In this document: piece after piece, positions 1-47,775 of the stretch
How the letters are laid out: every line of letters begins with the position of its first letter
Position numbering within the stretch: position 1 is the first letter of the stretch
Origin: an uncultured Prevotellaceae bacterium
Lineage (GTDB): Bacteria > Bacteroidota > Bacteroidia > Bacteroidales > Bacteroidaceae
Assembly: GCA_900318115.1 (NCBI GenBank)
Contig: ONJJ01000024.1
Location: forward strand, 1-47,775
Length of the DNA stretch: 47,775 nt
Direction of reading: 5' to 3'
Made by a program: the position numbers and the translations under genes
Notes under the pieces: generated by a model
Seen by the model: the letters and a program-made list of their open reading frames with translations, nothing else
Told to the model about the DNA's origin: nothing
Databases searched by the model: none

Positions 1-228
1 AATGTCGGAGACCATGACGGAGACGTGTCGGAGACGAAACTCACTGAGCGTCAGCAGAAAATCCTCAATCTCATTAAAGAGTCTCCGACAATCACCGGCA
101 AACAAATGTCGGAGACTTTGTCGGTGAGTCAGCGCACCATCGAACGTGACCTTTCTACTTTGCAGAAGCTTGGCGTTCTGAAGCGTGAAGGCAAAGACAA
201 TGATGGAGTGTGGGTGCTTAACACATAA
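1..228 (+). CDS. C-terminal winged-HTH end of a protein cut by the window edge
   Basis: The frame is open to the left edge, so the GTG at 25 need not be the true start. The last ~65 residues form a DeoR/HTH_11-like helix-turn-helix, with LTERQQKIL leading helix 1 and SQRTIERDL as recognition helix. Before it lie short Gly-Asp/Ser-Glu-Thr repeats. In Bacteroidota this tail commonly closes AlbA_2/Schlafen-type ATP-binding proteins, where a repeated linker precedes an LTERQ-type HTH. That family assignment is inference because the catalytic part is outside the window. Confidence 0.7.
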   Translation, partial: NVGDHDGDVSETKLTERQQKILNLIKESPTITGKQMSETLSVSQRTIERDLSTLQKLGVLKREGKDNDGVWVLNT

Positions 229-308
229 TTATTCCCTGACGCCTAAGTAATACGTGAGTTCGGTATAAGAAATATGCTTGAAAAATTGTAGGAGTGCAAA
301 TTATTTTG

Positions 309-316
309 TATCTTTG
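309..316 (+). promoter_or_regulatory. Bacteroidota -7 box TATCTTTG ahead of IS remnant
   Basis: TATCTTTG matches TAnnTTTG and lies 40 bp before the ATG at 356, a normal leader length. It is probably the remaining promoter of the truncated transposase. Confidence 0.45.
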
Positions 317-355
317 TAGCTGCTAAACAACAAGTTACAAATAATCCACACTCCT

Positions 356-445
356 ATGACGACTGCAAATATAATTGAAATTTTTTGTTTTCTCGACGAA
401 TTCTGCAAATATTTTGAGCCAGAACTTAAAAAACGTGCGATTTCC
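356..445 (+). pseudogene. N-terminal stub of an IS982-like transposase
   Basis: The first ~28 codons read MTTANIIEIFCFLDEFCKYF followed by EPELKKRAIST, which resembles the N-terminus of IS982-family transposases of Bacteroidota (a short helical segment with the I-x-D-EFCK-F pattern). After that the frame becomes Arg/Pro-rich and has no transposase features; a longer ORF to 745 is accidental and runs antisense into the barrel gene. A possible left IS end begins near 254 (ACGTGAGTTCGG). No right end is visible. Family assignment is from memory of the pattern, not a search. Confidence 0.5.
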
Positions 446-512
446 ACCCCCGTCACGTCATCACGACGAAGATTTAAGCCGTGCGTGGGTTTGATTTTCG
501 CCGTTGCTGTTG

Positions 513-556
513 AAAAATCCTCCCCGTCGCCCGCTGCAGTGAAGCAAGCGGGGAGG
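513..556 (-). terminator. Rho-independent terminator of the barrel operon
   Basis: On the minus strand CCTCCCCG (549-556) pairs with CGGGGAGG (519-526), followed by ATTTTT (513-518). It lies 25 bp past the stop of the 581-3439 gene. Confidence 0.6.
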
Positions 557-580
557 CACCAATCATTGAAACTGGCGTGT

Positions 581-3439
581 TTACTTCTTCTTCGGCATGT
601 GGTTCCACCGCCAACTGAGATGGAGCATCAGGTAGGAGGGGATGCTCTTGCGCCATCGCTCAACACGACCTTGGGCATTGAGCGTGTACGCTGTGCTACG
701 GAGCTGGTGAAAGAGGTCGAAGGCTTCGAGGCGTGCCGTGAGTGATTCTTTCAGGAAGGAACGAGAGAGGGAGGCATTGCAGACGAAGTCATCGGTGTTC
801 ATCGTCTGGCTGTAGTAGCCGCGACGACTATACATCTTGGCATCAGCAGCCAGCTGGAGTTTCCACGGCAGACGGCAGTTGAGGGCCAGGCCGTAGTTGT
901 ACTCAAAAATGTTGAGCGTGGTGAAGTTCATGCGGTCACTGGTGCTGTGGCGGTAGGAGAAATTGCCCGTGGCGGAGAGGTCAAAGCGGTTGATACGGTA
1001 TGTGAGTCGCAGATTCTCTGTGTTATATAGGTTCTGGACGGTGGAGATTGGTGCCTCTTGCAGAAGATCTTCGATTGACCTTCCTTCTGCTGATACATAT
1101 TGCATCACATCGTAGTCGTTGCTCTCCTGATAGTTGATTCGAGCATGGACCTCCAGGGTGAAACGCTTCTTGGCACCGAGAGGTCGGTTGAAATGAGCCT
1201 CCTGATTGATGTCCCATGTAGGTCTGCCGACATTGTCACCCATCAGTGTGAGCGCTCCTGTCGTGGCATTGTACGCCTGACGGATTCCAAGTTTGCGGAA
1301 CCCGATGGATGCACTGCCGTTGAAGGTCAAGTTTTGCTGTTGTTCCGGTACAGTAGTGCGGAACCGCCAATAGATAGAATGTGATTGTCCAAGTTTGATA
1401 TGAGGATTATGAATAAGCGTACGGAGTGGGTCTGTCGTGGAAAAGTAAGGTATGCGGGCGCGTATATATTGTCTGCTGATATTAGTTGTAGCGCCCAGTT
1501 CATAGCCATGACGGCTGGTGTTACGGGAAAAACTGCCATCGTAGGTGATGTATCGCTCTGTCCGCTGTGCTACGGTGTCGAGACGGGCATGGTGGAAGTT
1601 GATGCGGTCGTTGTCCAGATTGGCATGGATGGTCATGTTCAGCCATGTCTTGCGTTCGCCCTGCTGCTGGCTATAGTAGGCACGGAGGGTCAGCTGTGCC
1701 GAGCGGCTGCGGACGCTGTATTGTTCCGTATTGTCAAGGTCTGGAACAAGAATTGCTGAATCCGAAGTGAAGAAATGGTCCTGGGTGCGTGATGTGTTTT
1801 GCTGCCGCAGCTGTAGGCTTGCCGCATAGTTCCAATTGTTCAGTGCATGGATGGAATAGGTGGCGTTCGCGCGAAGGTCAAGGTTGTTATTAGGGGCTGA
1901 TACTGACCGCCCAATATGTTCGTGGCGCTGTTGTTGCGGGTAGTCATAGTGTTTGTCTGACTGTTCTTCGTGTCCGCTGTCTTTGTTGTAGTTGGCCGTG
2001 AGGTTCAGCTCCACATCATCGCCCCACGGCAGCCGGTAGTTGAAAGTGTTGTCGGAAGCGAAACGCAAGGTCCGTGGTTGTCGCGAGCTGGCATCATAGT
2101 GGGTACGGTTCAGCGTGTCCGCTAACATCCATTGTGCTGTTTCTCCATGTCCGTGGCTGTTATACCGTCCCCATGCTATAGTCTGTCTCAGATTCATCTT
2201 GAATGGCGAGAACATGTTTTTCAGGCGGAAACGGTTGGTGGCCTCGACATCTGTCGATCTGGAGTTGCCCCACTCATGGCTGTTTCCGAAATTGCTGCCA
2301 CCAGCGGCAAAGGTCTCGCGCAGTTCCCGCGTTTCCCACTCATTCTTTTCATGACCGACGTTGACTGTCAGTTGCTCGTCCCATCGCTTCTTTTTGTCAC
2401 TTGCATTCATTTCAATACCACTTTGGATAGCATCCGTAGTACCATTACCCAATGATTTCTCTGGCGTCCACTCGCCGTTCTGCCCGGGACGGCGAGTCTC
2501 GTTTACGTTGTTGGCATTGAGGAAGGCAGCGAGTCGTGAGTTGTCAGTAAAGCGGAGACCGAATAGGCGGCCAAGATAGCGGTCTTCCGTTCCGCCAGCG
2601 GCCTCGACATTTGCCATATAGCCCTCATTATATTCGCGCTTCAGGTGAACATCCATGACGAGTTCTTTCATCTCCACATCGCGTCCCAGCCACTCGCTCT
2701 TTTCTGTCGATTTGCGATAGACCTTCACCTTATCCACGGCATAGAGCGGTAAGTTTTCCAGCATCACCTTGTTCTTGCCCTTGAAAAACTCTTTGCCGTT
2801 GAGAGTGAGATATTCTACTCTCTCGCCATTAACAAGAATGGTGCCATCGTCCTTCAATTCTGCACCAGGCATTTGGCGCACGAGGGCATCCAGCATGGAA
2901 CCTTCGGGTAATTGGAAAGCCTGAGCGTCATAAACGATGGTGTCGTTCTTATAGACCATCTTGATGCGGGTGGCTTTCACCACGACTTCACCCAACTGAT
3001 GCGTAGCAGCAATGCTGTCAAGGGCAGCATCAAGACTATCAAGCCTTCCTGTATTGTCTGTAGGTGTTTTCTCCTTTTTCTTCATGTAATGCCATGGGGC
3101 ATCGAAGAACGTGTTGCGGCCGGGAGTCTTTATCTCGTAATTGACGAACCCGTCTTCATAATCGGGATGTGTCACGCGAATGATGTACTTCTGCGTTCTG
3201 CGAGGAATATAGAAGCAGTAGTAAGTGTCGGTACCGTAGTAGCCGCCTGTCTGATAGTGGCACTTGGTGGAATCGACCACAGTGCTGTCGCTGAGCATCA
3301 GCGTGGCCCTGGCATCGCGGATGGCATGGTGCGTGAATTGGTCATAGACATGACCCCAAAGTTGAATCTTGCGCTCCTCAGCAGACACGGTGAGGGCTGT
3401 GCTGACCAATGCGGTCAGCAGGAGAAGTCTGTATTTCAT
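581..3439 (-). CDS. Outer-membrane beta-barrel protein with CarboxypepD_reg-like N-domain
   Basis: 952 aa with a signal peptide (cleavage near SAEE, residue ~21). Residues ~28-100 look like a carboxypeptidase-regulatory-like Ig fold (LWGHVYDQFTHHAIRDARAT). Residues ~150-245 form a TonB-receptor plug-like segment (EVVVKATRIKM, DALVRQMPGAE, ILVNGERV). The rest is a long barrel rich in alternating aromatic and polar strands, ending in Arg/Trp-rich strands. This is the Bacteroidota 'outer membrane beta-barrel family' layout (OMP_b-brl_3 type), related to SusC/TonB-dependent receptors. It is the last gene of a four-gene operon under an ECF sigma factor, 21 bp after the secreted repeat protein. The substrate is unknown. 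Confidence 0.85.
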   Translation of the reverse strand: MKYRLLLLTALVSTALTVSAEERKIQLWGHVYDQFTHHAIRDARATLMLSDSTVVDSTKCHYQTGGYYGTDTYYCFYIPRRTQKYIIRVTHPDYEDGFVNYEIKTPGRNTFFDAPWHYMKKKEKTPTDNTGRLDSLDAALDSIAATHQLGEVVVKATRIKMVYKNDTIVYDAQAFQLPEGSMLDALVRQMPGAELKDDGTILVNGERVEYLTLNGKEFFKGKNKVMLENLPLYAVDKVKVYRKSTEKSEWLGRDVEMKELVMDVHLKREYNEGYMANVEAAGGTEDRYLGRLFGLRFTDNSRLAAFLNANNVNETRRPGQNGEWTPEKSLGNGTTDAIQSGIEMNASDKKKRWDEQLTVNVGHEKNEWETRELRETFAAGGSNFGNSHEWGNSRSTDVEATNRFRLKNMFSPFKMNLRQTIAWGRYNSHGHGETAQWMLADTLNRTHYDASSRQPRTLRFASDNTFNYRLPWGDDVELNLTANYNKDSGHEEQSDKHYDYPQQQRHEHIGRSVSAPNNNLDLRANATYSIHALNNWNYAASLQLRQQNTSRTQDHFFTSDSAILVPDLDNTEQYSVRSRSAQLTLRAYYSQQQGERKTWLNMTIHANLDNDRINFHHARLDTVAQRTERYITYDGSFSRNTSRHGYELGATTNISRQYIRARIPYFSTTDPLRTLIHNPHIKLGQSHSIYWRFRTTVPEQQQNLTFNGSASIGFRKLGIRQAYNATTGALTLMGDNVGRPTWDINQEAHFNRPLGAKKRFTLEVHARINYQESNDYDVMQYVSAEGRSIEDLLQEAPISTVQNLYNTENLRLTYRINRFDLSATGNFSYRHSTSDRMNFTTLNIFEYNYGLALNCRLPWKLQLAADAKMYSRRGYYSQTMNTDDFVCNASLSRSFLKESLTARLEAFDLFHQLRSTAYTLNAQGRVERWRKSIPSYLMLHLSWRWNHMPKKK

Positions 3440-3460
3440 AATGTTTATGTGATTGGTTTA

Positions 3461-4825
3461 CTACTTCATGTCGGGCAATGAAAGACTGGAACGCGGGATA
3501 CAGATGGAGTTTGGCTCAAGACCATCAGCCCGCTCCAGAACGAGTAGTTGCTGGTGAATAAAATAGTAAAGGTAGAAGGCGTGGTAGCAACCTTTGCCGT
3601 CCATCCAGCGGAGCACGGTTCTGTTTGGACTTAATTTTTCGTCGCTACCAGATTCCACATTGCTTAAAGTCAGCAGACGAGCACTCAACGCCTGGTATTC
3701 CTCTCGTGGGCAGCGGGCGCGCACGATTTGGGCTTTTGTCGGACACGGCCCATTTAATCCCATCCACCATTCGTGTCCCTCGTGGTCGTTGCTGACGAAG
3801 AGGGTATCAACGACTTGAGCGTCACTACGACCGCGCATAGTTTCCATGAGAGTCCTCAGTTCTTGATTCAGTTCAGGAGAGATGTCATTCATCGGCTGTG
3901 CGGGTTTTGCCTGGCCTCGCAGGTGGTCTATGAGTTCTCTGGTATCTGGCACCGTGTTGCAATGCTTCCACGTTGGCACAACGACGCGCACCACGCAGAT
4001 ACATTCCTGATAATAGACAATGTGATAGAGGCAGAAGGCTCCTCCTGTGCAGAACGAGGCAGTGGCGCAGATCTGCAATATCTTGCCGTCCTTGTGCTTG
4101 GAACTTTTATATATGGTGACATCGGGGTTCCCACTTAATGGAGCAAGCGCTTCCGACCATGCAAGGAAGTCTTGCTGCTGCACGCCTTGCAGGAGCACGA
4201 CGTGAGCTGGCGTGCGGCTGGCATCACCCTTTGCACCCATCCACCAATCGTAGTTCTCATTCTCAGAATAGCAGAATATAGTGTCAATCACCAGTGCTTC
4301 CTTTCTCTGCTCCATCTGTCTCAGCAGGTTGGCAATTGCTGCCACACTGTCCTTGGGCAGATCACGATAGTTGAAGTTCGGCTTTACATCTGAGGCTAGC
4401 TCCGTGACGATATTGATGCTCTTGGGGCTGTTCACGCCATAGCGGAAACTTACCATTGTACGGTTATAATCCATAAGAAAGAAGGCAGAGGTGTCTCCTT
4501 GCTCTGGGTGCAGACGCATGGCGATGCGACCCCTGAAAATCTCGTCTGCCTGCTCATCGGTCATGCGATGCTTGTGTGGTAGACGGTTGATGAGTGGTGC
4601 GATGCCGTCAAGAAGCGTGGCAGTAGCGTGAAGCGGGCCGTTATTGACCATATAATTACCGTATATCGTGTGGTTACGACCACAAACGGCATCAGTCACG
4701 GCACCTTCGAGACAATGCTCATTCAGATACTCGGCAATAGCTTCCACGGTCTTGTCCGTCTGGCTTTGTGCCGCCATGCCAAGAGGAATGACGAGACTGA
4801 TGATAAGGGGAAATAGTCGTTTCAT
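3461..4825 (-). CDS. Secreted protein with an internal duplication, function unknown
   Basis: 454 aa with a signal peptide ending near GMAAQS (residue ~20). I do not recognise the family. Two related segments are visible: one with VIDTIFCYSENENYDWWMG and a following PAHVVLLQ, the other ~165 residues later with VVDTLFVSNDHEGHEWWMG and a following KAQIVRAR. Each pairs a Val-Asp-Thr strand with a Trp-Trp-Met-Gly turn, so the protein is probably two copies of one domain plus an N-terminal helical part. It lies 11 bp downstream of the anti-sigma-like gene and 21 bp upstream of the barrel gene. A periplasmic or surface partner of the barrel is plausible but unproven. Confidence 0.65.
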   Translation of the reverse strand: MKRLFPLIISLVIPLGMAAQSQTDKTVEAIAEYLNEHCLEGAVTDAVCGRNHTIYGNYMVNNGPLHATATLLDGIAPLINRLPHKHRMTDEQADEIFRGRIAMRLHPEQGDTSAFFLMDYNRTMVSFRYGVNSPKSINIVTELASDVKPNFNYRDLPKDSVAAIANLLRQMEQRKEALVIDTIFCYSENENYDWWMGAKGDASRTPAHVVLLQGVQQQDFLAWSEALAPLSGNPDVTIYKSSKHKDGKILQICATASFCTGGAFCLYHIVYYQECICVVRVVVPTWKHCNTVPDTRELIDHLRGQAKPAQPMNDISPELNQELRTLMETMRGRSDAQVVDTLFVSNDHEGHEWWMGLNGPCPTKAQIVRARCPREEYQALSARLLTLSNVESGSDEKLSPNRTVLRWMDGKGCYHAFYLYYFIHQQLLVLERADGLEPNSICIPRSSLSLPDMK

Positions 4826-4836
4826 ATCGTTGTTTT

Positions 4837-5409
4837 TTACATGTTTTCAAATTCATTCACCATAGCCAGCATCTTGTCCTCCATCGTCTGCAATTCACAG
4901 TCGATACAGACGTCTTCTTGCAATTCGATGGACTTTGTAGGAATGTTATTTCTTTTTGGCTTCTTGGTCGCTACTGGTTTGTCACTCTTTATTATTTGCC
5001 GTTCCATATTATTAGGGTGTGAAAGTTGTGCCGTCTGAACACACTCTTCCGCTTGTGGCTCATGTTGCATCTTATCTGTTTGTCGGGCTGGACTTACAGC
5101 AACTGCAACAGACTTAGATGGTTCAACATCTCTGTCATTTCTGTGCAAGAAGAACAGTCCTGTACCAAAAATGATAGTAATAACAGCCGCAGCAGTGCTC
5201 CATTTAAGCACATAGCTTTTGTGAAGCGCACGGGCCTTAGGCTTGCCTTGCTGCAGACCTCTGAACAGGACAGAGAAGCTGCGCCATTCGGCAGGGACTT
5301 CCCTATGCGTGCAGAAATAGTCGGCAAGCAAGTCTTCCTCTTCTCGCGTCGTCTCAGCAGCCATGTAGCTGTCAAGCAACTTTTGTATGTATTCTTTTTC
5401 TATATTCAT
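4837..5409 (-). CDS. Single-pass membrane anti-sigma-like protein
   Basis: 190 aa. The N-terminal ~65 residues are helical and acidic (EEEDLLADYFCTH), as in cytoplasmic sigma-binding domains of Bacteroidota. A transmembrane helix follows at ~71-88 (STAAAVITIIFGTGLFFLH), then a ~100-residue Lys/Glu/Gln-rich exported part ending with two Cys (CIDCELQ) and a short helix. Its ATG overlaps the sigma gene stop (ATGA, 5406-5409), which indicates translational coupling. I assign it as anti-sigma by position and architecture. There is no zinc-binding HxxxCxxC motif, so it is not a classic ZAS protein. Confidence 0.6.
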   Translation of the reverse strand: MNIEKEYIQKLLDSYMAAETTREEEDLLADYFCTHREVPAEWRSFSVLFRGLQQGKPKARALHKSYVLKWSTAAAVITIIFGTGLFFLHRNDRDVEPSKSVAVAVSPARQTDKMQHEPQAEECVQTAQLSHPNNMERQIIKSDKPVATKKPKRNNIPTKSIELQEDVCIDCELQTMEDKMLAMVNEFENM

Positions 5410-5939
5410 GTTATTCTGCCTAATATTTGAAGTAATCTTGACCGGGCTTTCGACATCATACCTCGGCAGGAGGATTCAGTAGTTCCAAGCACTGCGGCAA
5501 TCTCTGCAAAACTCATCTTTTCATATTCCCGCATCTCAACGATTTTCCGCCAGTTGTAAGGAAGCTGGCTCATGGCTCTGAGAACGATGTCACCAGTTTC
5601 TTTGTCTTCCACATACTGCTGAGGGGTGAACGGTTCGGGTACGTCGGGTATGTTGAATGACTCGTCATCGTCCTTCTCCCGTCGATGGAAGATCCTCATT
5701 ATGGGATGTCGTCGCCGCTGACGTAGAAGATTCAGTGAAAGATTCCTCGCCATCAAGTTTGCCAAGTGCTTCACTTTGTCTGCGTCATCATGCAAATCCC
5801 TGTGCCCTTCCCACAATCTCAGCAAGACCTCTCCGGCCACATCCTCGGCAGTATCATGATCGTCAAGCAGCGTCAATGCTTTTGCCACGGCTATCTGCCG
5901 TAGCTCCACTACCAACGATATGTACTTTTGACGTTCCAT
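5406..5939 (-). CDS. ECF RNA polymerase sigma factor
   Basis: 177 aa, normal ECF length. Region 2 spans residues ~10-75 (DDHDTAEDVAGEVLLRLWEG, then HLANLMARNLSLNLLRQRRR). Region 4 spans ~115-172 (LPYNWRKIVEMREYEKMSFAEIAAVLGTTESSCRGMMSKARSRL in overlapping pieces), a clear sigma-70 r4 helix-turn-helix. It overlaps the following membrane protein by 4 bp and heads the operon ending at the outer-membrane barrel, so it probably drives that operon in response to an envelope signal. Confidence 0.93.
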   Translation of the reverse strand: MERQKYISLVVELRQIAVAKALTLLDDHDTAEDVAGEVLLRLWEGHRDLHDDADKVKHLANLMARNLSLNLLRQRRRHPIMRIFHRREKDDDESFNIPDVPEPFTPQQYVEDKETGDIVLRAMSQLPYNWRKIVEMREYEKMSFAEIAAVLGTTESSCRGMMSKARSRLLQILGRIT

Positions 5940-5944
5940 ACTTA

Positions 5945-5975
5945 TAATACACCGAACCTCCTCAAAACGCTACGC
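5945..5975 (-). promoter_or_regulatory. Possible ECF-type autoregulatory promoter
   Basis: On the minus strand GCGTAGCGTTTTG (5963-5975) is followed by CGGTGTATTA (5945-5954), just before the sigma ATG at 5939. The arrangement resembles self-recognised ECF promoters of Bacteroidota and would leave almost no leader. No second copy was found in the window to confirm the motif. Confidence 0.35.
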
Positions 5976-6026
5976 AAAAATCAATATTTTTTTACTTGCT
6001 ATGTAAATTGACCCTATCAAATCTCG

Positions 6027-6060
6027 AAAAAAGGTCGCTTGATATCTCTCAAACGACCTT
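6027..6060 (-). terminator. Terminator of the truncated Crp-like gene
   Basis: Arms 6049-6060 and 6031-6042 pair 11 of 12 bases around a 6-nt loop. On the minus strand a run of T (A at 6027-6032) follows. The hairpin begins 4 bp past the stop at 6064. Confidence 0.8.
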
Positions 6061-6063
6061 CTA

Positions 6064-6345
6064 TTACCTTATTATAGACAATTGTGTTCCGATTATCTCT
6101 TCGTGTTCCCGTTCTCCTGCATCAAGAATTTCCGAATCTTTTCTTTGCTCGGTAACTGTAATTCGTATCGGGCAACAAATATTGGGGAAATAGGGTAAGT
6201 CAATCATTCTGGTCAACTCGCCCGCCTCCTCCAGCGTCTCGCCCCGCAGGAACGTTCGCCGTTCCCCGTGCTCCATGCAATACTCCCGCAGAAACTCCAG
6301 GTCCAGCCCCTCCTTGTAGGTGTTGAAGTGCTTGTTCGTTGTCAT
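6064..6345 (-). pseudogene. Truncated Crp/Fnr-like regulator
   Basis: Start chosen at ATG 6343-6345 because the -7 box (6373-6380) overlaps the longer frame. Residues ~6-43 (FNTYKEGLDLEFLREYCMEH, then RRTFLRGETLEEAGE) resemble the N-terminus of Bacteroidota cyclic-nucleotide-binding regulators. The expected cNMP beta-roll and HTH are missing. The last ~50 residues (from LTRMIDLPYF) match nothing I know and end at a clean terminator. Promoter, start and terminator are intact while the domain is gone, so this looks like an internally deleted gene that may still make a 93-aa product. Confidence 0.5.
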
Positions 6346-6372
6346 ATTCGCCAATTTCCTGATTCGTGGGTA

Positions 6373-6380
6373 CAAAGGTA
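6373..6380 (-). promoter_or_regulatory. -7 box TACCTTTG of the truncated Crp-like gene
   Basis: Perfect TAnnTTTG on the minus strand, 27 bp upstream of the ATG at 6345. It fixes the start choice for that gene. Confidence 0.6.
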
Positions 6381-6512
6381 GTCATATTTCCTCACAAATC
6401 GTTTCTTTTTGTTATATGTTGAACTTACTTTAGACAAAATTTGCATTAATTACATACTAAACGGTGCTATTTTCATCAAATTACATTAAGAAAGTGTAAA
6501 AATCATCTCCTT

Positions 6513-6546
6513 TTTGCTTTAGTAAGAAGAAAATTCCCTATCTTTG
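6513..6546 (+). promoter_or_regulatory. Promoter of the SatD-like/DUF3307 operon
   Basis: TTTG at 6513-6516 and TATCTTTG at 6539-6546 with a 22-bp gap, close to the Bacteroidota -33/-7 spacing. Transcription would start around 6553, immediately before the operator array at 6557-6621. Confidence 0.65.
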
Positions 6547-6556
6547 CAAGCAAATT

Positions 6557-6621
6557 AACTTGTATTTGGTCAAAACAAGTGAATGAACTTGTATTTAAAA
6601 CAAACAAGTCTATGCGCTTGT
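6557..6621 (+). promoter_or_regulatory. Operator array: two 18-bp palindromes plus a half-site, 29-bp period
   Basis: AACTTGT occurs at 6557 and 6586, and CTTGT again at 6617; ACAAGT occurs at 6575 and 6604. All repeats are spaced exactly 29 bp. They form two inverted repeats, ACAAGTGAATGAACTTGT (6575-6592) and ACAAGTCTATGCGCTTGT (6604-6621), with an extra half-site upstream. The array starts 11 bp past the -7 box and ends 18 bp before the SatD-like ATG. That is a typical place for a repressor; the C-terminal HTH of the SatD-like protein is the obvious candidate ligand. Confidence 0.7.
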
Positions 6622-6639
6622 AGATAAAATGTCGAAAAT

Positions 6640-7293
6640 ATGTATGCTGCAATATCTGCTGATGTGGTGTCGTCCACTTCCCTCTCTCGGGAGTCGATGA
6701 TTGAACTCAACGAAAAGTTGAGAAAGTGCCTATCTATTCTTGAAGAGCGTTATCAAGGTTTTTGGGGACGTATTGTTAGAGGCGACTCTATCGAATGTAT
6801 CATGGACAGACCTGAAGATGCTTTTGAAGTGGCCCTTATTCTGAAAACGTGGGTTAAATCGTTTGAACCAAGCAATATACAAGATGACAAACGATTTAAT
6901 AGGTACGGTCTTAGAATAGCGATAGGCATTGGTGAAATGAAGACAATTGACCGTGGCTTAGACATGATGGATGGTGATGCCATTTATCGTTCTGGACGTA
7001 CTATGGATAAACTTGTTGGACGAGCAAAATATTCATTTGTAATATCAATGGCTGATAGTGAGCATGAGCAAGCATTACAAGTTATATTAACATTAGTCAA
7101 TCAACTATTGAACAATGCAACTGCTCGCAAGTGTGAGACCCTTTGTGAAAGGATTCTTTCATCAGACACTAGTAAAACTGCAGAAAAAATGGGAATCTCT
7201 GTGTCAGGTGTCAATCAAGCATTAAAAGATATTGGTTGGAGTGCCATAGAACAAGCAATTTTATATTATCGAAAAATAACATCAAAACTATGA
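6640..7293 (+). CDS. SatD-like protein with C-terminal HTH
   Basis: 217 aa. The N-terminal ~140 residues match the SatD-family pattern seen in Bacteroidota: MYAAISADVVSSTSLS at the start, FWGRIVRGDSIECIM, and a nucleotide-cyclase-like IGIGEMKTIDRGLDMMDGDA segment. Residues ~165-217 form a helix-turn-helix (TAEKMGISVSGVNQALKDIG). The stop overlaps the DUF3307 start (ATGA at 7290-7293), so the pair is translationally coupled. Family knowledge: SatD/DUF3307 gene pairs recur in Firmicutes and Bacteroidota, with no firm molecular role. The operator array upstream suggests autoregulation. Confidence 0.75.
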   Translation: MYAAISADVVSSTSLSRESMIELNEKLRKCLSILEERYQGFWGRIVRGDSIECIMDRPEDAFEVALILKTWVKSFEPSNIQDDKRFNRYGLRIAIGIGEMKTIDRGLDMMDGDAIYRSGRTMDKLVGRAKYSFVISMADSEHEQALQVILTLVNQLLNNATARKCETLCERILSSDTSKTAEKMGISVSGVNQALKDIGWSAIEQAILYYRKITSKL

Positions 7294-8081
7294 TAAGTAA
7301 TTTGCTTTTCAATCTTATTATTGCTCACATTCTGGGCGATTTTTATCTGCAATGGGGTTCTTCTTGTAAGAACAAGATTTTGCATTCTGTAAAGGGGAAA
7401 GATTTGTGGTTACATTCACTGGCAATTGGAATACTCTCATGGATTGCAATATGGGATTTAAGGGGATGGTGGCTTGCCGCTTGTATAATGGCACTCCATT
7501 TTTTGATTGACTGGTTTAAGTCGTGTATGCAACTAAAATGTAATATTTTCAATGTAGATAAATCAGATTGTTCCAAATTGGTTGATGGCGACAACAAACG
7601 GTATGATTTGTGGATATTTGTTGTTGACCAAATTATTCACATTGCTGTCATCGTAGTATTTGTTAATATTTGGCTGAGAGCAAATAATGATTGGCAGCAA
7701 TTCGGATGGCTTCATGAGTTTGCGATTAATCACCCACTGCGTATGAATACCATCGTCGCTATGATGTTAGCTTTAAAACCAGCAAACATCTTGATATTAC
7801 TTATTCTTGGAGCTTGTAAAGTAAGCATTACACCGACTGATAATGATGACCACGGTAATTTCCATTCAGGAGAGCTTATTGGATGGCTGGAGCGTGGCCT
7901 CATGTTGTTATTTGTTGTTATGTCTCAATACGAGGCTATAGGTTTCCTCATTGCCGCAAAGTCCATACTTCGGTTTAATGAAGCATCATCTGGCAGTGAA
8001 AAGTCTGAGTATGTATTGACAGGAACACTCCTTTCTTTGGCAACAGCACTAGCTTTAGGTATATTAACCTTGAATATTTAA
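7290..8081 (+). CDS. DUF3307 integral membrane protein
   Basis: 263 aa. Start chosen at ATG 7290, which overlaps the SatD-like stop, not the longer in-frame ATG at 7236. Several hydrophobic helices are visible (residues ~1-15, ~40-75, ~105-130, ~150-180, ~205-225 and ~245-263). The family hallmarks AHILGDFYLQ near the N-terminus and HFLIDWFKS near residue 75 carry conserved His and Asp in membrane segments. Function is unknown in the family; linkage to SatD is the main clue. Confidence 0.8.
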   Translation: MISNLLFNLIIAHILGDFYLQWGSSCKNKILHSVKGKDLWLHSLAIGILSWIAIWDLRGWWLAACIMALHFLIDWFKSCMQLKCNIFNVDKSDCSKLVDGDNKRYDLWIFVVDQIIHIAVIVVFVNIWLRANNDWQQFGWLHEFAINHPLRMNTIVAMMLALKPANILILLILGACKVSITPTDNDDHGNFHSGELIGWLERGLMLLFVVMSQYEAIGFLIAAKSILRFNEASSGSEKSEYVLTGTLLSLATALALGILTLNI

Positions 8082-8120
8082 CTTAAATCGCTTTACTTTT
8101 GCTCTGAGCAATAGAGATTG

Positions 8121-8270
8121 ATGGCTGTTCAACGCAATGAGGATGGAATCACGACGATGAGTATCTGTGATTTCCTGTTGAATGATAATTCGTTGGAATT
8201 GTACGATGATTTTATGCTTCCGTTTCGAGAAAAAGTAGTACCTTTGCAAACTAAGATACAAGAAAAATGA
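8121..8270 (+). CDS. Possible 49-aa small ORF
   Basis: An ATG-to-TGA frame with a protein-like composition (SICDFLLNDNSLELYDDFML). Its TGA overlaps an ATG at 8267. No promoter, RBS or known domain is visible, and a TACCTTTG box lies inside it at 8239-8246. It may be a fragment of a lost gene or chance. Confidence 0.2.
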   Translation: MAVQRNEDGITTMSICDFLLNDNSLELYDDFMLPFREKVVPLQTKIQEK

Positions 8271-8277
8271 GTAAAGA

Positions 8278-8309
8278 TTTGGCCGGTCGAATGATTTTGC
8301 CTACTTTTG
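8278..8309 (+). promoter_or_regulatory. Promoter of the META-like lipoprotein gene
   Basis: TTTG (8278-8281), a 20-bp gap and TACTTTTG (8302-8309) form a near-ideal Bacteroidota promoter, 38 bp upstream of the ATG at 8348. Another TACCTTTG at 8239 has no matching -33 element. Confidence 0.7.
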
Positions 8310-8347
8310 CTGCTGAAAACATCTTAACTATCAAAATATTAAGCTTT

Positions 8348-8821
8348 ATGAAAAAACTTTTATTCATTGCTATTGTTTCAGCAATCATCATTCCTTGTAC
8401 CTTTTTCGCCTCATGTAGCGACTCAGACGAAGCGAGTGTCATCGCCAATCGAACTGAGCTTTATAAATATTGGCAGCTGATAGGATACGGTTCAGAGACG
8501 AATTTCCATGAAATAGCTGCTGAGTATCGGCAGAAGGATGAGACGTATGGCAATCGTTTCTATCTCGTCTTCAATAGAGATGGAAGTTTTGGAGGGCGTG
8601 ATGCAATCAATTCGATACATGGAACTTATAACTGTGAAGGAAGCCGCATCAAGATCAATGAAATAGTAAGTACCCTCATAAATTACGTTCAGGGCAAAGA
8701 AGAATCCACGGCCTTTCTTAGTCACCTGCGTGCCTCTACTACTTTCGTCATCAGTGGTAACAGACTCCGTCTGTATTATTCCAAGGATGAATATATGTCT
8801 TTTGAGGCGATGGGAAGATAG
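8348..8821 (+). CDS. META-domain-like lipoprotein
   Basis: 157 aa. The start at 8348 is preferred over 8267 because the promoter at 8278-8309 lies between them and because it gives a clean lipoprotein signal (MKKLLFIAIVSAIIIPCTFF, lipobox ASC). The mature part carries the META/HslJ-like pattern: a Trp strand (YWQLIGYG), LVFNRDGSFGGRDAINSIHG, TYNCEGSRIKI, and GNRLRLYY near the C-terminus. Such lipoproteins sit in the periplasm or on the surface; the role is unknown. It is transcribed from its own promoter. Confidence 0.65.
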   Translation: MKKLLFIAIVSAIIIPCTFFASCSDSDEASVIANRTELYKYWQLIGYGSETNFHEIAAEYRQKDETYGNRFYLVFNRDGSFGGRDAINSIHGTYNCEGSRIKINEIVSTLINYVQGKEESTAFLSHLRASTTFVISGNRLRLYYSKDEYMSFEAMGR

Positions 8822-8828
8822 AATGCGA

Positions 8829-8913
8829 AAGGTTCTGATTAAGTGAGCGGCATGAAAGCTGGCTTTCAGATGCCCGAACGTGAAGAACGTATGTAAGGTT
8901 CTGATTAAGTGAG
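8829..8913 (+). repeat. Two 19-bp direct repeats after the lipoprotein gene
   Basis: AAGGTTCTGATTAAGTGAG occurs at 8829-8847 and 8895-8913, identical and 66 bp apart, in the gap before the convergent mutS gene. No terminator was recognised in this gap. Confidence 0.7.
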
Positions 8914-9028
8914 GCTACGGTGGCATCAAAGAAAACGATTGAGTATCGTTTTTGAAGATGACTTCTCAGCGCCCGGACATTTTTTAGGACACGGAGGCAC
9001 AGAGGAAATAAAAAATTCCAACTGCAAT

Positions 9029-11644
9029 TTACTTTCCTGTGAGTATGCGCTTGATGCTGTCGAGCTTGTTGAGGGCTTCGATGGGCGTCAGGCTGTTGAT
9101 GTCCAGACCGAGGATTTGGTCGCGGATCTGGCAGAGTACGGGGTCATCGAGTTGGAAGAAGGAGAGCTGCATGTGGTCCGTCTCGGGCAGGTTTCCGATT
9201 TTGGCTCCTGTGCCGAGTCCCTCGCGGTCGGCACTGCTCTCCAGCTGCTTGAGAATCATCTCGGCCCGGCGGACGATGTCGCGCGGCATGCCTGCGAGCT
9301 TGGCGACGTGGATGCCGAAGCTGTGTTCCGATCCTCCAGGCTCCAGCTTGCGTACAAAGATGACCTTGCCGCGCAGCTCGCGCACGCTGACGTTGAAGTT
9401 CTTGATGCGGGCGAAGTGCTTCTCCATCTCATTGAGCTCGTGGTAGTGCGTGGCGAAGAGGGTACGGGCGTGGCCTCGCGGACTCTCGTGGATGTATTCC
9501 ACGATGGCCCATGCGATGCTGATGCCGTCGTAGGTGGAGGTGCCTCGTCCAAGTTCATCGAAGAGGATAAGGCTGCGCTCGCTGAGGTTGTTCAGGATGT
9601 TGGCCGCCTCGCTCATCTCCACCATGAAGGTGCTCTCACCTATTGAAATATTATCGCTCGCGCCCACGCGCGTGAAAATCTTATCGGTCCATCCGATGCG
9701 GGCACTCTCGGCGGGCACAAAGCAGCCGCACTGGGCCATCAGCGTGATGAGTGCCGTCTGACGCAGCAGGGCACTCTTACCTGCCATGTTCGGACCGGTG
9801 ATGATGAGAATCTGCTGGTTCTGGGTGTCCAGACGGACGTCGTTAGCGACATAGCGCTCTCCGGGTGGCAGCTGGCACTCGATGACGGGATGGCGACCCT
9901 GGTGGATGTCTATCTCTGTGCTGTCGTCCACCACGGGTCGGATGTAGTTATGTTCGGCGGCGGCGAGGGCGAAGCTGAGCAGGCAGTCGAGTTCGGCAAT
10001 GAGCATGGCATCCTGCTGGATGGCAGCGGTATACTCGCCCACGGCAGCCACGAGTTGCGTGAACAGCTGTGCCTCGAGGGAGAGAATCTTCTCCTCGGCA
10101 CCGAGGATTTTCTCCTCATATTCCTTCAGTTCCTGGGTGATGTAGCGCTCGGCGTTGACCAATGTCTGCTTGCGCACCCACTCGGCAGGTACCTTATCTT
10201 TATAGGTGTTGCGCACTTCGAGGTAGTAGCCGAAGACGTTGTTGTAGCCAATCTTCAGACTCTGGATGCCTGTGGCATCAATCTCGCGTTGCTGTATCTG
10301 CAGTAGGTAGTCCTTACCTCCCCAGGCTATCTGGCGCAGCTCATCGAGTTCCGCACAGACGCCGTCCATGATGACGCCCCCCTTCTGCACGAGCAAAGGC
10401 GGGTCGGGCTTCACCTCGCGGGCTATGCGCTCGCGGATGGTGACGCAAGGATTCAGCTGTTCGCCGATGTGCTGCAAGGCCGGCAGGTCAGCAGCCAGAC
10501 AGGCAGCCTTGATGGGTTCTATGGCCTGCAGCGCCACTCGCAGTTGCACGATGTCTCGCGGCGAGACACGTCCTACGGAGACCTTGGAGGTGATGCGTTC
10601 GAGGTCGCCGATGAGGTGCAGCTGCTCGGTCATCAGTTCGCGGAACTCCGGCTGGCGGAAGTAGTGGTCCACGATGTCCAGGCGGCGGTTGATCTGCAGC
10701 GTGTCGCGCAGGGGGAACAGCAGCCAGCGATGGAGCATACGGGCTCCCATGGGAGTGATGGTGCGGTCGAGCACGTCGAGCAACGAGCGTCCGCCATCAT
10801 TCATGGGTTGCAGGAGCTCGAGGTTGCGCACGGTGAACTTATCGAGTCGGACGTAGCGTTCTTCCTCTATGCGGCTGATGTTGGTGATGTGCTGGAGCTG
10901 GGTGTGCTGCGTAATTTCCAGGTATTGCAGGATGGCTCCTGCGGCGATGATGCCAGCTCGCAACTGGTCGATGCCGAACCCCTTGAGGTTCTTGACTTCG
11001 AAGTGACGGGTGAGCTTGTCGTTGGCGGTCTGGGAGGTGAACACCCAGTCGTCGAGTTCGAAGGTGACGAACTTCGACCCGAAGCATCCCTGGAACATCC
11101 CCTTGCGACCGCGCTCGTAGAGCACTTCCTTCGGAGCGAAGTTTGCCAGCAGCTTGTCCACGTAGTCGGCAGGACCCTCGGCCACGAGCCATTCTCCCGT
11201 GGAGATATCGAGGAAGCTGACGCCCACGAGGTCTTCCTTCATGAAATGCACGGCTCCGAGGAAGTTGTTCTCGCGGTAGTTCAGCACGGTGTCTGCCATG
11301 GCCACACCAGGCGTCACCAACTCTGTGATGCCGCGCTTGACGAGTTTCTTCGTCAGCTTGGGGTCCTCCAGCTGGTCGCAGATGGCCACACGACGACCTG
11401 CACGCACCAGCTTGGGCAGGTAGGTGTCGAGGGCGTGGTAGGGGAATCCTGCCATGGCGATGGGTTCACCCTCCTTGCCGCCGTTGTTGCGCTTGGTGAG
11501 TGTGATGCCGAGAATATCTGCCGCCTCCACGGCATCTGTGGAATAAGTCTCGTAGAAGTCTCCGCACCTGAAGAGCAGGATAGCATCGGGATGCTTCGCT
11601 TTCAGGTCGAAGAACTGTTTCATCATTGGGGTGACTTCTGCCAT
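9029..11644 (-). CDS. mutS: DNA mismatch repair protein MutS
   Basis: 871 aa, the usual MutS length. The mismatch-recognition domain carries the Phe-x-Glu signature in [10 protein letters not shown] near residue 25. The C-terminal ABC-type ATPase has Walker [10 protein letters not shown] (~residue 615) and the [13 protein letters not shown] Walker B/D-loop region; the ATHYHEL motif follows. The protein binds mismatches with MutL as partner. The start lies only 5 bp after the stop of the HEPN gene, so mutS appears co-transcribed with the HEPN/nucleotidyltransferase pair. No separate -7 box was noticed in front of it. Confidence 0.97.
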
Positions 11645-11649
11645 GATTA

Positions 11650-12048
11650 CTAACTCTCTATCTGTTTCAAAACGATATCAATCAGCTGACGTGTCGGTTC
11701 AATCAAAGGCTCTATCAATTGTTCTGTTGCATTAAACGAGCAATTGTAATCACTCTTATCACGCATCGTCTGGAGAAGTGAGTAGTGCTCTGACACAAAA
11801 ACTGGTAGAATGCCCGTTTTTACATATAGTTGACGGAATAGTGCACTTGCTCCATGATGAGTTCGCACGCTATTCCCATCATGGATGAGTAAAGCATTTA
11901 CGGCATGAAAAGATGCATAATACAGACGATTGGCAACACCATCCCAAAAACCATCACGCCGGAGAGTTTCGGCTTGTGCAAAGGTCTGCCGTGCTTTGCT
12001 GCTCTCATGCTCGACCATTATGCGCCTTTCTTCATCATTCAGGCTCAT
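11650..12048 (-). CDS. HEPN-domain protein (HepT-type toxin candidate)
   Basis: 132 aa, all helical. The HEPN pattern [12 protein letters not shown] gives an Arg and His separated by six residues, the RX4-6H RNase-type arrangement; [10 protein letters not shown] follows. It overlaps the nucleotidyltransferase gene by 4 bp (ATGA, 12045-12048). Known family biology: in HepT/MntA systems the MNT protein AMPylates and silences the HEPN RNase. The unusual point is placement between the MNT gene and mutS, five bases from the mutS start. Confidence 0.8.
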
Positions 12049-12359
12049 ATCAGCACTATTTTTTCTTGTTCGACACTCTTATAGAACGGAGTATATGAAT
12101 AGTTATCCCATTCCTCCTTAGAATAAACTTGAGGATTTATTTCCTCATTGATGTCCCAACCAAGGCAACGAAATGGATAGCCCACTCCATAGTCTTGAGT
12201 GGTTAATGTGGGCTTGTCAAGCAGAATGAGCAAGTCCCAGTCGCTACCTTCGTGAGCATCATTCCGAGCTCGAGAGCCGAAGAGAAGCAACGAACTGCCT
12301 AAAGGCAGAACTGACATACCTAAGTGCTTGATACTATCTATTACTTTTTGTCGTTCCAT
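12045..12359 (-). CDS. Minimal nucleotidyltransferase (MntA-type antitoxin candidate)
   Basis: 104 aa. The motif GSRARNDAHEGSDWDLLIL fits GSx10DxD of DNA polymerase beta-like minimal nucleotidyltransferases (residues ~28-46). It is first in the operon and overlaps the HEPN gene, the usual order for this toxin-antitoxin type. Whether this pair acts as an antitoxin system or as a house-keeping module is not shown by sequence. Confidence 0.85.
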   Translation of the reverse strand: MERQKVIDSIKHLGMSVLPLGSSLLLFGSRARNDAHEGSDWDLLILLDKPTLTTQDYGVGYPFRCLGWDINEEINPQVYSKEEWDNYSYTPFYKSVEQEKIVLI

Positions 12360-12384
12360 AGTAAAATCCTTCGCTTTACGGGCG

Positions 12385-12392
12385 CAAAGTTA
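12385..12392 (-). promoter_or_regulatory. -7 box TAACTTTG of the MNT-HEPN(-mutS) operon
   Basis: Minus-strand TAACTTTG lies 25 bp before the MNT ATG (12357-12359). It may be the only promoter for MNT, HEPN and mutS. Confidence 0.6.
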
Positions 12393-12540
12393 CAAAATCT
12401 TTTATTAAAAGCGACTTTTCATACCACCTTTTTAATGAAAGGAGCGAAAAAATCACATTGTTCCGTCATTTTTCCACTCTAAATAATCTTTCTATCAGAT
12501 CTTTTATTTATCTTTACTCCCGGCAAAAGAAATAAAATGG

Positions 12541-12645
12541 ATGAATAAGAAATTTCTCTTTGCCATTCAGCAACGTAGCAGCGAAGTGATGCCCAAAGGA
12601 ACTCATGTTGTTCTTTTTAGGGCGAGAAAAGGTGCTATTTATTGA
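12541..12645 (+). pseudogene. Decayed minimal-nucleotidyltransferase N-terminus
   Basis: A 34-codon frame includes VMPKGTHVVLFRARKGAIY, which resembles the strand-turn around the MNT motif of the neighbouring gene (VLPLGSSLLLFGSRARNDA) with two residues lost and then a stop. A degenerate -7 box (TATCTTTA, 12511-12518) lies upstream. The gap from 12393 to 12680 otherwise holds nothing I recognise. Confidence 0.3.
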
Positions 12646-12680
12646 ACTTTTTCCTACCGCTTTCTTCAGATAACAGCACC

Positions 12681-12713
12681 AAAAAAGGGGGTGACCGCTG
12701 GGCCACCCCCTTT
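12681..12713 (-). terminator. pckA rho-independent terminator
   Basis: A 10-bp perfect stem (12704-12713 with 12684-12693), 10-nt loop, and T-run on the minus strand (A at 12681-12686). Confidence 0.85.
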
Positions 12714-12733
12714 CATTATGGAATGTGTGTTTG

Positions 12734-12822
12734 AGCTTTACAGCTGAGGACCAGCGGCGACGAGCAAGAGAGTTCGCTGCCGCGTCCTCTTAGCTTTACA
12801 GCTGAGGACCAGCGGCGACGAG
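12734..12822 (-). repeat. 31-bp duplication of the pckA 3' end
   Basis: 12792-12822 (the last codons and stop of pckA) recurs exactly at 12734-12764, 58 bp further downstream, before the terminator. The extra copy includes the stop codon and encodes the same LVAAGPQL tail out of context. Confidence 0.85.
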
Positions 12823-14418
12823 AGCCTGGCCGGCTTCGTTGGTGGTGTACTTGCCGAAGTTCTTGATGAAGCGTGCGGCAAGATCCTTTGCCTTCTCCTC
12901 CCACTGAGCGGGATCTGCGTAGGTGTCGCGAGGATCGAGGATGGCGGGATTGACGTTGGGCAGAGCCGTGGGGACTTCGAAATCGAAGAAGGGGATCTTC
13001 TTGGTCTCAGCCTTCAGGATGCTGCCGTCGAGGATAGCGTCGATGATACCGCGGGTGTCGGGGATGCTGATGCGCTTGCCAGTTCCGTTCCAACCGGTGT
13101 TGACCAGATAAGCCTTGGCACCGCTCTTCTCCATCTTGCGCACGAGTTCCTCGGCATACTTCGTGGGATGCAGCTCCAGGAATGCCTGGCCGAAGCAAGC
13201 GCTGAAGGTGGGAGTGGGCTCGGTGATGCCGCGCTCTGTGCCGGCGAGCTTAGCGGTGAAGCCGCTGAGGAAGTAGTACTTCGTCTGCTCGGGGGTGAGG
13301 ATGCTGACGGGAGGCAGCACGCCGAAAGCGTCGGCGCTGAGGAAGATCACGTTCTTGGCAGCGGGACCTGCGCTCTTGCCGTTGACCTTCTTCACGATGT
13401 TGGTGATGTGCTCGATGGGGTAGCTGACACGTGTGTTCTCGGTGACGCTCTTGTCGGCGAAGTCGATGGTGCCGTCCTCGGCCACGGTGACGTTCTCGAG
13501 GAGTGCATCGCGACGGATAGCGTTGTAGATATCGGGCTCGCTTTCCTTGTCGAGGTTGATGACCTTAGCGTAGCATCCGCCTTCGAGGTTGAACACGCCT
13601 TCGTCGTCCCATCCGTGCTCGTCGTCGCCGATGAGCAGACGCTTCGGGTCGGTGCTGAGGGTGGTCTTACCTGTGCCGGAGAGGCCGAAGAAGATAGCGG
13701 TGTTCTCGCCGTTCATATCGGTGTTGGCAGAGCAGTGCATGCTGGCGATGCCCTGGAGGGGGAGGTAGTAGTTCTGCATGGAGAACATACCCTTCTTCAT
13801 CTCGCCGCCGTACCAGGTGTTGATGATCACCTGCTCGCGGGTGGTGGTGTTGAAAGCCACGCACGTCTCGCTGTTCAGGCCCAGTTCCTTGAAGTTCTCT
13901 ACCTTAGCCTTGCTGGCGTTGTAGATGACGAAGTTGGGCTGGAAGTTCTCGAGCTCAGCCTCGGTGGGCTGGATGAACATGTTCTTCACGAAGTGAGCCT
14001 GCCAGGCCACCTCCACGACGAAGCGGACAGCCAGACGTGTAGCCTCGTTGGCACCGCAGAAAGCGTCGACGACATAGAGTTTCTTGCCGGAGAGCTCCTT
14101 AAGGGCGATTTCCTTCACCTTGGCCCATACCTCTTCGCTCATGGGGTGGTTGTCGTTCTTGTAGCCCTCGGTGGTCCACCACACCTTATCATGACTCTGT
14201 GCATCGTCGACGATGTACTTGTCCTTGGGGCTGCGGCCGGTGTAGATACCGGTCATGACGTTGACGGCTCCGAGTTCGGTTTCCTTACCGACTTCGTAGC
14301 CTTCGAGACCTGCCTTGGTCTCTTCCTCATAGAGGAACTCATAGGAAGGGTTGTAGGCAATCACGGTGCTACCCTTGATGCCATACTTCTCTAAAACAGA
14401 AGCATCAAATTTTGCCAT
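12796..14418 (-). CDS. pckA: Phosphoenolpyruvate carboxykinase (ATP)
   Basis: 540 aa, full length. Signature elements: [12 protein letters not shown] near the N-terminus, the kinase-1a P-loop [11 protein letters not shown] (~residues 244-254), the metal/nucleotide-site block [18 protein letters not shown], and the adenine-binding region near RVSYPIEH. It interconverts oxaloacetate + ATP with PEP + CO2 + ADP. In Prevotella-type organisms it typically fixes CO2 toward succinate, which is family knowledge. Highly biased, GC-rich codons suggest strong expression. Monocistronic, with its own promoter and terminator. Confidence 0.97.
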
Positions 14419-14509
14419 TGTTGTTGTGTGTATTAAAAGGGTTAAACTATTGAATGTTTTTGTTATCTTTCGTTGCGAGCCAAATGCGGAAATCGCTTAT
14501 TTAGCGGCA

Positions 14510-14517
14510 CAAAAGTA
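14510..14517 (-). promoter_or_regulatory. -7 box TACTTTTG of pckA
   Basis: Minus-strand TAnnTTTG match, ~92 bp before the ATG, giving a fairly long leader. Confidence 0.5.
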
Positions 14518-14623
14518 CTGCTTTCCGCTGAGAAAAAGAAACGCAGAAGCAAAAAAAATGTCCTTTTGCCCTATTTTTTAAAGCATTCTCACACTTTTGA
14601 TAGGTTCATTTTACAATTTTCTA

Positions 14624-14631
14624 TAACTTTG
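14624..14631 (+). promoter_or_regulatory. -7 box TAACTTTG of the calpain-like protease gene
   Basis: TAACTTTG lies 29 bp before the ATG at 14661; TTTG at 14596-14599 may be the -33 element, with slightly long spacing. Confidence 0.6.
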
Positions 14632-14660
14632 CAGCCGAGAACCACAAAAACGACTTTGAA

Positions 14661-16145
14661 ATGCGTAAGAAACTGCTCTTAATCATCGCCCTCGTAGCTG
14701 CCTGCGTTCTTCCGGCTGCAGCTCAGGGTATCGTTGTGTACCAGACGGATGGCTCCATGACCATCATTCCCTCCGCCAAGGTGGATCACATCAGTGTGGT
14801 GGAAGAAGAAGACGCCTATGTCTTCGGCACCTGGCACCTGGGATTCTGGAAGAACGGGGACAATGTCATCAAATTCGACGGCACGGAATACATGGCCTTT
14901 GCGGGCAAGGAAATGGTCTGGGGAGGCAAGGGCGGAGACCCCGACACCTACTCCGTCAAGTTCTACCCCAGGAACAAGTACTTCGTGGCCACGAACGTCA
15001 ACAACCGCTCCGACGTGCTGCGCTGGTACGTCTATCAGCAGAAGGAAAAGCTGCTGGTGCTGCGCGACGGCGATGTTTACCGCTATTTCTACCCCACCAA
15101 GGAGGAGGCAGACAAAGCCATCATGGAGAAATACCCCTCGCACACGGAGACGAGCAACATCAACACCATCCTGCGCTACGGCAGCAGCAAGTCGAACTCC
15201 ACCCAGACGCCCATGGGCAAACATTTCGAGAACCGCCACGTCACCACCGACGAGGACCGGGCCTGGCTGCTGAATCCCAGCAACGAACCGAATACGATTG
15301 CGGGTCTCTCGCGATGGGTGAAGAAGACCGTGAAGCTCTATCCCTATGGCGACCCCGTGCCGGCCGACGTGAACCAGCACGCCATCGGCGACTGCTGCGC
15401 CTGCGCCGTGCTGACATCGCTGGCCTACCTCTACCCGGACTTCATCAAGCACATCATCACCGACAACGCCGACGGCACCTATACCATAAAGATGTACGAC
15501 CCGCAGGGACAGCCCGTGGACGTCTGCATCACCAGCAAAATCCTCTGCGACGGCAACGGCAACATCGGACAGGCAACAGGCAAGAACAATGCCGTCACCT
15601 GGGCCACCATCCTGGAGAAAGCCCTCATCAAGTGGCAGACACTGTACAAGGTGGACGAAGGCGTGGAGGGCATCGGCACAGAGAACGTGGCTCCGTTGTT
15701 CACGGGCTGCGGCAACAGCTTTGCCTTCTCGCCCAACTCACTGCATAACTCCGAATGGAAGCTGGCCATCGAGCACTGCCTCGCCGAGGGCAAGCTGTGC
15801 ATCGGCGGCTTCAACGTCGCCGACCTCCAGTGCGGCAAGCTGAAGACCGTCACGGGCCACGCCTTCACCTTCATGCTCGCCGACGACGAGAACTCCCTCT
15901 TCGTCATGCGCAACCCGTGGGGAATAGAGGATGTTGACGGCAAGCTCTTCATTCCCGACGAGCGCACCATCGTGCAGACCATCGACGCACGCATCGTGGA
16001 TCCAGGCGCTGCCGCTCCCTTCCTGCGCGAAGATCTGAAGCCTTACTCACCACCTAAGTTCATACGTCGCAGCACCGACCTCGGCGTGTCGCCACGTCTG
16101 CTCAACCGTCATCTCACTCATCCCAACTCCACTGAATTATGGTAA
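14661..16145 (+). CDS. Secreted calpain-family (C2) cysteine protease
   Basis: 494 aa with a signal peptide cleaved near AAAQ (residue 22). The C-terminal half has the calpain active-site pattern: oxyanion Gln239 and nucleophile Cys245 in QHAIGDCCACAVLTSLA, His400 in TGHAFTF, and Asn418 in RNPWG. The Cys-His and His-Asn spacings (155 and 18) are close to those of calpains. The first ~180 residues include a short beta segment (VVYQTDGSMTIIPSAKVDHI) common in Prevotella secreted proteins, and no EF-hand domain is visible. It has no T9SS tail itself. The following gene starts inside its last codons. P. gingivalis Tpr is a known bacterial relative by family. Confidence 0.8.
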   Translation: MRKKLLLIIALVAACVLPAAAQGIVVYQTDGSMTIIPSAKVDHISVVEEEDAYVFGTWHLGFWKNGDNVIKFDGTEYMAFAGKEMVWGGKGGDPDTYSVKFYPRNKYFVATNVNNRSDVLRWYVYQQKEKLLVLRDGDVYRYFYPTKEEADKAIMEKYPSHTETSNINTILRYGSSKSNSTQTPMGKHFENRHVTTDEDRAWLLNPSNEPNTIAGLSRWVKKTVKLYPYGDPVPADVNQHAIGDCCACAVLTSLAYLYPDFIKHIITDNADGTYTIKMYDPQGQPVDVCITSKILCDGNGNIGQATGKNNAVTWATILEKALIKWQTLYKVDEGVEGIGTENVAPLFTGCGNSFAFSPNSLHNSEWKLAIEHCLAEGKLCIGGFNVADLQCGKLKTVTGHAFTFMLADDENSLFVMRNPWGIEDVDGKLFIPDERTIVQTIDARIVDPGAAAPFLREDLKPYSPPKFIRRSTDLGVSPRLLNRHLTHPNSTELW

Positions 16146-16555
16146 AACGTAGTATTCTCTTCATCTGCTGTCTGCTGGCTTGCGCACTGGCGCAGGCGCA
16201 GCAGACACTGAATATCCATACCACCACGCAGGGCACCGTCAGCATCGCCTTTGCCCAGAAACCCGTCATCACCCTCTCCTCGCCTGCTGTGCTGAAAGTG
16301 ACCAGCGAGCAGCTGACCGTGGAATTTCCCTTTGCCGAGGTGGAACGCATCACCTTCGAAGACGCGCCAGATGCCGTGCCGGCGCTCGTGGAGCGCGACG
16401 GCGCTGCCACTCTCCACATCTATGACCTCTCCGGACGCCTCGTTCAGCAAGTTGCCGCCAAGGCTGGAACTGCCTCCCTTGACCTCTCCAAGCTGCGTCC
16501 CGGCGTCTATGTGGTGAAGGACGGCAAGCGGACGTACAAGGTGAGTGTGAAATAA
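16139..16555 (+). CDS. Small exported protein with T9SS type A sorting domain
   Basis: 138 aa, overlapping the protease gene by 7 bp. Signal peptide ends near AQAQQ (residue ~21). Residues ~25-78 form a short beta domain (TTQGTVSIAFAQKPVITLSS, VEFPFAEVERITFED). Residues ~90-138 are a T9SS type A C-terminal signal (LHIYDLSGRLVQQV, LDLSKLRPGVYVVKDGKRTY, KVSVK). There is no catalytic domain, so the cargo is tiny. Close coupling to the protease suggests a partner role such as anchor, chaperone or inhibitor; this is inference. Confidence 0.75.
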   Translation: MVKRSILFICCLLACALAQAQQTLNIHTTTQGTVSIAFAQKPVITLSSPAVLKVTSEQLTVEFPFAEVERITFEDAPDAVPALVERDGAATLHIYDLSGRLVQQVAAKAGTASLDLSKLRPGVYVVKDGKRTYKVSVK

Positions 16556-16565
16556 ACTGGAAAAA

Positions 16566-16710
16566 CAACGGATTAGACGAATTGAGCGAATTTCATTGGC
16601 CCTTCATCTGAATGTAGCTTATGTATTCGTCTAATTCATCTAATCCGTTGTCCTGAAAACTTTTAATCTGTTGCCCCTAAAGGCTTCTAATCCTTTGTCC
16701 CGAATCGGAC
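16566..16710. repeat. Long imperfect inverted repeat followed by a degenerate ~23-bp tandem
   Basis: CAACGGATTAGACGAATT at 16566-16583 pairs with 16633-16650 at 17 of 18 positions, and pairing continues inward with mismatches. It lies between convergent genes and could serve as a two-way terminator. From 16641 a TAATCYKTTG unit recurs at 16664 and 16688 (~23-24 bp period), the last copy running into the next gene's 3' end. Confidence 0.7.
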
Positions 16711-17409
16711 GATGAGGTAATAGAAGTCGTCGCTTTTCCATTCGTCGAAAGCAAAGAGCGGGTGCTCGTCCTCATAGAGGGCGATGGCGCTTAATTGCAT
16801 CTTCTGACTATCGAGGATGAGGTTGATATTCAGAATCCTGTCTTCCAGTGCGCCTATAGCCCAAAGCAGTTTACTATCGAAGCAGAGGCGCAGGTGATGT
16901 TGCCGTCCGTCCTTCGTCTGGCAGGTGAAGGACAAATCCTGCGGCTCGAAGGAGAGATACAGCTTATCACTATAGCCGAAATTATAGTTGACGGTCAGCT
17001 CCTTATCGCTCTCGTCGGCGATGGCTGTGCGCAGGTCGCCGAGGGAGTCGGGCAGGGCTTTGGCTATCGTGGAGAGGGGGAAGTTATGCAGGATGAGCTT
17101 CATGCCGTTGTCATAATCCAGGATGGTAGTCTTCAGCTGCAAGGTGGAATCCTGACTCTCGAAGTACTCTACGCGCTTGCCATTCTCAATCTTCACCACG
17201 CGCTCCGTGCCGGCAATGGACGAGATGACTCGCACCTTTGTGTCGTAGAGTCCTGCCAGCGCTGCTGCACATTCTTTTCGCATTTCTGGTGTCAGCTTCG
17301 AAGGGTGAATGGTGACGCCGTGATTGCATGAGGTCAGGAGAAGGACAAGAAGGGAAAGCATGAAAAGTGGCGCTTGGAATATTGAATGCCGAATGAATTT
17401 CTGCTGCAT
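16687..17409 (-). CDS. Bacteroidota lipoprotein, DUF4840-like
   Basis: 240 aa with a lipoprotein signal (LSLLVLLLTSC, Cys ~28). The mature protein is beta-rich: GLYDTKVRVISS, KTTILDYDNGMKLILHNFPL, LYLSFEPQDLSF, and a C-terminal YYLIVRFGTKD strand. The overall pattern recalls the DUF4840 family of Bacteroidota lipoproteins, an assignment from memory that I hold loosely. No -7 box was identified upstream. The gene is convergent with the T9SS-tail gene. Confidence 0.6.
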   Translation of the reverse strand: MQQKFIRHSIFQAPLFMLSLLVLLLTSCNHGVTIHPSKLTPEMRKECAAALAGLYDTKVRVISSIAGTERVVKIENGKRVEYFESQDSTLQLKTTILDYDNGMKLILHNFPLSTIAKALPDSLGDLRTAIADESDKELTVNYNFGYSDKLYLSFEPQDLSFTCQTKDGRQHHLRLCFDSKLLWAIGALEDRILNINLILDSQKMQLSAIALYEDEHPLFAFDEWKSDDFYYLIVRFGTKD

Positions 17410-17636
17410 AATATAATAATGTTTAGGTGATTTCTATTATTTAAAACGAACACTTTCCTCTTTTATTGTTCCCAGCATTTCAAAAATCGGACAAGGATTG
17501 GATTGATGATCCTTCTTAGCTATAGCCGCAGCTCGTCGCGATGATGTTTTTATGTCTAAATCTGAGTGAAAAGGAAATAATCCTGCTTTTTTCTTGGTGA
17601 TGTCCGCAGAAATGGCCATCTTTGCAGTAGAAAAAG

Positions 17637-18896
17637 GTGATGATGACTGAAAAGCGGAAGAAAGACATAGAGGAATTTGCTGGCGAGAAGCAGGCGTCTA
17701 TGAAACGACGCAGCGACGTCAATGACTACCACGGGCGCCATATCTACTTGGTGACACTGGCTGTGGAAGGGCGACGACCGCTGCTGGGACAGGTGGTGGG
17801 CAATCCCCTGGCAGCTGATGGCAGTGCTGATGCACCGCGGATTGAGCTGTCGGCGCTGGGAGGGGCTGTCTTCGATTGCTGGCAGCAGATTCCTCAGCGA
17901 CATCCAGAGGTGGAAATCCTCGCCCTCCAGATCATGCCCGACCACCTGCATGGCATCCTCTGGATCAAGGAGGAGATGCAGCAACATCTGGGGCGCATCA
18001 TTGGCGGATTCAAGACGGGGTGCAACAAGGCCTACAGGTTCTTCACTGCGGCACTGCCGCAGTCTACACCAAGCAAGGAACACACTCCCAGCCAGCAACC
18101 AACTCCCAGCCAGCAACCAGGCAGCCAGCAACCAACTCCCAGCCAGCAACCAGGCAGTCAGCAACCAACTCCCAGCCAGCAGCCAACTCCCAGCCAGCAA
18201 CCAGGCAGTCAGCAATCAAGTAGCCTGCAGGGAATGCCAGTCAGCAGAGTAGGTAACTCTTGCTCGGCGTATGCTGCGGCAGTGCCGCAGCGACCGTCCC
18301 CCCGCGAGCGCCACGAAGACCGCCACCACGGCCTCCTCTTCGAACCCAACTACAACGACCTGATCTGCAAAAGCTATGACATGCTCCCCACCCTGATCAA
18401 CTACGTCAAAGACAACCCCCGCCGCCTGCTCATGAAACACAGCCATCCAGAATACCTTCGCCCCTTCTTCGACCTCCACCTCGGCTCCCACATCTATAGC
18501 GGCATCGGCAACCTTGCGCTCCTTCGCGCTCCTCATCGCCTTGCCGTTCGTGTCTCTCGCCGCAACAACGAAATCCAGCTTCAAGAAGAACTGCATCGCT
18601 ACATGAACGCAGCCCAGTCGGGCACTGTCCTTATCTCCCCAGCTATCTCTCCTGGCGAAAAGCGCGTCATGCGCACCGCCTTCGACGCCAAGTTCCCCAC
18701 CGTCGTCATCATGGAAAACGGCTTCACCCCGCTCTCCAAACCCCATGGCGAACAATTCTATGCCTGTGCCGAAGGACGACTGCTCATGCTCTCACCCTGG
18801 CCTCATCACAATGACCACCAAAAAGTCACTGCCCAACAATGCCAAGCCATGAACCTCATGGCACAAGAACTGGCAGCCCTCGAAAAAAATTCTTGA
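17637..18896 (+). CDS. RAYT-type HUH transposase with minisatellite insert and extra C-terminal domain
   Basis: 419 aa. The Y1/REP-associated tyrosine transposase core is in the N-terminal part: HUH motif MPDHLHGI (His103, His105) and candidate catalytic Tyr133 (NKAYRF), then a Gln/Pro/Ser low-complexity stretch at ~145-205, then the core C-terminal helices (HHGLLFEPNYND, TLINYVKDNPRRLL). Residues ~325-385 (SGTVLISPAISPGEKR, VIMENGF, GRLLMLSPW) look like a DprA/SLOG-type Rossmann half, which is inference. RAYTs mobilise or maintain REP palindromes. A possible -7 box CATCTTTG is at 17617-17624. No sign of a surrounding IS. Confidence 0.75.
   Translation: MMMTEKRKKDIEEFAGEKQASMKRRSDVNDYHGRHIYLVTLAVEGRRPLLGQVVGNPLAADGSADAPRIELSALGGAVFDCWQQIPQRHPEVEILALQIMPDHLHGILWIKEEMQQHLGRIIGGFKTGCNKAYRFFTAALPQSTPSKEHTPSQQPTPSQQPGSQQPTPSQQPGSQQPTPSQQPTPSQQPGSQQSSSLQGMPVSRVGNSCSAYAAAVPQRPSPRERHEDRHHGLLFEPNYNDLICKSYDMLPTLINYVKDNPRRLLMKHSHPEYLRPFFDLHLGSHIYSGIGNLALLRAPHRLAVRVSRRNNEIQLQEELHRYMNAAQSGTVLISPAISPGEKRVMRTAFDAKFPTVVIMENGFTPLSKPHGEQFYACAEGRLLMLSPWPHHNDHQKVTAQQCQAMNLMAQELAALEKNS
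18045..18291 (+). repeat. Two REP-like palindromes flanking a 15/18-bp minisatellite inside the RAYT gene
   Basis: ACTGCGGCACTGCCGCAGT (18045-18063) and GCTGCGGCAGTGCCGCAGC (18273-18291) are perfect palindromes around one central base and share the core CTGCGGCANTGCCGCAG. Between them, ~18083-18220, CCAACTCCCAGCCAGCAA (18 bp) and CCAGGCAGYCAGCAA (15 bp) units alternate in frame. Confidence 0.85.
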
Positions 18897-18900
18897 GTAA

Positions 18901-18931
18901 GGTGTAATAATCTGTAAGGTTGCGGGTCTTA
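18901..18931 (+). promoter_or_regulatory. ECF promoter copy A: GGTGTAATAA-N13-GGGTCTTA
   Basis: GGTGTAATAA at 18901-18910 and GGGTCTTA at 18924-18931 with a 13-bp spacer, 20 bp before the ECF sigma ATG. An equal-spacing copy lies at 19804-19834, so both are probably -35/-10 elements read by this sigma factor. Confidence 0.75.
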
Positions 18932-18951
18932 TTAGCAGAAACAGCTGAAAA

Positions 18952-19503
18952 ATGACAGACAAGGAACTCGCACAGGAAGTTGTGCTGCATGGCAGCCACA
19001 AGGCATTCGCCGAGATTGTCCATCGCTATTCAGGCATGGTGTTCTCGAAAGCCTTGGGCGTGATGCATACAGAGGAAGGGGCGGCGGAGGTGACACAGCA
19101 AACCTTCGTCCGTGCCTATGAGAACCTCGACTCCTGGCGAGGCACAGAACTCACTCCTTGGCTCACCGCCATCGCCACCCACACTGCCCTGAAACTTCTG
19201 GACAAGGAACGCCGACGGCACACCACCCCCCTCGACACCCTCCCCTCGAGTGTGCTCGGCGGTTTTCCCGCCGAGACCTCCACCTACTCCGAAGAACACG
19301 AAGCGCAGCTGCAACAGATGGAAGCCGCCATCGCCCAACTGCCCGAGCAAGACCAGCAACTCCTGCGACTTCACTACTACGACCAGCGACACACTGCCGA
19401 CATCGCCCGCCAGACAGGACTTTCGCAGAGCAACGTCCTCGTGAAACTGCATCGCATCCGCGAACGACTAAAAAAAGCAATGACCCATGAACGAAATGAC
19501 TGA
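18952..19503 (+). CDS. ECF RNA polymerase sigma factor
   Basis: 183 aa. Region 2: FAEIVHRYSGMVFSKALGVM, then GAAEVTQQTFVRAYENLDSW and TPWLTAIATHTALKLLDKER. Region 4: AIAQLPEQDQQLLRLHYYDQ followed by HTADIARQTGLSQSNVLVKL and HRIRERLKKAM. The adjacent membrane-protein gene overlaps its end by 17 bp. Matching promoters ahead of this gene and ahead of the DUF6249 gene indicate autoregulation and a second output. Confidence 0.92.
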   Translation: MTDKELAQEVVLHGSHKAFAEIVHRYSGMVFSKALGVMHTEEGAAEVTQQTFVRAYENLDSWRGTELTPWLTAIATHTALKLLDKERRRHTTPLDTLPSSVLGGFPAETSTYSEEHEAQLQQMEAAIAQLPEQDQQLLRLHYYDQRHTADIARQTGLSQSNVLVKLHRIRERLKKAMTHERND

Positions 19504-19810
19504 TACCTTCATTGACCGCCTCATCACCGATACCCTGCACCGCCAGGAACTCGTCAGATACCTCGACCGAATCATCATCGCAGACGTTCGTCGGAGGGCT
19601 CGCCGTGCGTGGTTTCGCAAGTGGGCTCGCATCATTGTCTTCAGCTTCGGCCTGCCGCTGGTACTGCTGGTGTGGCTCGCGTGCGCGTACCTATATATAA
19701 AAGAACACGATGCCACGCCCTTCACGCTCTCCCTGATGGTGTGGCCTACTTTGGCTCTTGCGGCTTCTACCATCTATGTCCTCAAAACTTTTTCTGCTGA
19801 AGAGGTGTAA
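19487..19810 (+). CDS. Two-TM protein, candidate anti-sigma factor
   Basis: 107 aa. N-terminal ~45 residues are basic and helical (DRIIIADVRRRARRAWFRKW), followed by two membrane helices (~47-68 IIVFSFGLPLVLLVWLACAY and ~79-98 LSLMVWPTLALAASTIYVL). The 17-bp overlap with the sigma gene implies coupled translation and a sigma-binding role, but no known anti-sigma domain is visible. Its stop codon lies within the second ECF promoter. Confidence 0.6.
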   Translation: MNEMTDTFIDRLITDTLHRQELVRYLDRIIIADVRRRARRAWFRKWARIIVFSFGLPLVLLVWLACAYLYIKEHDATPFTLSLMVWPTLALAASTIYVLKTFSAEEV

Positions 19811-19834
19811 TAAAACTGCCTGCCGAGGGTCTTA
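19804..19834 (+). promoter_or_regulatory. ECF promoter copy B: GGTGTAATAA-N13-GGGTCTTA
   Basis: GGTGTAATAA at 19804-19813 and GGGTCTTA at 19827-19834, same 13-bp spacing as copy A, 57 bp before the DUF6249 gene. It starts inside the last codons of the upstream gene. Confidence 0.75.
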
Positions 19835-19891
19835 ACTATAGAAAGCACTCTCTGAATAAGCAATTATCTATTACTCAAAAAACAAAACAAT

Positions 19892-20293
19892 ATGGAAGCA
19901 ATGAACCTTGAAGGCGTTTTCGCCATCGTCTTATCTCTCTCTATCCCCATCGTGGCCATCCTGATGGTCTTCATCAGTGAAATCCAAAAGAAGAAGCACG
20001 ACACGGAACTGCGACTGGCTCTCATTCAGGCAGGCACAGACGCCGAAACGGCTAAAATCCTCATTGAGGAAAAATCCAAGAAAAAAGATAAATATGGCTC
20101 TCTGCGCACCGGTTGCTTTTTCGTTGGTGCAGGTCTCGGAGCTCTATGCAATGCCCTGTGTGGTGTGGACTACCACGATATTTACTACTGGATGACCGTC
20201 GCCGGTGGCATAGGCATCGGACTCATCATCGCCTTCGCCATCGAGTACAAGTTCTCGCAGAAAGAGCAGAAGGAAGAAAAGGAAGCCCTGTGA
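19892..20293 (+). CDS. DUF6249-like membrane protein
   Basis: 133 aa. An N-terminal membrane helix (~8-28, GVFAIVLSLSIPIVAILMVF), a charged cytoplasmic segment (EIQKKKHDTELRLALIQAGT, AETAKILIEE), two more helices (~73-90 and ~98-115) and a Lys/Glu-rich tail. Such proteins commonly accompany ECF sigma genes in Bacteroidota. Its own ECF promoter suggests it is the main target of the sigma factor. Confidence 0.7.
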   Translation: MEAMNLEGVFAIVLSLSIPIVAILMVFISEIQKKKHDTELRLALIQAGTDAETAKILIEEKSKKKDKYGSLRTGCFFVGAGLGALCNALCGVDYHDIYYWMTVAGGIGIGLIIAFAIEYKFSQKEQKEEKEAL

Positions 20294-20337
20294 GCACTCT
20301 TCCTCAAAAACATAAATACTCACTACAATAAAAATTA

Positions 20338-20371
20338 CCCCACCCCATCGTGATGATGAGGTGGGGCTTTC
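20338..20371. terminator. Two-way terminator between convergent genes
   Basis: Arms 20338-20349 and 20355-20366 pair 11 of 12 bases with a 5-nt loop. CTTTCT follows on the plus strand and TAATTTTT on the minus strand. Confidence 0.8.
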
Positions 20372-20408
20372 TATTCACCAAGTTTCCCTAACAAACTCGA
20401 GAAATAAC

Positions 20409-22751
<2,343 letters not shown>

Positions 22752-22801
22752 TTACACTCCTTTCCAATGATGTCTCATTTTCTTTTGCTGCTACTTTATT
22801 G

Positions 22802-23431
22802 CTATGAATTAGCAGCAGCAGCGGACAGCATACCCATGTAGGCGAAATGCCAGATGACGATTCCTGCCGTCACACTGACGTTCATGGAGTGCTTGGTTCC
22901 GAACTGAGGAATTTCCAGACAGCCGTCGCAGGCATCTACCACCTGCTGCTGCACTCCCTTAACTTCATTGCCGAGGACCACAGCGTACTTTTTATAAGCC
23001 TCCGGTTCATTTGCCTCCGATTCGCTTGCCTCCAGTTCATTCTTCTCCGCTTCATTTTTCTCCGACCTATAAATCTCCGGCCTGAAATCCTGCAGCATCG
23101 TGCTTCCTTCGCACTGTTCCACGGCCAGCAGCGTGTAGCCTTCGCTTCTGAGCCACGCCACCGCCTCCATGGTGTCGCTGAAATGACGCCATACCACAGA
23201 GTCCTCTGCTCCCAGCGCTGTCTTGTGGATCTCGGCATTCGGAGGAGTGGCGGTGATGCCGCAGAGAACCACTCCAGCTATGCGGAAAGCATCGCCCGTG
23301 CGAAACACAGAACCTACGTTGTACAGCGAACGCACGCCGTCGAGCACCACCACCAGCGGCATCTTCTCGGCCTCGTGGAACTGCTCGACGCTCATGCGTC
23401 CCATCTCCGTTATCTTCAGCTTGCGCATCAT
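22802..23431 (-). CDS. TrmH/SpoU-family RNA 2'-O-methyltransferase
   Basis: 209 aa. SPOUT motifs: LDGVRSLYNVGSVFRTGDAF near residue 30 (motif 1 with the conserved NxGxxxR), VVLGNEVKGV (motif 2) and SMNVSVTAGIVIW (motif 3). Between motifs 1 and 2 there is a Glu/Asn/Ser-rich insert (~123-150) encoded by a 15-bp tandem repeat. It lies 4 bp after nadA and is co-transcribed. The tRNA or rRNA target cannot be told from sequence. Confidence 0.9.
   Translation of the reverse strand: MMRKLKITEMGRMSVEQFHEAEKMPLVVVLDGVRSLYNVGSVFRTGDAFRIAGVVLCGITATPPNAEIHKTALGAEDSVVWRHFSDTMEAVAWLRSEGYTLLAVEQCEGSTMLQDFRPEIYRSEKNEAEKNELEASESEANEPEAYKKYAVVLGNEVKGVQQQVVDACDGCLEIPQFGTKHSMNVSVTAGIVIWHFAYMGMLSAAAANS
22999..23088 (-). 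repeat. Six 15-bp units inside the SpoU gene
   Basis: Units starting at 22999, 23014, 23029, 23044, 23059 and 23074 share a YCTCCRRYTC-type core on the plus strand. They encode in-frame SEANE/SEKNE-like pentapeptides. Confidence 0.75.
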
Positions 23432-23435
23432 CCCT

Positions 23436-24449
23436 CTACAGTCCGAGTTCCTTGCTGATCTGCAGCATTCTTTCTATGGGTCGGATGGCTCGCTCTGCCA
23501 CTTCCTTGTCCACGCTGACCACCGGCCATTCGTATTTCAGGCAGTTGTAGAGTTTCTGCAGCGTCACCAGCTTCATGTACTCGCATTCGTTGCAGGCGCA
23601 GGTGCTGTCGTCGGGTGGTGCAGGGATGAAGGTCTTCTGCGGAGCAGACTTCTGCATCTCGTGGAGGATGCCGCTTTCCGTGGCCACGATGAACTCCTCA
23701 GCCTCGTCGGCGATGGCGAACTTCAGCAGCGCAGCCGTGCTGCCCACCTTGTCTGCCAGCTTCACCACGGGTCCCTTGCACTCAGGATGCACCAGCACCT
23801 TGGCGTTGGGGTGCTCAGCCTTCAGTTCCAGAATCTTCTCCACGCTGAATCGTGCATGCACGTGGCAGGCACCGTTCCAGAGCAGCATCTGCCTGCCCGT
23901 GATGGAATTGATGTAGTTGCCCAGGTTCTGGTCTGGACCGAAGATGATGGGCTCATCTGCCGGCAGCGACTCCACGATCTGCCGGGCGTTGGACGACGTG
24001 ACTACCACGTCCGTCACGGCCTTCGTCGCTGCTGTCGTGTTGACGTAGCTGACGACGGTGTGACCCGGATGTGCCTCCACGAACTTGGCGAACTCGTCTG
24101 CCGGACAGCTCTCTGCCAGCGAGCAGGTGGCGTTCAGGTCCGGCACCAGCACTTTCTTGTCCGGACAGAGGATGGCAGCCGTCTCGCCCATGAAATGCAC
24201 GCCGCAGAGCACGATGATCTCTGCGTCCGTCTTGGCAGCCTGCTGAGCCAGCGCCAGGCTGTCGCCGATGAAGTCGGCAATGTCCTGCACCTCGCCGTCC
24301 ACGTAGTAGTGTGCCATGATGACGGCGTTCTTCTCCTTTGCCAGCCGCCGTATTTCTGCCTTCAGGTCTGTGCCTTCGGCAATGGGCTCATTGACGTAGC
24401 CCGCTTCTTTCCACTCTTTTTTCGACATAACATTAATATAATTGTTCAT
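23436..24449 (-). CDS. nadA: Quinolinate synthase
   Basis: 337 aa. It condenses iminoaspartate with dihydroxyacetone phosphate in NAD de novo synthesis. Markers: MAHYYVDGEVQDIADFIGDS, three cluster Cys for a [4Fe-4S] centre (in VLCGVHFMGE, LWNGACHVHARF and CACNECEYMKL), and HPECKGPV. An internal ATG at 24428 (MSKKEWKE) is an alternative start. It heads a nadA-spoU operon. The partner nadB is 2.6 kb away on the same strand. Confidence 0.95.
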   Translation of the reverse strand: MNNYINVMSKKEWKEAGYVNEPIAEGTDLKAEIRRLAKEKNAVIMAHYYVDGEVQDIADFIGDSLALAQQAAKTDAEIIVLCGVHFMGETAAILCPDKKVLVPDLNATCSLAESCPADEFAKFVEAHPGHTVVSYVNTTAATKAVTDVVVTSSNARQIVESLPADEPIIFGPDQNLGNYINSITGRQMLLWNGACHVHARFSVEKILELKAEHPNAKVLVHPECKGPVVKLADKVGSTAALLKFAIADEAEEFIVATESGILHEMQKSAPQKTFIPAPPDDSTCACNECEYMKLVTLQKLYNCLKYEWPVVSVDKEVAERAIRPIERMLQISKELGL

Positions 24450-24514
24450 TTCTTTTTTCCGAAAAAAAACTTTATGATGATGATGATAGGCTGTTAATTC
24501 TGTTAATAACTCTG

Positions 24515-24522
24515 CAAAGGTA
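24515..24522 (-). promoter_or_regulatory. -7 box TACCTTTG of nadA
   Basis: Minus-strand perfect match, 65 bp before the ATG at 24449 (86 bp before 24428). Confidence 0.6.
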
Positions 24523-24734
24523 CATATTTTCAGCGAAATAGCTTGTTAATAACTGAAGAAAAGTTGTTGAAAACTCATTTTTAACTTTTCGTTAACTTAT
24601 TTGCATATATGAAATGAATATTTAGGTGGTCTTTTTCCGAGACTTCCAAATTAGTTAGCGTAAAGTTTTGATTTTTTTTTCAACCGCTTTCAACGGAGTT
24701 ATCAACAGGTGGTGCTGTTTTATAAAAAAGACCA

Positions 24735-24814
24735 CGGATTACGCGTTTTTTTTAAGTTCTATATAAATAACGAACCTTATATAAATAACGAACCGTGTTC
24801 ATCCGCGTAATCCG
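24735..24814. repeat. Inverted repeat with nested 17-bp direct repeats
   Basis: CGGATTACGCG (24735-24745) is inverted exactly at 24804-24814. Between the arms TATATAAATAACGAACC occurs at 24760-24776 and 24778-24794. The 24450-24831 gap is otherwise AT-rich; beyond the nadA promoter I see no gene in it. Confidence 0.75.
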
Positions 24815-24831
24815 CGATCTATTTTAATTTC

Positions 24832-25488
24832 TCACAGCTGCCCCGCTTCTATCTGCCGCACGATTCGTTCTATCTCCGCATCCTCGCCTTCCGGGTCATA
24901 GTGCTTCTTCAGGCTGGCCTTGAACGTCCAGGCGAAGACCTGATAGAAAGCAGCTCGCATGGGACCCAGGAAAGCCTTTACGATGTCGTACGCCTCCTGG
25001 TTGCACTCGCGGTCTATGAGCTTGATGAGAATCTTGCCCTGCGAGAACGTCAGCTTCTTCATCACTGGCGTGTACTGCTTCTTGATGTCGTGCTCCACCT
25101 GCTTGATGTGCTCGTCCTTCGCTTTCTTGTTCGGCAGCGTTTCCAGCACCTCATACGTCTCTTCGAGCATCATCTTTGCCAGCTTTGCCAGAGGTAGCAC
25201 CTTCTTTATATTATATATGAGGCGTGTGTAGCGCTGGCGCTCTCGTTCGTTGCGGAAGACTTTCTTCTTGTACACCGGCAGTTCCGGCATCAGATACGTG
25301 TACATCGTATCGCCATCGACCACCGTTGGATATTTATATCTATAGAATTGCAGGTTCACCAGCGATGGCATCTCCTTGATGCCTTCGGGCATCAGTTCTT
25401 CGTTCGCCCACGGGTCATCGGACTCCGTCTGGGCGAAAGTAGCCGTAGAAAGAGTCATCAGGAGTGCTATGATGGCTATTTTATTCAT
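24832..25488 (-). CDS. DUF4294 exported protein
   Basis: 218 aa. Start chosen at 25488 (MNKIAIIALLMTLSTATFAQ, a clean signal peptide), since the -7 box at 25499-25506 lies inside the longer frame. DUF4294 features: LVNLQFYRYKYPTVVDGDTM, VYKKKVFRNERERQRYTRLI, YNIKKVLPLAKLAKMML, and LTFSQGKILIKLIDRECNQE. The family is conserved in Bacteroidota and its role is unknown. Confidence 0.85.
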   Translation of the reverse strand: MNKIAIIALLMTLSTATFAQTESDDPWANEELMPEGIKEMPSLVNLQFYRYKYPTVVDGDTMYTYLMPELPVYKKKVFRNERERQRYTRLIYNIKKVLPLAKLAKMMLEETYEVLETLPNKKAKDEHIKQVEHDIKKQYTPVMKKLTFSQGKILIKLIDRECNQEAYDIVKAFLGPMRAAFYQVFAWTFKASLKKHYDPEGEDAEIERIVRQIEAGQL

Positions 25489-25498
25489 TTTTTCGGCG

Positions 25499-25506
25499 CA
25501 AAAGTA
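25499..25506 (-). promoter_or_regulatory. -7 box TACTTTTG of the DUF4294 gene
   Basis: Minus-strand TAnnTTTG match 10 bp before the chosen ATG, implying a very short leader. Confidence 0.55.
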
Positions 25507-25602
25507 CAGCAAAAGTACGACATATATCTGCATTCTGCTTCTATTTTTGTGCTCCGTATTCATTTTTTAACGAACCAGAGCCATTATTTAAAAATAATAT
25601 TG

Positions 25603-25610
25603 TATATTTG
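25603..25610 (+). promoter_or_regulatory. -7 box TATATTTG of the SDR gene
   Basis: TAnnTTTG match, 50 bp before the ATG at 25661. Confidence 0.6.
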
Positions 25611-25660
25611 CGGCACTTAAAATCATTCAACCATAAACTTTAAACATTAAAGTATAAGCA

Positions 25661-26464
25661 ATGAATCCCTATCTGAATTTCTCTCTCGAGGGCAAGGTAG
25701 CTCTCGTGACGGGTGCCAGCTACGGCATCGGATTTGCCATTGCCAGCGCTTTCGCTGAGCAGGGTGCAACTATCTGTTTCAACGACATCAACCAGGAACT
25801 CGTGGATCGCGGTCTGAAGTCCTACGAGGAGAAGGGCATCAAGGCTCACGGCTACGTCTGCGACGTGACAGACGAACCTGCCGTTCAGGCTCTGGTGAAG
25901 AAAATCAAGGAAGAGGTGGGTACCATCGATATCCTGGTGAACAACGCCGGCATCATCCGTCGTATTCCCATGCACGAGATGGAGGCTGCTGACTTCCGCC
26001 GCGTCATCGACATCGACCTCAATGCTCCCTTCATCGTCTCCAAGGCTGTGCTGCCCGACATGATGGCCATGGGTCATGGCAAGATCATCAACATTTGCTC
26101 CATGATGTCTGAGCTCGGTCGCGAGACCGTCAGCGCTTACGCAGCTGCGAAGGGTGGCCTGAAGATGCTCACCCGCAACATCTGTTCGGAGTACGGCGGG
26201 TACAACATCCAGTGCAACGGCATCGGCCCGGGCTACATCGCCACTCCCCAGACGGCTCCTCTGCGCGAGCGTCAGCCGGACGGCAGCCGCCATCCCTTCG
26301 ACAGCTTCATCTGCGCCAAGACACCTGCTGGCCGCTGGTTGGATCCTCAGGAACTCACGGGTCCCGCCGTCTTCCTCGCATCCGAGGCTTCCAACGCCGT
26401 GAATGGTCACATTCTCTATGTCGATGGCGGTATCCTCGCCTACATCGGCAAGCAGCCTAAATAA
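25661..26464 (+). CDS. Gluconate 5-dehydrogenase-like SDR
   Basis: 267 aa classical short-chain dehydrogenase. Cofactor motif TGASYGIG (~18-25), NNAGII (~93), catalytic Ser in NICSMMSELG, and Tyr/Lys in SAYAAAKGG. PGYIATPQTAPLRE and the C-terminal YVDGGILAYIGKQP match the Ga5DH/KduD-type group common in Bacteroidota. It likely interconverts 5-ketogluconate and gluconate with NAD(P)H, or a related uronate intermediate. No other sugar-acid genes are adjacent, so substrate is uncertain. Confidence 0.85.
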   Translation: MNPYLNFSLEGKVALVTGASYGIGFAIASAFAEQGATICFNDINQELVDRGLKSYEEKGIKAHGYVCDVTDEPAVQALVKKIKEEVGTIDILVNNAGIIRRIPMHEMEAADFRRVIDIDLNAPFIVSKAVLPDMMAMGHGKIINICSMMSELGRETVSAYAAAKGGLKMLTRNICSEYGGYNIQCNGIGPGYIATPQTAPLRERQPDGSRHPFDSFICAKTPAGRWLDPQELTGPAVFLASEASNAVNGHILYVDGGILAYIGKQPK

Positions 26465-26492
26465 AGCAGACAACCTGCCGAAAGGCTCAAAT

Positions 26493-26563
26493 AGCCGGAA
26501 TGTATTTTCGGAATCTCGATTCTCTAATCCTGAATTCCCGAAAAAACACTCCGGCTTTTTTTC
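26493..26563 (+). terminator. Strong terminator after the SDR gene
   Basis: A long stem: AGCCGGAATGTATTTTCGG (26493-26511) pairs with 26538-26556 at 17 of 19 positions, followed by a T-run. Confidence 0.9.
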
Positions 26564-26656
26564 TCTTTCCCTTTTCTCTTTCCCTTTTCTTTTTTCTCTT
26601 TTCTTTTTTCTCTTCCCCTTTTTCCTTCATTTTTCTCTTTTCTCTTCTTCTCTTTT
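26557..26656 (+). repeat. ~100-bp polypyrimidine tract
   Basis: Almost pure C/T (TTTCTCTTTCCCTTTT-like units) between the SDR terminator and the ncRNA terminator. It has no coding content. Confidence 0.85.
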
Positions 26657-26677
26657 AATTTATTTTTTTGTGTCAAC

Positions 26678-26712
26678 AAAAAAAACGGCTCATCTCACGA
26701 TGAACCGTTTTT
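26678..26712 (-). terminator. Terminator of the predicted ncRNA
   Basis: Arms 26699-26712 and 26681-26694 pair 13 of 14 bases with a 4-nt loop. Eight T follow on the minus strand (A at 26678-26685). Confidence 0.85.
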
Positions 26713-26955
26713 AGCTATGAACAAATCTTGTTGAATCTTTCAGATTAACTTTTTCAGTGCTCACATGCACTTTATCCACTCTGTCGCATCACTGCGCCGG
26801 AAGGCTGGTTAATCTGCAATCAATTTACCTTAACTAACTTACCTAAAGTCGAGTAGCTTTCGCTACTCAGGGATGAAAACCTTTAAAACTAACCTAATAC
26901 CATGAAAAACCGTATATCTTTGAGTCTCGCGCTCGAGACGTCTTGTCTTGTTTTG
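26678..26955 (-). ncRNA. Predicted ~280-nt structured non-coding RNA
   Basis: On the minus strand a TACCTTTG box (26962-26969) is followed by ~280 nt with no plausible ORF and then by a strong terminator. Helices visible in the RNA: GTCTCG-AGCG-CGAGAC (26924-26939), GAGTAGC-GAAA-GCTACTC (26851-26868, GNRA loop), and a 9-bp long-range pairing CAGATTAAC/GTTAATCTG (26808-26816 with 26741-26749) enclosing small hairpins. It is not tmRNA, RNase P or a tRNA: their hallmark sequences are absent. It could be the 6S-like 'Bacteroidales-1' class, but I cannot confirm that. The 3' end rests on the terminator; the 5' end is estimated. Confidence 0.65.
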
Positions 26956-26961
26956 ACGGTG

Positions 26962-26980
26962 CAAAGGTACGGACTTTCTG
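26962..26980 (-). promoter_or_regulatory. Promoter of the predicted ncRNA, extended AAGTCCG-TACCTTTG
   Basis: TACCTTTG at 26962-26969, preceded directly by AAGTCCG (26970-26976). The same 15-bp extended box is found ahead of genes in the 28.9-44.6 kb module. No clear -33 TTTG at 19-21 bp. Confidence 0.6.
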
Positions 26981-27078
26981 TGTAACTTATACACTATTGC
27001 CAAATATTTTTTGCTTTTTACCGCAAAAATATTGTGTTTCCTTGACTTATGTCAATATAAGTGTCCGTTTCACACCGC

Positions 27079-28668
27079 TTATTTCTGGTCGTAAGCATGT
27101 TTAGGATAGTCCACGGTATAGTGCAGTCCGCGGCTCTCTTTGCGCTCTATGGCCTGCCGGGTGATGAGATAACCTACGTTGACCATGTTGCGCAGTTCGC
27201 AGATGTCCTTCGATGCCTTCACGCGCTTGAACAGTTCCTCCGTCTCCTCGTAGATGATGTCCAGACGCGTCCAGGCTCGATGCAGTCTGAGGTCCGAGCG
27301 GACGATGCCTACGTAGTTCGACATGATCTGCCCCACCTCGCGCATGTCTTGTGCGATGAGCACCTTCTCCTCGTTCGTCAGCGTGCCCTCGTCGTTCCAC
27401 TCCGGCACGGCCTCGTTGAAGTCATACTCGTCGATGTGTGCTATCGAGTGCTCGGCAGCTTTGTCGGCATACACCACCGCCTCGATCAGCGAGTTCGAGG
27501 CCAGACGGTTGCCGCCGTGCAGACCCGTGCACGAACACTCGCCCACGGCGTACAGGCGGTTGATGGTCGATTGGCCGTTCAGGTCCACCTTGATTCCTCC
27601 GCACATATAGTGCGCACAGGGCACCACGGGAATCATCTGCTTCGTGATGTCGATTCCGATGCTCAGGCACTTCGCATAGATATTCGGGAAGTGGTGCTTC
27701 GTCTCTTCGGCATCCTTATGCGTGACGTCCAGGCAGACGTGTGTCAGTCCGTGAATCTTCATTTCCTTGTCTATGGCGCGGGCCACGATGTCGCGTGGTG
27801 CCAGCGAGAGGCGCTTGTCGTACTTCTGCATGAACTCCTCGCCGTTGGGCAGTCGTAGGATGCCGCCGTAGCCGCGCATGGCCTCCGTGATGAGGTAGGC
27901 CGGATGCGTCTCGGCGGGGTTGTAGAGGGCCGTGGGGTGGAACTGTACGAACTCCATGTCCTTCACGATGCCCTTGGCACGATAGACCATGGCTATGCCG
28001 TCGCCCGTGGCGATGTTCGGATTCGTCGTCGTGGCATACACGGCCCCCGTGCCGCCCGTGGCCATCAGCGTCACGCGCGAGAGGAACGTGTCAATCTTCT
28101 GCGTGTCGGGGTCCAGCACGTAAGCTCCGTAGCACTCGATGTCCGTCATGTGGCGGTTTACCTCGCGCCCCAGGTGGTGCTGCGTGATAATCTCCACGGC
28201 GAAGTGGTTCTCCAGCACTGTGATGCGCTTGTCGGCCCTGACGGCCCGTATCAAACCCTGCTGGATCTCGTGCCCCGTGTCGTCCGCATGATGCAGGATG
28301 CGGAATTCCGAGTGCCCGCCCTCGCGATGGAGGTCAAACTCCCCCTCGGCATTCTTGTCGAAGTTCACGCCCCAGCGCACCAGGTCTGCGATGCCCTTGG
28401 GAGCATTCCTTACCACCTGCTCCACGGCCTTCGGGTCCGAGATGAAGTCCCCCGCCACCATCGTGTCGTGGATATGCTTCTCGAAGTTGTCCACCTTCAG
28501 GTTAGTCACACTGGCCACGCCACCCTGAGCCTTGTCCGTATTGGCCTCGTCGATGGTGGTCTTGCAGATGAGGGCGACCTTGCCCTTGCCGCTCTGAGCG
28601 ACCTTCAGGGCATAACTCATTCCGGCCACGCCCGAGCCGATGATGAGGAAGTCGAATTTGCGAATCAC
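27079..28668 (-). CDS. nadB: L-aspartate oxidase
   Basis: 529 aa flavoprotein that oxidises L-aspartate to iminoaspartate for NadA. N-terminal FAD site IIGSGVAGMSYALKVA; KAQGGVASV and FHREGGHSE-like substrate-site segments (here DLHREGGHSEFRILH); YMCGGIKVDLNGQ; GGNRLASNSLIEAVVYADKA. Length and motif order are normal for NadB. It sits apart from nadA on the same strand and has its own promoter. Confidence 0.95.
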   Translation of the reverse strand: MIRKFDFLIIGSGVAGMSYALKVAQSGKGKVALICKTTIDEANTDKAQGGVASVTNLKVDNFEKHIHDTMVAGDFISDPKAVEQVVRNAPKGIADLVRWGVNFDKNAEGEFDLHREGGHSEFRILHHADDTGHEIQQGLIRAVRADKRITVLENHFAVEIITQHHLGREVNRHMTDIECYGAYVLDPDTQKIDTFLSRVTLMATGGTGAVYATTTNPNIATGDGIAMVYRAKGIVKDMEFVQFHPTALYNPAETHPAYLITEAMRGYGGILRLPNGEEFMQKYDKRLSLAPRDIVARAIDKEMKIHGLTHVCLDVTHKDAEETKHHFPNIYAKCLSIGIDITKQMIPVVPCAHYMCGGIKVDLNGQSTINRLYAVGECSCTGLHGGNRLASNSLIEAVVYADKAAEHSIAHIDEYDFNEAVPEWNDEGTLTNEEKVLIAQDMREVGQIMSNYVGIVRSDLRLHRAWTRLDIIYEETEELFKRVKASKDICELRNMVNVGYLITRQAIERKESRGLHYTVDYPKHAYDQK

Positions 28669-28738
28669 GATATTCTTTGTTTACGCGTTATATATACTTA
28701 TAGGTATTTGTGAGATAGTCAGTTTACAAATCACGCCG

Positions 28739-28746
28739 CAAAATTA
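28739..28746 (-). promoter_or_regulatory. -7 box TAATTTTG of nadB
   Basis: Minus-strand TAnnTTTG match ~70 bp before the ATG at 28668. Confidence 0.5.
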
Positions 28747-28807
28747 CACATTCTTTGCCTACCAGCCAAATTTTTCCCCCATTTTTTCCCATCGAGCCTC
28801 CGATTGG

Positions 28808-28844
28808 TATACTGATATACTGGTATACTTATATACTTATATAC
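28808..28844 (+). repeat. Boundary repeat R1: 8-bp TATACTNN tandem
   Basis: TATAC recurs at 28808, 28816, 28824, 28832 and 28840, exactly 8 bp apart (TATACTGA, TATACTGG, TATACTTA twice). It is the left border of the sbcDC unit. The gap 28669-29059 holds only this, the nadB promoter and the sbcD promoter. Confidence 0.85.
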
Positions 28845-28955
28845 AGAATTACGAACGAGCACCCTCGAACCCACAATCCCCGCTGGTTGGCTTTTTTGCC
28901 AAAAATATGCCAAAGAAAATAAATAGCGAGGAAAAAAACATGAAAGAAGTATGTT

Positions 28956-29000
28956 CTAGCTAGCACTATGATTTTGTTTCAACAGAAGTTCGTACCTTTG
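28956..29000 (+). promoter_or_regulatory. Module promoter P1 (sbcDC): CTAGCTAG ... TACCTTTG
   Basis: CTAGCTAG at 28956-28963 followed by CA, then 27 bp ending AAGTTCG, then TACCTTTG at 28993-29000. Start-to-start distance is 37 bp, identical to P2 and P3. Confidence 0.75.
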
Positions 29001-29059
29001 CCCCCGAAATCAAAAGGTTTCGCCTCGGAATAATTAACCCATAAATAATATAAGGTATA

Positions 29060-30355
29060 ATGAAACTACTGCACACAGCCGACCTGCATCTGGGTCAGAT
29101 TATCTATCAGAACTACGACCGCAGCGACGAGCATGCCCACTTCTTCCGTCAGCTGCAGCGCTGGTGCGAGACGGAGCATCCCGATGTTCTCCTCGTCAGC
29201 GGCGACGTATTCGACATCCAATACCCCTCTGCCGCTGTGAAGAAGGCATTTACGGACTACTTTGTCGATCTCTACCGCTCCTGCCCCTGGCTGCATATCG
29301 TCATCACGGCCGGCAACCACGACTCTGCCTCCCGCATCCAGGCCGACAGTTCCGTGTGGCAGCTGGCCAACGTCCACCTCGTGGGAGTGCCGCCAGCCAC
29401 CAATGTCAGCGCAGACGACGCCAGCTGGCAGGATCAGTACATCGTCCGACTCGACTGCGGCTACGTCGTCGCCCTGCCTTATATGTCCGGCGACCGCAAG
29501 GCCGTGGTGCAGTCCCTCCTCGACACCGTAGCTCGCGAGAATCAGTCCCACCTGCCCGTAGTCCTGATGGCACATCAGGCAATCAAGAACGCAGAGGTCA
29601 CGGGACATCCCTTCGAGGTCGGCACCCTCCGGACGCTCGAGGTCAGCGCTCTCGGCGAGGGCTATGACTACCTTGCCCTCGGACATTTCCACATGCCCCA
29701 GACCCTGGGTCATCCCACCGAGGGCTTCCTGCAGACAGCCACCTACGACGCTCCCGTGGCGAGATATTCGGGCAGCGCGCTGCACGTCAGCTGCGACGAG
29801 ACCTACCCCCACTCCGTCAGCCTCGTGGAGATAGATCGCCACGGAGGACAGGTCGCCGTCCGTCAGCTGCGCATCGATGAGCTGCGCCACTTCCATGTCC
29901 TGCCGCAGGACGACAGCTCCTTCACCTCCTCCGACGAAGCCCTTGAAGGCCTGAAAGCCCTTATTGCAGACAGCCCGCGAGGCTACTTCCGCTTCCGCTT
30001 CGAGCACAATGCCGTACTGCCCCCGAATTTCAGTCAGATGGTTTATGACATCCTGCAACCCACGCAGGAGGAATGGCGCTTCAACCCCAAGATGATCTGG
30101 ACGGGAGAAACAGCCGACACCGCCAGTCAGGAGAAAGAACAGAAATTCGAAGTCGCTGAACTCCAGCAGATGACAGACCCCATGCAGTTCATAGAGCGGA
30201 CGAAAGACCAGTATCCCGACCTGGAGCTGGAGGACGTCCGCCAGGCCTTCGAGGACGTCCGTATGGAACTGGAGCGGATGCGGGAAGAGAAAGAGCATGG
30301 CAAAACCGCCAACTCCCGGAATTCATTCACCGACACTAACCTCCAAAACGAATAA
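29060..30355 (+). CDS. sbcD: Exonuclease subunit SbcD (Mre11 family)
   Basis: 431 aa. Calcineurin-like phosphoesterase motifs in order: HTADLHLG (Asp8, His10), VSGDVFD, TAGNHDSASR, MAHQAI and LGHFHMPQ. The C-terminal part has a capping domain and an acidic, helical tail. With SbcC it forms an ATP-regulated double-strand exonuclease/endonuclease acting on hairpins and blocked ends. sbcC starts 10 bp downstream, so the two are one operon from P1. Confidence 0.93.
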   Translation: MKLLHTADLHLGQIIYQNYDRSDEHAHFFRQLQRWCETEHPDVLLVSGDVFDIQYPSAAVKKAFTDYFVDLYRSCPWLHIVITAGNHDSASRIQADSSVWQLANVHLVGVPPATNVSADDASWQDQYIVRLDCGYVVALPYMSGDRKAVVQSLLDTVARENQSHLPVVLMAHQAIKNAEVTGHPFEVGTLRTLEVSALGEGYDYLALGHFHMPQTLGHPTEGFLQTATYDAPVARYSGSALHVSCDETYPHSVSLVEIDRHGGQVAVRQLRIDELRHFHVLPQDDSSFTSSDEALEGLKALIADSPRGYFRFRFEHNAVLPPNFSQMVYDILQPTQEEWRFNPKMIWTGETADTASQEKEQKFEVAELQQMTDPMQFIERTKDQYPDLELEDVRQAFEDVRMELERMREEKEHGKTANSRNSFTDTNLQNE

Positions 30356-30365
30356 CCATAGCACT

Positions 30366-33300
30366 ATGAAACTGAAAGAACTCCATATCCGCAACATCGC
30401 CTCCATCGAGAGCGCTGACATCGATTTCGAGAACGGGCTGAACGATGCCGTCACAGGCACCCCAGCCCCCATCTTCCTGATCTCCGGCGAGACGGGAGCC
30501 GGCAAGTCCGTCATCCTCGACGGCATCTCCATGGCGCTGTATAAGAAAACACCCCGAATTGCCGGCGTCGCCAACTCCAAAAATAACAAATACCCTGATG
30601 CCAAAGGCGAGACCATCAGCGTTTCAAGTATCGAGCAGTATACCCGCATCGGCATCTCTGAGCGCGATGAGTGCTACAGCGAAGTGGTCTTCGAGGGCAA
30701 CGACGGCAGGACCTATCATGCCCGTCTGTCACTCGGCATGATGAGGTCCCGGGGTAACGAGACCTTCAAACTGAAACACAGGACCCCCACGTGGGAGTAT
30801 CGCATAGACGACGGCGACTGGATCAGGGACAATACCGAACAGGTGCTGCAGCAGGCCGTGGGACTCAGCTTCCAGCAGTTCGGACGCATGGCCATGCTGG
30901 CACAAGGCCAGTTTGCCAACTTCCTCACGGGCGACAAGAAAGAGCGCGAAGACATCCTGGAACAGCTGACCAATACTAAACATTTCTCCGACTACGGCGA
31001 AGCCATCAGCAGACTGTTCAATAAGGCAAAGACAGTTAAGCAGCAGATCCAGACCAGCTACGAAACCGAACTGCCCCACACACTCAGCGAGGAGGAGCTT
31101 GGCCAGCTCCTGGAACAGCAGCAGGAAAGCCAGCAGAAGAAGACGACTCTCGACAGCAGGTTGGCGCTCCTGGATACCCAGCTGCGGCTGTTGGACCAGG
31201 TGCTGCAAGGCGAACGCATCCTGGAAGAATCCCGCAAGAAAGTACAGCAGCAAGAGGCCATCGTGGCGGGCGAAGAGTACCAGTGCAGCAAAACCCTCTT
31301 CACGGACTGGGATGCCACCACACAGCAGCGCCAGCAGTTCCTCCAGCTCCAGCATGCCCGGGAAGAAGAGCAGACCGCACACACAGGCCTGCAGACCTTG
31401 CAGGAAACTTTCCTCCGGCTCTGTGCAGATCTGGCCTTTCGCCAGAACCAGCTCAGTTCCCTGGCAGAGGAGATCCGGCAGCTCGAGGGCTGGATGAAGC
31501 AGCGCCAGCAGCACGACACCTTGTATTCCAGGGCGCATGAAACCGAGGCCCGGATCCAGCAGTACCTCAGCGCACGGAAGAAGTCCGGCGAGCTGACCGC
31601 CTCCCTGGTGAAGGAACATGCCAGGACCGGAGGACTCAGGCAGCACGTGGAGCAAGCCCTCACCCAAGTCAGCGAAGCCGGACAGGCTGTCAAGGCCAAG
31701 GAGGCAGAGATTGATGCCCTCCGACGCAAGCGCGAAGCCATGGACCCGCAGAAGGTCAACGACCAGCTGAGCAAGGCTGAGTCAGACAGGCACGCCCTTG
31801 AGATCCTGCTGGAGGCATGGAAGACACTGCAGGAAGAACAACAGCATGCCGGGCAGCTCCGCAAAGAAATCGAAGCCGTGCAGGAGGCTCTGCAGCGAGA
31901 CAAGGCTCTCTGCGACCAGGCCACGGAAGACTACAATACCAAGTTGGCGGCTGCTGATGCTGCCGGAAAGCGGCTGACGACCATGCAGATGAGTGTGAGC
32001 GAGACCATCGTCAACCTGCGCCGTCGAATGTACAAAGAACATACGGACATCTGTCCCCTCTGTGGACAGCCTGTCGACCACGCCCTCCTCGATGACGACT
32101 TCCAGGGCATCCTCACTCCCCTGGAACAGGAACAGCAGCAGGCCGCGGCAGCGCTGCAGAAAGCCTCGGAACGGCTGGATGCATTGAAAAAGACCTATGC
32201 CGGGAAACAGGGAGCCCTGCAGGAACGGCAGAAGCAGCTGACCCTGGCAGACCAGAAGAATAAAGCCACCCGCGAACGCATCATCGGGCAGGCATCCGAG
32301 GCAAAATTCGACACCCACGAACCTCTCGACGGACAAGTCAGTGCAGCCCTGCAAAAGCTGGATGCAGAGATCGGGGCGCTGCAGGCCGCCCAGCGCGAAG
32401 CAGAGCGGTTGCAGGGAGAAATCAACCGCCTGACAGGAGAAAAGAAACCCCTGGACACCCGCAAACTCGAAGCAGAGAAAGCCAAAGTCAGGGCTGATGG
32501 TGAGCTCAATGCCAATGCCAACGAGATCTCGCGACTGGAGAAAGAGTGCCAGCGCATAGCACAGGAGTGCTCCGAACAAGAACAGGCGATTAGCTACCAG
32601 CTGGCAGGCTATGCCGAGGACTGGAAGACCGACGCGGAGGCTACCCTGAAGAACCTCAGGAAGGAGGCAGAAGAATACAACCGGCAGAAGGAACAACTAC
32701 GGGAACACCTGCAGCGGAGGACATCGGACGAGAGCCGCATAGCCACCCTCACCAAGCACCGCCAGGACATCCTTGCTACCTGCCCGGAATGGCCGTCGGA
32801 AGCCCAGCCCCAGAGCTTCGCCTGCGAAGACATCCATGTGGAATGGACAGACCTGCTGGGCAAGGCTTCGGCATTCGTCGCCACACTCGAGAGATGCCAT
32901 GCCGACATTACCCGGGCCGAAGCGTTCCTGGGTGCTTACTATCAGGAAACAGGCAAGACGGAGCAGACGCTGCAGGCGCTGACAACGCAGGAACAGCAAG
33001 TGGTGAAAGCCCGCCGCTTCGTCACAGATATCGATGCCAGACTGCACTCTTTCAAGGATGATATCGCGGCGGCTCAGAACAGGATCAATGCCGCCTTGCA
33101 GGAACTCGGAATCGCCGACCGCACGGCATTGCCCGACAAGCAGAAGCTCGAGGAGGAAAGGACATCCACCAACACCGCCAGGGATGAGATCCTGGGCATG
33201 CTGGGGCAGGTAAAAATCCGCCTGGAGGCACATCAGCAAAGCGCCGAGACACTGAAGAAGCTGAAGACACAGCTGGATGAAGCCGAGCAGCAGTTCAATC

Positions 33301-33812
33301 GGTGGAAACGCCTGGACTCCTACTTCGGAGGCACACGGTTCCGCACCCTGGTGCAGACCTACATCCTGCGACCGTTGCTGAACAACGCCAATATCTACCT
33401 GGAGCGGATCACCGACCGCTACCACCTCACCTGCAACGAGACCAACGAGCAGCTCAGCATCCTTGTCCACGACCACTACAACAGGAATCAGATTCGCAGC
33501 GCTACCGTGCTCTCCGGCGGCGAACGTTTCATGATCTCCCTGGCTCTCTCCCTCGCACTCTCCTCCCTCAACCGTCCCGACATGAACGTCAACATCCTCT
33601 TCATCGATGAAGGCTTCGGCACCCTCGACGAGAGCACCCTGGGATCCGTGATGGCCACCCTGGAGAGGCTGCAGGAGATTGCCGGTCAGTCCAACCGGCG
33701 GGTGGGCATCATCTCCCATCGCAAGGAACTCGAAGAACCCGTTCCCGTCCAGATCCGTGTCGTCCGGAAAGGTGAAGGACGCAGCCAGGTGGAGATAAAG
33801 AACCAGTATTAA
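30366..33812 (+). CDS. sbcC: Exonuclease subunit SbcC (Rad50 family)
   Basis: 1148 aa. Start set at ATG 30366 (MKLKELHIRNIASIES), 10 bp after sbcD, rather than the upstream in-frame ATG within sbcD. Walker A GETGAGKS (41-48), long coiled coils (~190-1000), zinc hook CPLC at 563-566, ABC signature LSGGE (1049-1053), and Walker B ILFIDEGFG with Asp ~1081. The D-loop TLDE follows. It is the SMC-like ATPase partner of SbcD. A rho-independent terminator follows. Confidence 0.95.
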   Translation: MKLKELHIRNIASIESADIDFENGLNDAVTGTPAPIFLISGETGAGKSVILDGISMALYKKTPRIAGVANSKNNKYPDAKGETISVSSIEQYTRIGISERDECYSEVVFEGNDGRTYHARLSLGMMRSRGNETFKLKHRTPTWEYRIDDGDWIRDNTEQVLQQAVGLSFQQFGRMAMLAQGQFANFLTGDKKEREDILEQLTNTKHFSDYGEAISRLFNKAKTVKQQIQTSYETELPHTLSEEELGQLLEQQQESQQKKTTLDSRLALLDTQLRLLDQVLQGERILEESRKKVQQQEAIVAGEEYQCSKTLFTDWDATTQQRQQFLQLQHAREEEQTAHTGLQTLQETFLRLCADLAFRQNQLSSLAEEIRQLEGWMKQRQQHDTLYSRAHETEARIQQYLSARKKSGELTASLVKEHARTGGLRQHVEQALTQVSEAGQAVKAKEAEIDALRRKREAMDPQKVNDQLSKAESDRHALEILLEAWKTLQEEQQHAGQLRKEIEAVQEALQRDKALCDQATEDYNTKLAAADAAGKRLTTMQMSVSETIVNLRRRMYKEHTDICPLCGQPVDHALLDDDFQGILTPLEQEQQQAAAALQKASERLDALKKTYAGKQGALQERQKQLTLADQKNKATRERIIGQASEAKFDTHEPLDGQVSAALQKLDAEIGALQAAQREAERLQGEINRLTGEKKPLDTRKLEAEKAKVRADGELNANANEISRLEKECQRIAQECSEQEQAISYQLAGYAEDWKTDAEATLKNLRKEAEEYNRQKEQLREHLQRRTSDESRIATLTKHRQDILATCPEWPSEAQPQSFACEDIHVEWTDLLGKASAFVATLERCHADITRAEAFLGAYYQETGKTEQTLQALTTQEQQVVKARRFVTDIDARLHSFKDDIAAAQNRINAALQELGIADRTALPDKQKLEEERTSTNTARDEILGMLGQVKIRLEAHQQSAETLKKLKTQLDEAEQQFNRWKRLDSYFGGTRFRTLVQTYILRPLLNNANIYLERITDRYHLTCNETNEQLSILVHDHYNRNQIRSATVLSGGERFMISLALSLALSSLNRPDMNVNILFIDEGFGTLDESTLGSVMATLERLQEIAGQSNRRVGIISHRKELEEPVPVQIRVVRKGEGRSQVEIKNQY

Positions 33813-33823
33813 CACCAACAGGC

Positions 33824-33850
33824 AGAGAGGAGGCCACCCTCCTCTCTTTC
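33824..33850 (+). terminator. sbcDC terminator
   Basis: AGAGAGGAGG (33824-33833) pairs perfectly with 33838-33847 around CCAC and ends in TTTC. Confidence 0.8.
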
Positions 33851-33860
33851 TGTTGTCACT

Positions 33861-33912
33861 ACCACATCCGATTTCGCAAATGATATACTGATATACTGGT
33901 ATGTTGATATAC
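33861..33912 (+). repeat. Boundary repeat R2
   Basis: The 42-bp block 33861-33902 is identical to 41791-41832. It comprises ACCACATCC, GATTTCGCAAATG and the 8-bp TATAC tandem (33884, 33892, a variant at 33900, 33908). Confidence 0.85.
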
Positions 33913-33925
33913 TGATTGACAAATT

Positions 33926-33970
33926 CTAGCTAGCACGATTTGCTCAGATAACAGAAAGTCCGTACCTTTG
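33926..33970 (+). promoter_or_regulatory. Module promoter P2: CTAGCTAG ... AAGTCCG-TACCTTTG
   Basis: CTAGCTAG at 33926-33933, TACCTTTG at 33963-33970, 37 bp start-to-start. It precedes the hypothetical gene at 34020. Confidence 0.75.
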
Positions 33971-34019
33971 CAGCCGAAAACATACAACCCCACGTTTAAC
34001 CATTAAAAGAATAAGCCCT

Positions 34020-34559
34020 ATGAAAGAAATTAAAGTCCTATTGGCAGCATGCCACGGTTATAGCCACTTCGGCAGCTACTCAAGTCATGACACCGTGGAT
34101 CTTGAGGTCAGCGACGAGGCTCTGGCAGCACTGAGGAAAATCCACCCCTCCGAGGCATCCTGCGAACAGGTGGCTGAGGCCATCAGCCAGGGAGCCACCG
34201 AACTCCAGGATGTACACGACCAGGCCTGCGACGAATACTATAATATGGTAGAATGCTTCTGGCTGCACGAGGCCGACAACGAATGTGAGCGGGAGGCCCT
34301 GGAGCAATGCATCGACGACGACATCGAGGAGGGACTCTTCGAGCCCGATATGACCATCGAGGAGTTCAGCCAGATGAAGGAAGAGGAAGGATGCGACCTC
34401 GACGACGAAGAGCTGGTGGAAGAATACCACTTTTATATCATGGACGACTATGCCGCCTGGGTCCACTGTCAGGACGATAACGAATTCGTGGCCTGTCGCG
34501 TGGGCTGCGACCTCGATGGCATCCGCGACGAACCTGCCAGCTACACCCTCAAGTACTGA
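34020..34559 (+). CDS. Acidic, Cys-rich hypothetical protein
   Basis: 179 aa, unrecognised. Strongly acidic (runs such as CIDDDIEEGLFEPDMTIEEF and KEEEGCDLDDEELVEEYHFY) with about ten cysteines but no spaced zinc motif. No signal peptide or membrane helix. The acidity could suggest DNA mimicry, but nothing specific supports it. First gene after P2; the small membrane protein follows 63 bp later. Confidence 0.65.
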   Translation: MKEIKVLLAACHGYSHFGSYSSHDTVDLEVSDEALAALRKIHPSEASCEQVAEAISQGATELQDVHDQACDEYYNMVECFWLHEADNECEREALEQCIDDDIEEGLFEPDMTIEEFSQMKEEEGCDLDDEELVEEYHFYIMDDYAAWVHCQDDNEFVACRVGCDLDGIRDEPASYTLKY

Positions 34560-34622
34560 CCTCTCGCCGTCCTCTCCCCCTCCAAACGTCAAACCATTGT
34601 CAAAAACCAATTCAAGAACATC

Positions 34623-34871
34623 ATGAAGTACATTTTCCACAACGACGACCTCTCCTACGTCATCGAGGACGAGAAGGAGCTCAACAAGTTCACCCGGCGC
34701 TCCGTCCTCGGCTGCAGCATCTACATCATCGCACTGATTATCGGCGGAATCCTACTCCTCCTGGGCATGATATACCTCTTCTACCTGATACTCGAGTATC
34801 CCGTAGATATCTTCTCGTGGTTTCTGGACTTGCTGATGAGTATCATCAACTTCTTCGGACCGCCCGTATAG
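34623..34871 (+). CDS. Small membrane protein, unknown
   Basis: 82 aa. A polar N-terminus (FHNDDLSYVIEDEKELNKF), a strong membrane helix at ~33-56 (YIIALIIGGILLLLGMIYLF) and a second hydrophobic segment at ~60-78 (VDIFSWFLDLLMSIINFF). No known family. Likely co-transcribed with the gene at 34020. Confidence 0.6.
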   Translation: MKYIFHNDDLSYVIEDEKELNKFTRRSVLGCSIYIIALIIGGILLLLGMIYLFYLILEYPVDIFSWFLDLLMSIINFFGPPV

Positions 34872-34946
34872 TCCAAAAAACTCCGGTATGAGACCACGAA
34901 CCAGCAAAAAGATTGCTCAATCCTCGTATTTCTGCCCCTATTTTTC

Positions 34947-34954
34947 TATCTTTG
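34947..34954 (+). promoter_or_regulatory. -7 box TATCTTTG of the AddB-like gene
   Basis: TAnnTTTG match 27 bp before ATG 34982. It lies downstream of the longer-frame ATG at 34913 and so supports the later start. Confidence 0.6.
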
Positions 34955-34981
34955 TGCCCGAATAATCAATACAGAACAGTT

Positions 34982-37645
34982 ATGAACATCGTTTATTCAC
35001 CCGTTTTCAACTCCACGAGCTACGTCAACCTCGAGCAGCGCCAGGGTCAGTGGCTCGGCCTGAAGGTGTGCGGTTCGGCCGAACTGCTCTCCGAACTCGA
35101 GCTCCGCGCAGGCATTGCGGTTGCGGAGCAGAGCGAACCCGAACGCCTGGTCGCTTTCCACGCATCCGTGAAGAATAAGGTAGCCGGCACCGTCTTCGAG
35201 CAGTCGTTCCGAACCGATGAGGTGGGTGTCACACGTCAGCTCATGACGTGGTGCGACAACCTCCTCATGGCGGGATGGGACCCTGCCGCACCTGCCCCGT
35301 CCGACAAACTCGAGGCCCTTGCCGAAATCGCCAAAGGCGTGCAGGGCAAGCATGTGGCCCAGCGCTGGCAAGAGCTCACTGCCTGCCTCCGCAATCATAC
35401 CATCTTCAGCAACGACGATGTCATCGAAGTCCATACCGCAGAGCTGATACCGCCCGTCATCAAGGCTGCGCTCGTCCAGCTCTCCTCGCAGGCCACCGTC
35501 AACTACGTGACCACTGAAGGCACCACACCCTCAGATGTCAGCGTATATCATTTCAAGACACGCACCCAGGCCTACCAGTGGTACCTCTCCCAGCCCGAAG
35601 CCCTCGCTGATGTCAGCGTCACCGTCAGCGCCGACAACCGCATCCTCAACGATATGGCCATAGCCATGGGCCGCCCTGCGGTCAATTCCAAGTCGCAGAA
35701 CAGCAATCCCCAGCTGCTGCAGCTGTTCAAGTTGGGTTTGTCGCTCTTCGCCCGCCCGTTGAACGTCTACAACCTCCTCTCCTACCTTCAGGTTCCCGGC
35801 AACCCGCTCGGCGGCGTTGCCTATAAGCTGGCGCAGGTCTTGGCCGACGAGGGCGGCATCAACGAGAAATGGCAAGAGGTCATCTCGAACTACGACTTCA
35901 CCGATGACGAAGGCAAGGACCGCCGCGACGACAAACTCGCCTTCATCGCGATGATCAATGCCGACTACTCCCCCGAGCGCATCCCTGTCTCCGACGTCAG
36001 GACCTACACCGGCAAGCTGGCCCATTGGTGCGACCTCCTGCGCTACTCCGGCCATGTCGCCGACGAGCGCGAGGAGCAGCTCGTGGTCCTGGCAGCCTTC
36101 TGCCGTTCCCTGCTCGCCATCCTCCCCGCCGAGGGCTTCATCACCTCCGACAACCTCAAGACCCTTGTCGACGGCATCTACCGCCCCCAGTCCTTCACCC
36201 ACATGCGGGCGCAGCAGGGCTCGCCCGACGTCGTCTCAGACGTCACACAGCTGGCCGACCGCGCCGACACGGTGTGCTGGCTGGGATGTGTCGGAGCCTC
36301 CGTGCAGCCCTATCCCTTCGATTTCCTCAACCAGACAGAATGCGAGAGCCTCAACCTCTCCGGCATCGCCATCCCTGCCAAGTCCGATTTCTACACCCTT
36401 CACCACCGGCTGCAGCTGGAGGCCCTGAAGAACATCATCCGCTTGGTGCTCGTCACCTGGGAGTTCGACGGCAATGCCCGCCAGGAGGAACACCCGCTTG
36501 TCACCGAACTCAGGCAGCAGCACAAGGCCGACTGGCACACCCTTTTCCACGCAGACGAGCAGCCCAACCTCCCGACCGTCAGCGGCGATGTCTCAACCCT
36601 TGAGCCGCAGACCTCCTATCAGCTCTCCTCGATGGCCGCTCTCCGTCGCGACAAAGAGAGTTATTCCAGCGTCTCCCTCCTCATCCAGCACCCGTTCGAC
36701 TACACCATGGAATATCTGCTCCGCCTCAAGGAACCCACAGTGGGCAAGCTGCCCGACCTCGACACCACCAAGGGCCTTGTCGCACACCTCGTGGTGGAAA
36801 CGCTGGTGAAAGAACATCTCGGACAGATGGCCGACTACTATCTCAGCCTCGGTGCCGCGGCACGCGACGAGCTGTTCAACGCTGCCATAGCCCAGAAAGG
36901 AGCCATACTCATGCTACCGGAATATCACATCGAATGCCAGCAGTTCAAGGCCCTACTCCACGACAGCCTCACCGCCCTGGCCCGCACCATCAAGCATCTG
37001 CGCCTGATACCTCTCGGCAGCGAGGTCGAACTGAATGTCGAACTCCCCACCATCGGCAACTTCCAGGCCAAGATCGACCTCCTGCTTAAGGATGCCGCCG
37101 GCCGCTATGTCATCTTCGACATGAAATGGTCTGAGAAAAATTCCTATCGCAAATACCTTGAGGAGAACACAGCCATGCAGCTCGTACTCTATCGTCAGGC
37201 CGTAGAGCAGCACTTCAAAGGCGAGGTCGCTGGTGTCGGCTACTACCTCTTCCCCATGATGACCTTGTTCACCACCGATTACCCCGATTCCGACCACGTC
37301 AAGCAAGTAACGGTGAAAGCCGACGCAGCCGTGCGGAACCTCTTCGCGGAAGTACAAAACTCCTACGTCTACCGTCGCACCTCCTTGGACGATGGCTTTA
37401 TCGAGGAAGGCGAACTGACCGACATTGCCGAACTCCCCTACACCACGGACAAACCATCCGACCAGCCGCTCTATCCCATAAAAGCTGACTCTAGCGACAA
37501 GGATAAGTCAAAGAAAAGGAAAGCCTGTCCCTACGTCAAGAAGGACAAGCCCCCCTTCGCCAAGCAGAAGCCCAAATGGGACAAGCCCACAGATCCCAAG
37601 GAAATCAAGACTACTCACCCCATCCTAAAAGGCAGACTCGTATGA
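34982..37645 (+). CDS. AddB-like protein with C-terminal PD-(D/E)XK nuclease
   Basis: 887 aa. The start at 34982 is fixed by the -7 box at 34947-34954. The first ~600 residues look like an inactivated UvrD-like helicase fold with no Walker A, as in AddB (VCWLGCVGASVQPYPFDFLN, LKNIIRLVLVTWEFDG). The RecB-type nuclease is at ~590-810: AKIDLLL with Asp699, YVIFDMKW with Asp713 and Lys715, then the QLVLYRQAV motif. A Lys/Pro-rich tail follows. The four-Cys iron-sulphur staple of canonical AddB is not visible. Its stop overlaps the AddA-like start (ATGA, 37642-37645), so they are presumably complex partners. Confidence 0.8.
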   Translation: MNIVYSPVFNSTSYVNLEQRQGQWLGLKVCGSAELLSELELRAGIAVAEQSEPERLVAFHASVKNKVAGTVFEQSFRTDEVGVTRQLMTWCDNLLMAGWDPAAPAPSDKLEALAEIAKGVQGKHVAQRWQELTACLRNHTIFSNDDVIEVHTAELIPPVIKAALVQLSSQATVNYVTTEGTTPSDVSVYHFKTRTQAYQWYLSQPEALADVSVTVSADNRILNDMAIAMGRPAVNSKSQNSNPQLLQLFKLGLSLFARPLNVYNLLSYLQVPGNPLGGVAYKLAQVLADEGGINEKWQEVISNYDFTDDEGKDRRDDKLAFIAMINADYSPERIPVSDVRTYTGKLAHWCDLLRYSGHVADEREEQLVVLAAFCRSLLAILPAEGFITSDNLKTLVDGIYRPQSFTHMRAQQGSPDVVSDVTQLADRADTVCWLGCVGASVQPYPFDFLNQTECESLNLSGIAIPAKSDFYTLHHRLQLEALKNIIRLVLVTWEFDGNARQEEHPLVTELRQQHKADWHTLFHADEQPNLPTVSGDVSTLEPQTSYQLSSMAALRRDKESYSSVSLLIQHPFDYTMEYLLRLKEPTVGKLPDLDTTKGLVAHLVVETLVKEHLGQMADYYLSLGAAARDELFNAAIAQKGAILMLPEYHIECQQFKALLHDSLTALARTIKHLRLIPLGSEVELNVELPTIGNFQAKIDLLLKDAAGRYVIFDMKWSEKNSYRKYLEENTAMQLVLYRQAVEQHFKGEVAGVGYYLFPMMTLFTTDYPDSDHVKQVTVKADAAVRNLFAEVQNSYVYRRTSLDDGFIEEGELTDIAELPYTTDKPSDQPLYPIKADSSDKDKSKKRKACPYVKKDKPPFAKQKPKWDKPTDPKEIKTTHPILKGRLV

Positions 37646-40600
37646 AAAACATTCAGTATATCAACGCCGGCGCAGGTTCCGGCAAGACCACCAGGCTCAC
37701 ACAAATCCTGTCCGAGCAGCTCAGTGGTCCCTACAAACCCTCCGAGGTCATCCTCACCACCTTCACGGAGCTGGCAGCCTCCGAGTTCCGCGAGAAGGCC
37801 CGCGAAGCCCTCTACAACAGCGGCCATGCCGACACGGCAGCCGAACTGGATTCGGCAGCCATCGGCACCGTCCATGCCGTAGCCCTCAGCTTCATCCAGA
37901 AGTACTGGTACCTGATAGGCGTATCACCCGATATGAAAGTCATGTCGGACGACGACCTGCAGGTCTACATCAGCGAGTCCCTGGGCAACTACGTGAACAC
38001 CGGGGACCTGGAGTTCTTCCGCTCCTATCAGCGCTTCTTCGACTTAAGAGACGCCCTGTCGCATGTCAACCTCGATTTCTGGAAAGACCATCTGCTAACC
38101 ATTATCGACAAGGTCAACAACTACAATGTCGACATCGAGCGAAGCAAGGCGGATAGCTGCCAAGTCGTTGAGCAGGTGTTCAATAGCAACACAGCCCTGA
38201 ATCACGAGCTGCTTAAACTTTTTGCCGATAAATTTATTTCAAAATTCGAAGGATATAGTGATAACGTCAAGAAATATGATCAATCCATATTTGATGGTCT
38301 GAAAAACAGCCCCATCACCTTGGCCACTATCATAAAACTATACAAAGAGCTTACTAAAGAAAAACCTTATTTAGGCACGACCAACAGAAAAGACCTTAAG
38401 TCTGCCATCGGCGACACAAACTATGACGCCCTCGTTGCCAACCTCAAGGCCTATCAGATGTCCTCTGTCGGCGACGACAGCCCCGGCGGCATGATGAAGC
38501 GGCTCATCAACATCCTCTTCGACATCGCCCGCCGATGGAACGACGACTTCCACACCTTCAAGGCACAGCGCCATATCATCGACTACAACGACATGGAACG
38601 CCTGTTCCTCGACCTCCTTCATAAGCCCGAGGTGGAGGCTGAGATTCGCGGTACATACAAGCTGATGATGGTCGACGAGTTCCAGGACTCCAACCCCATC
38701 CAGCTGGAGATCTTCAAGCGCTTGTCCGACCTCATGGAGCAGAGCTACTGGGTCGGCGACCCCAAGCAGAGCATCTATGGCTTCCGAGGGGCGGATGTGC
38801 AGTTGGTCAACGACATCACACGCCAGTTCTACGACGAACATCGTGACCCTGCACTCAACCTCACCAATTCCAACCTGTCACAATCCTGGCGCACCCGCAA
38901 GCCGCTGGTCGACCTCACCAGCCAGTGCTTCACACGCGCCTTCGAGGGCATCATAGATAAGGAGAAGGTGGTTCTCAAGGCCGCCCGGACGGAAAATGAA
39001 CAGCTCTCGCATCCGCTGTCCCACTGGAACTTCCGCATTTCCAATCAAGAAAAGTTTGCCGAGAAAGTAGCCGACCGCATTCATCTGCTGCTCGATAGCC
39101 AAACCAAAATCCAGATTAAGAACACAGACGAGTTCCGTGCTATCCGCCCTGGCGACATTGCCATCCTCTGTCGTACAAACGGTGAATGTAAGAATTTTGC
39201 CAAGGCGCTGATCAGCAAAGGCATCCCCGTATGCTTTGTCAACGAAGACATCCTTCAGCAGACGGAAGTGCAGCTGGTCCTCGCCCTGCTGAAGTTCATG
39301 GTCGATTCCTCCAACAAACATGTGCGTGCCGACCTCCTGCGCCTGCTCCAGGACACCTCCACCGAGGACATCCTCCAGCAGCGCCTGGACTACATGGTCA
39401 GCCTCAGACAGCAGCAGGAGAACGCTGCCGACGAGGCCGACAGGCCCAAGGACCAGTGGCTCGACACAGACTGCCCCCTCATCAGCCGCCTCAAGGAGTT
39501 CAGGCAGACCGTGCGGAACCTCTCCGTCAGCGACCTCCTCGACAGCATCATCTACGTCCTCGCCCTCCCCGAGGTGGTGGCCAAATGGGGCGATGTCGAC
39601 AACCGCCGGCAGAACCTCCACACCCTCAGCACCCTCGCCCGCAACTACGACGAACACTGCCTCCAGATGGGCATCGGGGCCTCCGTGGGCGGACTCCTCA
39701 CCTACCTCTCCTATGCCACCGTCGAGAACAAGGTCGACAATGCCACCGATGCCGTCAAGGTACTCACCTACCACAAGTCAAAAGGCCTGGAGTGGTACTA
39801 TGTCATCCTTTCCTCGTTAAGCAACGACAGCCTCGCCGACAAGGAATTCACCAAGAAGAACTTCTGGGGAGTCCATGAGCTGCGCCATCCCCAGCCCAGT
39901 GAGCAATACGGCTACGTCATTCAGTTCCTGCCCTCCATCATCAGCAGCGGCAACACATCTCTGCCGCAACCCATCATCGACGAATGCAAGAAATTGCCCT
40001 TGTACCAGACCTTGCTGGACAAGGAGCGCAACGAACTGCGCCACCTCCTCTATGTAGGCGTCACCCGTGCCCGGGACTACCTCACCACGCTGAGCCTTCA
40101 GAAATCTGCCGACAAGCAGCCGGTACTCGCCTGGATAAGGAACACCGGTATCTCCGATGGTGCCGTAGACAGCGATGCCTCCGCGCTCTGGCAGTACCAC
40201 GATCTGGCTCCTGCCTTCGAGAACCTCCCAGATGTCGATAGCGCCGAGGATACCGAGGATACCGAGGACGCCGCAGCCACCGCAACCCCACACTACACCC
40301 GCTATGCCTACCCCGACAGCCCCGACCTCACCCGCGATCCCAAGTACCTCTCCCCCAGCCGTCTGCCCAAGATAGAGTTCGCCCCGGAGAACATCCGTAT
40401 CCTCGCAGATCTCGACTGCCGTATCGAGCCCTACAAGACCAAGCCCGAGACGGAAGCGGCGGCAGGAACCTGCATCCACAACATCTTCGCCGTCTACGAC
40501 CCCGCCCTCTCCCGCGAGGAAAATGTCGCCCGCGCCACACGTATCCGCAATGGCAACAATATGTACGAGGTCATCCCCGATGTCGCTAAGGTCGTCACCT

Positions 40601-40941
40601 CCATCGAAAACCTCTACGCCTGGCTGGAAGCCACCTATGGCAATCCCACCGCCATCAAGCATGAAGTCCCCTTCATCCAGCCCCTCCCCGGCCAGGTCGT
40701 GCATGGCGAGATAGACCTCCTCTGGTACCTCAGCGACCGCGAGTGCGTGCTCGTCGACTTCAAGAACTTCCCCGGCAGCAGGGCCACCATCACCAACCCC
40801 GACAACCCACACTACGCCGGCCACTATGCCTCCCAGCTCCAGGCCTATCGCGATGTCCTATCTGCCTCCGGTCTCACCGTCCGCGACACCCTCATCTACT
40901 ACTCCGTCATGGGCTGTCCCGTCCGCCTCAACCTCGGCTAA
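37642..40941 (+). CDS. AddA-like UvrD/RecB helicase-nuclease
   Basis: 1099 aa, starting at the ATG overlapping the AddB-like stop. SF1 motifs: Walker A INAGAGSGKTTR (~7-18), Walker B MMVDEFQDSNP (Asp345), VGDPKQSIYGFRGAD, QSWRTRKPLVDL, VLTYHKSKGLEWY and LLYVGVTRARDY. The C-terminal RecB-type nuclease has HGEIDLLW (Asp1025), VDFKNF (Lys1041) and the SQLQAYR motif. The N-terminus differs from the usual Bacteroidota AddA (YKASAGSGKT type), suggesting a divergent paralogue. Bases ~38,150-38,400 are clearly AT-richer than the rest. Confidence 0.88.
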   Translation: MKNIQYINAGAGSGKTTRLTQILSEQLSGPYKPSEVILTTFTELAASEFREKAREALYNSGHADTAAELDSAAIGTVHAVALSFIQKYWYLIGVSPDMKVMSDDDLQVYISESLGNYVNTGDLEFFRSYQRFFDLRDALSHVNLDFWKDHLLTIIDKVNNYNVDIERSKADSCQVVEQVFNSNTALNHELLKLFADKFISKFEGYSDNVKKYDQSIFDGLKNSPITLATIIKLYKELTKEKPYLGTTNRKDLKSAIGDTNYDALVANLKAYQMSSVGDDSPGGMMKRLINILFDIARRWNDDFHTFKAQRHIIDYNDMERLFLDLLHKPEVEAEIRGTYKLMMVDEFQDSNPIQLEIFKRLSDLMEQSYWVGDPKQSIYGFRGADVQLVNDITRQFYDEHRDPALNLTNSNLSQSWRTRKPLVDLTSQCFTRAFEGIIDKEKVVLKAARTENEQLSHPLSHWNFRISNQEKFAEKVADRIHLLLDSQTKIQIKNTDEFRAIRPGDIAILCRTNGECKNFAKALISKGIPVCFVNEDILQQTEVQLVLALLKFMVDSSNKHVRADLLRLLQDTSTEDILQQRLDYMVSLRQQQENAADEADRPKDQWLDTDCPLISRLKEFRQTVRNLSVSDLLDSIIYVLALPEVVAKWGDVDNRRQNLHTLSTLARNYDEHCLQMGIGASVGGLLTYLSYATVENKVDNATDAVKVLTYHKSKGLEWYYVILSSLSNDSLADKEFTKKNFWGVHELRHPQPSEQYGYVIQFLPSIISSGNTSLPQPIIDECKKLPLYQTLLDKERNELRHLLYVGVTRARDYLTTLSLQKSADKQPVLAWIRNTGISDGAVDSDASALWQYHDLAPAFENLPDVDSAEDTEDTEDAAATATPHYTRYAYPDSPDLTRDPKYLSPSRLPKIEFAPENIRILADLDCRIEPYKTKPETEAAAGTCIHNIFAVYDPALSREENVARATRIRNGNNMYEVIPDVAKVVTSIENLYAWLEATYGNPTAIKHEVPFIQPLPGQVVHGEIDLLWYLSDRECVLVDFKNFPGSRATITNPDNPHYAGHYASQLQAYRDVLSASGLTVRDTLIYYSVMGCPVRLNLG

Positions 40942-41010
40942 CCCCCCCATAAACCTAATATTTACCCTCGATGTCCACAACTATTTACAATATTAATCCC
41001 CCATACCCTT

Positions 41011-41757
41011 ATGAAAGAATTAACCACACTCAGCGAGTATGATCAGGAACGCTACGCCATCTGCGAGCAGCTGGCCAGCGAGTATTTGACCAGGAAAGAA
41101 AGGAAGAAGTGTTACCAGGTCCGTGGCAAAGACTGGGAAGACAGGGTCTCCGGAGAGCGTCCTTGCAGCATTTTCATTCCCCTGACCGATGAGTACGTAG
41201 CCGCACTCAAGGCAGAGATGATTGAAGTCGCCAACGAGCTCTGTCCCGAAGACCCCGTCCATTCGTGGGAGGAATTCTCGAAGTACCTCAGTGATATAGA
41301 AACCTTCAATTTTTGGGAAACGCTGGACAGCAAGGCGGACTCCCGGTTCCAGGAGGTATCGCGGGAAGCCGATTCGCACGGGATTGTTGAACCCTCCATC
41401 GACCTCGACAACGTACACTACCTCTATCGGTTCTCCTTCTATTATTTCGACGATGAACAGCAGCAGATGACCCGCGAAAACTACTTCGAAGTACTGAGCG
41501 ACGAAGAGTACGTCCAGTTGCTGGCTCTCCAGCTTTCCTTGAGCCGGGGATTCACCTTCAACAACCTCTTCTCCATCGACCCCGAGTTGGCACGGAGATT
41601 GAACGACAATATCGATTACGGATTTTTCGAAATCAATTGTCATGGCAGTAAGACCAAGCCCTTTGTCATCCTCTTCGATGAGATCACTGAGGATGCAAAA
41701 GGACTCCAGGAAGAAGCCCAAAAACGCTTGTTGGACAGATCGCTGAGAGGAGAGTAG
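41011..41757 (+). CDS. Hypothetical protein, end of AddAB-like operon
   Basis: 248 aa, unrecognised, soluble and acidic. Distinctive segments: RYAICEQLASEYLTRKERKK near the N-terminus, VHYLYRFSFYYFDDEQQQMT and FEINCHGSKTKPFVILFDEI. No membrane or signal segment. It lies 69 bp after the AddA-like gene without an intervening promoter, so probably in the same operon. An inverted repeat begins in its last codons (41743-41752 with 41770-41779) but lacks a T-run. Confidence 0.65.
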   Translation: MKELTTLSEYDQERYAICEQLASEYLTRKERKKCYQVRGKDWEDRVSGERPCSIFIPLTDEYVAALKAEMIEVANELCPEDPVHSWEEFSKYLSDIETFNFWETLDSKADSRFQEVSREADSHGIVEPSIDLDNVHYLYRFSFYYFDDEQQQMTRENYFEVLSDEEYVQLLALQLSLSRGFTFNNLFSIDPELARRLNDNIDYGFFEINCHGSKTKPFVILFDEITEDAKGLQEEAQKRLLDRSLRGE

Positions 41758-41790
41758 TCCATCGCCACCCTCCTCTCAGCCTGCTTCACC

Positions 41791-41834
41791 ACCACATCCG
41801 ATTTCGCAAATGATATACTGATATACTGGTATAC
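41791..41834 (+). repeat. Boundary repeat R3
   Basis: 42 bp identical to R2 (41791-41832), including GATTTCGCAAATG and TATAC at 41814, 41822 and 41830. It lies at the convergent border between the AddAB-like operon and the AAA+ gene. Confidence 0.85.
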
Positions 41835-41862
41835 TGGCATGCGGGTCCGGGGTGAATAGTTA

Positions 41863-43623
41863 TTAATTCTTTTTATACGTGAACCCTATCGTCCGGCTCT
41901 TGTCCATCAGCTCCGCCTCGCAGTACTTCCCGATGACATCCAGCGAAGCCTGCTGCCCCGTGAGGATGAAGTCCACGGTGAGTTTGCGGGCGATGTTCTC
42001 GATCTGTCCGCCGGTGAAGTCATACCGAGCGGCCAGCACACGGGCTTCCTCCTCCGTGATGTCCTCCAGTATGCTGTCCCACAGCTTTGCCCGGACCTCC
42101 TCCTTCGGCTTGTGGAACTCCACCTTATACAGGAAGCGGCGCTCGAAAGCCTTGTCCAGGTTGCTGGTGAGGTTCGTCGTGGCGATGAGGATGCCGTCGA
42201 GGTTCTCTATCTCCTGGAGGATGATGTTCTGCATCGCGTTGTCCATCCTGTCCACGGCCTGTTCTATTTTTTCCGTCCGTTTGTTGATGAGCGCGTCGGC
42301 CTCGTTGAAGAAGAGGATGGGCATCACCTTGCATGCCTGGCAGGCACGGCGGTACTGCTGGAACACCTGCTTGATGTTCCTCTCGCTCTCGCCCACGAAC
42401 TTGTCGCGCATGCCGGCGATATTGACCTCCATGATGTCGCGTCCCGTCTGGCGGGCAATCTGCAGCACCGTCTCCGTCTTTCCCGTTCCGGGAGCGCCGT
42501 AGAACAGGCATGCGAATCCCTGTCGCAGTCCCTTTTCCCTCAGGCGCTGCTGAATCCTCCAGAAATGATCCCGGTCCAGGAAACGCTGCAGCTGCTCTAT
42601 CTGCTCGCCATCCTCGTCGTTGTAGAACATACTCTTCACCTCGATGGAATTATGACGTTTCAGGTTGTGCAGCTCTTCCTGGCTGGGAACGTTGCGCTTC
42701 GTCTTGGGCTCGTAGCCTTCCAGCAGTTCCTCCTTGCACTTCCTTGTGAGTACAAACTGTTCGTTATTGGCCATGCCTTCGTTGCACTTGGGCTCCAGCA
42801 GACCGTCCTCGATGAGCGGGTGCGTCCCGTCCTGGAGTTCCCGCTGAAGTTCGTCGGTATCTATGATGTCCACATAGCAGTCGTTCAGGCATGGAATGGT
42901 CAACCCTTCATCTTTCGTGTTGGCCCACAAATTGTATTCATGGATGGCTAACAGCAGCAGGGACTGAATGTGGATGTCATCCTTGTAGTCGTAGATCTTC
43001 TGGCAGAGGGGCAGCTGGGGGTTGGCTTTGCACAATATGACCATCCACTCCTCGATGTCATCCATGCCGCAATCCCGGGTGAATAACGACTTCCGGAGGT
43101 AGCGGCTCATCACCTTGATGAACTCCTCAACCGTCAGGTTGTCGATCTTCTCCGGCACAAACACCTCGTTGTGGCGCAATGCGGTGACGACGCCGAACTG
43201 CAGTTTGAATCCCTGGAACTTGCCTCCGTTTTCCCTCACGGCCTTGCGTATCAGCCATCTTCTGGTCACCAGGGCGTCGATGTCGTCCGTGTAGGTCATG
43301 ATGGAGATGCGTGTGCAGTTCAGGAACTTGCCAATCCCCCTCCAGCTCATGGCCTCGCCGGATTCCACGAGTATGGCCAGGATGACAACCTGCATCTTCG
43401 TCATGCCGAATTTCTTCGAGAGGTATCCCAGGGGTTTCTTGGCAGACTCCCAGAACTCTTCGGAGAGCGCGCAGCCCTCAGCCAGTTCCACGATCCTGCT
43501 CAGTGCGGTGATGATGTCCCATCGCGCGGGTTCCTTATATTCTTTAGGCTGCCATGGAGCCTTTGTCTCCACGTCGGGGAAGTCCGTCGTGGACTGGAAA
43601 CGTTGTATTGCTAGTTTTCTCAT
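41863..43623 (-). CDS. AAA+ ATPase with N-terminal winged-helix-like region
   Basis: 586 aa. N-terminal ~350 residues are helical with winged-helix-like signals (FGMTKMQVVILAILVESGEA, FLNCTRISIMTYTDDIDALV). The AAA core is at ~365-560: Walker A GAPGTGKTETV (~375), Walker B MPILFFNEADALI in which Asn replaces the usual Asp before Glu, sensor 1 IATTNLTSN, and an arginine finger in AFERRF. Similar AAA proteins of the FtsH/SpoVK-like group carry this NE variant. It is transcribed from its own TACCTTTG promoter (43666) and precedes no other gene. Confidence 0.8.
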   Translation of the reverse strand: MRKLAIQRFQSTTDFPDVETKAPWQPKEYKEPARWDIITALSRIVELAEGCALSEEFWESAKKPLGYLSKKFGMTKMQVVILAILVESGEAMSWRGIGKFLNCTRISIMTYTDDIDALVTRRWLIRKAVRENGGKFQGFKLQFGVVTALRHNEVFVPEKIDNLTVEEFIKVMSRYLRKSLFTRDCGMDDIEEWMVILCKANPQLPLCQKIYDYKDDIHIQSLLLLAIHEYNLWANTKDEGLTIPCLNDCYVDIIDTDELQRELQDGTHPLIEDGLLEPKCNEGMANNEQFVLTRKCKEELLEGYEPKTKRNVPSQEELHNLKRHNSIEVKSMFYNDEDGEQIEQLQRFLDRDHFWRIQQRLREKGLRQGFACLFYGAPGTGKTETVLQIARQTGRDIMEVNIAGMRDKFVGESERNIKQVFQQYRRACQACKVMPILFFNEADALINKRTEKIEQAVDRMDNAMQNIILQEIENLDGILIATTNLTSNLDKAFERRFLYKVEFHKPKEEVRAKLWDSILEDITEEEARVLAARYDFTGGQIENIARKLTVDFILTGQQASLDVIGKYCEAELMDKSRTIGFTYKKN

Positions 43624-43665
43624 AGTGGTGGGGTTTAAATGTGAGACTTATGTTATTTTCGGCGG

Positions 43666-43680
43666 CAAAGGTACGGACTT
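43666..43680 (-). promoter_or_regulatory. Promoter of the AAA+ gene: AAGTCCG-TACCTTTG
   Basis: Minus-strand TACCTTTG (43666-43673) with AAGTCCG directly upstream (43674-43680). CTAGCTAG is absent; a different element, CTCCA-TG-TGGAG, lies at 43696-43707. Confidence 0.65.
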
Positions 43681-43761
43681 TCATTCCTTCAATAGCTCCA
43701 TGTGGAGTGGTTATTTCCATTTTGGAAACAACCACTTCTTTTTCCAACTTATGCGTCCGGC

Positions 43762-44499
43762 TCAGTCAACAAACATATTGTACACCAGGACCCCGTCGTA
43801 CTTCTCGTCCTCCTCGAACACCTCCTTGGGTACGAACTCGCCCGTCTCCTCGACGACATAACCCTCCACGCCTTCCTTGTGGAAGATCATATTCTCGTCG
43901 ATATCTCCTTCTACGCTGTCGTACTCCGGCATCACGAAGTAGCCAGTCGAGGTGTCTATACCGCCGAACTTGCCGTCGCGCTCCAGTGGCATGAATCCAT
44001 TCATGGACTCATAGTATTTCTCCATCACGTTCGGAACGACCACTTCGCCTTTGGGGTTGACCAAGCCGAAATGGCTCTCGTCGCCGTCCCACCATGCTAT
44101 GTAGAGTCCGGCATAGTGGTACCACTTCAGCAGGTCGAAGCGGAAGTCGCAGATCACCCTTCCGGTGCCGTCGGCGGCCACGATGCCGTACTTGCCGTTC
44201 TTCATCGCAGCCACCTGGGACATTCGGGATGCATAACAATCACCCTCGAAGGTGAAGCCTTCATACTCGGCGGGAACCAGGATCTGTCCGGCAGGATCCT
44301 TGACTCCCTTCTTGCCCGTGGCAGGATCCTCGAACACATAGTTCGTCAGGTCGTAAGCGTCGACGATGGCATTCAGTTTCTCCATCACCTCATTTAACTG
44401 CTCGTCGGTCATTCCCCGCTCGAGGAACTTCTTTTCCAGTTTGTCATACTCATTCAGCACTTCCATGCTGGGTCTCGATAATATCTTTTCTTCTTCCAT
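43762..44499 (-). CDS. WG-repeat protein
   Basis: 245 aa. Start set at 44499 (MEEEKILSRPSMEVLN) because the -7 box at 44563 lies in the longer frame. Residues ~80-215 show WG/KWG-type repeats: GQILVPAEYEGFTF, NGKYGIVAADGTGRVICDFR, HFGLVNPKGEVVVPN, DGKFGGIDTSTGYFVMPEYD. An N-terminal helical part (NEYDKLEKKFLERGMTDEQL) precedes them. WG repeats form a beta-propeller-like binding surface. Controlled by P3, so grouped with sbcDC and the 34,020 gene. Confidence 0.75.
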   Translation of the reverse strand: MEEEKILSRPSMEVLNEYDKLEKKFLERGMTDEQLNEVMEKLNAIVDAYDLTNYVFEDPATGKKGVKDPAGQILVPAEYEGFTFEGDCYASRMSQVAAMKNGKYGIVAADGTGRVICDFRFDLLKWYHYAGLYIAWWDGDESHFGLVNPKGEVVVPNVMEKYYESMNGFMPLERDGKFGGIDTSTGYFVMPEYDSVEGDIDENMIFHKEGVEGYVVEETGEFVPKEVFEEDEKYDGVLVYNMFVD

Positions 44500-44562
44500 A
44501 GTTGTTGTTATTTTAAAATGAATAATAAGGTATTGAACACCGGTTGGATTTGAAATCCGCTG

Positions 44563-44611
44563 CAAAGGTACGGACTTGCTGCGACCCTGGCAAGCTTTGC
44601 TAGCTAGCAAA
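44563..44611 (-). promoter_or_regulatory. Module promoter P3 (WG gene): palindrome ... AAGTCCG-TACCTTTG
   Basis: TTTGCTAGCTAGCAAA (44596-44611) is a perfect 16-bp palindrome. Its CTAGCTAG core starts 37 bp before TACCTTTG (44563-44570), the same as P1 and P2. It is the most symmetrical of the three sites. Confidence 0.8.
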
Positions 44612-44707
44612 ACCCGCCTCCCCCCGTTTTTTCTTGGAAACTATATTCTTTAGCATATTTCCGGCAGAAAATCCAGTCTCCCTCTTGCCCCGTCGGATTG
44701 TTTCTGC

Positions 44708-44715
44708 TATTTTTG
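44708..44715 (+). promoter_or_regulatory. -7 box TATTTTTG of the Sel1-repeat gene
   Basis: TAnnTTTG match 26 bp before the ATG at 44741. It is divergent from P3, about 100 bp away. Confidence 0.55.
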
Positions 44716-44740
44716 CAAAAACAACGAAAAAATTTGGATT

Positions 44741-46951
44741 ATGGCAGATAGTGAATGGTACGACAAGGCATGCGAACTCATGGGACGCGAAGAGTATGCC
44801 GAGGCTATGGCTTGTTTCAAGAAAGCCATTGAAGAGGGAGACGCTCGTGCCTTTTTCGACATGGGTTCTATTTATATAGAGGGAATAGGTGTAGAAAAGG
44901 ATGAGAAGCAGGCTATTTACTACTTTCAGAAAGGAGCTAAGGCTGGAAATCCAGACTGTGCAGGGGCACTAGGATGTTGCTATCTATTACATATAGGTGT
45001 TGATATAGATCTCCAGAATGCAGCCTTTTACTTTGAAAAAGCTGCTAAGGCTGGTAATGTAACAGCAATGGCGAATCTTGGGAAATGCTATGAGGATGGA
45101 TTTGGTGTGAGCAAAAATCTAGAGAAAGCCCTGTACTGGTTGGAAAAAGCAGCTGGTGAAGGTTTGATTGATGCCATAGTATCACTGGGTTGCATCTATT
45201 TCGAAGGTGATTTGGTAGAAAGAGATCTGGAGAAAGCATTTGGCTACTTCAGCAGGGCTGCAGAGGAAGGTGACCCACTTGGAAAGCTAGAAGTCGCAAA
45301 ATTCTATGAAAAAGGGCTTTTTATCGCGAAAGATCTGGAGAAGGCCAAAGCACTTTATCTAGAAGTCTATGATGCTTTTTACGAGCTTGCTGCAACGGAG
45401 GACGATGCGCATGCTCAATTAATAATGGGAAATATCTATAAGAAAGGATTGCCACTTATTGGCATAGAGCAGGACTATGCTCAAGCTGCCATTTGGTATG
45501 AGAAATCTGCAGGAAAGGGAAATTTTTGGGCTCTAAACGCTTTAGGATGTTTGTATAAATTCGGATTGGGTGTCATCAAGAACCATGAGAAGTCTTTTAA
45601 TTGGTTTTTCCAGGGAGCTCAAAAGGGAGTTAGGTCTTGCTTGAATAATGTGGCAAATTGCTATTCTAATGGAGAAGGCGTACCAAAGGATTTACAGAAG
45701 GCTGCGGAATACTACATCAAGGCTGCTCAATTAGGATATCCCATAAGCCAGGTGATGGTGGGTCAAATGTATATGAAAGGTGAGGGTGTGGAACAAGACT
45801 TCACACAGGCTGTACGCTGGTTTAAGGAAAGTTGCAAGAAGGGCTACAGTAGCGCCTTTGCACTGTTGGGAGATTGCTACTTCCATGGACTGGGAGTGGA
45901 CAAGGACCAGGAGGAAGCCTTCCGACTCTATCAGGAAGGAGCAAAACGGGATGACCTCGAAGCAAAGGTCTCGATGGCAGAGTGCCTGATAGAAGGATGG
46001 GGTACGAAATGCAACTTCAATCAGGCTCGCGAGATTCTGGAATCCGTTTGCAATGAAGAGAAAGAATACCGCGAAACCCCTGTATCTTTAATAATAAGAG
46101 ATGGTACATGGGTGAATCCTTATAATAAGACATACTCGAATCTTTATGCCAAGGCGTACTATCTCCTGGGCCTCCTGTACAATTCCAAAAAAGGCACCGG
46201 CAAGGCTGAACCCTACAAGGCACTGGCCATGCTCCGAATGGCAGAAAAGCTGGGCTACGAGGGCGAGGGCAGACCGCTGAGCAAACTGATAGCAGAAGTC
46301 GAGGGCGCGTGCAATCTCAATTGCCAGCTGGAAATCAGGAAAGACAGACGTCCGAGGATTAGGAAATACCACATCTTTATCCACCACGACGACGACAGTG
46401 AGACGGAGGTCCAATTCAATTCTAACCGCCAGAAGTTCTGCTATATGCTGATGATGTTCTTCGCATCCAACGCATCCGACAAAGGCTCCATGCCGGGACT
46501 CACAGCAGCCTATTTCTGCTATGCCAGAGAGCGGCTCGTCAGCTTGGCCATGGAGACGGGGATGAAACCCATTAACTTTGAGGCGGAAATATGGATAGAC
46601 GAATTTATATATAAAAAAGGTTATAAGTACGACCCTCAAACATATTCCAACGAATTCACTAATTCTAAACTTCGTTTAAGCGAAAGCATGAGCGAAGATG
46701 AACTGGAATTCTTCGGTGTGAAAAGTGTAAAAAGAACAAGTGAAGAAGTTAACATTAAATACATAGCAGCCAGCCCAGAACAAATCATCATCCCAACGGA
46801 GCTGCAGAAATATGCATGCAACCTGCCCACTATGGAGTCTATGCGCCAGTTCAAGGCATATAGTCAACGAACCGCCGACTACAGCAAGTTCCTGCAAAGG
46901 TACGAAGAGGAGCTGGAGGACTGGTCCGAAGGCGGACTGGCCAACGAATAG
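44741..46951 (+). CDS. Sel1-like repeat protein
   Basis: 736 aa. Residues ~1-440 carry about ten Sel1 repeats of ~36 residues (for example YYFQKGAKAGNPDCAGALGC, YWLEKAAGEGLIDAIVSLGC, EYYIKAAQLGYPISQVMVGQ). Residues ~500-736 are a different domain that I do not recognise. Sel1 repeats bind proteins. Base composition changes inside the gene: 44,741-45,890 is AT-rich, about 45,890-46,560 GC-richer, then AT-rich again to ~46,800. Confidence 0.85.
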   Translation: MADSEWYDKACELMGREEYAEAMACFKKAIEEGDARAFFDMGSIYIEGIGVEKDEKQAIYYFQKGAKAGNPDCAGALGCCYLLHIGVDIDLQNAAFYFEKAAKAGNVTAMANLGKCYEDGFGVSKNLEKALYWLEKAAGEGLIDAIVSLGCIYFEGDLVERDLEKAFGYFSRAAEEGDPLGKLEVAKFYEKGLFIAKDLEKAKALYLEVYDAFYELAATEDDAHAQLIMGNIYKKGLPLIGIEQDYAQAAIWYEKSAGKGNFWALNALGCLYKFGLGVIKNHEKSFNWFFQGAQKGVRSCLNNVANCYSNGEGVPKDLQKAAEYYIKAAQLGYPISQVMVGQMYMKGEGVEQDFTQAVRWFKESCKKGYSSAFALLGDCYFHGLGVDKDQEEAFRLYQEGAKRDDLEAKVSMAECLIEGWGTKCNFNQAREILESVCNEEKEYRETPVSLIIRDGTWVNPYNKTYSNLYAKAYYLLGLLYNSKKGTGKAEPYKALAMLRMAEKLGYEGEGRPLSKLIAEVEGACNLNCQLEIRKDRRPRIRKYHIFIHHDDDSETEVQFNSNRQKFCYMLMMFFASNASDKGSMPGLTAAYFCYARERLVSLAMETGMKPINFEAEIWIDEFIYKKGYKYDPQTYSNEFTNSKLRLSESMSEDELEFFGVKSVKRTSEEVNIKYIAASPEQIIIPTELQKYACNLPTMESMRQFKAYSQRTADYSKFLQRYEEELEDWSEGGLANE

Positions 46952-46959
46952 CGGGCTCA

Positions 46960-46994
46960 GATTTCGCAAATGATATACTGGTATACTGGTATAC
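46960..46994 (+). repeat. Boundary repeat R4
   Basis: GATTTCGCAAATGATATACT shared with R2 and R3, then TATAC at 46974, 46982 and 46990. It lies right after the Sel1 gene, before the IS21 remnant. Confidence 0.85.
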
Positions 46995-47034
46995 GGAAAC
47001 CGGCACAAAAACGGAGCACACCATCCGGTGCTGA

Positions 47035-47076
47035 AAACGGACGATATCCACCCACCCAAAACGGGGATATCCGTTT
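47035..47076. repeat. Imperfect inverted repeat at the IS21 remnant's 3' side
   Basis: AAACGGACGATATCC (47035-47049) pairs with GGATATCCGTTT (47065-47076) apart from a 3-nt bulge. It may be an IS end structure or a terminator. Confidence 0.4.
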
Positions 47077-47090
47077 ACTTTTCTGACTCT

Positions 47091-47775
47091 TTAGCCTAAT
47101 GGCGATGCAAAATTAGTCATTTTTTCTGATTCCGTACATCTTTGATTACTTTTTTGACGCAGAGAGGCTCCTTTTAGTTCGAATCGTACACTTGTGTGCA
47201 CCAGACGGTCAAGGATGGCATCTGCGGCTGTGGTGTTTCCCTTCATCACGTCATACCAGTCGGATACTGGTAACTGTGAGATCATGATGGTGGCTTTCTG
47301 CCCGTGCCTGTCCTCTATGATTTCCATGAAGTCAAGCAGCTGCTGACCGTCGAGTACATTCATGCCAAAGTCGTCCCGTATGAGCAGGTCTGTCTGCGCA
47401 AGCTTGGCAAAGAAACGGTGCAGTGTGCTGGAGATGCGTGCAAGGGCAATCTCTTCGAAGAGGCGGTAGACATTGTAGTATGCCACCCGTTCATGCAGGC
47501 CTGATGCCCCAGGGCAGTACCGAGCCAGCTCTTGCCTGTTCCTGTAGCTCCTGTGATGAGCACGGATACTCCCTTGCGTACATAGTCGCATGTGGCAAGG
47601 TTGAGCACTTTCTGCTTGTCCACTCCGCGCTTGCCGTCGTAGATGACCTCGCTGATTGAGGCCTGATAGCGGAAGCGGGCCTTCTTCACGTAGTGGTTTG
47701 CTGTCTCCTTGTTGATGCCGACTATACCGGCTGCCTTGCGGTTGGAGACGCCATCCTGCTTCAAGAGCAGTAGTT
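47091..47775 (-). pseudogene. istB: IS21-family IstB-like gene, frameshifted, cut by window edge
   Basis: The upstream frame (to 47360) gives a short HTH-like start (GVSNRKAAGIVGINKETANHY) that resembles IstA, then IstB-type FRYQASISEVIYDGKRGVDK and the P-loop LITGATGTGKSW. Near 47482-47493 the homology jumps to another frame (VAYYNVYRLFEEIALARISS, LLIRDDFGMNVLD, TIMISQLPVSDWYDVM) that runs to 47091. A single indel separates the two. The frame is open past 47775, so the gene starts outside the window. IstB is the AAA+ helper of IstA transposase. Confidence 0.8.

Follow-up and report, generated by a model that had tools for sequence, protein, structure and literature searches.

The 10-bp sequence CTAGCTAGCA stands at one and the same distance from the −7 box of three promoters in a repair/defence-type island of an uncultured Prevotellaceae bacterium, and we propose, with a probability of roughly 60%, that it is a candidate operator of a DNA-binding regulator, which would serve a small, island-restricted regulon in two closely related Bacteroidales genomes. 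The window, by which we mean the whole analysed stretch of 47,775 nucleotides, belongs to a genome assembly (G000) of 3,329,193 bp in 74 contigs that is 87% complete. All copies with the exact spacing in G000 and in its relative G088 lie at promoters of this one island, and within those promoters the motif is invariant against diverged flanks.

A motif at fixed distance from the −7 box

The initial annotation had described a palindrome shared by three promoters at exactly the same distance from the −7 box, and our scan recovered the pattern CTAGCTAGCA-N27-TACCTTTG at 28956 (+, P1), 33926 (+, P2) and 44607 (−, P3) with identical spacing, where the expected number was 0. At P1, which serves sbcDC, the motif (28956..28965, +) extends from about −48 to about −39 and is followed by the box TACCTTTG at 28993..29000 (+); at P2, the motif occupies 33926..33935 (+) and the same box 33963..33970 (+). 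At P3, on the minus strand, the motif (44598-44607) is contained in the 16-bp palindrome TTTGCTAGCTAGCAAA (44596..44611, −), and the box TACCTTTG lies at 44563..44570 (−). This wider palindrome, as originally reported, is present and is kept in G088; it occurs at P3 only, and the element that is invariant across the promoters is the asymmetric CTAGCTAGCA.

The 8-bp palindrome CTAGCTAG was found in the window at 28956, 33926 and 44600-44607, that is, three times against 0.39 expected, and 0 of 100 shuffles reached three. All three copies are those of P1, P2 and P3 with the exact spacing, which bears out the early remark that no further copy sits beside a promoter in the window. The whole G000 assembly contains four CTAGCTAG, three of them at P1–P3, and a TANNTTTG box 18–42 bp further on is found at P1–P3 only; the fourth copy, on contig C59, has no such box nearby and follows an ORF that we take to be a thioredoxin reductase, from whose end it is about 90 bp away. 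Allowing up to three mismatches added three matches in G000, all on other contigs and of weak resemblance. Together, the counts, the shuffles and the genome-wide rarity rule out chance as the source of the shared motif and spacing.

To separate the motif from ordinary promoter sequence, we used as background 18 stretches from 4 contigs of G000, which total 348,732 bp or about 10% of the genome and in which promoters were defined by a TTG 21–23 bp before TANNTTTG and a downstream ORF (n=36). The TTG stands 23 bp before the −7 box, the peak of the background, at P2, P3 and the G088 promoter P4 described below, and 19 bp before it at P1; P1 has no TTG at the usual −33 place, a correction to the initial description. 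The consensus of 42 promoters (the 36 from the background and six from the window) ends ..cG-TAcCTTTGCaGC..aAAA, and the CG before the box and the GCAGC after it are therefore ordinary. AAGTYCG, at first counted as part of the motif, fared no better: similar sequence before the box is generic in G000, P4 in G088 has GAGTCCG, and a search with the P3 region returned further promoters, in G000 as well as in G088, that have AAGTCCG-TACCTTTGCAGCG or GCAGCGGATTTCAAA and no CTAGCTAG. Both AAGTYCG and the post-box sequence were accordingly rejected as motif parts. An internal negative is provided by the −7 box of an AAA-ATPase gene (43666..43673, −), which carries AAAGTCCG-TACCTTTGC as at P2 and no CTAGCTAG. 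Background and window together have 138 box-plus-ORF sites, and 11 8-mers recurred at one offset in at least three of them; three of these 8-mers compose the motif, and the other eight are A/T runs and the promoter-like GTGCAAAG.

Genes of the island and distribution of the motif

P1 drives sbcD (29060..30355, +; Metallophos in Pfam) and sbcC (30297..33812, +; sbcC models, under curated cut-offs). Matches to sbcD (E<=0.001) were obtained in 7 of the 61 genus genomes searched, G000 included, three of them above 50% identity; at the sbcD locus of one genome with a 57% copy (G130), no CTAGCTAG was present upstream of the gene in the stretch examined. The P2 gene (34020..34559, +) encodes an orphan acidic protein of 179 aa with 49 D+E and 9 K+R, which was found in 2 of 139 genus genomes (G000 and G088), had no family match at the thresholds used and gave a structure model too poor to use (mean pLDDT 40.3, 2 sequences). 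The next gene (34623..34871, +), for an 82-aa protein with a hydrophobic stretch in its sequence and no family in Pfam, is likely to belong to the P2 operon. It is followed by an addB-like PD-(D/E)XK nuclease (34913..37645 as the ORF is listed, +), named from its fold and its neighbour and probably starting at the in-frame ATG at 34982, and by an addA-like UvrD helicase (37576..40941, +; addA models, under curated cut-offs); these addBA-like genes have a box of their own, TATCTTTG at 34947, without CTAGCTAG.

P3 precedes a gene for a WG-repeat-like protein of 245 aa (43762..44499, −; PF14903 below cut-off), which had matches in 14 genus genomes; the only close one is in G088 (86%), and elsewhere identity is 26–34% over part of the length among the matches listed. 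A Sel1-repeat gene (44741..46951, +) is divergent from P3, and in G088 a related Sel1 stretch is divergent from P1. Intergenic repeats of the TGATATAC type are represented in the window by five matches of GATATACTGRTATACT; none of the 18 background stretches yielded any, and the island therefore appears to share and spread intergenic DNA.

G088 (3.7 Mb, 97% complete) holds four copies of the motif, all on contig C5 and with exact spacing: identical motifs at its orthologues of P1 and P2, the orthologue of P3, and a new promoter, P4 (C5:78019-78063, −), with motif and box at the same distance. These are all four CTAGCTAG of that genome, and the motif thus stands at the promoters of several operons (three of four CTAGCTAG in G000, four of four in G088) and is not scattered. 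The P4 gene encodes an acidic protein of 272 aa, with a distant relative in another genus genome (G069, 32%) and a weakly similar 248-aa protein in the window, at 41011 (E 2e-4); a relation to the acidic protein of P2 was rejected, BLASTP giving no useful match (E 0.17). The acidic gene is followed by genes for a 668-aa protein with weak matches to Nhi, NERD+UvrD, AbiO and GajB, which we would describe as SF1-helicase-like, and for a 1067-aa protein without a family. Between P3 and P4, G088 carries an EcoO109I-type restriction enzyme, a C5 methylase, a GIY-YIG protein and a DruE-like protein. By its predicted genes, the island is a variable region of repair/defence type.

A scan of related genomes, proposed initially as a check, turned out favourably in G088, where P4 was gained, and unfavourably in the remaining 137 genus genomes, which lack the exact spacing; their absences are less firm because completeness is mostly limited, with 18 of the 139 genus genomes passing the 90%/5% quality line. 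With the spacing relaxed, CTAGCTAG 24–34 bp before TANNTTTG was found in 3 of 139 genomes, namely G000, G088 and G014, and with exact spacing in G000 and G088 (2 of 139). In G014, the single match is AT-rich and lacks the CA, its spacing is 25 rather than 29, and it is taken as chance. When one mismatch was allowed in 399 family genomes, five matched, that is, G000, G088 and three with one mismatched match each; the pattern read backward, used as control, gave 10 matches in the same 399 genomes. The GTDB species collection (84,980 genomes, from which the window's own genome may be missing) gave eight matches in seven stretches for the pattern with TANNTTTGC: four in RUG11694 (contig CACXXT010000005.1), taken as the same genome as G088, and four in records of Clostridia, Ktedonobacteraceae (2) and Calothrix. 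In the genus, family and GTDB sets searched there was thus no credible copy outside G000 and G088, and the motif was not conserved in more distant relatives. The strict pattern had 0 matches in viral contigs, which does not support spread in phages. The outcome that would have told against the initial interpretation, random occurrence of the motif with this spacing across the genome, was not seen in either G000 or G088.

Kinship of the copies and rival explanations

The copies of the promoter segments are in part related to each other. The alignment of P2 with P4 is gapless, covers 100 bp at 81% and takes in TGATATACTGATTGACAAATT, which stands before the motif; P1 and P3 of G088 align over −150..+99 with 183 identities, 54 mismatches and 29 gaps. 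The P1–P3 alignment starts at −68 with P1 of G000 and at −150 with P1 of G088, the longer reach being due to the Sel1-like region that is divergent from P1 there. Upstream scores were 50 for both P1–P3 and P2–P4, a value reached by 1 of 630 background pairs, and 12–21 for the other four pairs, reached by 60–595 of the 630; the score of 21 for P3–P4 was reached by 7 of 500 shuffles and 60 of 630 background pairs. The scores therefore define two upstream contexts, and on these alignments P2 and P4 are read as duplicates and P1 and P3 as homologous upstream. It follows that the independent events number about two, not four, and that part of the spacing is inherited. An independent origin of all three sites in the window was accordingly rejected: the exact spacing stands, the claim that the three starts are unlinked does not, since all lie within 15.7 kb of one island, and neither does their full independence. 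Just after the box, P3 and P4 also agree strongly, in 16 of 20 bases, higher than any background pair. The background has duplicates of its own, with one pair at an upstream score of 81 and one pair identical in ten bases at the place of the motif.

Such kinship could mean that inheritance is the whole explanation, promoter segments having been copied by duplication or gene conversion in a repeat-rich island, with CTAGCTAGCA as a passenger and no regulator involved. The P2–P4 and P1–P3 alignments, their scores and the lack of matches to the TGATATAC-type repeats in the background stretches speak for it; several features of the flanks speak against it. The 27-bp spacers of P2, P3 and P4 agree at 16–21 of 27 positions (the G088 copy of P3 included), yet the P1 spacer agrees with the others at 8–12 of 27, a background level attained by 32–77% of background promoter pairs, and its ten bases and their distance to the box are nevertheless perfect. 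Upstream of the motif, the cross pairs of P1/P3 with P2/P4 are likewise at background level. Between G000 and G088, 4 of the 27 spacer bases of P3 differ and the motif is unchanged. Over the 88 aligned columns of P1–P4, the longest invariant runs are 11 (CGTACCTTTGC) and 10 (CTAGCTAGCA) columns and the next is 3; within the motif none of the 10 columns varies, compared with 9 invariant columns of 67 when both runs are set aside. Shuffling the columns produced a run of at least 10 in 51 of 100,000 trials, and in 0 of 100,000 when those of the box were excluded, figures that assume independent columns and gauge the contrast rather than give a strict probability. The motif is thus conserved against diverged flanks, with a weight that is limited by the duplication of some copies. 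In addition, CTAG is strongly depleted in the background (349 kb), with 50 seen and 594 expected from trinucleotides (ratio 0.08, about 12-fold), and two CTAG per promoter are kept counter to this depletion. On balance, we regard inheritance without a regulator as unlikely.

Other readings assign the motif a role of a different kind. It might be an enhancer of the core promoter, UP-like or an extended −33, that RNA polymerase itself reads without a dedicated regulator; its place directly upstream of −33 would suit this, as would P1, which without a TTG in the usual place might need help. A general element of that sort should be common, however, whereas motif and box occur together genome-wide at these promoters only and CTAG falls at −60..−20 of just 1 of 172 background boxes, which makes this reading very improbable. 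We give still less credit to CTAGCTAG as a recombination or insertion site that joins promoter-plus-gene modules to the island. The local similarity of P3–P4 and P2–P3 does start exactly at the motif and extend downstream, and G000 and G088 diverge upstream of P1, where the Sel1-like stretch is in G088 only; but the P2/P4 homology spans both sides of the motif, that of P1/P3 approaches it from the other side, the downstream similarity is partly generic promoter sequence, and the Pfam scans gave no recombinase except an IstB-type fragment at 47091-47591. Equally far-fetched in our view is CTAG as a methylation target, the doubled site making the promoters switch with methylation state. None of the sixteen 4-bp palindromes is more depleted in the background than CTAG, but CTAG is relatively rare in E. 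coli and Salmonella too according to the sections cited of PMC5337935, and its rarity alone therefore says little; moreover, the C5 methylase of G088 adjoins the EcoO109I-type enzyme.

Proposed regulon and comparison with known systems

The observation is confirmed and was extended by P4. A regulon is a plausible interpretation, strengthened by P4 and by the rarity of the motif across the genome, but copying accounts for part of the pattern and only two genomes carry it. The proposal of one regulator and one regulon retains the common cis element, the confinement to the island and P4, and it loses some of the force of its spacing argument to the copying of promoters. If the −7 box is taken to span about −11 to −4, as its name implies, the 8-bp palindrome falls at about −48 to −41, is centred near −44 and immediately precedes the −33 element. 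This is close to the place where class II activators bind, and we therefore infer that activation is more probable than repression. At P1, the TTG is displaced and the distance between motif and −7 box is nevertheless unchanged, so that the motif may be read as the activator site of a local regulator. Protein binding, a signal and co-induction of the genes would likewise be parts of this model. The Pfam scans of chosen proteins of the window and island gave no DNA-binding regulator except two ECF sigma factors (5406-5939, −; 18952-19503, +), and despite these two genes the −7 boxes of the island are of the housekeeping kind.

In the mechanism that we envisage, a regulator would occupy CTAGCTAGCA near −44 and activate the island promoters, its members being sbcDC at P1, the acidic orphan and the small hydrophobic protein at P2, the WG protein at P3 and, in G088, the acidic protein of P4 followed by the SF1-helicase-like and 1067-aa proteins. 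P2 transcription would perhaps read on into the addBA-like genes. The regulon may have grown partly by copying of promoter segments within the island (P2/P4 and the upstream part of P1/P3), after which selection would have preserved the motif and its spacing from the −7 box as the remaining sequence diverged. A bolder version, which we consider rather doubtful as a whole, is that a lineage-specific, non-LexA activator at about −44 switches on a combined double-strand-break-repair and anti-phage island in response to damage or phage, as a regulon of sbcDC, the acidic orphans perhaps with the addBA-like genes, the WG protein and the helicase-like/1067-aa pair, which members join via a copied promoter cassette.

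Promoter segments copied inside the island would bring unrelated genes under one control element. If CTAGCTAGCA is an operator, the 16-bp palindrome offers a handle for protein capture on the switching of DNA-repair and defence-type genes in Bacteroidales; if the activator reading is true, the order would have a regulon whose operator is defined. The sections cited of PMC8565304 report that Bacteroidales are without the known Bacteroidetes SOS regulators, and for this reason the element is worth testing.

We found no report of a CTAGCTAG or CTAGCTAGCA operator in the open-access literature searched by title and abstract start. The letters CTAGCTAG occur six times in a paper on the mycobacterial regulator EthR2 (PMC8634040). 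TrpR-type operators have CTAG half-sites; TrpR was rejected, as PF01371 matched in 0 of 5 genomes tested and the control matched in E. coli and B. subtilis.

Compared with the Bacteroidales housekeeping promoter, described in the sections cited of PMC7366714 as −33 TTTG and −7 TAnnTTTG, P1–P4 have a −7 box of the same TAnnTTTG kind (TACCTTTG) but add CTAGCTAGCA upstream of −33, only there in the genomes searched. LexA-type and Bacteroidetes SOS regulons resemble the island in having short palindromic operators at DNA-repair promoters and one regulator for several operons. They differ in motif and dyad spacing: the Bacteroidetes SOS motifs given in the cited sections of PMC8565304 are CTAA-N5-TTAG and GGA-N5-TCC, the same sections report both regulator groups absent from the order Bacteroidales, and a known SOS box was rejected for an element that reads CTAGCTAGCA. 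PafBC is named as an activator of DNA-damage genes in the cited sections of PMC9122601; here, no WYL-domain protein was among the proteins scanned with Pfam, which were part of the ORFs in the window and island. A parallel in layout is with BrxR, a WYL protein that, in the same sections of PMC9122601, represses and binds boxes made of inverted repeats (11 bp, separated by 5 bp), the first box being downstream of its promoter. These details set it apart from the element described here, but its inverted-repeat sites occupy at least two positions within a single defence island, so that one regulator serves more than one site there, as we propose for CTAGCTAGCA.

Repeats and CTAG words

Four intergenic gaps of the window's island, the variable region of repair- and defence-type genes, carry an 8-bp tandem repeat of the TGATATAC family, every copy of which lies on the plus strand (28814, 33882, 41812, 41820 and 46972). 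The family is present in the island of the close relative G088 too, and none was found in 349 kb of background stretches of the window's own genome, G000; it seems to be intergenic and island-specific.

Across the 18 G000 background stretches (L038-L055), CTAG occurs about 12-fold under trinucleotide expectation. In this otherwise CTAG-poor lineage, contig C5 of G088 holds eight consecutive CTAG in 9-bp steps (84239-84302; about 16239-16302 of stretch L018), with units resembling TTCTAGATT/CTCTAGAGG. Separately, two other promoters, in stretches L069 (G000 contig C20) and L070 (G088 contig C33), have in common the word GATACAACGTAT, which lies close to the expected -33 place in both and is possibly another operator.

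Defence-type genes

In the G088 island, a minus-strand set (L018:3690-9980) encodes an acidic protein, a 668-aa helicase-like protein with weak NERD+UvrD/AbiO-type matches, and a 1067-aa protein that matched no family; this set may be an undescribed defence operon. Also in G088, past the Sel1 gene, lie genes for an EcoO109I-type restriction enzyme and a C5 methylase, and for one GIY-YIG and one DruE-like protein (L017:12780-18896). The AAA ATPase of the window (41863-43623), with a score far under the NCBIfam cut-off, is related to IetA anti-phage ATPase models.
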